Below are positions 1 through 64,000 of a DNA stretch of 64,000 bases, in pieces. Below the pieces are notes generated by a model. The model was given only the letters and a program-made list of their open reading frames with translations. It had not been told where the DNA came from and did no database searches. The stretch covers positions 496,001 through 560,000 of the forward strand of contig NZ_CP010899.1 in the NCBI RefSeq assembly GCF_001274875.1. Reading direction: 5' to 3'. The DNA is from Spiroplasma kunkelii CR2-3x. Lineage in GTDB: Bacteria; Bacillota_I; Bacilli_A; Mycoplasmatales; Mycoplasmataceae. The translations under genes were made by a program, and so were the position numbers. Every line of letters starts with the position of its first letter. Position 1 is the first letter of the stretch.

Positions 1-790
1 TGATGTTGCAATCAACCCAACCAAAAATCGTAACCTTGATTATAAACACGATTAATTAAATGATTCATCATTAGTTTTGCTAATCCTTGTTGGCGAAAAT
101 TTTGATGAGTTGAAATATAATCAATAATTGCAATATCTTTTTCAAATTAAATATTTCCAGTTGCTACAGGAAGATCATTTTTATATAATAAATCAATTTC
201 AGCGGTATCTTTATTTTTATTTAATTTTAATAAAGTTTTATAAAATGCATAATCTCAATTTTTTGGTCCCATTGCACTTTCAAGAATTTTACTAAAATCA
301 TTTAATCGTTTATTATCATTAACACGTTGAAATTTAAGGTTTTTATCAACTTTTAATTTTACTTTTTTTTCATTTTGTTAAATCAAGTACATTTCCAACT
401 AAAATTTAATTTTTAATAAATCCTAATTATTCAAAAAAAGCTTGTTCTTTTTCATCAATTTGTTCACTAATGGTATATCATAAAAAGTCTAAGTCATTAT
501 CAACATAGTCTTTTACTAACCCTCTAACATGTGTAGCATCTTCATGGTAATCTAATTGTGTACTAATTGCAATGGTATATGTTTGAATATCATCATTACT
601 AATATCGGTCATATAAATTTCATTTTTAGTATCAATTAATTCATTTCGAATGCGTTTATCTTGAAAGGCATTAGTCATATAACGGACAAAAATTTTGTGC
701 TAATTTTGTTGCCTCATATTCACCTTTAGTTAAAAACATTCGCTTAATTTTAGGATTCTGTCGATACTTTTTTTGTTTCATTTTTTTCAT
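1..790 (-). pseudogene. GNAT-family acetyltransferase remnant
   Basis: Read from an ATG at 790, the start MKKMKQKKYRQNPKIKRMFL runs to a frameshift near 690. Coding resumes at 678 (MTNAFQDKRIRNE...) and later at about 370-1. Near the window edge it reads HQNFRQQGLAKLMMNHLIN, which fits GNAT motif A (RxxGxA, the acetyl-CoA pyrophosphate loop). Stops near 417 and 150 break the frame again. The gene continues beyond the window start. The substrate cannot be inferred; the family call rests on motif A and the flanking pattern. Confidence 0.6.
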
Positions 791-1089
791 TTACCTTAAA
801 TTATATATATTATATCGTGTTTTTAAAGAAACTAATATTAAAATATGTTGATTTTAAAAATAAATTTAATAAAAGATTATTATAATTTTCTTTATTATAT
901 CTTATTGACACTTTACAATAAAAATTGTAAAATCAACCACGATGTAGATGATTTTAAAAATAAAAATAATATTTTTAAAATAAATTACTTTGCTTATATA
1001 AAAAAGGAAATTTAATATAAAATTTATTTCAGAAATAAATTCTACCTTTAAAAGAAGTTATAAATCAGTTTAAAAATAGTTTAATATAT

Positions 1090-1328
1090 TTTTAAAAAAA
1101 CTTGGTTTTAATAAAGATGAAACTATTAAAATATCAACTAAAATTTTAGAAACATATGTAAATAGTGGAATTAATGCTGAAATTAATTCCAAATCATTAG
1201 AACCAATATTTAATGTAAAAAATAAAAATATTGAAAAAAATAAAGGATATAATCAAGATTATGCTAATGAATATAAAAAATATTTAATGAGGCTAATAAC
1301 TTTTTTCCAAAAAATAGAAAAGAATTAA
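1090..1328 (+). pseudogene. orphan coding fragment, unknown
   Basis: An open stretch without its own start reads KKLGFNKDETIKISTKILE and continues as a Lys/Asn/Ile-rich helical-looking peptide to a TAA at 1326-1328. No ribosome site or start codon precedes it and I do not recognise the family. The surrounding 811-1470 is otherwise very AT-rich, with no gene I can support. It looks like the leftover end of a decayed gene. Confidence 0.3.
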
Positions 1329-1408
1329 ACAAAACGAATTGGAGATTTACTGTTGAACAAGTTGAGGAAGATGAAACATATAGTCTATAATAAGAAATAA
1401 TAAGATAT

Positions 1409-1433
1409 ATAATAATAATAATAATAATAATAT
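1409..1433 (+). repeat. (TAA)n microsatellite upstream of a Cys-rich gene
   Basis: About seven to eight tandem AAT/TAA units lie 40-60 nt upstream of the start at 1471, inside the likely promoter region. Trinucleotide tracts in mycoplasma promoters can vary in length and switch transcription (known for vlhA in M. gallisepticum). Here that role is inference. Confidence 0.6.
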
Positions 1434-1470
1434 AGGGATAAAATTAACAAAAAGATTGGAGTGCAAATAA

Positions 1471-1641
1471 ATGGGAACGTATATAAACATTATGGGGACA
1501 TATCGTGAAATTACTTGTGATTGTGGAAAAAAATGCAACAAAATTAATGATTTAGATCCAGATTGTAAAGTATGTGATAGTTGCGAAGAATGTTGTAATT
1601 GTAATAAAAAAGAAGAACTTGTCTTACAATCTGAAGAATAA
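1471..1641 (+). CDS. small cysteine-rich protein (56 aa)
   Basis: ATG at 1471 follows AAAGATTGGAG, a good ribosome site. The protein has nine cysteines at residues 16, 18, 22, 32, 35, 38, 41, 42 and 44, in CDCGKKC and CKVCDSCEECCNC. The spacing suggests binding of one or two zinc or other soft metals, but this is inferred from cysteine density only. There is no signal peptide or membrane segment. It stands alone between decayed sequence and the rplU leader. No family recognised. Coding is supported by the ribosome site and by the dense cysteine codons in AT-rich DNA. Confidence 0.55.
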   Translation: MGTYINIMGTYREITCDCGKKCNKINDLDPDCKVCDSCEECCNCNKKEELVLQSEE

Positions 1642-1699
1642 TTTATTTTTAAGAAAAACATAAAATTTATTGATTTTTTTTAATATAACTATACAATTA

Positions 1700-1799
1700 A
1701 TTATGGTTGTTTCAGTTTCAACCGCTCTTTGACTTTTAAGTACCTAAAGGATATGCAATACTTATCTACTTACAAGGCGAGTCTAAACTGGAGGTGTAA
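1700..1799 (+). promoter_or_regulatory. L21-type ribosomal protein leader
   Basis: The 100 nt before rplU are richer in GC than their surroundings and carry paired elements (CAGTTT...AAACTGG; AAGTACC...GGCGAGTC) just before the ribosome site GGAGGTG. Position and appearance match the L21 leader of Firmicutes rplU-prp-rpmA operons, an autoregulatory element bound by a ribosomal protein. A covariance search (Rfam L21 leader) would settle it. Confidence 0.6.
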
Positions 1800-1801
1800 A
1801 A

Positions 1802-2323
1802 ATGTTTGCAATAATTAAAACTGGAGGGAAACAACTTCGTGTTTCTAAAGGTGATGAAATATTTGTTGAAATGTTAAATGGTAATGAAGGTGAAAAAGTT
1901 AATTTCACTGAAGTTTTAATGATTGATGGAGAAGTAGGAATTCCTTTTATTAAAGGGGCATCAGTAACAGGAACAATTTTAAAACAAGGAAAGCAAAAGA
2001 AAATTGTTGTTTTCCATTATAAACCAAAGAAAACACAACATAAAAAATATGGGCATCGTCAGCCATATACAAAAGTTAAAATTGATCAAATTTTGTTATC
2101 AGGTTCTGCTAAAGGAACAACAACGGATGCCAAAGCTAAACCTACGGTAACAAATTCAACAACTGCTACAAAGTCAACTGTAAAACCTGTTACTGATAAA
2201 AAACCAGTAACAACAGAAAAAACAGCAATAACAAAAGCAGTTTATTCAGGTTATAAAAAACCAGTAGCGGCAAAGCCAGCAACTAAAAGTTCATCAACAA
2301 CATCAGCAAAAAAACCAGCATAA
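1802..2323 (+). CDS. rplU: 50S ribosomal protein L21, with long C-terminal tail
   Basis: Residues 1-100 are a normal L21: MFAIIKTGGKQLRVSKGD start, KQKKIVVFHYKPKKTQHKKYGHRQPYT core. L21 binds 23S rRNA in the large subunit. Most L21 proteins are about 100 residues; here about 70 extra residues rich in Lys, Thr, Ala and Pro (TKSTVKPVTDKKPVTTEKT) follow, a disordered basic tail of the kind seen in several Spiroplasma ribosomal proteins. Start at 1802 after GGAGGTGTAAAA. It is the first gene of the rplU-prp-rpmA operon, with the L21-type leader upstream. Confidence 0.97.
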   Translation: MFAIIKTGGKQLRVSKGDEIFVEMLNGNEGEKVNFTEVLMIDGEVGIPFIKGASVTGTILKQGKQKKIVVFHYKPKKTQHKKYGHRQPYTKVKIDQILLSGSAKGTTTDAKAKPTVTNSTTATKSTVKPVTDKKPVTTEKTAITKAVYSGYKKPVAAKPATKSSSTTSAKKPA

Positions 2324-2353
2324 AAAACAAAACAAAGTGACAAGTAAAATATT

Positions 2354-2668
2354 ATGATTAAGATTATAATTACGAAAACTGAGAAAAAAATTAAAAAAAT
2401 TGAAATTACTGGTCATGCTAAAGCAGCTGAATATGGTAAAGATCTTGTTTGTGCCGCAATAACAGGAATTGTAATTGGTAGTTTAAATGCAATTGATCAA
2501 ATTAAACCAAATAGTTGTCAATTCATTGTTAAGGAAGGACTAATTATTATTACAGTAAAAAATAATAGTGCTGACTTACAAGTTATGTTACAAACAATTT
2601 ATTATCAATTTTTAACAATTTATCAGCAATATCAAAAGTTTATTAGTGTAAAGGAGGTTGAAGAATAA
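2354..2668 (+). CDS. prp: ribosomal-processing cysteine protease Prp
   Basis: A 104-aa protein of the YsxB/DUF464 family between rplU and rpmA. Prp removes the N-terminal extension of L27 in Firmicutes and Mollicutes. The catalytic pair is visible in [18 protein letters not shown]: His in GHA and Cys in VCA, at family spacing. Its substrate next door has the expected cleavable extension. Start at 2354 (ATGATTAAG), although the upstream ribosome site is weak. The stop codon TAA overlaps the rpmA ATG by one base, implying coupled translation. Confidence 0.93.
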
Positions 2669-2961
2669 TGATGAAGTTCGCATTAGGCTTACAGTTATTT
2701 GCTTCAAAAAAAGGAGTAGGATCGACTAAAAATGGTCGTGATTCACATTCAAAACGATTGGGTACAAAAAGAGCTGATGGCCAAACAATTAGAGCAGGAT
2801 CAATCATTTATCGTCAACGTGGAACAAAAGTTCACCCAGGAGTAAATGTTGGGCGTGGTGCTGATGATACCTTATTTGCCTTAATTGATGGGATTGTTAA
2901 GTTTGAAAAATTTGGACGAAATAAAACAAAAGCATCAGTTTATCAAAAACAAGTTAAATAA
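2668..2961 (+). CDS. rpmA: 50S ribosomal protein L27 precursor
   Basis: A 97-aa L27: after an 11-residue leader ([11 protein letters not shown]) comes [20 protein letters not shown], the conserved N terminus that reaches the peptidyl-transferase centre. In S. aureus, Prp cleaves the related leader MLKLNLQFF before ASKKG; the match implies the same processing here. The ribosome site AAGGAGGT lies at 2651-2658 inside prp. ATG at 2668 overlaps the prp stop; a second ATG at 2671 is possible. The operon ends at the terminator just downstream. Confidence 0.97.
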
Positions 2962-2964
2962 ATA

Positions 2965-3011
2965 AAAAAATACTAATTTATTGAAAAAAGTAGAATTAGT
3001 ATTTTTTTTTA
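2965..3011 (+). terminator. terminator of rplU-prp-rpmA
   Basis: Stem AAAATACTAATT / AATTAGTATTTT with a 15-nt loop followed by an uninterrupted T run. Confidence 0.9.
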
Positions 3012-3047
3012 TGGTTATATAATATATCTATTAAAGGGAGAATTAGA

Positions 3048-3300
3048 ATGATTTGCAATAAAAAAACTTGAAAAAATTGACAATTTTATATCAATTATTG
3101 TTTGCAATTTTAATCGGCTTTATTTTTTTAGTTTTGTTTTATCAATTCAATATATTTATTTCATAGGCTCAATTGTGATGATTATTTATTTCTTATATTT
3201 TATAAAATATCAAAGTGAGATAACATGAACAAATATTTATCAAGAACAAAATATTTGAAAATTTTATTTTTATCCAATTATTGGAAAAATTATTAATATA
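3048..3300 (+). pseudogene. decayed membrane-protein fragment
   Basis: After AAAGGGAGAATTAGAATG the sequence encodes hydrophobic stretches split over frames: LLFAILIGFIFLVLFYQF, then IGSIVMIIYFLYFIKYQ, then WKFYFYPIIGKIINIV. TAA/TAG stops occur at each frame change. No NSS signature such as GNIWRFP is visible, so it may be a separate gene or an unrecognisable start of the transporter that follows. Confidence 0.4.
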
Positions 3301-4519
3301 GTACATGGGAAGTGTTGTTACCAAACAGGGAAGGCATCCTCTTATCAATATTTTTATTAAATGTGCATCAAGTATTTGCAGGAGTATTTTCCTTTATTGC
3401 AATTGTTATTATTTCTGGGACAATTGTGATGTTTCAAGCAAAAGGAATTGAAAAATCAAATGTTATTTTTATTCCAGTTTTATTTGTTATTTTATTAGTT
3501 TTAGCAATTTACGTTTTAACAATTCCAGAAGCATTAGAAGGACTAGGAACAGTTTTAATGCCAACGCAAAGAACCTTAAGTTCCTTTGGTAACTTGTAAG
3601 TATGAAGTGATGCCTTTGGATTAGGTGTGTTTACGGGTTTGTGTTGGTTCAGGATTTATGATGTTATTTGCTGGTGCAGCACCAAAAACACAGGATAATA
3701 CAAATAAAGCATATATTTTATCATTTGGTGTTTTATCAATTTCACTTTTAACATTAATTATGGTTTTTGATTTAGCAGGCATTTTAGTTCATGAACAAAA
3801 TCCTGTATTAATTACGATTGATGATTATACCAAAGCAATTGATGAAGCGTTTACAAAGAATGATGGTGCTAGTTTTATCTTTAATGTTTTTCAACAAACT
3901 TTTAATGTTATTAATAAACAAATCTTTGTTGGTTTTGGAAACTTTCTAGGCATTTTATTTTTTACAGCATTATTATTTGCTGGATTAAGTAGTATTATTG
4001 CAATGATTATTGCAATGATTGAAGTTGTCATAAATATAATTTTTTCAAATTACAAGGTAAAGGAAAAAAACAAGTTATTATTTTATTAATGATTTTAATG
4101 GCTGCCATTGGTAGGCAATCATTATTGGTAATTTTTTGTAAATATGAATAAATAAAATAATTTCAACTAAAGCCATTACTAACATATTAACACTACCAGC
4201 TAAAGATTGGAACGAATAAAGTAATTGGTTAGTATCTTTAAACATTAAGACTAAACCAATATGCACATTTGTGAATTAAAATTGGTAAAACATATAAATT
4301 TGCGATTTTGTATTTAACACCATTGTTGTTAGCAGTTAATAGTGTTTTTATGTTTTATGTCTTTATTAGTTCAGTGTTATCAAAACCTTGATGATTATCA
4401 GTATTATTAGTAATTATTATGTAGTTAATATGTAGTATTTTATCGGTTACTGTGTTAAGAAAATATCAAATTAAACTAGTACCAGTTGAAATGTGAAAAG
4501 AAGGATTGGAGAACTAAAA
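3301..4519 (+). pseudogene. NSS-family Na+-coupled transporter, broken
   Basis: Reads GIEKSNVIFIPVLFVILL then LTIPEALEGLGTVLMP, matching the NSS (SNF) signature GIEK.NKI..P.LF and LTLPGA.EGL. A frameshift near 3620 moves to VGSGFMMLFAGAAPKTQDN... (usual GxGxGIMITYGSY region). The frame then breaks at about 4110, where 142 nt are inverted; flipping them restores one open frame into GKTYKFAILYLTPLLLA. The first transmembrane helices with the substrate-binding GNIWRFP are missing, so it cannot work. The small ORF downstream is the likely former partner subunit. Confidence 0.8.
4107..4260. repeat. short inverted repeat ATTGGT/ACCAAT bounding an inverted segment
   Basis: ATTGGT (4107-4112) and ACCAAT (4255-4260) bound 142 nt whose minus strand reads the missing transporter piece LVLMFKDTNQLLYSFQSLAG followed by SVNMLVMALVEIILFIHIYK. 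On reversal the frame runs AAIG-LVLMF...MIAYQ-YAHLWIKIGKTYKF without a stop. Confidence 0.75.
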
Positions 4520-4520
4520 A

Positions 4521-4682
4521 ATGATTGCAACTTGATTAATTATTATATTGACGATTATTATTGTGTTGTTTCTTGTTTTATTTGGTGAATTTGTCTTTTT
4601 TATGTATAAAGATTGAAACAATAATATTAAAAGGGCAGAAGACACAAAATTAGAAAAAAATAAAAATAAAAGTTATAATTAA
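4521..4682 (+). CDS. small membrane protein, possible NSS transporter small subunit
   Basis: A 53-aa protein: one hydrophobic helix (WLIIILTIIIVLFLVLFGEF) and a charged Lys/Asn-rich tail. ATG at 4521 after GGATTGGAGAACTAAAAA. Bacterial NSS transporters of the MetP type have a one-helix partner (MetS) encoded immediately downstream; size, topology and position fit, but sequence similarity cannot be judged by eye. Since the transporter is broken, this gene may have lost its role. It ends in a strong terminator whose stem starts inside the last codons. Confidence 0.55.
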
Positions 4683-4705
4683 CTTTTATTTTTATTTTAG
4701 AATAA
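4655..4705 (+). terminator. terminator after the small membrane gene
   Basis: AAAAATAAAAATAAAAGTTA / TAACTTTTATTTTTATTTT forms a long A-T hairpin ending in T-rich sequence. Confidence 0.8.
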
Positions 4706-4774
4706 TATTATTGGAGGAACAAAAAAGGTTGCAATTAATTGAAAAAGAATTATAATAAAAACATAAATATTAGA

Positions 4775-4975
4775 GAAGTAATTAAAAAAAGTTCAGAGAG
4801 TTAATTGATGGTGTAAAATTAATCTATTATTTTAATGAAGGTTGCTAAATATTTTAACTTGATATTTTAATTAAGGTAATAAGTGATACTTTTTAAAAAA
4901 AGAATGGTACCTGAATTATTTAGAAAATAATTTCTCCTATTATTTTATTTAAATAATAGGAGTTTTTATTTAGAA
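4775..4975 (+). promoter_or_regulatory. T-box riboswitch before valS
   Basis: Contains the AGAGAG element (4795-4800), the T-box core AGAATGGTACC (TGGTACC at 4905-4911), and a terminator CTCCTATTATT / AATAATAGGAG with a T run ending 12-15 nt before valS. Uncharged tRNA should favour antitermination. A GTT triplet after GAAG near 4842 is a candidate Val specifier, by analogy with the clearer pheS leader. Confidence 0.85.
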
Positions 4976-4986
4976 AGGAAACAAAA

Positions 4987-7653
4987 ATGGAAAAAGAATT
5001 AAAAAAGAAATATGACCATGCCTTGGTCGAAACAGAAAAATATCAATTTTGAAAGAAAAAAGGTTATTTTACTGCAGATGTTACAAGTAAACAGCCAAAG
5101 TTTAGTATTGTTATTCCACCCCCAAATGTGACTGGGAAATTACATTTAGGTCATGCCTGAGATACAACATTGCAAGACTTGATTATTCGCTATAAAAAAT
5201 TACTAGGATTTGATACTTTATATTTACCAGGAATGGACCATGCGGGAATTGCTACACAGGCAAAAGTAGAAGAACGTTTACGTATAACAAAAAATATTTT
5301 ACGACATGATTTAGGACGAGAAAAGTTTATTGAACAAGTTTGAGCATGAAAGGAAGAATATGCTGAAATTATTCGTGAGCAATGAGCTAAATTAGGATTA
5401 GCATTAGATTATTCACGTGAACAATTTACATTAAATAATAATTTAACATCAGCAGTACAAAAAGTTTTTATTGATTTATACCAAAAAGGATTAATTTATC
5501 GTGGTAAACGGATTATTTCTTGAGACCCTGTACAAAAAACCGCTTTATCAAATATTGAAGTTATTTATCAAGAACAACAAGGCAAAATGTATTATTTTAA
5601 ATATTTTTTAGAAAATAGTACAAGTGAGTTTTTGACAATTGCAACAACACGCCCAGAAACAATGTTTGCTGATCAATGTGTTGTTGTTAACCCAAATGAT
5701 AATCGTTATCGCAAATATTGAAATAAAAAAGTGATAAATCCAGCAAATGGTGAATTGCTTCCTATTATTTGTGATAATTATGTTGACCAAGATTTTGGAA
5801 CGGGAGCAATGAAATGTACGCCAGCACATGATGCTAATGATTTTGAAATTGCTTTGCGTAATCATTTAGCAATGCCAATTTGTATGAATTTAGATGGAAC
5901 AATGAACGAATTGGCTGGAAAATATCATCACCAAGATCGTTTTACTGCCCGTCAAAATTTAGTTCATGATTTAGATCACCAAAAGTTAATTGTTGAAATT
6001 AAAGATCATTCTCATCAAGTTGGTTTTTCAGAACGAAGTGGTGCTATTGTTGAGCCATATTTATCAGACCAATGATTTGTTAAAATGGAATATTTTCCTG
6101 AAAAAATTATTAAATTTCAATCATCACCAAATAAAATTCAATTTTATCCTTCTCGATTTAATACAACATTAATTAATTGAATGAAAAATGTTCAAGATTG
6201 ATGTATTTCACGGCAACTATGATGAGGACATCAAATTCCAGCATGATATCATAAAGATGATTCAACAAAAATTCATGTTGGCTTAACTCCACCAGATAAT
6301 AGTAAAAATTGAATTCAAGATGGAGATGTTTTAGATACTTGATTTTCATCAGCATTATGACCAATGACAACTTTAGGGTGAAATTGAGATAAAACATTAT
6401 TTCATCGCTATTTTCCAACTAATGTTTTGGTGACTGGTTATGATATTATTTTCTTTTGAGTTTCAAGAATGATGTTTGACTCATTAGAGTTTACAAAGAA
6501 AAAACCATTTAATGATGTTTTAATTCATGGTTTAATTCGTGATGAAGAAGGCCGAAAAATGAGTAAGTCATTAGGAAATGGAATTGATCCGATGGATGTT
6601 ATCAAAGAATATGGTGCAGATACATTACGCTATTTTTTAGTTACAAATAGTGCACCAGGACAAGATTTACGTTTTTCTTTAGAAAAAGTTAATAGTGCTT
6701 GAAATTTTATTAATAAGTTATGAAATGCTGCTCGTTATGTTGAACTGAATTTAACAAGTGATTTTAAACCATTGGTTAATTTTGAAACAGAAATTAAAAA
6801 TTTATTATTAAACCATCAAGAAAATGCTATTGACCAATGAATTTTAACTGAATTAACAAAAACAATTGCTAAAGTACAAACGAATATGGAAAAATATGAA
6901 TTTGTTTTAGTTGGCAAAGATTTGTATGATTTTGTATGAAATAAGTTTTGTTCATGATATATTGAATTAACAAAAGTTAATTTACAAAGTAATAATGCCA
7001 TAATCAAGAAGATAACAATTCAAACATTGTTTTATGTTTTAAAACAAATTTTAATTATGTTACATCCATTTATTCCATTTGTAACAGAAGAAATTTATCA
7101 AAAATTAAATTTAAAAGAGTCAATTATGTTAGAAGTTTACCCAAAAATTAATTTTAATTATAATGTTGATTATTTGAATTTAGTAACGGAAATTGTTGCT
7201 GTAATTCGTGAATTGCGAAATAATTATCAAATTAAAAAAGAAGATATTATTGAAATTTGATTTGATCAAATAAGTAGTAAAAATAATATTACTACAAATC
7301 TTATTGAATTAATTAATGAATTTATTTTAAAAATGGTTAATAGTAAAGTGATGGGTGTACTTCAAGAAAAAGATGCAAACAAAAAATATGCCACAATTCC
7401 ATTAACGAATATTATTTTAGAAGTTGGGTTGAATAATATTGTTGATGAAACAGTAGAACAACAAAAAATCAATGGGGAATTAACTCGCCTTGAACAAGAA
7501 CTAGAACGAAGCAAAAATATTTTAAATAATCAAAGTTTTTTAGCAAAAGCAAATCCTGAAAAGATTAAACTTGAACAAGAAAAATATGCCCAATATTTAG
7601 AACAATATCAACAATTAAAAGGAAAAATAACAAATGGCAATTACAACGATTAA
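4987..7653 (+). CDS. valS: valyl-tRNA synthetase
   Basis: An 888-aa class I synthetase, intact with TGA as Trp. The HIGH signature is in [15 protein letters not shown] near residue 45; the CP1 editing domain follows (residues about 190-330, [17 protein letters not shown]); KMSKS is in [14 protein letters not shown] near residue 523; the C-terminal coiled-coil tRNA-binding arm is [17 protein letters not shown]. It charges tRNA-Val and edits misacylated Thr. Start at 4987 after GAAAGGAAACAAAA. Controlled by the T-box upstream. The 3' end overlaps trmFO by 20 nt. Confidence 0.98.
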
Positions 7654-8968
7654 CATTATTGGGGCTGGATTAGCAGGAACCGAGGCAGCGTATCAATTAG
7701 CACGACGAGATTTTAAGGTTAATTTATATGAAAGTAAACTATTAATAAAAAATCCAGTGCAAAAACAAAATTCATTTGCAGAATTGGTTTGTTCAAATTC
7801 GTTACGTAGTGAAAGTTTAACGAATGGTGTTGGTTTATTAAAACAAGAAATGCTAGAATTTAATTCATTAATTATTAAAGCAGCTTATACAAGCCGTGTT
7901 CCAGCTGGGGGAGCATTAGCTGTTTATCGGAATCAGTTTTCAGAATATATTACAACATGGTTAAAAAATAATTCAAATGTCACTTTAATTGACCAAGAGG
8001 CAACAACTATTGATGATAAAGCAATTACATTGATTGCTTCTGGACCATTAACAACATCAAAATTTCAAACGACCATTCAAGGATTATTGGGGCAAGAATA
8101 TTTTTACTTTTATGATGCAGCCGCACCAATTATTACAAAAGAAAGTATTGATTTTACTAAGGTATATTATAAATCACGTTATGATCAAGGCAATAGTAAA
8201 GATTATATTAATTGTCCAATGAGCAAGGATGAATTTGAATTATGAGTTCAAACATTAATTACAGCAGAAACAGTAGTTTTACATGATTTTGAAAAAGAAA
8301 TTTATTTTGAAGGGTGTATGCCAATTGAGGTAATGGCAAAAAGGGGGATTAAGTCATTATTGTTTGGACCATTAAAACCAGTTGGTTTAGAAACCACAAA
8401 TGGTAATCGTCCATATGCTGTTGTACAATTACGTCAAGATGATGCAATTTATACATTATATAATTTAGTTGGTTTTCAAACTAATTTGAAGTTTTCAGAG
8501 CAGAAACGCCTTATTAGCATGATTCCAGGTTTAGCAAATGCTCAGATTGTACGATATGGTGTTATTCATAAGAATAATTTTATTAATTCTCCAATTTTAT
8601 TAAATCAATTTTTACAAGTAAAAAAACATCAGAATGTATTTTTTGCTGGTCAAATTATTGGCGTTGAATGATATGTTGAATCAGCAGCCACAGGAATTAT
8701 TAGTGCCCTAAATATTGCAAGATTATTAAATAACGACCCAATGTTAACATTTCCACCCGAAACAATGATGAGCGCATTAGTTAATTATATTATTAATGCT
8801 TCAAAAATTAATTTTCAGCCAATGAAAGCAAATTTTGGAATTATCCCTCTCCTTGAACAACATTTTAAAAGTAAAAATGAAAAATATTTAGCATATAGTG
8901 AACGTGCATTAACAACATTAAAACATTTTATTATAAATAATAATTTAAATGTGGAAAGTATCTTTTAA
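7634..8968 (+). CDS. trmFO: tRNA (m5U54) methyltransferase TrmFO
   Basis: A 444-aa flavoprotein of the TrmFO/GidA-small family. The FAD-binding Rossmann motif is at the N terminus ([20 protein letters not shown]); [19 protein letters not shown] is the characteristic block with the conserved catalytic-region Cys; [11 protein letters not shown] follows. The enzyme methylates U54 of the tRNA T-loop using methylenetetrahydrofolate and FADH2. ATG at 7634 lies inside the end of valS, implying coupled translation. TGA-Trp codons at 8242 and 8669 are read through. Length is normal. Confidence 0.95.
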
Positions 8969-9028
8969 TAATTTTAAAAAAACATAAAATATAAATAGAA
9001 TAATGTAGAAAGAAACGAGGCGGTAAAA

Positions 9029-10447
9029 ATGAATTTGGAATTGAATGCATTAATTAATGGTGAATTAATCAATAATGGGGATTGATTAGAAATAATTTCA
9101 CCAATTAATAATAAGTCATATGGTCGTGTTCCAGCTCTAAAAGAAAAAGAAATAAATGAAGCGTTTAAGTGGGCCCGACAGTCACAAAAAGAATGAGCAA
9201 ATTTAACTTTATTTGAACGAATTAGTTATTTGCAAAAATGATCAAAATTATTAGAAAGTCATAAGACAGAGATTGCGAAAATTATGGCCCATGAAATTGG
9301 AAAAAGTTTAAAAGATGGTCAAGTTGAAGTAGAACGTAGTATTGAATATATTGATTACACAATTGAAGAAGCAAAACGAGTTTTTCCAGAAACATTAACT
9401 GGGGATGGTTTAAATATTAAAAATAAATTAGGGATTTTTTCTCGTGTTCCAAAAGGTGTTATTTTGACAATTTCACCATTTAATTATCCTGTTAATTTAA
9501 GTATTGCAAAAATTGTACCAAGTTTAGTTGTTGGTAATACTGTTGTTTTTAAACCGGCAACAAATGGCAGTTTAACTGGGTTATATATGGCAAAATTAGC
9601 TTTTGAAGTTGGTTTTCCGAAAGGTGTTTTTAATGTTGTAACTGGTCGTGGACGTGATATTGGAGATTTATTAGTTTTAAATCCTGAAATTGATGTTATT
9701 TCATTTACTGGGTCAGTTGCTGTTGGCAATCATATTCGCAAATTAGGACATGGAAAATACTTAGTATTAGAATTAGGAGGAAAAGATCCAGCTTTAGTAT
9801 TAAAAGATGCTGATTTAACAAAAGCAGTAAAAGAAATTGTTGCTGGTGCTTATGCATATTCTGGGCAACGTTGTACGGCTGTTAAGCGAGTATTAGTAGA
9901 TGAAACAATTGCTGATGAACTAGTAAAATTATTAAAAATAGAAGTTAGCAAGTTAGAAACAGGTTCGCCATTAGAAAATAAAGATATTATTCCTGTCATT
10001 GATTTAAAAGCTGCAGATTTTGTACAAGGCTTAATTGATGATGCTTTAGTAAAAAAAGCAACATTAATACTTGGTAATCAACGAAAAGATAATTTAATTA
10101 GTGCAACTTTAATTGACCATGTTACCTCAGAAATGCGATTAGCATGAGAAGAACCATTTGGTCCAGTCTTACCAATTATTCGTTGTAAGAATGTTGAAGA
10201 AATGATTACTTTAGCAAATAAATCAAATTTTAAATTGCAAGCATGTATTTTTACAAAAGATATTAATGCAGCATTTAATATTGCTAATGAATTAGAAACA
10301 GGAACTGTTAATATTAATGGTCGTACTCAACGAGGACCTGATTCATTCCCGTTTTTAGGAATTCACGATTCTGGACAAGGAGTTCAAGGGATTCGTGAAA
10401 CAATTAATTCAGTGACACGTTTTAAAGGATTAGTAATTAATTATTAA
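9029..10447 (+). CDS. gapN: NADP-dependent glyceraldehyde-3-phosphate dehydrogenase (non-phosphorylating)
   Basis: A 472-aa aldehyde dehydrogenase superfamily member. FNYPVNLSIAKIVPSLVVGN and FKPATNG form the cofactor site, LELGGKDPALVLKDAD holds the catalytic Glu, and SGQRCTAVKRVLV the catalytic Cys. The C-terminal block NINGRTQRGPDSFPFLG is typical of GapN. It oxidises glyceraldehyde-3-phosphate directly to 3-phosphoglycerate and makes NADPH, important in Mollicutes without an oxidative pentose phosphate branch. ATG at 9029 after AACGAGGCGGTAAAA. Monocistronic in appearance; the end TTATTAAAACTAATCTTTTTTAG is terminator-like. Confidence 0.92.
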
Positions 10448-10505
10448 AACTAATCTTTTTTAGTTTTATGATATATTATAACTATAAGTAGGTGAAAGTA
10501 AAAAA

Positions 10506-10835
10506 ATGAAAAATAAAGTAGAACAAATTTTTTTGCGTGAAAAAAATAAACAAACTTTGAATGAACTAATGTCAACAATTCAAACAATTAATTTAGATCT
10601 TACTGAATTACAATAACGAGCAAGTTTACAAACGAATGCTGTTCTTGATGAATATGATACTATTGGTGAGCAAATTGCCAATATTTCTAAGCAAATTAAT
10701 GATTTAGAATATAAGTTTGATATTACTGAATTTTCACTATATTTAATTTTTTTAGATTTAAAATTATCATTTAATATTTTAAAAAATAAATTAGAAGTAA
10801 CAAAATATTTAATCCAACTTTTTCAAAGACAATAA
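10506..10835 (+). pseudogene. small coiled-coil protein interrupted by a stop
   Basis: From ATG 10506 (after GTAGGTGAAAGTAAAAAA) the frame gives MKNKVEQIFLREKNKQTL... up to TAA at 10614, then continues in the same frame to 10835 for 110 codons in all. The whole is helical with heptad-like Leu/Ile spacing (EQIANISKQINDLEYKFD). One base (CAA to TAA) could explain the break. Function unknown. It might be translated as a 36-aa piece, but the coherent downstream frame argues for a recently broken gene. Confidence 0.55.
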
Positions 10836-10868
10836 TTAATTATTATTTTTAGGGGAGGTTATTTAAAA

Positions 10869-11336
10869 ATGAATTTAAAACAAGAAAAGTTTTTGTTTAC
10901 AGATGGAAAAGAACATCTTATTACTGATTTTCAAAAAGAAAAGGGCTATATTTTTTATTTTTTTCCGAAAGCAGCAACACCAGGCTGTACTTTAGAAACA
11001 GTTGCTTATAATCGTTATTATCAAAAATTTTTAACTGCTGGTTATAATGTTATTGGTATTAGTCGTGATAATTTAAAAAAACAAACTAAGTTTCAAAATG
11101 ATAATAATGTTAGTTTCCCCATGTTATGTGATATTGATTCTAAATTATGTGAAATGTTTGGTGTCTTGAAAAAAAAGAAAATCTTTAATAATGTTTATCT
11201 TGGCATTGAACGAAGCACTTTTTTGTTGGATAATGATTTTAAGATTATTCAAGAATGACCGAAAGTTAAACCAGTTGAACATATTAAAACAGTATTGTCA
11301 GTAGTAACAGAAACTGATTTAAATAATAAATCTTAG
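10869..11336 (+). CDS. bcp: Bcp/PrxQ-type peroxiredoxin
   Basis: A 155-aa thioredoxin-fold protein. The peroxidatic Cys is in FFPKAATPGCTLETVAYN (PxxxTxGC of PrxQ proteins), followed by GISRDNLKKQTKFQ and FPMLCDIDSKLCEMFGV. It reduces hydroperoxides, with electrons from thioredoxin. In PrxQ the resolving Cys is often five residues later; here that position is Val, so a 1-Cys mechanism or a distant resolving Cys (LCDIDSKLC) is possible. ATG at 10869 after TAGGGGAGGTTATTTAAAA. The frame includes a TGA-Trp at 11258. Confidence 0.9.
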
Positions 11337-11404
11337 TGTTATATTTATATTATTTTAGTAATAATTAACATTGTAATGTAAGTTTTTAGGAGATAAACTT
11401 ATCA

Positions 11405-11860
11405 ACAAATTTTAAATATAATGGTTTACCTAACCAAAAAATTATTATTAATTATAATAAAGTTTTTAAATATATTAAATTAAGCAATAAAACAAAAACA
11501 ATTATTAGTTAATTATTAAGTAACAATAATTATATTCCTAATATAACTATTTTTCCAGATTATATTTCATATGATTTAATTGCAGGATATACTTTTACTC
11601 AAATTGGAAATACTGGGATGTTAGAATTAAAAAGTATTTTGTCAGTCCTACAAAGTTTACAAAAATTAAAATATAAAAATAAATATATTGTTCATGGCGA
11701 TTTAATTCCCGTTAATGTTATTTTTGAACAAGATTTAAAAATTAAAAAAATAATTGATTGAGATAATGTTAAACTTGGTTCAAAATATCAAGATCCAGCA
11801 TATGTTTTTTTTATTATGTGCATCAAGTATATTCAAACAGCAAATTTTGTCTCTTGTTAA
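11405..11860 (+). pseudogene. choline-kinase/APH-like phosphotransferase remnant
   Basis: Frames carry FKYNGLPNQKIIINYNKVFK, then a TAA, then IVHGDLIPVNVIFEQDLK and IIDWDNVKLGSKYQDPAYVF. HGDxxxxN is the catalytic loop (Brenner motif) and the DW...G...DPAY block is the metal-binding region of the APH/LicA kinase fold. No good start is present, and a stop plus a short C terminus (FVSC then TAA) show decay. The substrate could be choline or a small alcohol; this cannot be told here. Confidence 0.7.
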
Positions 11861-11987
11861 TTTGATGATAACATCATTTAAAATAAATGCAACTCTTTTT
11901 TAAAAAAATAAAATATTTTATAAATATAGCTTAATTTAACCATATTTAAGCACACTAAAAAGGATTTATTAAGTAATTTTAATAAAT

Positions 11988-12757
11988 TTATTTAATATTC
12001 TGTAAAAATATATCTTTTGCACTTATTCAATTTAAACAGGGCCGTATTTTTTCATTAATTACATCATTAACTAATCAATTTAATTTTTTCTGACTAACTT
12101 TATTAAAATCAGTTCCCTTATAAAATCAATGTCTTAATTCACTATTCATATATTCAATTAAAGGTTTTTGCTGTGGCTTACCAGCTTCACAAAAATATAC
12201 TTGTGTTTCAGCGAATATTTCTAATTCTCTTCATTTATAAAATTCTCTTCCTCTATCAGTTATTACGCCTTTAATTTTCCCAATTAAATTATTTACTTTA
12301 ACTAATTCTTTAAACTTTTCAAAAACCTCATTAGCAGTATTATTTTCTAATTTTATTGCAAAGTATTTTTTACTTGATTGTTCTACTAAAACTAAAAGAG
12401 AAGATTGATGGTTTTTTCCAACAACAGTATCCATTTCAAATCATCCAACATTAGAAAATTTATTTTCAATGTTTCAAATTGATTTAAAATTAGTTAATTG
12501 ACCACGATTATCTTTTTTTCCTTTTGTTTTATATTTTTTACCCCTATATCGTAAATTTTCTTTTTTTAATCCAAACTCACCCAAACGAACTCATTTATAA
12601 AAAGTTTTAACACAAGCAGGAAATTTAACATTAAATTTCAAAAAATAACGATAAATAAGTTGCTCAGGTGTATCACGATATTTATTAAATCTAATTTGAA
12701 TAAAATTTAATTGTTCTTCTGTAAATTCAGGTAGTTTTTTAGATAGTCGGAAAAAAG
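11988..12757 (-). mobile_element. IS30-family transposase, 5'-truncated
   Basis: Minus-strand frame without a start: LPEFTEEQLNFIQIRFNKYR, then WFEMDTVVGKNHQSSLLVLV (first catalytic Asp), VITDRGREFYK (second Asp) and PLIEYMNSELRHWFYKGTDF (catalytic Glu), ending FLQNIK at a TAA at 11988. This is the DDE domain of IS30 transposases. The N-terminal helix-turn-helix is missing upstream of about 12757. It is not the same copy as the plectrovirus transposase at 39.3 kb: only the architecture is shared. Non-functional fragment. Confidence 0.85.
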
Positions 12758-12803
12758 CTTAGGTTTTATAAAAATTATAAATAAAGTAATTAAATACAAA
12801 TTA

Positions 12804-12834
12804 AAGTAATCGCTTATTAGAGCGATTTTTTTTA
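12804..12834 (+). terminator. hairpin terminator
   Basis: AATCGCT-TATTAG-AGCGATT followed by seven or more Ts, just left of the MITE-like element. No intact plus-strand gene ends here, so it probably came with the IS fragment or the element. Confidence 0.7.
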
Positions 12835-13000
12835 ATTGCATTATTCATCAGATAGTATCTTTAAAATTAAAAATTAACCTATTTTCTCCATTAATTAGTT
12901 AATTTTTATAATTTCCTTTCTGTGATTTATTATATTTTTTTGGTTTAACAGCTAATAATATCATTTTTAATAAAGGTACTATCTGATGAATAATGCAATA
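12834..13000. mobile_element. MITE-like element with 23-28-bp terminal inverted repeats
   Basis: ATTGCATTATTCATCAGATA... (12835-12857) is repeated exactly in inverse at 12977-12999, and pairing continues for about five more bases with one mismatch (CTTT/AAAG). The 110-nt interior has no ORF. Size, lack of coding sequence and near-perfect termini fit a non-autonomous transposon; a large cruciform or attachment site is the alternative. I saw no second copy in this window. Confidence 0.7.
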
Positions 13001-13440
13001 CTAAAACTTAATATTTTGATGCTTAAAGATGAATAACTCATCTATGACACGAAGCCTTAAAGAAAGTGTGAAAGCGATTGGATTTACCCATATTTATTTT
13101 TTTAATTCTCGGCGGGGTTAGTCGCCCGCGAAATGTCAGAGCGTGTGTTTTTGCTTGTTTCATAAAAAGAGTTTTGTTAAACCGAAAAAAACAATATCGG
13201 ACACTAAAAAACAAGAGGGAGGAGCTCCAAAAGGTTATTTTCTTTATATAAAGTTGTGTAGGGATGGATGAAACGTAATTAATAACTGGGTAAATTGTTT
13301 GTTTATTTCCGTGGAGGGGTAAACTCTATAAAAATATTCTACCGCCCCCGCTCACCCACAAAGTGAAGCGGGCGGCGAAGTAAGTAAATAATAAAATAAA
13401 TTATTTACTAAATATAAAAATATTAACTAATAAAGGAATA
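13001..13440. other. GC-richer non-coding block before the plus-strand small-gene operon
   Basis: No credible ORF. Composition is clearly less AT-rich than the rest (GGCGGGGTTAGTCGCCCGCG; GGGAGGAGCTCC; CCGCCCCCGCTCACCCAC). Short hairpins form, for example CCCGCT...AGCGGG at 13345-13375. It lies directly upstream of the pentapeptide gene at 13474. Comparable blocks precede the related operon (20.24-20.56 kb) and an operon remnant (40.68-40.95 kb), suggesting a phage control, replication or structured-RNA region. Confidence 0.5.
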
Positions 13441-13473
13441 TTATGTTTTTTTTACAGAAAGGAAAAAAATTAA

Positions 13474-13800
13474 ATGAAAACATTAAAAGATATGATTCCG
13501 GACTTAACAGGAGTTACTGTTGAAAAAGAAAAATTAAATCAATATTTAGAAAGTGAAAGATTAGATTTAGAAGGTGCTAATTTAGAAGGTGCTAATTTAC
13601 ACCGTGCTAATTTAAAAGATGCTAATTTATGAGATGATAATTTAGAAGGTGCTTATTTAACTGGTGCTAATTTAGAAGGTGCTAATTTAGAAGGTGCTTA
13701 TTTAACTGGTGCTAATTTATATGGTGCTAATTTAAAAGGTGCTTATTTATGTGGTATTAAAATCACAAAAAAACAATTAGAACAATTAGATATTATTTAG
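13474..13800 (+). CDS. pentapeptide-repeat protein (108 aa)
   Basis: The N-terminal 30 residues (MKTLKDMIPDLTGVTVEKEK) are shared with paralogues at 18925-19140 and 31686-31916. Then come about a dozen A(N/Y)L-x-G pentapeptides (LEGANLEGANLHRANLKDAN), forming a right-handed beta helix, and a charged C terminus. ATG 13474 after GAAAGGAAAAAAATTAA. Some pentapeptide proteins mimic DNA and inhibit gyrase; that role is not shown here. First gene of a four-gene operon related to the phage operons at 17-20 kb and 30-32.5 kb. It has the largest repeat number of the three copies. Confidence 0.85.
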
Positions 13801-13811
13801 GAGGATTAATA

Positions 13812-14033
13812 ATGACTATAACAGAATCAATTAAATTTGATAAATTACAAGAAGAAAATGAAGCACTTAAAAAAGAACTTGCCGAATTAAAACAACAACA
13901 ATTATATAAAGAAGATTTTGATGAATATTGTCAATATGTAAATGGTCGAAGAGAAGATACTTTTATTATAAAAGATAAATCTTTATATAAAAAATTACCT
14001 AGTAAGGATGTGGAATATGAAAAAGTTAAATAA
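13812..14033 (+). CDS. small phage coiled-coil protein (73 aa)
   Basis: The N-terminal half is a coiled coil (FDKLQEENEALKKELAELKQ); the C-terminal half has YKEDFDEYCQYVNGRREDTF and IIKDKSLYKKLPSK. Paralogues, in the same position after the pentapeptide gene, are at 18656-18925 (89 aa, longer coil) and 31462-31683 (73 aa, different C-terminal middle). ATG 13812 after TTAGGAGGATTAATA. It overlaps the next gene by 17 nt. Function unknown. Confidence 0.8.
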   Translation: MTITESIKFDKLQEENEALKKELAELKQQQLYKEDFDEYCQYVNGRREDTFIIKDKSLYKKLPSKDVEYEKVK

Positions 14034-14139
14034 AAAAATTATTAATAAATTAAATGAATTGATGCTTAGAGGTTATCCAGTTTCACAAAATAAAATTACT
14101 GATGAACACTGAACATTAGGTTTACGCAAAAATAATTAA
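14017..14139 (+). CDS. short phage protein (40 aa)
   Basis: Starts with ATG 14017 inside the preceding gene, with AGTAAGGATG as ribosome site. The end of the protein (KITDEHWTLGLRKNN) matches the end of the small Cys protein at 20025-20156 (EITDEHWALNTRKN). The cysteine half present there is replaced here by NKKIINKLNELMLRGYPVSQ. Function unknown; the tail conservation supports coding. Confidence 0.65.
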
Positions 14140-14153
14140 GGAGTATAGATAAA

Positions 14154-14426
14154 ATGACAGAATATAAAAGTTTGTATATTAATAAAACTTGAGATGAAAT
14201 AACAACATCGTTTGACTGAGTTAATTATAAACCCACTAATTGCCGTATTTCACATCATAAAAAACATTATGATTTGCAATGTTTAGAATGAGCCAAAATG
14301 TATTTAAATTTATTTAAAGATAAATGAAATTTAATTGCTTCTTATATGGAACATTACAAAATTAACGATATTTTAGATTTAGCTTCCGATGGGTGAAAAA
14401 TATTACAATTTGAGAAAAAAATGTAG
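14154..14426 (+). CDS. phage protein of unknown function (90 aa)
   Basis: Five TGA-Trp codons within 90 residues (NKTWDEITTSFDW; LEWAKMYLNLFKDKWNL; SDGWKILQFEKKM) make it clearly coding under the Mollicute code. Soluble, aromatic-rich, no known motif. ATG 14154 after TAAGGAGTATAGATAAA. Last gene of the plus-strand operon; no counterpart in the other two operon copies. Confidence 0.7.
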
Positions 14427-14579
14427 TATACCACAGACATTTTAAAGATTACAAGAAAATAACAAAAATAATAAAAATATTTATTTATAATATAAAAATA
14501 TCATAAAATAAATAAATAAAAAATATAAAATTAAACAAACTAAAAATTAGTTTAAATACAAAAACTTAATAATTTAAAA

Positions 14580-15668
14580 TTATTTAATTAAACTATTCAA
14601 AAAGTTAAATGGTGTCTGAAAATTTAAAGACTTATGAACTCTTTCAAAATTATAAAAATAATAATAATCATTTAATTTATTCTGTAAACTAACGACATTT
14701 AATATTTTTTCTTCAAATACAAATAATTTAGTATAATTTTGATGAAATCTTTCAATCTTGCCGTTTGACTGTGGAGAACGAACAGGTGTTGTCTGATGAA
14801 AAATATTTTTATCTGTTAAAAATTGAGTAAAATTAGTTTCTTTAACATTATTTTTTTGATTATTCCGATAATTATTAATAAATTCAGAACCGTTATCAGT
14901 TCTAATCCGTGTTATTTTAACACCAAATATATTTTTAAAATCACTAATTGCTTTTTTAACAGAATCAATAGCATTATTAATACTTATTTTATCATAAACA
15001 TATCCTAATGCTAATCTTGTTTTTTCATCAATAAAATCATAAACATAATATTTTTTATCAACTGGAAATTTACTTGGTACAAAATATTTAGCGTCCATCT
15101 GTAATAAACCTATTTCTTTAACTTCATATCTTGGATATTGTTTTTTAATTTCTTTAATTTTATTTTTTATTTTTAATCATCTTTCATCTTTTTTAAGTCA
15201 ACGAAAAAATGTTTTTAAATTTTTTGGTGCTTTATTTTTTAATTCTTCTCCATTAATCCCTTTTTTTAAATTATAAAATAAAGATAAAACACCACCAGCA
15301 CACTTATTACAATATTCAAAATATAAATCACAAATATTTTGACGAACATCATTACTATATTGATAATTAATATTATTAGGAATTGTTGACTTTAATAACA
15401 ATTTATCAAAATCATTATTTTTATATGCAATTAAAATTCTATTCGCTCAATAATAAAAAGTTGAAAACTTATTTTTAAAATATTTTTTAATTAAATCTTT
15501 CAACAAAAATTTATCATTATTAATATAATAATCATTACACAAATTAATATATGAAAATATTTTTTGTTTTATTTTTTTATAATATTTATTTTTATAATTT
15601 TTACTTAAAAAATTTTTTAATTTTGCTTGTAAATCAAATAAATTAAAATTATTAATAATATATTTCAT
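14580..15668 (-). mobile_element. integrase-core (DDE) transposase, IS481/IS3-like
   Basis: One 362-aa minus-strand reading frame with TGA-Trp codons and no true stop. Residues 1-150 are Lys/Asn-rich and contain the DNA-binding part; then LLQMDAKYFVP (first Asp), RTDNGSEFINNY (second Asp) and TTPVRSPQSNGKIERFHQNY (catalytic Glu in the NGKxER block) form an rve integrase core. The C terminus YNFERVHKSLNFQTPFNFL is typical of IS481/IS3 groups. ATG at 15668 lacks a strong ribosome site. It may be active. It sits between the small-gene operon and the lipoprotein; flanking terminal repeats were not resolved by eye. Confidence 0.82.
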
Positions 15669-15785
15669 TAATTTACACCTACCATCAAAAATATATAAAA
15701 TTAATATTTAATACAAAATAATTAATATATAATTGATATATAATAAAATCAATTATATATAAAACAATAAAAAAAAACAATATAT

Positions 15786-16202
15786 ATGAAAAAATGAATA
15801 AGTATTTTAGGAACAATCGGATTAACCGCAACAAGTACAACAACATTAATCAGTTGTAATAAAGAAAATAATAATGAAAACGAGGCAAGTAATAAACCAA
15901 AACCATCACCAAAACCATCACCAAAACCATCATATAACACACAACAACCACCAGAAAATAGTAATTGAAAATTAGCTAATGATTTTATTGATGAAAAAAA
16001 TAATGATAATAAAAATTATATTGGTATTATTAAAATTGAAAATGATTTTAAAATTATAAAATGAATTGGAAAATATATAGATTGAAAATATCAATATATT
16101 AACATTTATCGTTGAGATGGCGTTGGTGAACCTGAAATACCAACAATCAACGAAAACACTGGTGAAATTACTGACTGAAAAGAACAAAAAGGAACTAAAT
16201 AA
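15786..16202 (+). CDS. phage-linked surface lipoprotein, variable-core type 1
   Basis: A 138-aa lipoprotein. Signal peptide MKKWISILGTIGLTATSTTT with lipobox LISC (Cys24), then a Pro-Lys-Ser linker (KPKPSPKPSPKPS), then a globular part from NSNWKL through NIYRWDGVGEPEIPTINENT to GEITDWKEQKGTK. The start of the globular part (QPPENSNWKL) and the end (PTINENTGEITDWKEQKG) are nearly those of the lipoprotein at 38850-39260, but the core between them is completely different. Followed by the same bidirectional terminator and a reversed ORF1 tail, so it is the lipoprotein of an inverted, truncated plectrovirus. Proposed role: see findings. Confidence 0.85.
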
Positions 16203-16217
16203 CAGTTCCTTTTTTAT
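16184..16217. terminator. bidirectional terminator between lipoprotein and ORF1 remnant
   Basis: AAAAAGGAACT-AAATAAC-AGTTCCTTTTTT. An equivalent hairpin separates the intact ORF1 and its lipoprotein at 38.84-38.87 kb. Confidence 0.85.
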
Positions 16218-16463
16218 ATTAATCGTACAAATTTCATAAAGATAATTAATAAAAAAATATTTGTTATTGTACTATACAATGCAGGATTAAATTTTCATAC
16301 CCCAAATATTTGACTAAAAAAACTATATACTGTCTCAAAAACCTTGCCAACACCACTCGCTAACTCGTTAACTTGTTTAACTCCCGGAATAGTGTTAACA
16401 ATTCAAATCATCGCATTTTTAATATGAGTACCAAAATCTCATCAACCTTTAGGAGTTATCACC
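16214..16463 (-). pseudogene. C-terminal fragment of plectrovirus ORF1
   Basis: Minus strand encodes VTPKGWWDFGTHIKNAMIWI, VNTIPGVKQVNELASGVGKV and FETVYSFFSQIFGVWKFNPA to the stop, almost identical to the last 80 residues of the intact ORF1 at 36712-38838. Everything upstream, including the segment that would carry the type 1 variable core, is lost at about 16463. Confidence 0.9.
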
Positions 16464-16592
16464 AACAAAATATTTAAATACTTCTCAATCAAAACCAAAA
16501 TTATAGTCACTAAAATTTAAATCATATTTTTTATTTAAATGCTCATAACTAGTAATTCGTTTTTTATTATTAATTTTAGTAAAATCTTTCAT
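16449..16592 (-). pseudogene. chimeric small ORF at a phage breakpoint
   Basis: ATG 16592 follows a good ribosome site (AAGGAGATTTAAAA). It encodes MKDFTKINNKKRITSYEHLN, then KKYDLNFSDYNFGFDWEVFK, and then runs out of frame into the ORF1 remnant, stopping at 16449. It looks like the 5' end of an unrelated gene fused to the ORF1 tail by deletion. Family not recognised. Confidence 0.5.
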
Positions 16593-16707
16593 TTTTAAAT
16601 CTCCTTGCTTTTAAATTTATGATAAGATAAATAAACTTATCAAATATCAAATTAAATATTAATAATGTTATATTAAAAATGTTTTTTAAAGATAGGGAAT
16701 AATTAAG

Positions 16708-17125
16708 ATGGAGTTAAAACAGAATTTGTTAGAAAATTATAAAGAAAATAAAACAATCGAGACACAAAATGAAGTTAAAAATTTATTAATTAATAGAGAT
16801 AATGAGATATTTAAATTATATCAACAAGGGGAAATATTACAAGGATACAAGGTAGTATCAAAATTACCAAAAACAATTAAAACAGAATATGGAGATATTC
16901 CTTTGAAAAGAAGATTATATGTCAAATATGATGATAAGAAAAAAAAATATAAATCGCTATCCTTTAGATGAGGAATTGGGTTTAAAAAAATACCAAAGAA
17001 ATGAACAAAATTTAATAAATAAAATTACTTCATTTTTAGGTGATGGAAAAAGATATAAAGATATTTTGCATACAATAGAAAATGCTAAAATGAGTGAAAA
17101 AACAATATCTAATATTTTTATTAAG
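16708..17125 (+). mobile_element. UPF0236/ISLre2-type transposase, N-terminal fragment, frameshifted
   Basis: MELKQNLLENYKENKTIETQ...LINRDNEIFKLYQQGEILQG, then GDIPLKRRLYVKYDDKKKKY, are the start of the UPF0236 proteins common in Spiroplasma and related to ISLre2 transposases. A slip in the A9 tract near 16945 moves to the frame YPLDEELGLKKYQRNEQNLI...KMSEKTISNIF. The sequence is then cut at about 17125, where the reversed recT gene begins. Roughly a third of the transposase remains, without its catalytic part. Confidence 0.75.
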
Positions 17126-17865
17126 AATGCCGATGATAATGGTTCATCGCTAATTTGCCCCTTATTTTTGGCGACATTAATATCTTTAAATGAAATATAT
17201 TCAAAATTACCATCTTCTTTAATTTCTTTTTCATCTAAATCAATATCTGAAATATCAATTCCCATTTCTAATGCTAATTTACGATATAATTTTGCTTCAA
17301 CCATTTCTTTTGGTCATTTATTTCAAGGTGAATATTCACTATTTCCACTCGGACTACTATTTTTTAATCGTTCAATATCTGCTTTTCTTAATAAAATACC
17401 TTGATAATTACCATTTTTATCTTTTGCAAAAGCATAAGCACCAATAATCTCATTATAATCACTAGTATTTGCATTAAAATTAATTTCATGTATTTTAGGA
17501 CATGAATTTAAACTATCTCATTCAAATTTCTCACCTTTAAAAATAATTGCTTTTCTTGGACTATATCCTGATTCTTCAATTCTTTTACAATAAACTTTAC
17601 TATCAATAACAGTAGTTAATTTATTTTTAAATGGAATAATATTAAAATCTTTTCCAAAAATTAACCCTTTATTACTTAATTTAATAATACCTAATGCTGT
17701 AATTTTAGTATTATCAGCAGTATTAACTAACTGCATATAACTTTGTCCATTTTTCATTTTTAATTCTTCAAGTGCTAAAATATTTTCTTTTAAATATTTA
17801 TCATTAACTTTTAATTCATATTTAATAATTGCACCTTTAATATATTGTTGTAATTCAGTTATCAT
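16957..17865 (-). CDS. recT: RecT-family single-strand annealing protein, chimeric C terminus
   Basis: From ATG 17865 (GGAGTGAAATAAA upstream): MITELQQYIKGAIIKYELKV, SYMQLVNTADNTKITALGII, YNEIIGAYAFAKDKNGNYQG and SPWNKWPKEMVEAKLYRKLA. The order, with the SPW.. .W..EM block, is that of phage RecT proteins, which anneal single-stranded DNA. The genuine reading ends near 17130 (INVAKNKGQISDEPL). The frame then runs antisense through the transposase fragment to a stop at 16957, adding about 55 unrelated residues (from SSAFLIKILDIVFSLILAFS). The conserved domain is intact, so function is possible. The second copy (29882-30705) is broken but keeps the original C-terminal end. Confidence 0.8.
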
Positions 17866-17866
17866 T

Positions 17867-18655
17867 TTATTTCACTCCTTTATTTATTTTGAATTTAATA
17901 CCTTTAATACCAATAGTATTAGTATTTACATTACTATCTCATTGTGCTTTAATTTCATTTTTAACAATTTTTTCATCAATAACTAAATAAGTTTTAATTA
18001 ATTGAACTAATTCATATTGATTAGCATTTTCTAAAAAATCATTATCAATGCCCAGTATTTCAATATCTTTTATTAATATTTTTTCTTTTATTAAATTAAT
18101 ACCAACTTTTTTTAATTCTTTTTGTTCTAATGATTTATCAATTTGCTCAATTTGTTCCATTACACGAACTTGTTCATCTTGAATTTGGTCTATATCAAGA
18201 CCCATCTCAGGTGTTAAATTATTTGTTTTTTCAATTAATTCCTGTTTTTTTAATTCTTGTTCTTTTAAAAACTCTTGTTGCTTTTGTATGCGTGCTTGCG
18301 TCATATTATTATTAATTTCAACTCTATATCTTTCAATATAATTTCTATAATTAGTAATTATTTTTCCAATTCTATTATGTTCATCTAATAATTTTTGAAT
18401 AAGTTCTAATCATTCTTTAAAAACAAAATTATTTTTAGTAATAGCACTTGGAATATCTTTTAAATGTACATTTTGATAACCATTTAAAGCATAATGATTA
18501 ATATGTCTAAAAATATACTCAGTTAATTCTTGTTTATTTTCTTCTTTAAATTTTTGAACATTATATGCTAAAATACTTTCATTTTTAAAATCATCTACTT
18601 TTAAAGGAAAATGAAATGTAATATTATTTACTGTATTTTTTACAATATCACTCAT
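17867..18655 (-). CDS. phage protein upstream of recT (262 aa)
   Basis: Contiguous frame from ATG 18655 with TGA-Trp at 18410 and 17939. An N-terminal alpha/beta-looking part (MSDIVKNTVNNITFHFPLKV) leads to a long central coiled coil (RIQKQQEFLKEQELKKQELI; MEQIEQIDKSLEQKELKKVG) and a short C-terminal domain ending KFKINKGVK. In many phages the gene before recT encodes a nuclease or a DUF1351-like protein; position suggests a recombination partner, but I see no nuclease motif. Stop at 17867 lies 2 nt from the recT start. The copy at 30707-31462 is frameshifted. Confidence 0.7.
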
Positions 18656-18925
18656 TTATTTCACCTCCTTATTAGGTAATTTTTTATATAAAGATTTATC
18701 TTTTATAATAAAAGTATCTTCTCTTCGACCATTTACATATTGACAATATTCATCAAAATCTTCTTTATATAATTGGCGTTGTTGTAAATCATATATTTCT
18801 AATACAAGTTTTTCTCACTCTTTATCTTTTTCAGCAAGTTCTTTTTTAAGTGTTTCATTTTCTGCTTTAAGTGCATCATTTTCTTCTTGTAATTTATCAA
18901 ATTTAATTGATTCTGTTTTTGTCAT
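18656..18925 (-). CDS. phage coiled-coil protein (89 aa)
   Basis: ATG 18925 overlaps the stop of the pentapeptide gene by one base. An extended coiled coil (FDKLQEENDALKAENETLKK) is followed by the conserved YKEDFDEYCQYVNGRREDTF and IIKDKSLYKKLPNKEVK. Compared with the 73-aa copy at 13812-14033 the coil has an inserted segment (AEKDKEWEKLVLEIYDLQQR). Function unknown. Confidence 0.8.
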
Positions 18926-19140
18926 TATTTATCCTCCTCAATAGTTAATTGTTCTAATTGTTTTTTTGTGATTTTAATACCACATAAATAAGCACCTTTT
19001 AAATAAGCACCTTCTAAATTAGCATCTCATAAATTAGCATCTTCTAAATCTAATCTTTCACTTTCTAAATATTGATTTAATTTTTCTTTTTCAACAGTAA
19101 CTCCTGTTAAGTCCGGAATCATATCTTTTAATGTTTTCAT
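18925..19140 (-). CDS. short pentapeptide-repeat protein (71 aa)
   Basis: Same leader as the 13474 copy (MKTLKDMIPDLTGVTVEKEK) but only about five repeats (LDLEDANLWDANLEGAYLKG), then IKITKKQLEQLTIEEDK. ATG 19140 after GGAGGAATTATAAT. Repeat number differs among the three paralogues (about 12, 5 and 6), consistent with expansion or contraction by slippage between near-identical 15-nt units. Confidence 0.8.
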
Positions 19141-19141
19141 A

Positions 19142-19279
19142 TTATAATTCCTCCAAATTCTTTTCTTCAATTAATGTCTCAATATAGTCATAAGCACTCT
19201 CTTCTGAATGACATTCTTCTAATGCTTCATTAAATAAATCTTCTTCAGTATAAATATTTCCATTTTCATCTTTATACAT
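19142..19279 (-). CDS. small acidic phage protein (45 aa)
   Basis: MYKDENGNIYTEEDLFNEAL...SAYDYIETLIEEKNLEEL. ATG 19279 follows the neighbour's stop (TAATATG) with AAAGAAGGG as ribosome site; an in-frame extension further upstream is the antisense-free shadow of the 97-aa gene and is not used. A close paralogue with the same neighbours is at 31918-32055. Strongly acidic; function unknown. Confidence 0.75.
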   Translation of the reverse strand: MYKDENGNIYTEEDLFNEALEECHSEESAYDYIETLIEEKNLEEL

Positions 19280-19280
19280 A

Positions 19281-19574
19281 TTATTCATTCCCTTCTTTAC
19301 AAGATTCTTGATTTCTTTTTCTTCTTTCACAATCTTTACAAATTTCGGTTTTTTCTCAATTTTTACGATTATTATCATAATCTTCAATTAACTGTTTAAA
19401 TTCATCAATATTATATTTATCAAGATGTAATTCTTTAAAATTTAATGATCAATCATTTTCAACATAATAATGACCTGCGGTAAAATCATATTTAGAATAA
19501 TTTTCATCTTCTTTGGTTTGATATTTTTCATAAAATTCATCAATACTAAATCTTATAATATTATTTTTACTCAT
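19281..19574 (-). CDS. phage protein with C-terminal Cys motif (97 aa)
   Basis: MSKNNIIRFSIDEFYEKYQT...YYVENDWSLNFKELHLD, ending EICKDCERRKRNQESCKEGN. The CxxC-x8-C pattern could bind zinc. ATG 19574 overlaps the neighbour region with TAATATG spacing. No copy is present in the 30-32.5-kb operon. Function unknown; coding supported by TGA-Trp codons and operon packing. Confidence 0.7.
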
Positions 19575-19575
19575 A

Positions 19576-19821
19576 TTATTTTTCTTCCTTTAATATAAGT
19601 TCTAATAATTTAATTCTTTTTTTATAATCTTCTAGGCGATTATTTTCTGATACAGAGTTATCCCTTTTATTTATTGTGATTATTAATTCCATTTTTTTAT
19701 TAAAAATTTTAATTGTTTCATCATATGCATAAGTATAAATTTCATAGCAGTATTCATCATCTAATTTATTAATAACTTGTTTTTGAAATGCTGATAATTG
19801 TAAATTTCTAATTTCTTTCAT
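19576..19821 (-). CDS. phage protein (81 aa)
   Basis: MKEIRNLQLSAFQKQVINKL-DDEYCYEIYTYAYDETIKIF...KKRIKLLELILKEEK. ATG 19821 is preferred over the in-frame ATG at 19845, because AAGGAGATAAATAAT sits directly before 19821. A decayed paralogue lies at 32071-32391. Function unknown. Confidence 0.7.
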   Translation of the reverse strand: MKEIRNLQLSAFQKQVINKLDDEYCYEIYTYAYDETIKIFNKKMELIITINKRDNSVSENNRLEDYKKRIKLLELILKEEK

Positions 19822-19822
19822 A

Positions 19823-20011
19823 TTATTTATCTCCTTGCCATTCAATATTTTTATTTTCTAAATCAATAATGGTTGTTAATCATCCGCCTTTATTATCACG
19901 CTTAGCAGCAACCTTTGCTTCTGCTAATGTATAGAATTTTTCTGTATTTACACTTCCAATGTCATCTATATCAAATGAAATTTTTGATATTAATATGTAT
20001 CTTTTTTCCAT
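19823..20011 (-). CDS. phage protein (62 aa)
   Basis: MEKRYILISKISFDIDDIGS...FYTLAEAKVAAKRDNKGG...TTIIDLENKNIEWQGDK. Compact alpha/beta-looking protein. ATG 20011 after TTAGGAGGAATTAAATT. The counterpart at 32397-32570 has FYTATEAQSFSESNKDRDNQ and the same length class. Function unknown. Confidence 0.7.
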
Positions 20012-20024
20012 AATTTAATTCCTC

Positions 20025-20156
20025 CTAATTCTTTCTAGTATTTAATGCTCAATGTTCATCAGTAATTTCATCGTGTGTAAGAATATATTTATTTTGTTTA
20101 TTACATTTAAAACAATAACCTCAATATCTTTTTTTAAAACATATTTTCTTTTTCAT
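20025..20156 (-). CDS. small Cys protein, first gene of the recT operon (43 aa)
   Basis: MKKKICFKKRYWGYCFKCNK...YILTHDEITDEHWALNTRKN. Three cysteines (C6, C15, C18) suggest a small metal site. ATG 20156 after AAAGGAGAATTTAAAAATAACT. First gene behind the ACTACAA repeat. The tail is shared with the 40-aa protein at 14017-14139 and a remnant at 40521-40672. Confidence 0.7.
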
Positions 20157-20187
20157 AGTTATTTTTAAATTCTCCTTTTTACAATTA

Positions 20188-20232
20188 ACTACAAAGTACT
20201 ACAATGTTCTACATTTTGTAGTTACTTGTAGT
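20188..20232 (-). promoter_or_regulatory. operator-like paired repeats before the recT operon
   Basis: ACTACAA occurs at 20188-20194 and 20198-20204, and its inverse TTGTAGT at 20216-20222 and 20226-20232. Members of each pair are 10 bp apart, one helical turn, and the two pairs face each other across ATGTTCTACATT. This is the expected layout for a dimer-of-dimers repressor site. It lies 31 nt upstream of the first start codon. Confidence 0.7.
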
Positions 20233-20239
20233 ATTAAGT

Positions 20240-20560
20240 ACCTCCCCATCAAGTCCCCACTAGTAGATTAATTAAGAAATCCTTACCCAGTTCTTAAAAG
20301 TTATTTAACCTCTACGCACACGATTTTATTTTTATCCTTGCAATTAATAGTTATGAATGCACCACTACGCGTCTATCTTAATCAAAGTCATTAATTTACA
20401 AAATCGCAAAAAAACAAGTTAACAGCTCTAATGGTTTCATGCCGGCGGAAATGCCTTGTTGGGGAACCTTCCCTAAAAAATATGTAATTTTAAATTAAAC
20501 ACTTGTAGAGCCAATATATTTAATTTTTAAAGTTGTTTTATAAAATTTAAGGTTTTAAAA
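20240..20560. other. non-coding block upstream of the recT operon
   Basis: No credible ORF. Holds GC-richer patches (GTACCTCCCCATCAAGTCCC; CATGCCGGCGGAAATGCC; GGGGAACCTTCCC, a short hairpin) inside AT-rich sequence. Possible structured RNA, replication or packaging region of the phage. No sequence match to the block at 13.0-13.4 kb seen by eye, only the same relative position. Confidence 0.4.
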
Positions 20561-20570
20561 AAACAAAATT

Positions 20571-20687
20571 TTAATATTCAGTGTAATAAACATCTTCAAA
20601 TCATTCTGTTTTTTCACGATGGTTAACTGTATGAAACTGCTTTGGTGTTCCACATTTACTACATTTAATAAAAGTATTTTTAGACAT
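20571..20687 (-). CDS. tiny zinc-ribbon-like protein (38 aa)
   Basis: MSKNTFIKCSKCGTPKQFHT, then VNHREKTEWFEDVYYTEY. CxxC at residues 9-12 and His pairs could bind zinc, although only one CxxC exists. ATG 20687 has GGAG 11 nt upstream. Lies between the operator block and the right junction of the phage segment. Function unknown. Confidence 0.6.
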
Positions 20688-20727
20688 ATTTTTTTCATCT
20701 CCTTTTTATGGTTGTTTTTAAATAAAA

Positions 20728-20772
20728 AAACAACTCTTTAACAAGAGTTGTTTTTTGCCGCTTCATCGTACA
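20728..20772. terminator. hairpin plus GCCGCTTCATCGTACA junction
   Basis: AAAAACAACTC-TTTAACAA-GAGTTGTTTTTT is a strong terminator hairpin. It is followed by GCCGCTTCATCGTACA, and the same hairpin plus 16-mer, lightly diverged in the stem, recurs at 40985-41032. In both places chromosomal sequence starts right after, so this marks the right end of the phage segment. Confidence 0.65.
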
Positions 20773-21409
20773 GGATGCCTTATTTATTACTAACATTATT
20801 ACAAACAGATGGAAAAAGTCATGTTGCAATTTATATTACAATTGGAGCAATTGCGATTAATGTCTTATTTTCAATAATTGCATTAGGTATTGCACAAGTG
20901 ATGAAAACAATTATTGGGTATAATTATGGAGCAAAAAATATTTACTAATGTATCAAACTTGTTGATATGGATTAGCAATTATTAGTAGTTGATTACTTTT
21001 TATTTTATTATTATTTATTGCTCTTGGGCCACAATTGTTAATGGCTTTTGCTTTTCCTGCTGATTTAGTTGATGAATATCGGTGAATAGCAGTTTTAATG
21101 TTAATGAGTTATCTTTGTGCTGCTATTTCATTTTTAGGTGTTTCGTTATTTCAAGGGATTAATAACGCACGAAAAACAGCATTATGTTCTTCATTTCGTG
21201 CTTTTATTGTGTTACCAATTTTAATGTTATGTGGATATTTCTTAACACATGGATTATCGGATGGCACATACAAAAGTAATATTTATTATTTTATATTATT
21301 AGGGTTAAATGATTTAATTTCAGCTATCATTGTAGGTATTGTTTTATATTTATTTTGATACAAACATCGTTATCATATTTTTAATGAAGTTGATGAAAAA
21401 GATCAATAA
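20773..21409 (+). pseudogene. MATE-family efflux transporter, 5'-truncated and frameshifted
   Basis: MPYLLLTLLQTDGKSHVAIY, IALGIAQVMKTIIGYNYGAK is the C-terminal half motif (P.. YN.GA.N) of MATE proteins. A frameshift at about 20945 moves to WYGLAIISSWLLFILLLFIA, LGVSLFQGINNARKTALCSS and the last helices, ending FNEVDEKDQ. The first half is missing, cut at the phage junction. No function expected. Confidence 0.75.
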
Positions 21410-21576
21410 TATTTGTAAAGTGAAAAACAACAAACAAGGTATTAAACTTAAATAAAATGTTAAATAATTATATACCTTTCTAATAATTATGACAATAGTT
21501 TATTTTAATTTTACTTAAATATGTGATATAATTTATTTATAAGAAAAGTGGGCATATTGATATGGAGGGATATAGT

Positions 21577-22587
21577 ATGAATAATAATGTTCCAAAATTT
21601 AGTGGTGGAAATGAAAATCATTTTAATTCGTTTGAAAATAACAATAGTTTTGGCAATGATAATTTATTAAACCAAAATGCACCAGTAACACCACTAACAA
21701 AACCAATTAGAGTTCCTGGTAATCCAAACGATTTTAAAACAAAAACTAATCCACCTTTTAATTCTTCTTACATTTCAAAAACTTTGGGAATTAATGGAAC
21801 AGAAATTAAACCGCAACATAATAAACCAATTTATCAACCAATTATTTATCAACCGTTTGTTATGCCTATTATGCCTCCTAATCCAATGAATGCGATGGGA
21901 ATGGGGGCATATAATCCGATGATTGGTTATCCGCAAATGTTCCCTTATCCAATGATGATGGGTTATCCGCAAATGTCACAATATCCCGGAATGTTAACTT
22001 ATCCTTCAATGGTAGCACCAGAAGTAGAGCAACAATTTGCTGGTCAAGATTCTAATTTTAATAAAAGACAGTATTCGCAAGATTCAGGTCGTCATTACGC
22101 AATTATGAATCCAGATTTGATGAAACAACAACAGGGAATCAATAACGATTTTGATGATAATTTTGATGATACGTTTAATGAGGGAACTCCTTTTGGTACA
22201 AACCATGATTTTAATCAAACAAATGACTTTGGTAGTGCTAATTTTTCTGGTCAAAATGATTTTGGCCAAGGAAATTCAAATTTTGGACCAACACCAGATT
22301 TTAATGCAGCACCAAGCTTTAGTTTATCACCTGATTTTGCTCCATCAGATGGTTTTAATAATAGCAATGTTTTGGGTAAAATTGATGCAACAAAAATGCC
22401 ATTTCAATATGATGAAGAAACAAGCAAGCGAAAATTACCAGTTTGAGCAATAGTTTTAATTGTTGTGTTAGTACTTTTAGTTTTAGTAGTTATAACAATT
22501 GTAATGTTGTATTTTAATATAGAAGCAGTTCATGACTTAATTAATGGTTGATTTGGCCTTGATGTACCATTTGAGCCGTGGTTTTAA
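21577..22587 (+). CDS. Pro/Asn/Met-rich protein with C-terminal membrane anchor (336 aa)
   Basis: Start ATG 21577, spaced 7 nt from GGAGGG; the ATG at 21562 lies inside the ribosome site and is rejected. Residues 1-90 are Asn/Phe-rich; 90-150 are Pro-Met-Tyr-Gly repeats (PMIGYPQMFPYPMMMGYPQM); 170-260 are acidic Asp-Phe-Asn-Gly repeats (NDFDDNFDDTFNEG, FGQGNSNFGP). One helix (VWAIVLIVVLVLLVLVVITI) comes near residue 297, then 25 residues. Tail-anchored with a long disordered cytoplasmic part, or type I if inverted. Proline- and Met-rich disordered regions occur in mollicute cytoskeletal and tip proteins, so a cytoskeletal role is possible. A TATAAT lies at about 21525. No homologue recognised. 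Confidence 0.85.
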
Positions 22588-22613
22588 AAATGTTATTAAA
22601 TAACATTTTTTAT
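22588..22613 (+). terminator. terminator after the Pro/Asn/Met-rich gene
   Basis: AAAATGTTATT / AATAACATTTTTTATTT directly after the stop codon. Confidence 0.85.
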
Positions 22614-22708
22614 TTATTTTGTAGAAATCACAAACATTTTGTATTTTTGGTTTTTACAGTTTTGGAAAGTAAATTTTTTTTAATATTTTTAATTAAGGAG
22701 TTGAAATT

Positions 22709-22819
22709 ATGCAAACAAAGCAATATTTTATTTTGCGGTCGCTAGTTAAAAAGTATGGTAAAGATAATGTTATTAATACTGTTAATAAGATTGCAAAAGA
22801 TATTGAAATTAAAAAGTAA
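22709..22819 (+). CDS. plectrovirus small protein (36 aa)
   Basis: MQTKQYFILRSLVKKYGKDN then VINTVNKIAKDIEIKK. Basic and helical. ATG 22709 after TTAAGGAGTTGAAATT. The amino acid sequence is unchanged in the copy at 32680-32790, which supports coding. First gene of a short plectrovirus fragment (22.68-23.49 kb). Possibly DNA-binding; not recognised. Confidence 0.75.
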   Translation: MQTKQYFILRSLVKKYGKDNVINTVNKIAKDIEIKK

Positions 22820-22834
22820 AAGAATAAATTATCC

Positions 22835-22915
22835 GTTAGTAAATTATGCGGAATAATTTTTTCAATAGTGTTTTTTAAAGGAGCAAAGCGACAATGAGCG
22901 GAGCGAGTTTGCAAA
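22835..22915 (+). other. conserved non-coding plectrovirus segment
   Basis: Contains GGAGCAAAGCGACAATGAGC and GGAGCGAGTTTGCAAATTTC, preceded by ATTATGCGGAATAATTTTTT (hairpin). The same segment with few changes is at 32805-32888. Conservation without an ORF points to a structural RNA, terminator or packaging signal. Confidence 0.5.
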
Positions 22916-22951
22916 TTTCAATTTTTTTTGTTTTTATAGGGGAGATATAAT

Positions 22952-23093
22952 ATGCCAACTTGATTAAAGACAATATTTAGTGTTGTTATTATATTATAAA
23001 TTTTTGCTTAAATTGGTTTATCAATTTATCAAAAAATTAAACAAATTAGAGGAAAGAAAAAAAGAAATTGAAAGAAAGGAGGATAAAAAATAA
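22952..23093 (+). pseudogene. plectrovirus small membrane protein, broken copy
   Basis: MPTWLKTIFSVVIIL then TAA; the rest of the frame is recognisable ([20 protein letters not shown]) but shifted. The intact copy is at 32923-33072. Confidence 0.8.
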
Positions 23094-23344
23094 TGTTAGG
23101 TATGTATTTAATAACAGCAGTTAATTTTTTAACAGCACCTACACCTAAAACTATGACTGAGGGTATGACTGGTATTTGAACTGGTTTATCTAGTGTATTA
23201 TGAAAAGTTAAAGAAGGTATAATAAATATTTTACCTGAGATAATGGTTTTCTTAGGTAAAGCGTGAATTATTTTAATTCCGTTTGCAATTTTTTTGATTA
23301 TTAAAGTATTAAGCTTTTTCCGTGTTATGGTTAAAGGAATTTAG
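23093..23344 (+). CDS. plectrovirus coat-like membrane protein (83 aa)
   Basis: MLGMYLITAVNFLTAPTPKT, MTEGMTGIWTGLSSVLWKVK, then a hydrophobic helix (WIILIPFAIFLIIKVLSFF) and RVMVKGI. Ribosome site AAAGGAGGATAAAAA. Small inner-membrane protein with a short periplasmic-like part and basic C terminus, the design of inovirus/plectrovirus major coat proteins, so that assignment is inferred. 90% like the copy at 33072-33320. Confidence 0.75.
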
Positions 23345-23369
23345 TATTTATTATTTATCATGTATTTTA

Positions 23370-23482
23370 ATTGTGGCACACTAGTTTTTATATGTGATAA
23401 ATAATATCAACTTAAAACTTATGATTTTATATTTTAATAACTATTGTTAAAAATTAAATAGTATTTTTCAGTGTGCCAATTT
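23370..23482 (+). repeat. inverted repeat GGCACACT / AGTGTGCC with long loop
   Basis: GTGGCACACTAG at about 23373 and AGTGTGCCAA at about 23471 pair across 85-90 nt of AT-rich loop. The same arms at the same spacing are at 33350-33455. The plectrovirus fragment ends immediately after the right arm. Candidate terminator, packaging or replication structure. The rest of 23345-23692 holds a small hairpin AACCTG/CAGGTT (about 23608) and a TATAAT-like box (about 23642) before lepA. Confidence 0.6.
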
Positions 23483-23692
23483 TTATGTATAATGTACGAT
23501 GCCTTTTTTAAAAATAATTGTTTCAGAGTTTCATTTTTTAAATTTTATATTATATTATATTGTATTTATTTTAAAAATTCAATGTGACTATAATTATTTA
23601 TTATTAAAACCTGCTATTTCAGGTTATTTTGCTAAAATTATGTATAATAATATCAGAGATGTAACTGTTTATAGAAAGGGTTTTAATTTTAA

Positions 23693-25495
23693 ATGGATAA
23701 AAAATTAATTCGTAATTTTTCAATTATTGCTCATATTGACCATGGGAAGTCAACCTTAGCAGACCGGATTTTAGAATTAACAGGGACAGTTGAAAAACGA
23801 GAAATGCAAGAACAATTATTGGATTCAATGGATTTAGAACGTGAACGAGGAATAACAATTAAATTAAATTCTGTTCAGTTAAAATATCGTGCTCAAGATC
23901 AACAAGAGTATATTTTTCATTTAATTGATACACCAGGGCATGTTGATTTTACCTATGAAGTTTCACGTAGTTTAGCAGCTTGTGAAGGAGCAATTTTAGT
24001 TGTTGATGCAGCACAAGGAATTGAAGCCCAAACATTAGCAAATGTTTATTTAGCAATTGATAATAATTTAGCAATTATCCCTGTTATTAATAAAATTGAT
24101 TTACCATCTGCTGATCCAGACCGTGTAAAAGAAGAAATTGAAAATTTAATTGGAATTCCAACAACAAATGCACCATTAATTAGTGCTAAGACAGGGTTAA
24201 ATATTGAACAGGTCTTAGAAGCAATTGTTAAAAATATCCCCGCGCCTTTAGAAGGCGATAATAATAATCCATTGCAAGCATTAATTTTTGACTCATATTA
24301 TGATAAATACCGTGGTGTAATGGTCTCAATTCGAGTTAAACAAGGAATTGTTCATATTGGTGAAAAAATAAAATTAATGAATACTGGTGTTGTTTATGAA
24401 GTTACTGAATTAGGAGTTAAAACACCAAAAGAAGTTAAAAAAAATCAATTAGTTGCTGGTGAAGTAGGTTGATTAGCAGCAAGTATTAAAATGGTCCGTG
24501 ATGTTCGGGTTGGTGATACGATTACAACCGTTGCTAATCCAGCTCAACAGCCATTACCAGGATATAAAAAAATGAACTCAATGGTATTTTGTGGATTATA
24601 TCCAATTGATTCCGCTAAATATAAATATTTAAAAGAAGCTTTAGAAAAAATTCAGTTATCCGATTCTTCCCTTGTTTATGAACCAGAAACATCACAAGCA
24701 TTAGGTTTTGGTTTTCGTTGTGGCTTTTTAGGATTATTACATATGGATGTTATTCAAGAACGGTTAGAACGAGAATATAATTTAGAATTAATTGCAACTG
24801 CTCCATCGGTAATTTATCATGTTTATTTAACAAATAAGGAAATGATTAGTATTGATAATCCAAGAGAATTACCAACTGTGCAAAAAATTGATCGCATTGA
24901 AGAACCATTTGTCAAAGCAACGATTATGACTCCTGAGCAATATATTGGTTCATTAATGGAATTATGTCAAAATAAACGTGGAACATATGCTAATTTAGAG
25001 TATATTGATGATACACGGCGAATTTTAACTTATGAAATGCCATTAAATGAAATTGTGTTTGATTTTTTTGATCGGTTAAAATCAATTAGTAAAGGTTATG
25101 CTTCGTTAAATTATGATTTTATTGGTTATCGTCCTAATAAATTAGTTAAAATGGATATTTTATTAAACAATGAAATTATTGATGCTTTATCAATTATTGT
25201 TCATCGTGATTTTGCTTATGGGCGTGGTAAAGCCTTATGTGCAAAATTAAAAGAAATTATCCCTCGGCAAAATTTTGAAGTTCCAATTCAGGCAGCCATT
25301 AATCATAAAGTTATTGCACGAGAAGATATTAAAGCAATGCGTAAAAATGTCTTAGCAAAATGTTATGGCGGTGATATTACTCGGAAAAAGAAATTATTAC
25401 AAAAACAAAAAGAAGGAAAAAAACGAATGAAAGCAATTGGCTCAGTTGAAGTTCCCCAAGAAGCTTTTATGGCTGTTTTAAAATTAGATGATTAA
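23693..25495 (+). CDS. lepA: elongation factor 4 (back-translocase)
   Basis: A 600-aa translational GTPase of normal length. G1 AHIDHGKST, the RGITIKLNS switch, DTPGHVDF (G3) and NKIDLP (G4). LepA-specific C-terminal part: [20 protein letters not shown], then [20 protein letters not shown]. It back-translocates or rescues stalled ribosomes. ATG 23693 after AGAAAGGGTTTTAATTTTAA. One internal TGA-Trp at 24470. Intact although flanked by phage DNA on both sides. Confidence 0.97.
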
Positions 25496-25575
25496 TTGCT
25501 ATTGTTAGCAATTTTTTATTAATAAAAAGTGATTTAATTATTTAAAGGTATTAATTATAATAAAAGGTGATAATA

Positions 25576-25914
25576 ATGAATCTAAAACATAATAATTTTT
25601 ATCATAAGTTTCTTAGTTTCTTTTTATTAGCATTATTATTTTATATTTTTTTCTTTTGACAAATTGGAATTATTTATCCAGTAAATAATTTTGTTTTCAA
25701 TAATGTTCTTTTTAATTTAGCCTATGTAGTATTAATTTTCTTTGTTTCTGTTTTTGCCGTAGGGATTTTAATTTAAATTTTAATTATTTTCCGCTTATAT
25801 CAATAATCATTTGACCATTATAAATTATTGATTAAAACAAATTGATTTGTTCTTTTAACATGATTATTAAATTTAATTTTATGTGCTGTTAAAATTACTA
25901 TTAAACCAAGATAA
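25576..25914 (+). pseudogene. small membrane protein with two internal stops
   Basis: ATG 25576 after AAAAGGTGATAATA. MNLKHNNFYHKFLSFFLLAL...FLAYVVLIFFVSVF, TAA at 25774, then the same frame continues IFRLYQ, TAA, SFDHYKLLIKTNWFVLLTWL to 25914. Three to four helices in all. Function unknown. A hairpin AAAGAGAT/ATCTTTTTTT follows. Confidence 0.55.
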
Positions 25915-25916
25915 AT

Positions 25917-25944
25917 AAAAAAGAGATATTAAATCTTTTTTTAT
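25917..25944. terminator. hairpin terminator between convergent genes
   Basis: AAAAAGAGAT-ATTAA-ATCTTTTTTT; can serve both strands. Confidence 0.75.
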
Positions 25945-26405
25945 TCTCCATTAATTTTTATATTACCATTATCATCAATAATTAAATCAGGTTCTTGTGT
26001 ATCTAAATTTCAACGATAAACTGATTTAATAAATTGTGGAAATTTTTTTCATGAATATAAGTATTCATCTTCATCAATATAATATAAATCTTTAAATTTT
26101 GTTTCTAAGTTTTTTGAAATTTTATTTCATCACTTATCATATTTAAACTTACTAATATTTCAATTTTGACCTTTTCATACTACATAATATCATTTATTAT
26201 CAACTGTATTAAATTGTTTTTCTTGTGGTGCTATTCATTCTAAATTGTCTTTAATTTCTTGGTTATCAGTATTTATTTTGTTTTCTTCTTTTAATTTTGC
26301 TAATTCTTCGGGTGTATATTCTTGTGTTTTATCACAAGCAACTAAACTTGTTGCACTTGTTCCCAATAATGTAATTGCACCAAATAAATTTAATCATTTC
26401 TTCAT
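25941..26405 (-). CDS. phage-linked surface lipoprotein, variable-core type 3
   Basis: A 154-aa lipoprotein. Signal MKKWLNLFGAITLLGTSATS with lipobox LVAC (Cys24), then a charged linker (DKTQEYTPEELAKLKEENKI) and a globular domain with WYYVVWKGQNWNISKFKYDK...VYRWNLDTQEPDL...DDNGNIKING. Pattern W-Y-x-x-V-x-K, W-x-I-x-K, (V/I)Y-(R/K)-W-N/D and a final D/N-G-x-I matches the plectrovirus lipoproteins and the internal ORF1 module, although the sequence is clearly divergent. ATG 26405 after AAGGAGACATACACATG. Opposite the decayed tailed-phage genes. Confidence 0.8.
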
Positions 26406-26428
26406 GTGTATGTCTCCTTATTTATTAA

Positions 26429-26898
26429 TTATCCTATTGAAAATATAAACATTCCATCTGTTATAGTTAACTGACCACTACCAATTATATCCATACCTAT
26501 AAGCATTTGAATGCCCTATTTTTCAATAGATTCTGATGTAATAGCAGAAATTCTTGTTGAAATTAAATCTCCTGAAGCAAAAGGAGATAATTTATTATTT
26601 ATTTATTTAATTTCTATTTTTTCATTTACACTAATACTAATAACAATCATTACGTCATATTTAAAAGCATCAACAGATTCATGTGATGCTGTCATTATTA
26701 CTGCTTTTCCAATTTCTTCTAAATTTAAATCATCAGCTATTTTTTAGACATTATTTTAGTAGAAGCACAAGTATTAATTAATCCATAACAATGTTTTCAT
26801 TGTTTAACTTCAAAATTAGTGTTTTTATTTTTTGGTTTTCCAATAGCAACAAATGCGCCAGGAAAATTATTATCAAAATATCTAACTACTTTACCCAT
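26429..26898 (-). pseudogene. retropepsin-like aspartic protease remnant
   Basis: MGKVVRYFDNNFPGAFVAIG...WKHCYGLINTCASTKIMSKK, frameshift, IADDLNLEEIGKAVIMTASH...DVMIVI, stop, GDLISTRISAI and IQMLIGMDIIGSGQLTITDG. Retropepsin-type proteases have L-I-D-T-G-A-S at the start and (I/L)IGMDI at the end. Here the catalytic triplet DTG has become NTC, and one frameshift plus two stops follow. Clearly dead. Starts at 26898, 8 nt inside the end of the neighbouring 85-aa gene. Confidence 0.7.
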
Positions 26899-27148
26899 TT
26901 AAACTAAAAAATCCCATCATATTTACTATATTATTATTTTCTAATCTTTGTATAGAATATAAACCATTATCGGGAGCATTTTTTTGTGCTTCTTTATAAG
27001 TTTTGTATAAACCTTTTATCTTACAGTTTACTAAAACTACATAATAACCATTTTTTTGTGGGTTTTCTTTTAATATTTCTTCTCTATGTTTATTAAATCA
27101 TTCATAATTTTTATTTATTTCTTCAATTCTTATATTTTTATTTACCAT
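26891..27148 (-). CDS. phage-linked protein of unknown function (85 aa)
   Basis: MVNKNIRIEEINKNYEWFNK...GYYVVLVNCKIKGLYKTYKE...GLYSIQRLENNNIVNMMGFF. ATG 27148 after AGGAGGTTTTATATTT, a strong ribosome site. Proteins of this type (Y/F-V-x-x-x...G-x-Y-x-T-Y-x-E-A) commonly precede retropepsin-like genes, which fits the operon with the dead protease downstream. Not otherwise recognised. Confidence 0.65.
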
Positions 27149-27451
27149 AAATATAAAACCTCCTGTAATTAATTTAATTGTATATAAATATAAGTTGTTT
27201 GTAAATACTTTTATTACGCGTTTTAATGCCTATATTAGCAATGAAATATATTAAGTTTAGTTGTGGTTGTGTGGTGTGGATATTTATATATATAAAAAGT
27301 ATTGTATTAGTAAAGTAATAGTATATAATAAAGGTAATGGTTTAATCTTTTGTTAAAAAAGCGTATTTACGGTTTAAGCTTTCCGCCTTAAAAAGAGTTT
27401 ATGCTGACTTGTTAATCGAACAAGAATAAAAAAATAGAGGTTTATAATAAA
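27149..27451 (+). promoter_or_regulatory. divergent control region of the structural genes
   Basis: No ORF. ATTGTATTAGTAAAGTAATA followed by GTATATAATAAAGG offers TTGTAT and TATAAT 17-18 nt apart at about 27303-27335, reading toward the scaffold gene. A GTTGTGGTTGTGTGGTGTGG tract (27250-27272) and the pyrimidine-purine hairpin AAGCTTTCCGCCTTAA... follow. The ribosome site TAGAGGTTTATAATAAA precedes 27452. Confidence 0.5.
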
Positions 27452-27913
27452 ATGGCAATTACAAAAGAACAATTAATAGAACAAGGTTTAAGTGCTGAAA
27501 TAGCAGATAATATATTAAATGAATTTAATAATTAAGCAAAACAAATTAGAGAAAGTTTACAAAAAAGAACAGATACTATTTCAAAAGAAGAGTATTTAAA
27601 AGTTGCTAATGAATTAGATGAATTAAAAGCTTTTAAAGATGTTACATCAACTAAAATTGAAGATATTAAAACTAATTTAGATAAAGTTAGTGGTAATTCT
27701 TTAAATGAAAGAATGCAAACTTTAAAAGAATTAAAACCTGATTTGTTTGTTGAAGAACAACAATTAATTTCACCAACTAATTTTATTAAAGATATGATTG
27801 AAAAATCTACTGAAAATAAAAATGATGAAATTGAAACTATTAAAGAAAAATGTGCATATACACCTGATGAAATTAAAAAATTAACTGATTTTACACTTAA
27901 AAACCTTAGATAA
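27452..27913 (+). pseudogene. phage scaffold-like protein with one stop
   Basis: MAITKEQLIEQGLSAEIADN-ILNEFNN, TAA at 27533, then the same frame AKQIRESLQKRTDTISKEEY...KLTDFTLKNLR to 27911. N-terminal KEQLIEQGLSxE...ILNEF resembles the start of Gp20-type minor structural/scaffolding proteins of Firmicutes phages, followed by a coiled-coil. It stands directly before the capsid-like gene, the usual place of a scaffold. Broken by a single stop. Confidence 0.6.
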
Positions 27914-27930
27914 TAAGGAAGTGAAATATT

Positions 27931-29092
27931 ATGGCAACAATTAATGTGCCACAAGTACCTTTTACATTACAAGGTAATACAACAGAGCAAAAAGCATATT
28001 GTGGTATGACAAAATGATTATTCATTACCAAATGGTGGGACAACTCAAACTATTGGATTAACAAGAATTCCAGTTCCTATTGATAAAAGATTTAATTTAA
28101 AATTAATGAATGAAGCATTTGATTTAAATATGATAGAAGCAAACATTAAAGGTGAAATTATTGCTGATGCTATTTCTAGTGTTGTACAAAATAAATTTGT
28201 TAATTTAAAATGTGAATTAATACAAGGTATTTATGATTATTGTTTAGCAGATGGACAATATTAAGTAATTCCATTTCGTAGTTATACAGCAGATAATACT
28301 GATGATGCTAATCGTGCATTTTTTAAATTAAATGAAACTTTAATTGATTTAACAAATCAAATTAGTAATTTATATTTTGGTTTACCAACAGATAAAATGT
28401 TTATGGTTTTAGGGCGAAGAGCTTATTTAGGATTAACACCTGCTTATTTAAAAGTAATTGGTTCAGAAGCACAATTAAAAGCAATGGTTAATTGTGAATT
28501 ATATGAAAATACCGTCATGGGTATTCCAGTATCAAAAAGTTTTCATTTAGAAAAAACATATACAAAAGGACAAGTTAATCGTGATAAAGGTTATAATTTT
28601 AATAATGTAAATGGTTTAATTATTAATAAACAAGTATGAGCATATCCAATTAATATGGATACTATTCAGCAAGTTTTAGATAATGATACTGTTAACCCTA
28701 AATGAATTGGTAAAGTTCAATATGCAACACCAACAATTTTATATCCAAAAACATGTAAAATTATTTTAGAAAGACAACCAACACAAACATAAATTACACA
28801 AGCAATTAATAATTTAAATAAAACTTATAGAGTTCCAATTGACTATACTATTGGAAAACCTGCTTTATCAACAGTTATTACAACACCTAATTTAGGTCAA
28901 ATAACAATGGCAGGCAATAACACCAACAACAGCAGAATTAGAAACTGCTATTAAAACAAAAAATACTAGTTATCAAACTGGGGATGTAACATTATCTAAT
29001 ATTACATCTACTGGTATTACATCTACTGGCGCATTAGCAACTGGAAATCCAAATAAGTATAGTGGAACAGTTTCTTTAATTTATTCAAAGTA
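27931..29092 (+). pseudogene. major-capsid-like protein with Ig-like C terminus, broken
   Basis: ATG 27931 after AAGGAAGTGAAATATT: MATINVPQVPFTLQGNTTEQ, frameshift, DYSLPNGGTTQTIGLTRIPV, LNMIEANIKGEIIADAISSV...LADGQY, stop at 28262, VIPFRSYTADNTDDANRAFF, LPTDKMFMVLGRRAYLGLTP...IILERQPTQT, stop at 28790, INNLNKTYRVPIDYTIGKPA, frameshift and TPTTAELETAIKTKNTSYQT...NKYSGTVSLIYSK. Length, position after the scaffold and layout fit an HK97-type capsid protein carrying an Ig-like decoration domain; inferred. Confidence 0.55.
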
Positions 29093-29512
29093 AGTAGCGC
29101 CATAGATATTCACGATAAAATTACGAGTGTTGATAGTTTAACAAATGATGAAATTATTAAAGGAATTACTGTACCACAAAAAGTAGCAAGTGAAGATTTA
29201 AGACCATTGTTAAATGCAAAAGTTTTAAAAGCAGTTAAAGCAGTTGATGCTAGTTTAACAACTAATAATTTTGATTGATGACATTTATATTATCAAGGTT
29301 CACCAGATACTTATGATATTACTGCAACAGATATTGAAATTGATATTTATATTGCTGGTAAAAAATAAAGTAACTCGTGTTTTACAAGTTCAATATTATA
29401 AAGTTCAAAAAGTAAATAAAATTAGTATTAAACAATTTAATAAAGATAATATTGGGTCTTTAAAAACACATTGATATAGTGGTGTTCCTGATTTAACTAA
29501 AAATCAGTTGTA
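29093..29512 (+). pseudogene. phage structural protein remnant
   Basis: SAIDIHDKITSVDSLTNDEI, DLRPLLNAKVLKAVKAVDAS, WWHLYYQGSPDTYDITATDI, frameshift in the A6 tract at 29362, VTRVLQVQYYKVQKVNKISI...LKTHWYSGVPDLTKN. No start codon with ribosome site. Repeats of the DITATDIEIDIYIAG type suggest an Ig-like beta domain. Function in the particle unknown. Confidence 0.5.
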
Positions 29513-29749
29513 ATTGATGAAATGAATACAGGAATTATTAAAGCAATTCAAAAAATTAATTCTGGTTTAAGAACATCAGATTATAATGTTAATATTTTAG
29601 ATTATTCACATCAAATCTTTAATTATAGAGATGAGGGTCATTTTAGTAAAGATGTTGAAGTACCATATAGTTTAAGTGGTACAAATTGATTAACTGAAGA
29701 AACAACTGTAATGCAAATTACACTTCCTGCTGTTACTAGAAAAAGTTAA
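29505..29749 (+). pseudogene. phage structural protein fragment
   Basis: VIDEMNTGIIKAIQKINSGL, SDYNVNILDYSHQIFNYRDE, GTNWLTEETTVMQITLPAVT, ending RKS-TAA. Possibly the continuation of the preceding remnant after another frameshift. Decayed; 29750-29881 holds no gene. Confidence 0.45.
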
Positions 29750-29881
29750 TTATGAATTTATTAATTTTAAGAATATTAACTTTATTAGTATCTAATTTAG
29801 AAAATAAGCTATTAAAATAAGCTATTAATAAATAAATTTGTTAATTTAATTAATAAAGTTAATCAAATTAAACAAAAAGCA

Positions 29882-30705
29882 TTAAAATCCTATATTTGAG
29901 ATATCTTCTTCTTTAACGACATTATCATTTGTGTCTGCTATTTCTGTATAAGATGGGGTACTTATATTATTTAATAAGGGCTTATTGCTCATCTGCCCCT
30001 TGTTTTTGGCGACATTAATATCTTTAAATGAAATATATTCAAAATTACCATCTTCTTTAATTTCTTTTTTCATCTAAATCAATATCTGAAATATCAATTC
30101 CCATTTCTAATGCTAATTTACGATATAATTTTTATTCAACCATTTCTTTTGGTCATTTATTTCAAGGTGAATATTCACTATTTCCACTCGGACTACTATT
30201 TTTTTAAACGTTCAATATCTGCTTTTCTTAATAAAATAACTTGATAATTCCCATTTTTATCTTTTGCATAAGCATAAGCACCAATTATTTCATTAAAATC
30301 ACTATTATTTGCATTAAAATTAATTCCATGTATTTTAGGACATGAAATTAAACTATCTCATTCAAATTTTTCATCTTTAAAAATAATTGCTTTTATTGGA
30401 CTATATCCTGCTTCTTCAATTCTTTTACAATAAACTTTACTATCAATAACAGTAGTTAATTTATTTTTAAATGGAATAATATTAAAATCTTTTCCAAAAA
30501 TTAACCCTTTATTACTTAATTTAATAATACCTAATGCTGTAATTTTAGTATTATCAGCAGTATTAACTAACTGCATATAACTTTGTCCATTTTTCATTTT
30601 TAATTCTTCAAGTGCTAAAATATTTTCTTTTAAATATTTATCATTAACTTTTAATTCATATTTAATAATTGCACCTTTAATATATTGTTGTAATTCATTT
30701 ACCAT
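29882..30705 (-). pseudogene. recT: recT, second copy, broken
   Basis: ATG 30705 after AAAGGAGTTAAATAAA. Residues 1-115 are nearly those of the first copy (MVNELQQYIKGAIIKYELKV). A frameshift lies near 30205 (LKK|NSSPSGNSEYSPWNKWP), a TAA replaces a codon near 30134, and another frameshift near 30070 follows. The end NKGQMSNKPLLNNISTPSYT...KEEDISNIGF is the native C terminus that the first copy lost. Confidence 0.85.
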
Positions 30706-30706
30706 T

Positions 30707-31462
30707 TTATTTAACTCCTTTAATTTTTATATTTATTCCTTTAATACCAACTATTTTATTATCAGTATTTGTATCTCATTGTGCTTTAATTGTGTTTTTA
30801 ACTAACTTTTCATTAACAATTAAATATTTAATTAATTGTTTTAATTCATATTGATTAGCATTTTCTAAAAAATCATTATCAATGCCCAGTATTTCAATAT
30901 TTTTATTAATAATTTTTCTTTTATTAAATTAATACCAACTTTTTTTAATTATTTTGGTTCTAATGATTTATCAATTTGCTCAATTTGTTCCATTACACTA
31001 ACTTGTTCATCTTGAATTTGGTCTATATCAAGACCCATATCTGGTGTTAAACTATTTGCTTTTTCAAGTAATTCTTGTTCTTTAAATAATTCATTTTGTT
31101 TTTTAATGCGTACTTGATTAATATTATTTTTAATTTCAATTTTATGATTTTCAATTATTTTTTTAATTGAATTAAATTATTTCTTAATTTATTAACATCA
31201 TCTAAACAATCATCAACTACTTTTACTGGTTCACGAAAAACAATATATACTTTACTTACAAGACTAGGAATATCTTTTAAATACACATCTTTATAATCAT
31301 TAGTATTATATAATAATTACGATGACGATAAATAAATTCTGCTAATTCTTGGCCATTTTCATCCATTCATTTTTTAATATTTAATGCTTTTAAACTTAAT
31401 TCTTTAAAATCATTATCTTTAATAACAAAAGGAAAAGAAATATTTTGAACTATATTACTCAT
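30707..31462 (-). pseudogene. recT-upstream protein, second copy, frameshifted
   Basis: ATG 31462: MSNIVQNISFPFVIKDNDFK...NYYINTNDYKDVYLKDIPSL matches the 262-aa protein at 17867-18655 until about 31175, where the frame is lost. The coiled-coil part (SKLINH, LNQIQDEQV) and end (KGIKYKN-like) are present in other frames. Not functional. Confidence 0.8.
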
Positions 31463-31683
31463 TATTCACCATACTTACTAGGTAATTTGTCATATTTTGA
31501 ATTATCTTTTAATTGATATATATGTAAAGGAACCCATTTATAATCACAAGAACATGTAGAATAAGAACATATAATAAAATCTTCTTTATATAATTGTTGT
31601 TGTTTTAATTCAGCAAGTTCTTTTTTAAGTTTTTCATTTTCTTTTTCTAACTTTTCATATTTAATTCATTCTGTTATATTCAT
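31462..31683 (-). CDS. phage coiled-coil protein (73 aa), third copy
   Basis: MNITEWIKYEKLEKENEKLK-KELAELKQQQLYKEDF then a different middle (IICSYSTCSCDYKWVPLHIY) and the common end DNSKYDKLPSKYGE. Four cysteines (CSYSTCSC) replace the VNGRREDTF block of the other copies. ATG 31683. Stop overlaps the next start by one base (TAATG). Confidence 0.75.
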
Positions 31684-31685
31684 TA

Positions 31686-31916
31686 TTAATCATCCTCAAT
31701 AACAGTTAATTGTTCTATTTGTTCTTTTGTGATTCCGATACCATATAAATAAGCACCATCTAAATCAGCATCTTTTAAATTAGCACACTTTAAATTAGCA
31801 CCTCGTAAATCAGCATCTTCTAAATCTAATCTTTCACTTTCTAAATATTTATTTATTTTTTGTTTTTCAACAGTAATTCCTGTTAAATCTTTAATTATAT
31901 CTTGTAATGTTTTCAT
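31686..31916 (-). CDS. pentapeptide-repeat protein (76 aa), third copy
   Basis: Leader MKTLQDIIKDLTGITVEKQK as in the two paralogues, then about six repeats (LDLEDADLRGANLKCANLKD) and IGITKEQIEQLTVIEDD. ATG 31916 after CGAGGAATTATAAA. Same neighbours as the copy at 18925-19140. Confidence 0.8.
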   Translation of the reverse strand: MKTLQDIIKDLTGITVEKQKINKYLESERLDLEDADLRGANLKCANLKDADLDGAYLYGIGITKEQIEQLTVIEDD

Positions 31917-31917
31917 T

Positions 31918-32055
31918 TTATAATTCCTCGAAATTCTTTTCCATAATTAATTTTTCAATATAGTCATAAGCACTCTCTTCTGAATAGCATTCTTCTATTG
32001 CTTCATTAAATAAATCTTCTTCAGAATAAACTTTGCCATCGTCATCTTTTCACAT
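31918..32055 (-). CDS. small acidic phage protein (45 aa), second copy
   Basis: MWKDDDGKVYSEEDLFNEAI...ESAYDYIEKLIMEKNFEEL, clearly the same family as 19142-19279; changes are mostly conservative, so both are likely selected proteins. ATG 32055 after AAAGGAGAATAAATA. Confidence 0.75.
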
Positions 32056-32070
32056 ATTATTTATTCTCCT

Positions 32071-32391
32071 TTAATATAAGTTATAATAATTTAATAGTTT
32101 TTTTATTATTTCTAATACTTTCAGTATATGGTTTAAACCTATTTAATTCTTTTTTAAGATATTCATTAAGATTTTCGATGTTTTTTCCGCATATTTTATT
32201 AGTTCCTTTATTGATACCTCGTCATCACCACTTAATATTTTTAACAAGAAATTACCATCATTATCAATAATATTAATAGCGGTATCTTTATTTTTTTCTT
32301 GTGATAAAATTTCATAGCAGTATTAATCATCTAATTTATTAATAATTTTTTTTTGAAATTCTGATAATTCTAATTTTCTAATTTCTTTCAT
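32071..32391 (-). pseudogene. phage protein, second copy, broken
   Basis: ATG 32391 (MKEIRKLELSEFQKKIINKL) corresponds to the 81-aa protein at 19576-19821. A TAA replaces a codon at LDD*YCYEI, and a frameshift near 32150 (LKKELNRFKPYTESIRNNKK) ends it. Confidence 0.75.
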
Positions 32392-32396
32392 ATTAT

Positions 32397-32570
32397 TTAT
32401 TTTCCAAATACTTCATCTTCTAAATCAATTAATCTAAACTGATTATCTCTATCTTTATTTGATTCACTGAAAGATTGTGCTTCTGTTGCAGTATAAAATA
32501 AAAATGAATTAATACGGTATAATTTACCTAAATATGTTTTTTGAATTAATAAATATCTTGCATTATTCAT
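32397..32570 (-). CDS. phage protein (57 aa), second copy
   Basis: MNNARYLLIQKTYLGKLYRI-NSFLFYTATEAQSFSESNKD ending IDLEDEVFGK. Counterpart of 19823-20011. ATG 32570 after AGAAGGAATTAAATT. Upstream of it the phage operon is cut: the Cys gene, operator and GC-richer block present in copy 1 are replaced at about 32.6 kb by the plectrovirus. Confidence 0.7.
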   Translation of the reverse strand: MNNARYLLIQKTYLGKLYRINSFLFYTATEAQSFSESNKDRDNQFRLIDLEDEVFGK

Positions 32571-32679
32571 AATTTAATTCCTTCTAATTCTTTCTAGTGT
32601 AAATTGTAAATGCCAACCGATAAAAAGTTAACTATTAATTTAATTAACTTTTTTAAGTTAATTATAGGAGGTTGAAATT

Positions 32680-32790
32680 ATGCAAACAAAGCAATATTTT
32701 ATTTTGCGGTCGCTAGTGAAAAAGTATGGTAAAGATAATGTTATTAATACTGTTAATAAGATTGCAAAAGATATTGAAATTAAAAAGTAA
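32680..32790 (+). CDS. plectrovirus small protein (36 aa), second copy
   Basis: Amino acid sequence identical to 22709-22819 (MQTKQYFILRSLVKKYGKDN...). ATG 32680 after ATAGGAGGTTGAAATT. First gene of the nearly complete plectrovirus that runs to 40.34 kb. Confidence 0.8.
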   Translation: MQTKQYFILRSLVKKYGKDNVINTVNKIAKDIEIKK

Positions 32791-32804
32791 AAGAATAAAT
32801 TATT

Positions 32805-32888
32805 CCGCGTAATTTATTAGCGGATAATTTATTCAATAATGTTTTTTAATGGAGCGAAGCGACAACGAGCGGAGCGAGTTTGCAAATT
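32805..32888 (+). other. conserved non-coding plectrovirus segment, second copy
   Basis: CCGCGTAATTTATTAGCGGA hairpin followed by GGAGCGAAGCGACAACGAGC and GGAGCGAGTTTGCAAATTTC. Matches 22835-22915. Confidence 0.5.
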
Positions 32889-32922
32889 TCAATTTTTTAA
32901 TTTTTTAGAAGGGAGTTATATT

Positions 32923-33072
32923 ATGCCAATTTGATTAACGACAATATTTAGTGTTCTTATTGTATTGGGGATTTTTCTTTATATTGGTTTAGGAATTTAT
33001 CAAAAAATTCGTCAAATTGAACGAAATAAAAAAGATAAAAAAGAAATTGAAAGAAAGGAGGATAAAAAATAA
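32923..33072 (+). CDS. plectrovirus small membrane protein (49 aa)
   Basis: [20 protein letters not shown] helix, [16 protein letters not shown], then a very basic/acidic tail [17 protein letters not shown] 32923 after AGAAGGGAGTTATATT. The TAA overlaps the coat gene ATG by one base. Single helix with charged cytoplasmic tail, like minor coat or assembly proteins of filamentous phages; role inferred. Confidence 0.8.
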
Positions 33073-33320
33073 TGTTAGGTATGTATTTAACAACAGCAGT
33101 TAATTTTTTAGTAAATACACCTAAAACTATGACTGAGGGTATGACTGGTATTTGAACTGGATTAACTAGTGCATTATGAAAAGTTAAAGATGGTGTAACA
33201 AATATTTTACCTGAGATAATGGTTTTCTTAGGCGATGCGTGAATTATTTTAATTCCGTTTGCTATATTTTGTATTATAAAAATATTAAATTTTTTCCGTA
33301 TTATGGTTAAAGGAGTTTAG
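33072..33320 (+). CDS. plectrovirus coat-like membrane protein (82 aa)
   Basis: [78 protein letters not shown]. Close homologue of 23093-23344. The N-terminal hydrophobic stretch may be a cleaved leader. The major-coat assignment rests on size, one strong helix, basic C terminus and conservation. Confidence 0.8.
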
Positions 33321-33345
33321 TATTTATTATTTATCATATATTTTA

Positions 33346-33460
33346 ACTGTGGCACACTAGTTTTTATATGTGATTTGATGTAAAAAATGAATTTATTAAA
33401 TAGAAAAATGAACTTATTATATTTACTATTAAAGTTCTTAATAGTTATTTTAAGTGTGCC
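33346..33460 (+). repeat. GGCACACT / AGTGTGCC inverted repeat, second copy
   Basis: Arms at about 33350 and 33450 with an AT-rich loop whose sequence differs from the 23.4-kb copy, while arms and spacing are kept. That pattern argues for a selected structure. Confidence 0.6.
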
Positions 33461-33482
33461 AATTTTTATTATTTTATATATT

Positions 33483-33672
33483 TAACATTGTTAATAACAT
33501 TGTTTATTAAAAAAACAGTACATTAACATTCTCATCTATAACATTGTTAATAAATATTGTTTATTACAATATATAAACATTATATTAACATTTTTTATAA
33601 CATTGTTAATAATCAGTGTTTATTACAATAAATAAACATTATACGAACATTATTTATAACATTGTTTATTAA
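33483..33672. repeat. iterons, about 59-bp tandem units
   Basis: TAACATTGTTAATAA begins at 33483, 33539 and 33598, and TAACATTGTTTATTA at 33657. Each unit also contains TGTTTATTA, and most contain AATAAACATTATA. Part of the 685-nt gene-free region 33321-34006. Tandem AT-rich units between coat genes and the rest of the genome fit a replication origin or protein-binding array. Confidence 0.75.
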
Positions 33673-33800
33673 GCTGTAAATGTTTTCTAAATAAGTGTTT
33701 AATTTTTCTAGTTAAGTTGTGAGTTGTTAATTTACAGCTGTAAATGTTTTCTAAATAAGTGTTTAATTTTTCTAGTTAAGTTGTGAGCTGTTAATTTACA
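33672..33800. repeat. 64-bp perfect-period tandem duplication
   Basis: Two units start AGCTGTAAATGTTTTCTAAA at 33672 and 33736 and differ at one base (GAGTTG versus GAGCTG). Each unit ends in ATTTACAGCT, the inverse of its start AGCTGTAAAT, so each can form a hairpin with 10-bp arms. Adjacent to the iterons. Confidence 0.8.
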
Positions 33801-34006
33801 GCTTTTAAGTTTTTTTATTTATATTTCAATATTAAGTTATGGTAAAGATTTTCCATTCTTTGAAATTATTATGTCTGTATTTGATTTTATATCATTTATT
33901 TTTATGATTATTATGCATATAAAATATATTTTTGAAATTAAGGTAGAATTTGATGTTGAAAAAGAAAAATTAATTCAATATTGACAAATTGAAGGAGTTG
34001 ATAAAA

Positions 34007-34372
34007 TTGAGTAATTATATTAAGAAAAATCAGAATATAGAAAATTATTTTATTAGTAAGGAATTTATCCCTTTTACAACAGATAAAGCAAGTTTTATTA
34101 ATTTACCCAATCATAATCGCCATATTGGTTTTTGGTTGAGTAATAAGTTTATTTATCCGAGTGAAAAACATTCTGAACAAGTAGCAATCGGTTTGATTTA
34201 TGATCATTTATCACGACAATATTTAACAAAATGAGAAGGAATTGGAAGTGATTATTAAAATCAAAAATATGAACTACAAAAATTAAAAGCAAATAATAAC
34301 AATAATAATTTAATAAATTGAACTGTTAAAAAAGAGCAACAATTAATTAAAGATTTGGAAGATTTAAATTAA
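34007..34372 (+). CDS. plectrovirus protein (121 aa), possibly interrupted
   Basis: TTG start at 34007, spaced 9 nt from GGAG. The frame reads [60 protein letters not shown], then TAA at 34256; the same frame continues [20 protein letters not shown] and [14 protein letters not shown] to 34372, one base before the next start. Either the 83-aa form is the product or the gene carries one stop. Soluble; may be a single-strand DNA-binding or replication protein by position after the origin. Not recognised. Confidence 0.6.
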
Positions 34373-34522
34373 ATGAGTTTATATGATTATTGAGTTCAAT
34401 TTGTTAGTTATATTATTGGTTCTAATGCTCCTGAGTTTTTATATGTTATATCGTTTGTGTTATTTATTGTTTTGTTTTTTGGAATGTTTTTTAAACTTAT
34501 TCAAAAAATGTGGAGTTTTTAA
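34373..34522 (+). CDS. plectrovirus membrane protein (49 aa)
   Basis: MSLYDYWVQFVSYIIGSNAP then a strong helix (FVLFIVLFFGMFFKL) and IQKMWSF. ATG 34373 follows the preceding stop. Minor coat or assembly protein by context; no motif. Confidence 0.7.
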
Positions 34523-34524
34523 AA

Positions 34525-34728
34525 ATGCAAAATGATTGAATTAAATTAAAAGAGTTTTTTATTCATATATTTTTGTTTATAGATAAAATGAATGTTGAAA
34601 GTATTACAATGTGGAATTTAACACAAAATGAATATTTAATTTTAATGGTTGGTATTTGAATTGTTATTTTGTTCTTAACTTGGTTTTTCTTGTGAATGGT
34701 TTTTAAAATAGTTAGTTGTTTTAAATAA
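34525..34728 (+). CDS. plectrovirus membrane protein (67 aa)
   Basis: MQNDWIKLKEFFIHIFLFID, MNVESITMWNLTQNEYLILM, then a C-terminal helix (WIVILFLTWFFLWMVF). ATG 34525 is 2 nt after the previous stop. Function inferred only from its place among small membrane genes. Confidence 0.7.
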
Positions 34729-34735
34729 TTAAATT

Positions 34736-35053
34736 TTGTTATTATTATGGTTTTCTCTCTCCACAAAATTTTAAAATCTTTTTTTGAATATAATATATAT
34801 TTTCATTATGAATGCAATAATTATTAATATAAATAATGTTGTAAAAAATATTTCTTTTGCATTTATTTGATTAATATTTTTAAATATTCATTCTACAAAA
34901 TTAATTGTAGTAATTAATTTTCCGATAGGATTGATTAAAAAGTTTATAATTCCAATAATAGGCAATAATATTGAAATTATTTTTAAAATTTTCTTAATTT
35001 TTATCACTCTCTTTTTTGATTTGTGGGGAGATAAAACCATAATAATACTAGTT
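34736..35053. repeat. imperfect inverted repeats bounding a 0.3-kb segment
   Basis: TTATTATGGTTTTCTCTCTC with CACAAA on the left (about 34742-34768) and its inverse GGGGAGATAAAACCATAATAA on the right (about 35022-35047), plus outer TAATTAAA/TTTAATTA. Each arm contains an ATG with nearly the same first codons (MVFSLHK left, MVLSPHK right), and the enclosed ORF reads against the phage operon. Confidence 0.6.
34771..35040 (-). CDS. membrane protein on the opposite strand (89 aa)
   Basis: MVLSPHKSKKRVIKIKKILK, then IISILLPIIGIINFLINPIG and a second helix near IFFTTLFILIIIAFIMKIYI. No ribosome site precedes ATG 35040. Reads opposite to its neighbours inside the inverted-repeat segment, so it may be silent in this orientation. 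A basic N terminus followed by two helices is a credible protein; moderate doubt remains. Confidence 0.45.
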
Positions 35054-35080
35054 TAATTATAAATAACTATTGGAGGTAAA

Positions 35081-36094
35081 ATGAAAAAATTTATATTTTT
35101 CTTTAAAAATTATTGTTATATTAGTGGTTCAATGATTTTATTTAGTTTAATTGATTTATTATTTTGGATAATTTCTTTATATTGTGTTGGTTTGGTATTT
35201 TGATTGTTGTTTGCTTTGCAGTGTGTTTATTTTGTGTGATGATTGTGAAAAAATATTTTTTATCAGTTAAATTCTTTTCGGTTAGTTCAATTTATTTGAG
35301 ATAATCCGTTGTCGGTAATTATTGGTAAATTAGGAACTGGTAAAACATTACTTTTAACTTATTTATCGCAAGTTATGAAATTATTGACAGATGAAATTTA
35401 TAGTAATTATCCGTTAGAAGATGATAAAGTAAAAGTTTTAACATTTAAGAATTTAGATTTTACTGACCGAACAAAACTAGTTCCCCCAGATGATAGTGTT
35501 ATTTTATTTGATGAAAGTTATTTGTATATTGATGGAACTAGTCCTCACGATGAGAAAAAAGTTCATAGTGGTAAAATAACGTGAATTGTTTTAGCGAGAC
35601 ATTTTGGTAATCGTGCGTTGTTTACTGCTCAGCGTGAGGGTATGATTTGAAATAATATTCGTCAGTTAGCAAGTGGGATTATTATTCCAATTTCATTGAA
35701 AAAACCTATTATTAAAAAAGGATTTAATTTTTTTAACCGTTTTTTTATTATGCGAATTGGAATTTTCCAAGATATAACGGATTATGAAATTTGAAAAACA
35801 AAATCAGTAGAACGAACAGCAGAAGGTAAACGAGTAAAACATAAGTCGGATGTTGGATTAGGAATTCGGTTTTTTAAAATAATTATTTCGCTTGAATTTG
35901 CCAATAAGTATGATAGTCAATGATTAAAATTTGTGCGTGATTTAAAAAATAATGAAATTGTTAATAAAAAAGAATATTATTGGTCAGAAATTACAAAATT
36001 AAGTGTTAAAGAACGATTGGAGTTATTTGATATTGATATTTTGAAAAAGAATTTAAAACCTAAAAAAGAGAAAGGAAATAGTAAAGATGATTAA
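35081..36094 (+). CDS. plectrovirus Zot/pI-type assembly ATPase (337 aa)
   Basis: N-terminal helices (MILFSLIDLLFWIISLYCVG, FWLLFALQCVYFVWW) anchor it. Then SVIIGKLGTGKTLLLTYLSQ (Walker A), DDSVILFDESYLYIDG (Walker B), WIVLARHFGNRALFTAQREG and IWNNIRQLASGIIIPI. This is the Zot family, to which inovirus pI belongs: membrane ATPases that drive extrusion. ATG 35081 after TATTGGAGGTAAA. The C terminus is Lys-rich (NLKPKKEKGNSKDD). The single start-to-end frame has several TGA-Trp codons. Confidence 0.9.
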
Positions 36095-36098
36095 TTTA

Positions 36099-36308
36099 TT
36101 AGTTGAAAATATATAAACTTGATATGGTTAACATTAAGGGATGACTAAATAAAATTGCCATTCTACCAAATAATCAAATCAACCAAGTATCAGAATTATA
36201 TAAATCCATAATAATATTTTTTGCTGATGTAAATTGATTAATAATAACAGTAATAAAACCAGTTCCAAATATAGCAATTGCCGCCACCAATAAAACTAAT
36301 TTAATCAT
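36099..36308 (-). CDS. plectrovirus membrane protein (69 aa), reverse strand
   Basis: [20 protein letters not shown] helix, [43 protein letters not shown] 36308 overlaps the stop of the 88-aa gene. With that gene it forms a two-gene unit reading opposite to the flanking Zot and ORF1 genes. Likely minor coat or assembly protein. Confidence 0.6.
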
Positions 36309-36574
36309 TATTTAACACCTCTTTTAATTTTTACTTGTTGTCTAATATTTTGACGTTTAATTTCTCGTTTAACTTGTTGCTTATTACTATTGTGATAAAC
36401 TTTTTTACCTATTCCAATACCTTTTCGTACGGTTGATGAATATACTTGCGAAACACCATTATTAACTGTTGAACCTAAATTATTATATTGTGTTGATGTA
36501 CCGTGAATTGCATAAATAGATAACTTAATAACCATAAAAAAGATTAAAAAATAAGCAATTGACGTATTTGTCAT
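36308..36574 (-). CDS. plectrovirus membrane protein (88 aa or longer), reverse strand
   Basis: [20 protein letters not shown] helix, then Ser/Thr-rich middle and a strongly basic tail ([20 protein letters not shown]). The frame stays open upstream for about 40 codons (NNKPNNNNSNWDKIFSFVFD, IFLFIFDVIWNTKLP) with another helix but no ATG, so the start is uncertain. The upstream region faces the ORF1 promoter. Confidence 0.55.
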
Positions 36575-36711
36575 CGGTAACTTTGTATTTCAAATTACAT
36601 CAAAAATAAACAAAAATATATCAAAAACAAAACTAAAAATCTTGTCTCAATTACTATTATTATTGTTGGGTTTATTGTTTCAAAAACATTGTATAGTTAG
36701 GAATTGAGTTT

Positions 36712-38838
36712 ATGAAAAAATCGTTATCTTTATTTGTCATATTTATTTTAAGTTTTTTAGGTTTGGTTATTCCATTTATTACTTTAACGGCGTTTGGACC
36801 GTTAAATGAGAAGCATTATATGCTTAAACTAGAGAATAGTACTGATAAAGGTATTAATGAAACTGATTTTATTAATACAATGTTTTTACGTAGTAGTTTT
36901 TTTGAAAATTGGTCGGAGACAAATTATTTTATTAATCCAACTTTAAAAACATCAAAAAAATTATCGTTTAATGATAAATGGTATTTGGATTTTTTACAAG
37001 ATAGTTATTCAACGGGATTTGTTTATGATAAACCAAGTTCATCTTTTTTTAGTTTTTATCAAATGTGAGATAGTTGAAAAAATACATATATGGTTGAAAA
37101 ATTTTATGATGTTAAAAAGGAAAATTTTTTGAATGATTTAACTGATTTTATTTATGCTTTTGCGGTAAAATATCAGATGTATGATGTATCTAAAAAAATT
37201 GTTGACAATATTGAGCGTTATAAAGAAAATCATTATTCAAGAGTTAAGTTAAAACAAGATAATTGAAAATTAATTACTAATAAATATATTCCACGAGATA
37301 CTGGGTGATATATTATAGTATACAAAAGTTTTAATCAATGACGAATAGAAAAAATTAATAGTTCAAAAAACTTTGGAAATGAAACTGGATATGATATGGA
37401 TATTATTTATAAATGAAACTTAAATAATGAACCTATGAACTCTCAATTACCAACTATCGACAAAAATAGTGGTGAAGTTACTGATTGGAATACTTATCAA
37501 CAAAATTTTGTAAAAGAATTTATTAATTATTCTTTAACTGCTGTTTTGCAAGAAAATATTAGAGTACAGCAAGGTGGTAGTGCGGATTATGAAAATCCGA
37601 ATAAGGTTGGAACAAAGCGGATAATTTTTAATTTTGAGACGGTTGATGAATTAGATGTTAAAAATATTAAAAAATCAATTTATCGAATGATTTTGACTGT
37701 TGATGAAGCAAATTTAATTATTTCGGGTAGTTTAGAGTTGAATAATGTTAATAGTGATGATTTAAGTTTTAATTTTAGTTTTATGCGAACGGGAACTGGT
37801 GAAGTTTTTAAATTTAATGGTTCAATTTATTCATTTATAAATAATAAAGATTTAAGATATTTTCAACAGTTTAACGGTCGTTTTGATTTATCTAATTTTT
37901 TACAGTCTTTTTTTGCAAGTGCTTTGGTACCAGTGTTTCAAAATCGTAGTTCATTTATAGAAAATGGATATATTGATAATTTGCAATATGATACTGTTTT
38001 AGTTAACTTTTTTGCGTTGAAATTGCAAAATTTTAATAATATTTTATTGAGTGAGAATATTAATGATAAATTACAATTTGATAAATTATTAAATAGTATG
38101 TTTAAGATTTCACAGAAATTTTATACTAATTATTTACGTACGATTTTTGATTTAGAAAATAATACTTATGTTCAAGGTTATAATAAAAAATATGGTTTAT
38201 TAGTAAATAATGGTTTTAAAATTTATCCACGATATTTTTATTTTTTGGATAAATATAAGCAATTAGATATTAAATTATATTCAGCATTTAAAAATCGGTT
38301 TTATACCATTAATAATTATGGTAGTGTTTTTAATTATGATTTTTCAGTTGCTAATAATTATGATATTAAGTTAAATTCTGGTTATGTTTTTGGTGGTGAT
38401 TTACAAAATAAATATGGTTTGCAATATAAAAAAATTGAAGAACAAAAAATCGGTTATAATGTTTTTGAATTGCAAGCACAAAAAGAGAATGATATGTATC
38501 GTTATTATGATTTTAATTTTGGGATTTATAATTGACAAGAGATAAATAGTGGTGGTTTATTCCCCGATAAGCAATGATGAGAAGTACAATATGTAACGCC
38601 TGAGGGTTGATGAGATTTTGGTGATCATATTAAAAATGCCGTAATTTGAATTGTTAATACTATTCCGGGAGTTAAACAAGTTAACGAGTTAGCGAGTGGT
38701 GTTGGCAAGGTTTTTGAGACAGTATATAGTTTTTTTAGTCAAATATTTGAGGTATGAAAATTTAATCCTGCATTGTATAGTACAATAACAAATATCTTTT
38801 TATTAATTATTTTTATGAAATTTGTACGATTAATATAA
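36712..38838 (+). CDS. plectrovirus large protein ORF1 (708 aa), adsorption/minor-coat candidate
   Basis: Signal/anchor MKKSLSLFVIFILSFLGLVI; large Asn/Tyr/Phe-rich extracytoplasmic part; C-terminal block GWWDFGDHIKNAVIWIVNTI...FSQIFEVWKFNPALY with a final helix (ITNIFLLIIFMKFVRLI). Residues 184-247, from NWKLITNKYIPRDTGWYIIV to the PMNSQLPT region, are encoded by 193 nt almost identical to part of the lipoprotein gene 38850-39260. The homology continues weakly to TDW (IDKNSGEVTDW). Layout with N-terminal signal, big surface part and C-terminal anchor is that of filamentous-phage pIII-type proteins; inferred. ATG 36712 after TTAGGAATTGAGTTT. One frame, many TGA-Trp. Confidence 0.85.
37261..37453 (+). 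repeat. shared-module repeat, ORF1 copy
   Basis: Identical in reverse complement to 38909-39101 except at 37311 (T here, C in the lipoprotein; Tyr codon TAT versus TAC). Flanks differ on both sides. Confidence 0.95.
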
Positions 38839-38868
38839 AAAAGGAACTGTTATTTAGTTCCTTTTTGT
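38837..38868. terminator. bidirectional terminator between ORF1 and lipoprotein
   Basis: AAAAAAGGAACT-GTTATTT-AGTTCCTTTTT. Conserved at 16184-16217. Confidence 0.85.
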
Positions 38869-39260
38869 TCTTTTCAGTTAGTAATTTTACCAGTTTTTTC
38901 GTTAATGGTTGGTAATTGAGAGTTCATAGGTTCATTATTTAAGTTTCATTTATAAATAATATCCATATCATATCCAGTTTCATTTCCAAAGTTTTTTGAA
39001 CTATTAATTTTTTCTATTCGTCATTGATTAAAACTTTTGTATACTATAATGTATCACCCAGTATCTCGTGGAATATATTTATTAGTAATTAATTTTCAAT
39101 TACTATTCTCTGGTGGTTGTTGTGCTTCTGGTGTTGGTATTATCGGTTTATTTTCTTCTTTATTATTATTTGGTTTTTCAGATTTTTCACAGCTGATTAG
39201 TGTTGTTGTACTTGTTGCGGTTAATCCGATTGTTCCTAAAATATTTATTCATTTTTTCAT
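38850..39260 (-). CDS. plectrovirus surface lipoprotein carrying the ORF1 module (136 aa), type 2
   Basis: Signal MKKWINILGTIGLTATSTTT, lipobox LISC (Cys24), linker with CEKSEKPNNNKEENKPIIPT, then QPPENSNWKLITNKYIPRDT...VYKSFNQWRIEKINSSKNFG...IIYKWNLNNEPMNSQLPTIN and EKTGKITNWKEQKGTK. The 64 residues from NWKL to LPT are identical to ORF1 residues 184-247. ATG 39260 after AAGGAGATAAAAAT. Convergent with ORF1 across a shared terminator. It would be anchored on the outer face of the infected cell, displaying the same domain as the virion protein. Confidence 0.9.
38909..39101 (-). repeat. shared-module repeat, lipoprotein copy
   Basis: Inverted partner of 37261-37453 (192 of 193 identical by direct comparison). 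Confidence 0.95.
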
Positions 39261-39339
39261 ATTTTTATCTCCTTATTTAAAATGTTATAATTATCATATA
39301 TAAGTTATAACATATTTTAATATAATTAGGAGGTAAGTT

Positions 39340-40342
39340 GTGAAAAAATATGAAAGATTAGATATTAACGAAAGAGTAAATTTAGAAAAATTAAAAGATA
39401 ATGAATTATTTAAATAATGAATTATTTAAAAAGAAAAATGAAACAATTAATATTAGAAAAATTGCTAAGCAAATGAATAGGTCTTATTCTGTAATTTGAG
39501 AAGAATTAAATATGTTTGATAATATTAATGATTATAATGCTTCAAAAGCACAAAAAATACATGATAAAAATAAAAAACAATGTCGTAAGTATTTAATGTT
39601 AAATTCACAAGAACTAAGTCATTTTTCGAATGAATATAATAATTTTGGTCGTTCGCCACAAAATATTATTACTTCGTATGAATTACAATATAATGTAAAA
39701 TTTGGTGTATGTTTTAAAACAATGTATAAATATATTAGATTAGGTTATTTTAATTTAAAAAAAGAAATGTTATATTTTAAAAATAAAAAAAGAAAAACAA
39801 AAAATGGTGAAAAAAATGATAATCGTGGTGTATTGCTTAATATTAGAGATTATAAACATTTTTTAAATGATTATGGAGATGATTTAAATTTTAGTGGAAT
39901 TTGAGAAATGGATACTATTGATTGTGGTAATTTTTATTTGTTAGTTTTAGTGAATCGTAATTCTAAAATACTTTTTTATGATATTTTATTCAGTAAAAAG
40001 GCAAGTATTGTATTAACAATTTTAATGAAAATGATTAACCAAATTGGTATTAGTAAATTTAGTTGTATTTTAACCGATAGAGGAAAAGAATTTTATAGAT
40101 GAAAAATAATAGAAAAACATTTTAAAATAAGAGTTTATTTTTGTGATGCTGGTAAACCTCGTCAGAAAGCATTAGTAGAAAGAATAAATAGAGATATAAG
40201 GCGATGATTAGGTAAAAATGAGTCATTAATTAATATTCGTAGTAGATTAAAATCTATTTTAGATATATTAAATAATACAATTAGACCTTGTTTGGAAAAT
40301 TTTACATCAAGACAATATTTTAAAAAAATTTTTTCAAATTAA
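39340..40342 (+). mobile_element. IS30-family transposase of the plectrovirus, frameshifted
   Basis: GTG start at 39340 after TTAGGAGGTAAGTT: MKKYERLDINERVNLEKLKD-NELFK then TAA. The 16-nt AATGAATTATTTAAAT is tandemly duplicated at 39400-39431, shifting the frame; the second frame runs NNELFKKKNETINIRKIAKQ (helix-turn-helix) to the end. DDE residues: WEMDTIDCGNFYLLVL, CILTDRGKEFYRW, KALVERINRDIRRWLGKN. SpV1-type plectroviruses carry an IS30-family transposase used for chromosomal integration. This copy is inactivated unless the duplication is an artefact. Confidence 0.85.
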
Positions 40343-40520
40343 ATTAATGTTTGTATATGATTAATAAAATCTATTTTTTTGTTATGTTTAATTTTATAAT
40401 TTTGAAAATAAATATTAAAAATAATATTTTTATTTTGTTATTTTTTGTAATTATTGATTTTTATTTTTAATTTGTTATAATATTATTAACTTTTTATAGT
40501 TTAGTTTTACAGTATACATA

Positions 40521-40672
40521 GTATTTAATGCTCAATGTTCAGCAGTAATTTCATCTTGTCTAAGTGTGTATTTAATCAACATATTTTCAATTTATTCTTC
40601 ATTTTCTTTATTATATGTAAAACAATAACCTCAATATCTTTGTTTTAAACATATTTTCTTTTTCTTAATATT
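40521..40672 (-). pseudogene. remnant of the first gene of a recT-type operon
   Basis: IKKKKICLKQRYWGYCFTYN, stop, MLIKYTLRQDEITAEHWALN matches the 43-aa Cys protein at 20025-20156. The start codon is lost (ATT) and there is an internal TAA. A third edge of this tailed-phage type, next to the plectrovirus end. Confidence 0.75.
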
Positions 40673-40679
40673 TATCTCC

Positions 40680-41020
40680 TATTAAAATCTGCAACTATAT
40701 TTATAAGATTGACGCCAGACATATATTTGTCTTCTCTCTTCCGTTCCCATTTCAGGGAGGCAACGCTCAGTTTTTGAAATTAAATTTACTTGCATCAATT
40801 TGAGAGACCTAATGCTAAACGCAAATTTAATTCTTTAAGTCGCTATCTATATGTTTATTGTCGTTCGATATTAGCCTTGGACTTATAACGACTATCACTT
40901 GTTAAAGTGTCTATTATTTACAGTCTATTTACTGTTGGGTTAGATCACCAAAATATTTATTAAATTGTTGGATTGTTTTCAAATAAAAAAAACAACCCTT
41001 TAACAATAGTTTTTTTGCCG
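40680..41020. other. non-coding block and hairpin at a phage right end
   Basis: GC-richer stretch (GACGCCAGACATATATTTGT, CATTTCAGGGAGGCAACGCT, GTCGCTATCTATATGTTTAT) with no ORF, in the same place relative to the operon remnant as the block at 20.24-20.56 kb. Ends with the AAACAACCCTTTAACAATAG hairpin and GCCGCTTCATCGTACA at 41017-41032. Possibly a structured RNA or phage attachment/replication region. Confidence 0.45.
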
Positions 41021-41032
41021 CTTCATCGTACA

Positions 41033-41644
41033 AAATGCATTTTTATTAATTCATTTTACTTTTAAATTTATCATTCTTCTTAAATTCTGGTAGGGTGGTT
41101 GTGATGTTAAGCGACAGGATATAGATATTTTTTAATGTATTAAAATATCAAATATCAATTAACAAAACTATTAACTTTCAATTGTTTCAGAATAATAATT
41201 AAAAATAATTCCCTTGTCTATTTGATAAAAAAAACTAGTCTGTAAAATGATTTGTGATACAAATATATCTATTCTTTTTTATCATTTAAACTAAGTAGCA
41301 AATCAATTTTTAATAAACATAATATATATACCCTGAATTATTTAATTATTTCTGAACAAATATAATTAACAAATATAATTATCAAAATAATAAACATTAG
41401 TCTGAGTGAAAGTTGTGTTTCAATTATGTGAAGTTATACTAGTTTTAATTTAAAACTAGTATCTTTTTTATTTTTAAAATTTTAAATTGTTTTTTCTGTT
41501 GGATTTTGTTTTAATTAAAATGATAAATAACAAACGATTTTTACATTTTATTATTGGTTTTGATAGAAATAAGGTATAATATAATATATATCTAAATAAT
41601 TAATATATGTATGGTTTTTTATGGTTAAAAGATAGGTGAAAAAA
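41033..41644. other. AT-rich intergenic region with terminator
   Basis: No ORF supported. Contains TACTAGTTTT-AATTT-AAAACTAGTATCTTTTTT at 41437-41468, a strong terminator on the plus strand with no intact gene before it, and a TATAAT box (GGTATAATATAATATATA, about 41575) that is the likely promoter of the next gene. Confidence 0.6.
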
Positions 41645-42978
41645 ATGGAGAAATTACGTAGAGTGTCATTAACTTTCTTAACAATTGGCGGAATTTTTAG
41701 TGCGTTACTGTTCGGAATATTAATTATGCTAGCAAATAAAATTAATAATCAAATGTTCCTTTATAATGCTGCATATATGCTATTATACGATATTGCTCTT
41801 TTAGTTTTACAGTTTTCAAATATGATAGTATATCATAATGTGATGGCAAACCCAGAATTAGTTGGGGGGATTTTAATTGGAATTTCTAGTTTTTTAGTAT
41901 TGTTGTATTTAATTCCAAATTATTTATCAAAAAATAATGGTTATAAAATTTTTGGCATAAGTGGCGCTTTTGTTATTGGATTAATATCTTGCATTTTATT
42001 AACAATGGCTGTTGTACTTGCTGGTCAATCAATAAGTGCTAAAACTAGTTTAAATATTTTTAAGTTAAATTTACCAATTAATTCAGGTTTTATTTTGCTA
42101 TTTATTGGACCAGTCTTAACCTTATTTGGTAGTTGATTTGCAATAGCTTATTATTATACAACACGAAAAGCAAAATCATTAACACAAGAACAAAAAAAAG
42201 TTTAACAGCAATTAATTTTGAAACTGGTAAAGGTAAAATTGGTGCTAGTGGGTTAACACCACAAAAAGAAATGGTTAATCAAGCTGAACTTACTTTTATT
42301 GAAGAAACAAAAACTCCTCTTAACAACAAATCAGTTTCAACAACAAATGATTTAAAAGTAAAAATGGCATTATTAAAAGCAAAAATGGCTCGGAATGCTC
42401 TTTTACATGAGCAAGGTGAAGGACATCTTGTTCCAGAGGAAGAAGATAATAATTCTGATAATTCAAAACCAACAATTCGTGTTGGTGCAGAAGGCCAATA
42501 TTTACGTACAATTAAAGAGGGTGAAGGAATTGTTGATGAATCACCAGCAGGATTACTTATTGAACAAGAAGGTGACTTTGTGAAAAAAGGTGATATTATT
42601 AAACATCGTGATTATTCAGTTCCTATTTTTAGTGTGGAAACTTCATCTTCAAAAGGAAATTTTAATGCCTATGATTCAATTATTATTCCAAAATCAAAAC
42701 AACATATGTCATTAGATAAAACAGAATTAGCAGAACGAATTGGTTCGGTTTCAAAACCAAGTGGTAAGCAACGCATTAACCCCAATGCCCGTGTTGATAG
42801 TTCTTATGATGGTAAAGTTTTTTTAGGTGATATTGATAAAATTTGAACAGCAGGAAAAAAATACCGTGAAGATATTACAAAAAAACCAGCAACTAATAAT
42901 TCTTTACAATCATCGGATTTACACCATAATTTTGAGAATGAAAATGAAAATGATGATAAAATAGATGATAATCATTAA
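41645..42978 (+). CDS. membrane protein with cytoplasmic tail, two frames joined by an A8 slip
   Basis: ATG 41645 after GATAGGTGAAAAAA. The first frame has four helices (LTFLTIGGIFSALLFGILIM; MLLYDIALLVLQFSNMIVYH; LIGISSFLVLLYLIPNYL; INSGFILLFIGPVLTLFGSW) and stops at 42204, just after CAA-AAA-AAA-GTT-TAA. The -1 frame continues SLTAINFETGKGKIGASGLT for about 258 residues to DDKIDDNH. The slippery A-AAA-AAA heptamer is in the right phase for a -1 shift giving a 445-aa product. It could be programmed, transcriptional slippage or a mutation. The tail is hydrophilic with Lys/Asp/Gly-rich repeats. Function unknown. Confidence 0.65.
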
Positions 42979-43011
42979 TTAATCCATATTTATGATAGGG
43001 GGAGGAATAGC

Positions 43012-43701
43012 ATGGCATTGGAAAAAGTGATACCATATCAGGGTAACTTAATTAAATATGATTTAATTATTAAAGAACAGAATAATATTGTGTTGAATGT
43101 TAATAATGGCAAAATTAAAGTATCGGCCCCCAGTTATGCCCATGATTGGGAAATTGAAACTCTAATTTATAAAAATATTAAAAAAATTATTACTGTAATT
43201 AATATTCACGATAATTATCGAAAGATTGTCATTAATCCAAACGGAACAAGTTATGTTTATGTTTTTAATGAAAAATATCCGTTGCAATTAACCAATGAAA
43301 ATATTCATACAAAAATTATTAATCGACAATATTTTTTATTAAAAGATGCTGGTATTTATGATGAAAATGTTAAAAAGTTACACCATTTTTTAAAACAAAA
43401 ATTTAGTTATAAATTTGAACAGTTATTAAATAAATGAGCAACAATAATGAATTTATCTTATAAAAATTTAACAATTAAAGCGATGGTTCGTAAATGAGGT
43501 GTGTGTTATCCACAAACGGAAAAAATTGTTTTAAATACAAAGTTAATTCATTTTGATCCGACAGTATTGGAATATGTAATTATTCATGAATTATCACATT
43601 TAGTTCATCATAATCATTCTAAGGCGTTTTGATATCATGTTGAAAAATATATGCCAAATTATCGTGAAAAAGTTGAAATTTTAAAAAAACCAGGAATCTA
43701 A
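43012..43701 (+). CDS. YgjP-like (DUF45) metallopeptidase
   Basis: A 229-aa protein. Zinc site VIIHELSHLVHHNHSKAFWY (HExxH plus downstream His and Phe) and MVRKWGVCYPQTEKIVLNTK are the hallmarks of the DUF45/YgjP family. N-terminal half is beta-rich. The biological substrate is unknown in this family. ATG 43012 after TAGGGGGAGGAATAGC. One TGA-Trp at 43435. Confidence 0.88.
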
Positions 43702-43750
43702 TATGGTTTTATTTTTAATTTAAAATAAATAAGTAAGGAGTTAAGAAATA

Positions 43751-44289
43751 TGCTTTATATTAGTAATAAACAAGACAATAAAAATCTTATAAAGGATCAA
43801 TTGTTGTTGATGCTGATGGAATTAATGTTTTAGATGTCCCATTATTACGGAAATTATGTGGGCGATCAATTTTAATACCCCATGCATTGGAAATATCACG
43901 TTTAATTAATAAAAGCGTACCAGAAATTTTAAGTAATTGAATTAATATTGCAAAAGATTTTGCTAATATAAGTATAAAATTATTGTTGTTTTAAAAGGAT
44001 ATCAATCAATTATTACGGATGGTAATCGCGTGTATATTAAAACGGTACCGGTAATCCATATATGGCTGTTGCTGGTATGGGTGATACGCTAACTGGTTTA
44101 ATTACTAGTTTAGTTGGTTAAGGTTATGAATTGTTTTAAGCAACAATTGTTGAAACGTATTTACACTGGTTAGTTGGTGATGAAATTTCACAATGCAAAA
44201 AACCAGTGTTACCAACAGACATTATTGATCAAATTGTTTTTTTAGCAGAGCTTATTGGAAGTGACGATTCGCTTAATTTTAAAAAATAG
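43751..44289 (+). pseudogene. nnrD: ADP-dependent NAD(P)H-hydrate dehydratase remnant
   Basis: SIVVDADGINVLDVPLLRKL, SILIPHALEISRLINKSVPE, then frameshifts, NPYMAVAGMGDTLTGLITSL, stop, GYELF, stop, ATIVETYLHWLVGDEISQCK and PVLPTDIIDQIVFLAELI. DADG.N, IPH..E and AGxGDxLTG are the signature blocks of the carbohydrate-kinase-like repair enzyme that regenerates hydrated NAD(P)H. At least three breaks. ATG 43751 after AAGTAAGGAGTTAAGAAAT. Confidence 0.85.
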
Positions 44290-44357
44290 TTATTTTGGTT
44301 ATTTTGGTAACTTTTGAATTTGTTATAATTGATTAAAATGAAAATTGGAGAATAATA

Positions 44358-47300
44358 ATGGGGCAAATTTTAAAAAGTTATTTAAAATCATATTTTAAAA
44401 ATTGAATTGAAGCCCAAGGTTTAATTCTTTTTATTATCATTATTATTGCAACAATTGCCGGAATTTTATCAGGTGCTTTACAATATAAAATAAAATATAA
44501 TGATTTAGTATATATATCTGAACAATGAGATTATAATTTTAGTGTTGAAGATTATAAACCTAATTTTATCGAAGATTATTATTTACATAATAAGTTTATT
44601 GATAAAAATAAGCAAGAAATTAATGTTACAGGAGTTCCCCAAGCAATTTTAAATGAAAACAGTAGTTGGTGAAAAACAACAAAAAGTGTGTGTGGTAATC
44701 TTGCAAGTCCAGAATTACAGCAAATTTATTCAACAAGTCAAATTATTAATAAATTAGCGGAAGTTGCGCAATATCGAGGAATGAAGAAAAATATTGATGG
44801 TGTTAATCCGATTGGATATCTTTATTTTAAAAAATTTAATTGAAACCAACCAAAAGAAATGGTAACATGGTTATTAAGACAAAAAAATTTGCCAGAATAT
44901 TCTGTTGGTGTTTTTGAAGCTATTTCTTTTAAACAAGAAAGCGGTTCAAATTATACTTTAAAGATTACTCCTGCGGTAGTACAAAATCTAGAACAGACAG
45001 CCGCCGTTAATTTTAACCAATTGAAATTATACCAAGGACAGTTTCCAACATTAGATAATGAAGCAGTTATTAGTAGTTTATTTGCAGAGCAAAATAATTT
45101 AAAAATTGGAGATATTTTTCCAGTCATTCAGAACAACCCAAATTTTAATTTAAAAATTGTTGGAATTGGAAATAATTTAGATAATTTTATTAAGCGGACA
45201 AGTTTAAAAATTAATAGTAGCAATGATATTAGGAAATATGGTGTATTATTTACAACTGAGCATTTTCAAACTCAATTGCAGGATGCAAATGTTCGTGGTG
45301 AGTTAGGGAATATTACTTTAAATCCAAGTCAAAAAATTTTAATTAAATTAAATTCAACAAATGCAATTTTAACTTTAAAAGAAAATTTAGCACAGGGTTA
45401 TATTAATCCAACAGCAACTTTAATTTCATATGAAAATAGTGATATTGCAATGCAAACGCAAAATATTAATATTCAAATTATTTTGTATAGTGCAATTGGT
45501 TCGGTGTTGTTATTTTTAGGTTTTATTTTTATTAATTATACAATGAAAAAAGAGATGAATAAAACTCGTCGTCAAATTGGAATTTTTAAAGCTTTTGGTT
45601 ATCAAACAACGGAATTATCATGAATTTTTTCAACAAAGTTTTTTGTCACTATGCTATTTGGTATTATCTTAGGATATTGTGTTAGTATTCCTATTCAGTT
45701 ATATGTTAATACATTATATACAACAGGATTATTAATTCCATTTAAATTAATTTATGTTTCCTGATGATTTATGCTAATTTTGTTTTTAGTTATCCCCATC
45801 TTTTTTACTACTTTATCATTTTTATTTACAATGAGTTATTTAAAAAAACCAAGTTTAGTATTAATTAATGGTGCTGGAAAAATGCATTTTTATGGTTTAA
45901 TAATTGGGATTAAAAAAAATTTTAGTAAAACAAGTTTCTTGTTTCGAATTCAATTAGCATTTACTTTAAAAGGATTTTTAAAATGAATGATTGTAATATT
46001 TATTTTCTTTATTTCTTCATTACTATTTATCATTCAATTTAATGCATCTGATATTTTTTGACAAATTGTTTATTCGTTTAGTAATGTTTATAAAAAAGAT
46101 GTTGACCATAGCTTCCAATTTCCAAGTTTATTAACAATGGCAACAAGTCATCGAACTTCAACAGGAGAAGAAAAATTAAAATTAATAAATAATAATCATT
46201 TTTGAGTGTTACCAACAAGTAATGTTGAACAAACCCAAGCTGTTTCATTAGCAAAATTTAATGAATTAGCAACAGAGATTAATCATAATCCGATGGATAT
46301 GGAATTATGACAAAAACTCTTTCTTTATAAGCCAATTTATCAGTCAGTTTATTTAACTGATTTAATTCAAGTTGTTAAAGATATAACAAATATAACAGGA
46401 GGAAATTTACCAGATTGAGGAAAAAATATTGTTAATTTAAGTAATCTGATTGACCAGACACATATTAAGACAGTTGTTAGTTTTAATACATTGTATTATA
46501 ATCCTCAAACAGAATTGCCAGTTCTTAATTTAGCTGTAACTCCAAGTAATCGTGAAACAGCAGTAATTAGTGATCTTAATTTAAAAGGGATTGAACCAAA
46601 TACTTTGACAAATTTTTATCAAATGGAAGGTGTTAACAAAACGGTTATTAACGAATTGTTTGCAGCACCATTAACAAGAACACAAATTCCTGCAATTATT
46701 TCAGAAAAAATAGCTAAATTAAATAATTTAAAAATTAATGACACTTTTGAATTTACTGTTAAAAATGTAAGATCTCCGTATAATATATCAATTGCTGTAA
46801 AGGGAATTAATAAAAATGATACAACAAGAAGCAATGTTTTTATTAATGCTAATACTATTCGGTTTTTATTTTATGATTTTAACGAAAAACCAGTCCCAAA
46901 TAATTTTTATGATGGATTTATTTCTAAGGAAAAAATGATTTATGATAAGATCAACCCAAAAGAATTGCTAATGGGGAAACAAGATTATAAGATTACATTG
47001 CAAAACTTAACAATTAATATTTTTAACCATGATATTACGGATAATTTAGGAAAAATTATGACAACAATAACTAGTGATGGTAGTGATATTAGTATCTTTA
47101 CAGGTCCAAATAATGTTGAATTAATTACCTTGCAAAAATTATTAGCATCGGCAGGCTTGGAAATGTTAAATGATTCATTGTTAATTTTACAAATATTAAA
47201 TGGAATTATTATTTTCATTATTTTAGCAGTTATTACTTCTTCGGTAATTGATGAAGCTAGCTCAGTTATTTTAACAATGCGAGCCTTAGGATATAAACCA

Positions 47301-47561
47301 GGGCAAGTAAACTTTATTATAATTGGTAATTATGTTCTTGGTGTTTTATTTGCTTTCTTCCTGGCATATGTTATTTCCTTACTAATTTGGTACTTTGCTG
47401 TTAACATTATTTTAGAACAGTTTAAATTTGTTATTAATTTACCATTAAATTGACAAACACCATTAAAAGTTGGAACTATTATTAGTATTATTTTAGTTCT
47501 ATCATGACTATTATCTATGTATTTAGTAAAAAAACAAAAACTAAATGAATTAACTGAGTAA
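44358..47561 (+). CDS. large FtsX-like permease-domain protein (1067 aa)
   Basis: One continuous frame with TGA-Trp. Residue 15-40 helix (WIEAQGLILFIIIIIATIAG); a first large extracytoplasmic domain; three helices (NIQIILYSAIGSVLLFLGFI; KFFVTMLFGIILGYCVSIPI; FMLILFLVIPIFFTTLSFLF); RIQLAFTLKGFLKWMIVIFI; a second large outer domain; three C-terminal helices (ILQILNGIIIFIILAVITSS; YVLGVLFAFFLAYVISLLIW; VGTIISIILVLSWLLSMYLV). RRQIGIFKAFGYQTTELS and ASSVILTMRALGYKPGQVN are the FtsX/MacB coupling-helix motifs. A MacB-like duplicated permease, likely working with an ABC ATPase encoded elsewhere, since none is adjacent. ATG 44358 after AAATTGGAGAATAATA. Confidence 0.88.
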
Positions 47562-47589
47562 AATAGATTATAATAAAATTATAAAATTT

Positions 47590-47832
47590 CAGATTAAATC
47601 GTTGATTTAGGAATAGTAATTAATATGGTTATCGTCAGAGAGGTTATGAATGGTGCAAATAACTGGTGAGATATTAAGGAATTCACCTAATTAGAGCTGT
47701 TAATCCCAGCCGGATTATTTAATATAAATGATTAGTTAACTGTAATTAAGACTATTTATTACTAAAAAAAAGATGGTACCGTAAGAAATTGCTCCTTGTT
47801 TATTTTTTTAATATAGACAAGGATTTTTCTAG
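47590..47832 (+). promoter_or_regulatory. T-box riboswitch before pheST
   Basis: CAGAGAGG at 47636, a clear specifier TTC (Phe) in GGAATTCACC at 47682-47684, T-box core GATGGTACC at 47772-47780, and terminator CTCCTTGT / ACAAGGATTTTT ending at about 47830. The specifier matches the regulated gene. Confidence 0.9.
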
Positions 47833-47865
47833 CTTAATTAGACTTCAGCAAGAAAGGATTAAACA

Positions 47866-48903
47866 ATGGAAAAAGAATTAGACTTATTATTTACCCAAGC
47901 AACAAAAAACATTAAAGCAGCAAAAACAGTGGAGGAAGTTAATGCCGTTAAATTAAAATATTTAGGGAAAAAATCAATGTTGAATGATTTATTGAAAAAA
48001 ATGAAAGATTTAAGACATCAAGAACGTTTAACAATTGGTCAAAAAGCAAATCAAATTAAAGTAGAATTAACTGAATTATGTCAAGTTAAAAAAACCGAAT
48101 TAGAAAATGCTTTATTAATTGCGACAATTGAACAAGAAAAAATTGATTTATCATTACCAGGAGATAATTTAGTATTAGCAACAAAGCATCCGTTAAACCA
48201 AGTTATTGATGAAATTTCGCAATTATTTCAAGAATTAGGATATGATATTGTGTTTGGAACTGAGGTTGATGATGATGAATATAATTTTCAACGCTTAAAT
48301 TTACCATTAGGACATCCAGCTCGTGATATGCAAGATACATTTTATTTGTCTAAAAACAAATTATTACGAACACACTGTACCAATATGACAGCCCGTGCAG
48401 TTTCACAGATGAAAAGTAAAAATGAAATAATTGCAATGATTTCAACTGGAAATACTTATCGCCGTGATGATGATGATTCTACACATTCACATCAATTTAT
48501 GCAAGTTGATGGGTTTTTAGTTGCCCCAAATATCACTTTTGCTAATTTAAAATGAACAATTCAATACTTTTGTCAACGGATGTTTGGTGAAGCAACACAA
48601 ATCCGTTTACGGCCAAGTTTTTTTCCATTTACAGAACCATCTGTTGAAGTTGATGTTACTTGTGTTAATTGTAAAGGTAAAGGTTGTTCAATTTGCAAGC
48701 AAACTGGTTGAATTGAGATTATGGGCTCTGGGATGATTAATCCGCTTGTTTATCAAGCATGTGGACAAGATCCAGAATTAACTGGCTTTGCCTTTGGCAT
48801 TGGGATTGAACGAATTGCGATATTAAAATATGGGATTGATGATATTCGTCGTTTTTATACAAATGACATCCGCTTTTTAGAACAATTTAAGAAATTTGAT
48901 TAG
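47866..48903 (+). CDS. pheS: phenylalanyl-tRNA synthetase alpha subunit
   Basis: A 345-aa class II synthetase subunit of normal length. N-terminal coiled coil binds tRNA-Phe ([20 protein letters not shown]). Motif 2 and catalytic features: [56 protein letters not shown] and motif 3 [31 protein letters not shown] zinc-like insert is present. ATG 47866 after AGAAAGGATTAAACA. Forms the alpha2-beta2 enzyme with pheT. Confidence 0.97.
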
Positions 48904-48913
48904 GAGGTTTAAA

Positions 48914-51310
48914 ATGATTATTACAAGAAGATGATTAAATAAATATATTGATTTTACTGATATTAGTAATGCTGATATTGTTGCTGCTTTAAATAGTTTA
49001 GGGTTTGAAGTAAAACGTACGCATAATTTTGATCGTAATAGTAATATTTTTTGTGGTCGAATTCAAGTTGTTAATGAAATTCCTGATACTCATTTAAAGT
49101 TTTGTCTAGTTGATAGAGGACAAGAATTAGTTGATCCAATTGTTTGCGGAGCTAGTAACCCAGCGGAAAATGGATATGTTGTCGTTGCTCGTCCAGGGGC
49201 AGTGTTAGCTGATGGTGCAAAAATTGCAAAACGTGAAATTAAAGGATATCCTTCGGAAGGAATAATGTGTTCACTAAGTGAATTAGGAATTGCTGAAAAA
49301 TATTTAACTCCAGCCGAACAAGATGAAATTATTTTAACTTTTAATGAAAAAGAAGGTTCATATGATATGATTGGTGCTGAAGATGTTTTAACTAAAATTG
49401 GTTTAACTGATTATTTGTTTGAGATTGATTTAACATTAAACCGTAGTGATTGCTTAAGTGCTTATGAATTAGCCCGTGAATTAGGCCACTATTTTAAACG
49501 TGAATTATTTACGTTAGAGTTAGTAGAATCAACAGAAAATTTAAAAGAATATCAAAATCCATTAAAAGTAGAAATTGCAACATCAGCAATTGAATCAGCA
49601 ATTAGTGTTAATATTAAATTAACGCCAGAAAAAACTCCCTTAAAATTATCAGATCGAATTTGGTTAAAAATTAATGAATATCAATCAAATGTAGCAGATC
49701 CATTTGGCGATTTAGCAATTAAAGCAACCATTGAAACAGGACAACCATTATTACTTTATGATTTTAATAAAATTAAAAACCCTTTAAAAATTACTGATGA
49801 TTATGAAAATAAAACTTTTAATATTAAAAAAGGTGATTTAGTAGTTCTTGATGGGAATGAATTTGTAGAATTAATTGGTGTCCGCGTTAATCCGACTTAT
49901 GCTATTAGTGCTACAACAACGGAGATAACAGTGTTAGCACTCCATTTAAATCATATTATAATGCGTCAACAACAACGAAAAGTTGGTATTAGTAACGTTA
50001 ATTTACAACGTTATATCAAACCCCTTAGTTATGCTACTGTTAGATTAGGATTATCACGTTATTTGTATTTATTAAAAATTAATGGTTTTTTAGCCGAGTT
50101 ATCAGTTTTAAACTTTATTAAAGAATATAAGAAAAAAGTTGAGCCAATTAACATTACTTTACTTGAGATTAATCAATTTATCGGTTATTCTTTTACCTTA
50201 TTAGAAATTAAATCTTTATTAGAACCATTAGCTTTCCAATTTAAAACAGAAGGTGAACAATTATTTGTGATACCACCAGTAACTCGTACCGATATTTTTC
50301 AGAAAGCTGATTTGATTGAAGAAATTGCCCGGTTATTTGGTTATAATAATATTGTTGCTAAACCACCAGTCTTACCAAATTTAGTTAAGGCTAAACGTCC
50401 TACTGAAAAAACAATTAAAAATTTTGAAACTTTCTTTTTAAATAATGGTTTTTATCAGGCAAAAACATATGCTTTAGTTAAACAAGAAGAAATTACTCAT
50501 TTTAATTTTTTTAATTATCAAAAACCATATCAATTACTATCGCCATTATCGGAAGAACATGCTGTAATGCGATTAAGTTTAATAAATAGTTTATTAAACA
50601 GTGTTAAATATAATAATGCTAGAAATAAAAAAAATGTTAAGTTATTTACTGTTGAAAAAATTTATGTAAATGAGAAAAGTTATTATCATGGGGCATTTGT
50701 AAGTCAAGCAGAAATTATTCAAAATAAAATAACAGGCGATAGTCTTTCTAATTCGTATTATTATATTAAAAGTTTATTGGAAGCTTATTTGAAAAGTGAA
50801 CAAATTGATATTGATGAATTATCATATCAATCAGCACCAAAAAATAAAATTTACCATCCTTATCAAACTAGTCATGTTTTTTTAGGAAAACAATTATTAG
50901 CAATTATTGGTGTGATTCATCCTAGTTATCAAAAAGAAGTTGATTTAAAAAGTACAACTTATTTTGGTGAAATTAATTTTGAAGTAATGTTTAATTATCC
51001 GCATAAGAAACAAACATTTTTCACACCGCCTTCTAAATTTAGTACAAGTAGTCGTGACATTTCAATTTGAGTACCAGTAACAGTAACCTACGAACAAATT
51101 AAGAAAAAGATTTTAACAGGAGTTAAACATGTTGTTGCAATAGAAGTGATTGACCAGTATTTTGATCATAAAGAAATGCCTAATCATGTTGCTTTAACAA
51201 TTAGTTTTACATTTAATGATATGGCAAAACAGCTAACTGAAACAGATATTAACCAACAATTTGAACAAATTAAAATGAATTTGAAGAAATTACAATTACA
51301 AATTCGCTAA
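48914..51310 (+). CDS. pheT: phenylalanyl-tRNA synthetase beta subunit
   Basis: A 798-aa beta subunit. N-terminal tRNA-binding OB domain (residues 40-150, VCGASNPAENGYVVVARPGA; SEGIMCSLSELGI), B3/B4 editing domain, B5 DNA-binding-like domain (VIPPVTRTDIFQKADLIEEI; ARLFGYNNI), and C-terminal ferredoxin-anticodon domain (PPSKFSTSSRDISIWVP). The B3/B4 region is divergent: the usual HP.A.FD residues of the editing site are replaced by a PFGDLAIKATIETG segment, as known in Mollicutes that lost Phe editing. ATG 48914 after TTAGGAGGTTTAAA. Co-transcribed with pheS. Confidence 0.95.
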
Positions 51311-51324
51311 AAAAATTTATGTAT

Positions 51325-51368
51325 TTGAGGATTAAGGTAATTTGTGAACACTAAATCTTAATCCTTTT
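51325..51368 (+). terminator. terminator of pheST
   Basis: AGGATTAAG...CTTAATCCTTTTAATT, stem of nine pairs with a 20-nt loop. Confidence 0.7.
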
Positions 51369-51429
51369 AATTAGAACTTGCTTTATTTTTTATATAAAAA
51401 GAACATTTTTTGAAACAGATGTTCACTAG

Positions 51430-52272
51430 TTATTTTATTTTTTTAATATATTTGTGTCATTCATCAATGGCTGCATAATAATCTTGATATTCTTCATCAT
51501 GAGTAGGATGATATTTTGCAATTAACATTCCAAAAATAATATTAATTAGCATCAACCGTGAAACATAACGGGGATTATCAACATAAAAATTTAGAATTTC
51601 AGTATTTTCTAAGGTTAGTTTTTGTAAATTAGGTGGTCCTTTATATTCTTTATTAATTGTTAATAAAATAATTTTAACATTTCGTTTTGTTGCAATTTCA
51701 ATTAGGAAATGATATTCAGCATCTTGTAAGCTTTTTGAAATTAAAATTAATAAATCATTTTCACTAAGAGTTTCAATTAATTGAATTGTGGCATAATAAT
51801 TAACAAGATAAGTTGAGTTATATTTTAAAACATTTAAGTGTAAATTTAAATTTTCGCAAATTAAAATATGGCGACTAATTCCCCAGATAACAATTCGTTC
51901 ACTCGTATGAATTGTATCAATGAATTTTTCTAATTGATTAACTTTTAAATTTCGATAAGTTTCATCTAATGCATAAGTATGTAGTTTATAAATATTGTCA
52001 ATAATATTATGAAGAGTTGTCTCATTTTTTTGGATATCAAATTCCTTAATATTATTATACTTTCCAGCAACTCATACTTTAAATTTACTATAATTTTCAA
52101 ACCCCAATTTTTTAATTAAACGACTTAAGGTAGAAGTATTGATGAAAAGACTATCTGCTAATTCGTTAATAGTTAACTCTAGAACACTCTGAATGTCATT
52201 ATTTAATTTTTCAATTAATTGAATTTGCAAATCAGTTAATTGGTTTTCTTTTTCGTATGTTATAACTTTCAT
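51430..52272 (-). CDS. RpiR/MurR-type transcriptional regulator
   Basis: A 280-aa regulator. N-terminal helix-turn-helix (residues 30-66, TINELADSLFINTSTLSRLI; KKLGFENYSKFK) and C-terminal SIS domain (residues 120-240, IVIWGISRHILICENLNLHL; ENDLLILISKSLQDAEYHFL). RpiR proteins sense phosphosugars. The SIS domain lacks a clear GxG-S-x-x-A consensus, so its ligand is uncertain. ATG 52272 after AATGAGGAGCCAAA. Stands alone on this strand; its targets are not adjacent. Confidence 0.85.
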
Positions 52273-52427
52273 TTTGGCTCCTCATTTTTTTACAGCACAT
52301 TTATATTTTATAAAAATAAATGTATAATTATATTATATTATATTAATGAATAATTTAACAAAAGATTTATTAGGGTAAGATTATTCAAATTTGACAACAA
52401 AAGTCAACAAAATAATGAGGGAACAAA

Positions 52428-52946
52428 ATGATTTATACAGAAACAGATTTTATTAAACAACCGCAAGTTAGTGTCGATATACCATTAAATATTAGCCCAG
52501 AATTACTAGATTATTCGGTTAATATTAGAGGAATCAAAGATGTTAATATTAAAGGAATAATTACTTATCATCCAAATTTTAATGCAATTAATATTGTTGC
52601 AACAATTATTGGTGAAGTTGTTGTTGAGGATGCTCAGACACTAGAACATTTTGCTGTTTCAATTAATTTAGAATGAAATGATGAGTATAGTTTTAAATTT
52701 TATAAAAAAAGTGATATTAATTACTTAAATGAGCAAAATTTTGATATAATAAAATATGCGTGAGATGAAATAATTATGAATATTCCTATTAATTTATCTA
52801 AAAAAAATGATAAAATGATTAGTGGTAATTCAACTTGGCAAGTTTTTTCTGAGGAAGAATTTGCAGCGTATCAAGCAGCTCAAGCGGATTCACGATGAGA
52901 ACAATTACACGAAAAATTAGTTAAAACAACAAAGGAGGAGAAATAA
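52428..52946 (+). CDS. YceD/DUF177 family protein
   Basis: A 172-aa protein directly before rpmF, the position held by YceD in most bacteria. Beta-rich start [40 protein letters not shown] and the usual acidic end. The two Cys of many YceD proteins are absent. Involved in 23S rRNA metabolism in plants and bacteria; the exact role is unclear. ATG 52428 after TGAGGGAACAAA. The TAA overlaps the rpmF ATG. Confidence 0.85.
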
Positions 52947-53122
52947 TGGCGGTACCATTTCGAAAAACATCTAAACAGGCAAAAAGAAAACGCCGAACAC
53001 ATTTTAAATTAGTTGGAGCAACTTTGATAGCATGTAAAAATTGTGGAGCATTAATTAAACCACATAGAGTTTGTCGTGAATGTGGATATTATAAGGAAAA
53101 AGAAGTTATTAGAGTTGATTAG
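52946..53122 (+). CDS. rpmF: 50S ribosomal protein L32
   Basis: A 58-aa L32: [20 protein letters not shown], then the zinc ribbon [20 protein letters not shown] (CxxC...CxxC). ATG 52946 after AAAGGAGGAGAAATA. It is the zinc-binding (C+) form. Confidence 0.97.
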
Positions 53123-53140
53123 GTTATAATAACTTAATTA

Positions 53141-53172
53141 TAGGAAAGGATCAATAGATTCTTTTTTTTTTA
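53141..53172 (+). terminator. terminator of yceD-rpmF
   Basis: AAAGGATC-AATA-GATTCTTTTTTTTT with one G-T pair. A second weaker hairpin, ATAGT-AGG-ACTATTTTTTT, is at 53231-53250. Confidence 0.75.
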
Positions 53173-53272
53173 ACTAATGTTGTATTTATAATTTATCTTG
53201 TTTAAAAAAGCTTTTAAATTATTGGTCCAATAGTAGGACTATTTTTTTGTGAAAAATTTTTTGGGAAAAGTG

Positions 53273-53301
53273 TTGCAATATGGGAAATAGTATAATATAA
53301 T
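53273..53301 (+). promoter_or_regulatory. promoter of the mraZ-ftsZ cluster
   Basis: TTGCAA (53273-53278), 17-nt spacer, TATAAT (53296-53301). An overlapping TATAAT starts 5 nt earlier. In mollicutes MraZ binds repeats near its own promoter; GGGAAATAG, GTGGGGAATAATGGGACA downstream resemble the GTGGNNA-type boxes. Confidence 0.75.
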
Positions 53302-53331
53302 ATGTATGAAAGTGGGGAATAATGGGACAAA

Positions 53332-53763
53332 ATGGCATTATTAGGAACTTACAATCATACATTAGATGATAAAGGACGATTAACAATTCCTTCTAAAATG
53401 AGAGAACAGTTTAAAGATGATAAAGTCTTTATTTCTCTTGGTTTTGATGGTTGTGTTGATGTTCGCAATGAAGCTGAATGGTTAAAGTGAACAGAAAAAG
53501 TTGCTTCAACTGGACAAGCCACAGCCGAAGGAAGGGCTTTGACACGAAAAATTATGTCAATGTCTGATGAAACTACTTTCGATAATGCTGGACGAATTAA
53601 AATTTCGTCCATTTTACAAAATAAAGCAAATATTACAAAAGATGTTGTTATTATTGGAAACAATGATCATTTAGAATTATGAGATTTGAAAGTTTGAGAA
53701 GTATATATTGAACAAGCACCAGGAATTGAAGAAGCGGCAAAAAATTTTGAGGAAAAAATTTAA
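53332..53763 (+). CDS. mraZ: transcriptional regulator MraZ
   Basis: A 143-aa protein with two AbrB-like halves: GTYNHTLDDKGRLTIPSKMR and TTFDNAGRIKISSILQNKAN. Forms an oligomeric ring that binds GTGG-type repeats before its own operon. ATG 53332; an out-of-frame ATG at 53322 is nearer the GTGGGGAA box, so translation initiation may be modest. Frame has TGA-Trp codons. Heads mraZ-rsmH-ftsA-ftsZ. Confidence 0.95.
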
Positions 53764-53766
53764 CGT

Positions 53767-54708
53767 ATGGAATTTAAACATCAGACAGTCTTATTACAAG
53801 AAGCAATTTCCGGTTTAAATGTTCAAAACAATGGAATTTATGTTGATTGTACCTTAGGGCGAGCGGGACATAGTCTTGAAATTTTAAAGCATCTTCCAAA
53901 TGGAAAGTTATATTGCTTTGAACAAGATGAAGCAGCAATTGTTGTTTCTGAAGAAATTTTGCAGAAGAGTAAATATCGTAATTATGAAATTATTAAAAAT
54001 AATTTTGTTAATTTAGCTGCTGAATTACAACTACGAAATGTTAAAGCAGTTAATGGAATTTTATATGACCTCGGAGTATCATCACCACAATTAGATGATG
54101 ATAAACGTGGTTTTAGTTATCGCTATGATAGTCCATTGGACATGCGGATGAATCAACATCAAGGATTAACAGCAAAAACCGTTGTTAATACTTATTCGCA
54201 AGAAGCTTTAGTAAAACTTTTTCAAGATTATGGTGAAGAACCATTTGCAAAAGTAATTGCAAAAACCATTGTTATTGCTCGTAATGAACAAGAAATTGTT
54301 ACTACTTTCCATCTTGTTGAAATTATTAAAAAAAGTTTGCCACAAAAGATTTTAAAAAAGGCAAAACATCCAGCAAAACGAGTTTTTCAAGCATTACGAA
54401 TTGAAGTAAATCAAGAGTTATTTGTTTTACAAGAATCATTACGACAAGCAACAACTTTATTAGCAGTGCATGGTCGGTTAGTTGTAATTTCGTTTCATTC
54501 ATTAGAAGATCGTATTGTTAAAAAATATTTTCAAAGTTTAACAAAAGATCCTAATTATGAAATAAATCAACAGCTACCAGCAATATCATATTTTGAAAGT
54601 GATTATCACATTATTACTAAGAAAGTAATTGTATCTTCGGTAACTGAACAAACAAACAACCATCGAAGTAGAAGTGCTAAATTAAGAATATTAGAACGGG
54701 TAAAATAA
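53767..54708 (+). CDS. rsmH: 16S rRNA m4C1402 methyltransferase
   Basis: A 313-aa SAM-dependent methyltransferase (MraW). HQTVLLQEAISGL, YVDCTLGRAGHSLEIL (SAM site), LYDLGVSSPQLDD, RGFSYRYDSPLDMRMN, HPAKRVFQALRIEVNQEL and VVISFHSLEDRIVKKYF are all family blocks. Methylates N4 of C1402 in the decoding centre. ATG 53767 is 3 nt after the mraZ stop. Confidence 0.97.
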   Translation: MEFKHQTVLLQEAISGLNVQNNGIYVDCTLGRAGHSLEILKHLPNGKLYCFEQDEAAIVVSEEILQKSKYRNYEIIKNNFVNLAAELQLRNVKAVNGILYDLGVSSPQLDDDKRGFSYRYDSPLDMRMNQHQGLTAKTVVNTYSQEALVKLFQDYGEEPFAKVIAKTIVIARNEQEIVTTFHLVEIIKKSLPQKILKKAKHPAKRVFQALRIEVNQELFVLQESLRQATTLLAVHGRLVVISFHSLEDRIVKKYFQSLTKDPNYEINQQLPAISYFESDYHIITKKVIVSSVTEQTNNHRSRSAKLRILERVK

Positions 54709-54739
54709 TATTCTAAAATTTGAAAAGGAGGTGAATGAA

Positions 54740-56086
54740 GTGGATTATAAGTTAAAAGAAGTATATGCTGTGTTAGAAATTAAAAATTATAGTTTTAGTT
54801 TTATGGTTGGTGTTTATACTGAATCACAAATTAAAGTGCTTTATAAAAAGCATTTTGAATATCACTTTTGTGATAATGGCATCATTATTGATGAAAAAAA
54901 TGTGGCTAAAGAATTAGTTAATTTAATTAAAGATGCAAATCGACAATTAGGAATTGTAATTGAACGGGTGGCAATTAGTATTCCAACAAATAATATGACA
55001 ATTAAAACTTCGACCAAAATGCTAAATTTAATACATGATCGTCTAATTACAAAGAATGATATTGATTCATTAATTACATTAGCAAAAGAAGTTCCTTTAT
55101 TAGATGATGAAACTGCTTTTTTTATTAGACCATATCGTTACATTATTAATGAACAAAAAGCATTATCAGCGCCACCAATAGGGCAGGCGGCGCATAAAGT
55201 AAGTATTAAGGCAATTGTTTATGTAACAAAAAAACATATTATTCAAAGTATTTTTGCGACACTTAAATATGCCAAAATTGAAGTTATGGGTATCCTTCCA
55301 GAAGGGTTTAGTCTTGCGTGAAATATTTCATCACAAGTTGATTTGCAAAATGGAATTACAATTATTAATTGAGATTATGATAATATTATCGCTTATGTTT
55401 TTGTTCGTGAAACTTTATGCGAACAAATTATTATTCCGGGTGGGATTAAAAAAATAATTATGCTATTACGTAATGTCTTAAGTTGTGATAATAAGCAAGC
55501 ACTAAAATATTTATATAAAATTATTAATTTAAATAATAATAGTAAAGATAATTTAATTATTTATAGCAAATATGATCAACAGCAACAAGCACAATTAAAT
55601 TTTACCCATTATGATTTAAAACGAATTGTTAATCATGTTTTAACAGAAGAAATGGAAACATTGAGTGAAAAGTTAGCTAATAGCTTAGGGCGTTATAACT
55701 ATCCAGTGGTTGTTGTTGGTGAAATTTTACTAATTAGTGGGTTTAAAGAAAATTTGTTGGCGTTAAATAAAGATAAAAATATTACCGTTTATATTGCTTC
55801 AACATTAGGAGCAAAAGAAACATGATGTACTGGCTTATTGGGAAATATTTATTATCAACATTTAGCAAATAAAGTTAGTGCAACAAATATTCAATCGGTT
55901 GATCATCGTTATATTCGTTATTTAAATAATAATGGTGATAAAAAAAGACCACGAAATGACAAATATGGTGAGCATCATCAACCAGGTGGCAATGATAATC
56001 CGGTACAAGGGGTTATGCCGCTAAGTAACCAGCATTTAAACGGTTCCCAGCAATATCAACAAAAATACTACCAAAATATTAAATAA
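54740..56086 (+). CDS. ftsA: FtsA-like cell-division actin homologue
   Basis: A 448-aa protein between rsmH and ftsZ. The GTG at 54740 is 8 nt from AAAAGGAGG; the in-frame GTG at 54731 lies within that box and is rejected. Actin-fold hints: YAVLEIKNYSFSFMVGVYTE at the start and VVGEILLISGFKENLLALNK near the phosphate-2 region; RVAISIPTNNMTIKTS in the 1C domain. Sequence is strongly divergent and the C terminus is long and Asn/Gln/Gly-rich (HHQPGGNDNPVQGVMPLSNQ), without a clear amphipathic membrane-targeting helix. Assigned largely by location. Confidence 0.75.
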
Positions 56087-56122
56087 ATAGTATAATATAT
56101 AAAAAATGGAGGAATTAAGGTT

Positions 56123-57358
56123 ATGGACAATTTTGATAATTATGAACAAGTCGCGTCAATAAAAGTTATTGGTATTGGTGGTGCTGGCAATAATGCTGTC
56201 AATCGGATGATTGAAGCAGGCGTACAAGGGGTTGAATTTATTGTTGCTAATACTGATGCCCAGATTATTAGTGTTTCAAAATCAAAAAATAAAATTGTAT
56301 TAGGTAAAGAAACATCAAAAGGACTAGGAGCAGGTGCTAATCCTGATGTTGGTCGTCAAGCAGCAATTGAATCAGCAGAGGAAATTAAAGACGCTTTAAA
56401 AGGGGCAGATATGGTTTTTGTCGCCGCTGGAATGGGTGGTGGAACCGGAACTGGGGCTGCTCCTATTATTGCCAAACTTGCCAGAGAACAGGGTGCTTTA
56501 ACCGTTGGAATTATTACAACGCCATTTTCATTTGAAGGACGTGCGCGCAATAGTTATGCTATTCAAGGAATTGAAGAACTACGTAAACATGTTGATTCAT
56601 TAATTATTATTTCAAATGATCGATTATTAGAAGTAATTGGTGGTGTCCCATTAAAAGATTCATTCAAAGAAGCAGATAATATTTTACGCCAAGGAGTTCA
56701 AACCATTACTGATTTAATTGCAGTACCATCCTTAATTAATTTAGACTTTGCAGATATTAAGACCGTGATGAAAAATAAAGGGAATGCTTTATTTGGAATT
56801 GGGATTGGTTCAGGTAAAGATAAAGCAATTGAAGCTGCTAATAAAGCAATTATTTCTCCCTTATTAGAAGCATCAATTCGCGGTGCTCGTGATGCTATTA
56901 TTAATGTTACTGGTGGTAATACCTTAACCTTAAATGATGCTAATGATGCTGTTGATATTGTTAAACAAGCAATTGGTGGTGAAGTTAATATTATTTTTGG
57001 AACAGCAGTTAATGAGCATTTAGATGATGAAATGATTGTAACTGTCATCGCAACTGGGTTCGATGAAGAACAAAATTTTACTAATCCAGATAATGATTAT
57101 CGTGCTTCAATGGAAGAATACGAAGCATCAGCACCACGCCCAACACGGTATGCTGAGGTTAGTGATGACAATGATAAAGATGTTGCTCGTAAACGGCCAA
57201 GTTATTTCACTAATTTATCTGAAAATGCTGAACGTGAAACAGCGAATGCAAATCGTCGGATTAATGCGTGACGAGAACATGTTAATAATAATCAAGTCGT
57301 TGAACATGATGATGATGATGATGATGATTTACCACCATTTGTTCGTCGTAGTTGATAA
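56123..57358 (+). CDS. ftsZ: cell-division GTPase FtsZ
   Basis: A 411-aa tubulin homologue. [20 protein letters not shown], tubulin signature [40 protein letters not shown] with T7-loop region [20 protein letters not shown]. After residue 330 comes an acidic spacer and a C-terminal [16 protein letters not shown], the conserved peptide that binds FtsA/SepF. ATG 56123 after AAATGGAGGAATTAAGGTT. Final Trp is a TGA right before TAA. The conserved tail implies a remaining partner, probably FtsA because sepF is broken. Confidence 0.97.
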
Positions 57359-57360
57359 TA

Positions 57361-57770
57361 ATGAGCATTTTTAAGAAAAAACAACGAAGTATTTACGAAT
57401 CTCAACCACGAATTGATTTTAATGATATCCCAACCGCACCAATTGTCTATAGTGATCAACCATTAGATCAACTACTAACAAAACCTGTTTTTGCCCAGAA
57501 ACACCATTTCAAAAAGTAAATTTTGAGTGTCAAAGCGAAGTACAGCCTTCTTCTGAAGTTAGTAGTAACACAAGTGTATATAATAACTGGTTTTATTGCT
57601 GATAGTTATAATGATGCTCCCAAAATGGCTGATTTATTATTGAAAAAATGATAATTAATTGTTCATTTAGAGAAGTTACCAAAAGGAGAACGGATACTGC
57701 TATTAGTTTTTATTAAAGACACAATTATTGTAACATTATCAGCAAGATTATGAATTAATTAATAAAATTA
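57361..57770 (+). pseudogene. sepF: SepF remnant
   Basis: ATG 57361: MSIFKKKQRSIYESQPRIDF...VFAQKHHFKK, TAA, then in other frames TGFIADSYNDAPKMADLLLK, IVHLEKLPKGERI and SFY..., corresponding to the SepF core P.s..d...iad.L..g..V...LE.L...ER. At least one frameshift and three stops. SepF anchors FtsZ in many Gram-positives and follows ftsZ in the same order there. Confidence 0.75.
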
Positions 57771-58376
57771 AAGGATGATGTGAACAAGCCCATCGTGGGC
57801 AAGTTGTTAACACAAATTTTCTTGATTTACGTTAAATTACAATTTTGCAAGCAATCTTGGCACAAGAAAACATTACTAATTATTTTATTTATAAACCATT
57901 AACAAATGGTTTTCGAGCAACAGTTAGTTTTAATGCTAAGCACGATAATACGGTTATTTTACATGTGAAACAACCAACCCCACATATTTTTTAAACATCA
58001 TCAGGTGCTTGGTTTTATTTTAAACCAATTACAATTAGAAATGCGAGTGATTGGTGATTTATATATCACAGCAAATGAATTATATTTAAGTGTTTTAAAG
58101 AAAATTATGCCAGTGTTTATTAATGATCCATTAATTATTCAAAATAACTTATTAACTTTGACTATTAACCCTGCCCCCTGTTGTTATTGAATATCAATTT
58201 ACTGTTTTTACAAAAACAGTAAAAAGTTTATGCTTAGATGCTGTGGTAAGTTCCCTTTGCAATGTTTCACGCCAACAAGCACAAAAATATGTTGAACAAA
58301 ATTATGTTTATGTTAATTTTTCAGTGGTAAATAATAAGACTTTTTAAGTTGCTTGTGATATTATAATATTAATAAA
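57766..58376 (+). pseudogene. ylmH: YlmH S4-domain RNA-binding protein remnant
   Basis: KIKGWCEQAHRGQVVNTNFL, ITILQAILAQENITNYFIYK, TNGFRATVSFNAKHDNTVIL, then LGFILNQLQLEMRVIGDLYI (usual ILGALMNLGIKREKIGDI) and the S4 domain NVSRQQAQKYVEQNYVYVNF. Multiple frame changes and stops. YlmH follows sepF in Firmicutes and helps ribosome-associated quality control. Confidence 0.75.
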
Positions 58377-58381
58377 AAGGT

Positions 58382-58876
58382 ATGGTTGTTTTAAAATTAT
58401 TGCAATTTTACCATCAAAAAATTAACATTATCGAATTAGAATTGCAAAGTTTGCATAAAGTAGGGGAAAATATGGCAGAACAAGAGAAAGATTTACGGAC
58501 AATTATTTATGAACAAAATGAAATTATAGAAAAATTAACATACGATAATCGCCAATTAATGTTGCGTTTACAAGAATTACAACATTTAGAACATATTTCA
58601 CAGTATAATATTGAAAAATCACGCGAAGCATTTGAAGTTGCAAGTCATAATGCAGGACGGATTATTATGAAAGCAGTTGATTTTTCTTATTCTTTTAAAG
58701 AAGAAATTGCAGTATTACTTGATGACATTGATCATAATCGGCATAATCCCCAGAATGTGTTAAAAGTAATTGATGGTTTTTTAGAACGAAATAAGCGCAT
58801 TTATGCCTTTTCCATTAATGATGGTGAACGAATTACAGAATTGATTAAAAAAGAAATTATTAACAAAATTAAATAA
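58382..58876 (+). CDS. DivIVA-like coiled-coil protein, N-terminally short
   Basis: A 164-aa helical protein at the divIVA locus between ylmH and ileS. ATG 58382 follows AAAAAGGT. Coiled coil IYEQNEIIEKLTYDNRQLML then RLQELQHLEHISQYNIEKSR and a C-terminal helical part. The DivIVA membrane-binding start (GYDxxEVDxFLD) is not present; a frameshift or deletion just upstream may have removed it. Could be an adapted protein or a remnant. Symbol withheld. Confidence 0.55.
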   Translation: MVVLKLLQFYHQKINIIELELQSLHKVGENMAEQEKDLRTIIYEQNEIIEKLTYDNRQLMLRLQELQHLEHISQYNIEKSREAFEVASHNAGRIIMKAVDFSYSFKEEIAVLLDDIDHNRHNPQNVLKVIDGFLERNKRIYAFSINDGERITELIKKEIINKIK

Positions 58877-58899
58877 ATAGTGTAATATTTATTTATAAG

Positions 58900-59093
58900 A
58901 AAACAAACCACGGTTATTTGCTCGTTTTATTACAGCAAGATTAGGATGATGTTAGCTAATCATAAAAGACAAATAATTATCTTTTCTTTTTACAATTTAA
59001 AATAAAGAAAAAAGGTAAATATTATTACAATTTTTATAAAGTAAGATGGTACCGTGCATTTGCGCTCTTATAGTCTTACTTTTTTTATGACAG
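58900..59093 (+). promoter_or_regulatory. T-box riboswitch before ileS
   Basis: T-box core AAGATGGTACCGTGCATTTG (TGGTACC 59047-59053), terminator arms AGTAAGA / TCTTACTTTTTTT overlapping the core, and an upstream stem CAGCAAG...; the specifier is not certain by eye. Tenth of kb before ileS start, no other gene. Confidence 0.85.
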
Positions 59094-59109
59094 AAAGGAA
59101 AAAAGACTG

Positions 59110-61836
<2,727 letters not shown>

Positions 61837-61866
61837 TATATAAAACGAAAAAGGAGTCAAAAGAAA

Positions 61867-62454
61867 ATGAAAGAACAAATAAAACAATTTTGATATGATT
61901 TTAAAGACCATTTTAAAAATAGAGATTATATTTGAAAATATAAACTTCAAGTTTGTCTACCAATTTTTATTTTGTTATTAATATTAGATATTATTACGAA
62001 GCAATTAGCTTTTCATTTATTGTCCCATGACCAAGCAGCTCCCGAAGTTAAATTTTTGGATGGATTTATTAATTTTAAATTTATGGTTAATAAAGGAATT
62101 GCTTTTGGAACAAATGCCGATAATCTTCCACTTGTTATTATTGGTGCAGTTTTTATTACTTTGTTTGCATTTAATATTTTTTTATATATTAATAATAAAA
62201 CTGCTGCTGTTGGTTTAATGATGATTACAACTGGTGGGTTTGGTAATTTAATTGACCGTATGTGAAACCATGGTGGGGTTGTTGATTTTCTAGCATGAAT
62301 TTTATTTCCCCCTTATAGTGTGTTTAATTTAGCTGATACTTGAGTAACCTTTGGTGTTATTGTCTTAATTTTTGCTATTATTATTGAAATTATTCAGTTT
62401 TATCGTGAGCGAGCACGAAGCAAACGCGAAGAGCATTTTGAACCAAATGATTAA
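61867..62454 (+). CDS. lspA: lipoprotein signal peptidase
   Basis: A 195-aa four-helix aspartic protease (SPase II). Conserved blocks: VNKGIAFGTN, GGFGNLIDRMWNHGGVVDFL with the first catalytic Asp, and VFNLADTWVTFGV with the second. Cleaves prolipoproteins before the lipidated Cys, so it processes the phage and host lipoproteins of this window. N terminus is longer than usual (about 35 residues). ATG 61867 after AAAAGGAGTCAAAAGAAA. The 3' end overlaps the next start by 8 nt. Confidence 0.96.
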
Positions 62455-63367
62455 GATAAACTTTACTGTTTATTTATCAGCTCGAATTGATAAAATTTTA
62501 ACTAATTATTTTAAAACAAATACCACTCCTTTTTCGCGAACTAAAATCCAAGCATTAATTAAACAAGAGAAAGTTCAAGTTAATGGACAAGTTGTGTCGG
62601 CAAATTATGTTAGTCAAATTGGAGACCATGTTCGCATTGAATTTCCAAATCCTAAAGCAAGTGAATTAATACCAATGCCAATCCCATTAACAATTTTGTA
62701 TGAAGATAGTTATTTAATGGTGATTGATAAACCAAATAATTTAGTTGTTCATCCAGCACCAGGACACCAGAATGATACTTTAGTTAATGCTTTATTAGCA
62801 CGAAGAGTGCAATGATCAACTGCCAGTGGTGAGCAACGCCCGGGAATTGTCCATCGCATTGATCGCCAAACGACAGGAACTTTAATTATTGCTAAAAATG
62901 ATGTTGTTCATCATCAACTACAACAACAAATTCAAACAAAGCAATTACAACGCCGCTATTTAGCGCTTGTTCATGGTCAAATTATTGAAAATCGCGCTAA
63001 AATTGATGCGCCAATTGGCCGTGCCCCTAATAATCGCAAGAAAATGACAGTTACAGTAAAAAATTCTAAAAAAGCAGTAACTAATATTATTGTAATTGAA
63101 CGCTTTAATGATTATACTTATATAGAGTGTGAATTAGAAAGCGGGCGAACTCATCAAATTCGAGTCCATCTAAAATACATTAATCATCCTATTGTTGGTG
63201 ATCCGTTATATAGCACAGCTGCTGATAAAAAAGAAAGTTTTGGACAATATCTGCATGCGTATCAATTAATATTTATTCATCCAGTTACTAAAGAAACTCT
63301 GACCATTACAGCAGCTTTACCACAAGAGTTTGAACAAAGATTAGCAATATTACACGCGAAAGGATAG
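62447..63367 (+). CDS. rluD: RluD-family 23S rRNA pseudouridine synthase
   Basis: A 306-aa enzyme. N-terminal S4 domain (ARIDKILTNYFKTN; ALIKQEKVQVNGQVV), catalytic block GIVHRIDRQTTGTLIIAKND with the essential Asp, and LESGRTHQIRVHLKYINHPI with GDPLYS. Directly after lspA, as in many Firmicutes (ylyB). The exact target uridines cannot be told; RluD-like is safest. ATG 62447 inside lspA. Confidence 0.9.
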
Positions 63368-63373
63368 AAAACA

Positions 63374-64000
63374 ATGATTTTTGATAAAGATAAATTATCT
63401 CTAGTTGATTATTTTTTAAAACAAGAAAAATACAATGTTTATAAAAGTAAACCACACAATAATAATAATGTTTATTTATATAAAGTTGATAGTAAAGAAT
63501 TTCAAATTATTAAAATTATTGATAATTTTAGTGGTGAATTTAATGATTTCATCATTAATGATGAGGTTGTGCAAACGTTAAAGACTTTTTTAAATAAAAA
63601 ATTTCAACGCGCAAAACTTACTATTTTATCAATTATTTTAATTGAAAATTGTTCGCAGATTTATAAAGATGATAGTGGCGATGTAACATTATTTGTTGAC
63701 AAAAATAATTATCTTCACCGTTTAAGTACTTATTATCCGAACATTACAATGTTGCAAGAAAATAATGAAAATGATACTTCAATGGCGAGTATGACAACTG
63801 AGGAAATTTTAGATGGGATTAAAGACCCTAATAGTAAATTAACAAAAAATTTAAAGCAACTAAATGATAAATTAAGTGTCAATAACCTTGGTGTTACATG
63901 AGTTTTAATTGCTTTATTATTAATTATTCCAATTGTTGGAATCTTTTTTGGTGCGCAAATTTTTAATACTCAAGATTTAAGTGAAAAAACAACGCAATTA
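63374..64000 (+). CDS. membrane protein with long N-terminal domain, incomplete
   Basis: ATG 63374 after AAAGGATAGAAAACA. A soluble N-terminal domain of about 170 residues (MIFDKDKLSLVDYFLKQEKY; YLYKVDSKEFQIIKIIDNFS; SMTTEEILDGIKDPNSKLTK) precedes a helix (VLIALLLIIPIVGIFFGAQI). The start NLGVTWVLIALLLIIPIVGI resembles the first helix of GluP-like rhomboid proteases, which also have an N-terminal domain of this size, but the catalytic GxS and His lie outside the window. Runs off the end at 64000. Confidence 0.55.

Follow-up and report, generated by a model that had tools for sequence, protein, structure and literature searches.

The window considered here is a stretch of 64,000 nucleotides from a Spiroplasma genome of 1.51 Mb that is translated with genetic code 4. 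On its minus strand, at 25941..26405, lies a gene for a lipoprotein of 154 amino acids, which we call LP3. Its frame is intact in code 4, with nine TGA codons read as tryptophan; it begins with ATG, is preceded by a Shine–Dalgarno sequence (AAGGAG, 9 nt 5′ of the start; 26414..26419, minus strand) and encodes the lipobox TSLVAC. The N-terminus scores 32.3 bits against the mollicute lipoprotein signal NF038029, for which the cut-off is 24. The motifs singled out in the initial annotation (here WYYVVWK, WNISK, VYRWN and DDNGNI) are all present, and residues 57–154 (25944..26237, minus strand) form a C-terminal module that hhalign and hmmsearch, run with controls, relate to a module in the lipoproteins (LPs) and ORF1 of plectroviruses.

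LP3 is intact, but the tailed prophage in which it lies, a relative of the Spiroplasma phage MaM-2019a, has decayed. To its right are a scaffold gene interrupted in frame by a stop at codon 28 (27452..27910, plus strand; 82–86% amino acid identity to that of MaM-2019a, the 86% being to the scaffold of locus L021), a major capsid gene split into several frames (27931..29362, plus strand; 82–87% to the MaM-2019a capsid over its main piece), a remnant of the small gene found after the capsid gene in relatives (29501..29746, plus strand; 67% to L023_19153) and decayed early genes, recognized by Pfam RecT and MaM matches and comprising pieces of RecT and of hyp605 and two small ORFs (29882..32570, minus strand). 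Scaffold and capsid stand in the order seen in MaM-2019a, in which a lipoprotein gene occupies the same place as LP3. The host gene lepA lies on the 3′ side of LP3 (left), from which it follows that the prophage has lost the half with the portal and terminase genes. Every other recognized phage gene beside LP3 is broken or truncated; the intactness of LP3 was nevertheless dropped as evidence of retention, as a 465-bp gene would, on a rough estimate, remain open by chance in about one case in three. A second MaM-like early region, separate from that at 29.9–32.6 kb, lies near another lipoprotein gene of the window, LP1, at 16957–20011, and includes a RecT gene that runs into foreign sequence at its end, an intact 262-amino acid relative of hyp605 and small ORFs. 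Three related ORFs with pentapeptide-like repeats (MKTLKDMIPDLTGVTVEK...) occur at 13474–13800, 18925–19170 and 31686–31916, two of them within phage early-gene regions.

The direct relatives of LP3 are the lipoproteins of MaM-2019a (UXX42185.1, UXX42206.1 and UXX42162.1), with 47–55% amino acid identity for the two that were compared, the MSRO-P1 lipoprotein being at 55%. Their genes lie between scaffold/capsid and a gene for a 1067-amino acid protein; they are annotated only as membrane or hypothetical proteins, and the record notes no link to plectrovirus ORF1. Particles from S. poulsonii are cited as having given phage-like contigs of the MaM-2019a kind (Ramirez et al. 2023, cited in PMC12453411). 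Beside the MaM lipoprotein at L021, on the same strand (8977–9981), is a gene for a secreted repeat-unit protein of 335 amino acids, which has no family match above cut-off, and one prophage elsewhere carries two different LP genes of the tailed-phage type in tandem (L032 9364–10562; G000 21500–41400).

It had been proposed from the letters of the window alone that LP3 is a third member of a module family otherwise seen in plectroviruses, linked here to a different, tailed-phage remnant, and this is borne out by profile comparison and by the MaM-2019a-like scaffold and capsid alongside. When 21 tailed-phage LP modules were aligned with 19 plectrovirus LP modules by hhalign, with signal peptides and hybrid sequences excluded, the probability was 96.2% (E 1.5e-9, score 51.3), against at most 5.2% (score at most 19.2) in 100 column-shuffled controls. 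A plectrovirus-only module profile finds LP3 at E 1.2e-3 and the MaM-2019a lipoproteins at approximately 1e-5 (hmmsearch). By these comparisons the kinship is one of sequence homology, so the statement that the modules match in order but not in sequence was too cautious. The MKKW start is indeed present in LP3, but has been ruled out as a sign of kinship because it belongs to the generic signal NF038029. The kinship is limited to the module: the PF12461 (DUF3688) model, to which ORF1 of the Plectroviridae (CoaA) belongs, gives no match to LP3, and what is shared lies at about residues 184–259 of ORF1. Among PADLOC, Pfam and PHROGs, LP3 matches signal or fragment families only.

Comparison of predicted folds, also proposed at the outset, has added less. 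Two AlphaFold models of moderate confidence (pLDDT 72.6 and 69.4) have a similar strand order with a variable insert; searches with both by Foldseek and VIA-align gave nothing worth naming (best Z 2.9 and 3.4), and no solved structure of a relative was found. The kinship is thus settled by sequence and not by structure. Its clearest evidence is a plectrovirus of the same genome (L038; G000:C1:1318861-1320964) in which plectrovirus sequence flanks a MaM-type module both in the LP and in an ORF1 fragment; on this comparison, the module has moved between phage types. MaM-type modules are seen on plectrovirus, MaM-like and siphovirus-type carriers, and the suggestion that this host has unrelated phages with one kind of surface lipoprotein in common has been upheld.

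The plectroviruses show what the module is paired with. In the window, ORF1 (36712..38838, plus strand; PF12461 at E 1.8e-249), which is annotated as the adhesion protein CoaA in the ICTV profile (PMC8295915), contains a hypervariable module of 231 bp (37260..37490, plus strand) with 94.8% DNA identity to an inverted copy (38872..39102, minus strand) within the convergent lipoprotein gene LP2 (38850..39260, minus strand). LP1 (15786..16202, plus strand) belongs to a plectrovirus remnant in which only the convergent 3′ end of its ORF1 is left (16217..16459, minus strand); a second copy of LP1 with its matched ORF1 survives at G000:C1:362788-365360. No near-identical copy of the LP3 module was found in the genome. 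Throughout this genome the LP gene is convergent to ORF1 and usually lies 18 bp past the ORF1 stop. Across nine ORF1/LP pairs, the module is 91–99% identical in amino acids to that of its own partner and 36% identical on average to those of the others (permutation p<1e-5); a tenth pair, P1046, which is absent from this matrix because its end anchor differs, has copies alike at 99% of DNA. The matching extends to other Spiroplasma genomes, with exceptions; three citri-group genomes were sampled by region, and in 22 of the 25 pairs found there the variable cores agree at approximately 92% or more. Mismatched pairs (L109, L111, L149, L072 and SpV1-R8A2B) fit either recent module exchange or exclusion across phages. 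The LP of SpV1-R8A2B (L059, 3042–3455) has a module that resembles the ORF1/LP2 type of the window (87% of DNA) and gives no match to its own ORF1.

At the DNA level the two copies of a pair are inverted repeats of 219–349 bp, 93–99.6% identical and with sharp ends. The own copies of 20 pairs differ at 17 positions in 1129 core codons, with a substitution ratio of 0.97; this is neutral-like, although 17 changes are too few to tell, and it does not prove constraint. Where phages of different genomes have a module in common, the rest of their sequence is 5–14% divergent, which implies that own copies are kept alike or are replaced together. The inverted repeat has already been annotated in C74 and SkV1, whereas the LP gene is absent from the published records of C74 (where its frame is broken), R8A2B and SkV1. 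Parts of it have been seen before, as the PHROGs family phrog_20608, 46 amino acids long and without an assigned function there, covers the LP N-terminus. It should also be noted that a protein of approximately 300 amino acids, encoded near a divergent MaM-like phage (L027 14713–15612; G000:C1:636713-637612) and in at least three other places, matches DUF3688 in its C-terminal part only (profile positions 409–686).

The same arrangement is found in tailed phages. On a plasmid of S. citri (L023), a MaM-like late operon ends in a module protein matched to a convergent LP (94% of amino acids, 99.6% of DNA), and the same operon end occurs in S. phoeniceum (L099; 98.2% of DNA). The present genome contains a siphovirus-type prophage (G000:C1:1273949-1289403 and beyond; L157, G000:C1:1273000-1290000) with genes for terminase, portal, protease-capsid, major tail, tape measure and minor tail proteins, the last protein of which (539 amino acids) has a module 98.2% identical over 283 bp to the DNA of a convergent LP. 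The late genes of this prophage are long and open. Outside the module, no mutual similarity was found among the plectrovirus, MaM-like and siphovirus-type carrier proteins. NCBI labels the plasmid carrier as DUF3688; this was rejected, since its PHROGs match to the plectrovirus ORF1 family covers the module only and the operon is MaM-like. For MaM-2019a proper, neither tblastn nor profile search found a module partner for the LP, and the 1067-amino acid neighbour does not covary significantly with it (Mantel r 0.19, p 0.20). Scans of viral contigs returned nothing. As judged from these sequences, unrelated Spiroplasma phages pair a putative virion attachment or tail gene with an LP gene that copies its most variable segment.

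As to the role of the copy, the initial annotation had raised a shared exclusion or host-surface function, and we give about an even chance to the following form of it: as a copy of the phage's own attachment module anchored in the membrane, the LP would keep out phages that bear the same module. The module, on an attachment or tail protein, would be the part of the virion that contacts the host surface. The infected cell would make a membrane-anchored LP with the same module, which could occupy the receptor or an entry factor from the cell's own side and would thereby bar same-module phages. Gene conversion between the inverted repeats of the phage genome may keep both module copies alike, and the conserved ends (TAATTGAAAATTA ... 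ACTGATTGAAA) may be the points at which new modules are swapped in. Because the partner half of its prophage has gone and MaM-2019a proper itself is without a partner, LP3 would work by itself and would counter any phage arriving with a similar module.

If a resident LP excludes same-module phages, the sharing of modules within a genome should be rare. Among independent plectroviruses of three genomes, with near-identical duplicates collapsed at a chosen cut-off, a module is shared by 1 of 264 within-genome pairs and by 14 of 556 between-genome pairs; one case within genomes compares with 4.8 expected under permuted labels (p=0.015, the pairs being non-independent). In this small sample the depletion supports exclusion but does not prove it. 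In addition, integrated SVTS2 DNA in lines of S. citri has been linked to resistance against that virus, according to the papers that cite this work (Sha 1995, cited in PMC8140453 and PMC1318496). Counting against exclusion are MaM-2019a proper, which has the module in its LP only, and the mismatched ORF1/LP pairs. The proposal has gained support from the matched modules and the depleted sharing, and stops short of proof.

The same evidence bears on other explanations. The LP copy might be a genetic reserve, the lipoprotein itself being of minor importance, with recombination between LP and adhesin bringing in new modules and shifting host range. A hypervariable core between conserved ends suits such cassette exchange, as do the mismatched pairs, the tailed-phage-type module inside the plectrovirus L038 and an ORF1 (L026) that has LP linker sequence upstream of its module. 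The copies, however, are nearly always identical, and so store no alternative, and the LP keeps its start, signal peptide, lipobox and frame even in partner-free tailed phages; a reserve is on balance unlikely. It can also be imagined that the inverted repeat serves DNA structure, as a hairpin or in packaging or replication, with the LP frame incidental. Its annotation as a repeat in C74 and SkV1 would agree with this, but it also occurs in tailed phages with double-stranded DNA, a lipoprotein signal almost always precedes the copy in the same frame, and MaM-2019a has the LP without the repeat, which together make this very improbable indeed.

Per-phage matching is also what would be needed if the modules bound each other, both halves being of one type, and the LP served as the adhesin's membrane anchor while virions are assembled or released; the membrane is the site of plectrovirus assembly (PMC8295915). 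Siphovirus-type and MaM-like phages, whose assembly as tailed phages takes place in the cytoplasm, show this pairing too, and the LPs of MaM-2019a are partnerless; we therefore regard self-binding as quite improbable. A similarly low likelihood attaches to the LP being a surface protein of lysogenic conversion that serves the bacterium, in insect or plant contact or antigenic variation, and is unrelated to phage entry. In one genome there are approximately 14 copies of the tailed-type LP besides many LPs of plectroviruses, almost all of them distinct in sequence, and spiralin is one of the spiroplasma surface lipoproteins with a part in insect contact (PMC2386487), but a role of this kind does not account for the agreement of each variant with the module on the virion protein of the same phage.

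Exclusion by an attachment protein made in the host has a parallel in the Ff phages, where host-made pIII saturates TolA and blocks superinfection (PMC7070036). If exclusion by the LP holds, the two would be alike in that each blocks the phage's own receptor; they differ in that pIII is the virion protein itself, whereas the Spiroplasma phages would use a separate lipoprotein gene with a copied module. Small exclusion lipoproteins have been described in phages T5 (Llp; PMC9586334) and TP-J34 (Ltp; PMC3952083). These are small phage lipoproteins on the host membrane, as the LP is predicted to be; no homology of LP3 to described exclusion or defence proteins was detected in the family libraries scanned. 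We know of no copying of the phage's own attachment protein in either Llp or Ltp.

A wider and more tentative reading, which we hold to be possible although the balance is somewhat against it, is that a transferable cassette has spread over at least three unrelated types of Spiroplasma phage (rod-shaped single-stranded DNA, MaM-like double-stranded DNA and siphovirus-type double-stranded DNA phages). Its two parts would be a hypervariable attachment module and a matching copy anchored in the membrane, held identical through gene conversion; it would confer module-specific immunity across families and so drive module diversity. The LP may offer a concrete gene for the old observation, as reported in citing papers, that S. 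citri with integrated SVTS2 DNA resists SVTS2 (Sha et al. 1995). The pairing suggests that this gene was missed in the reference genomes of SpV1 and SkV1, as far as the open-licence papers searched show. Should the module prove to be what binds the receptor, the sequence of the matched LP would be enough to tell the specificity of each phage, and immunity would have a common currency among unrelated phages competing in a single wall-less host.
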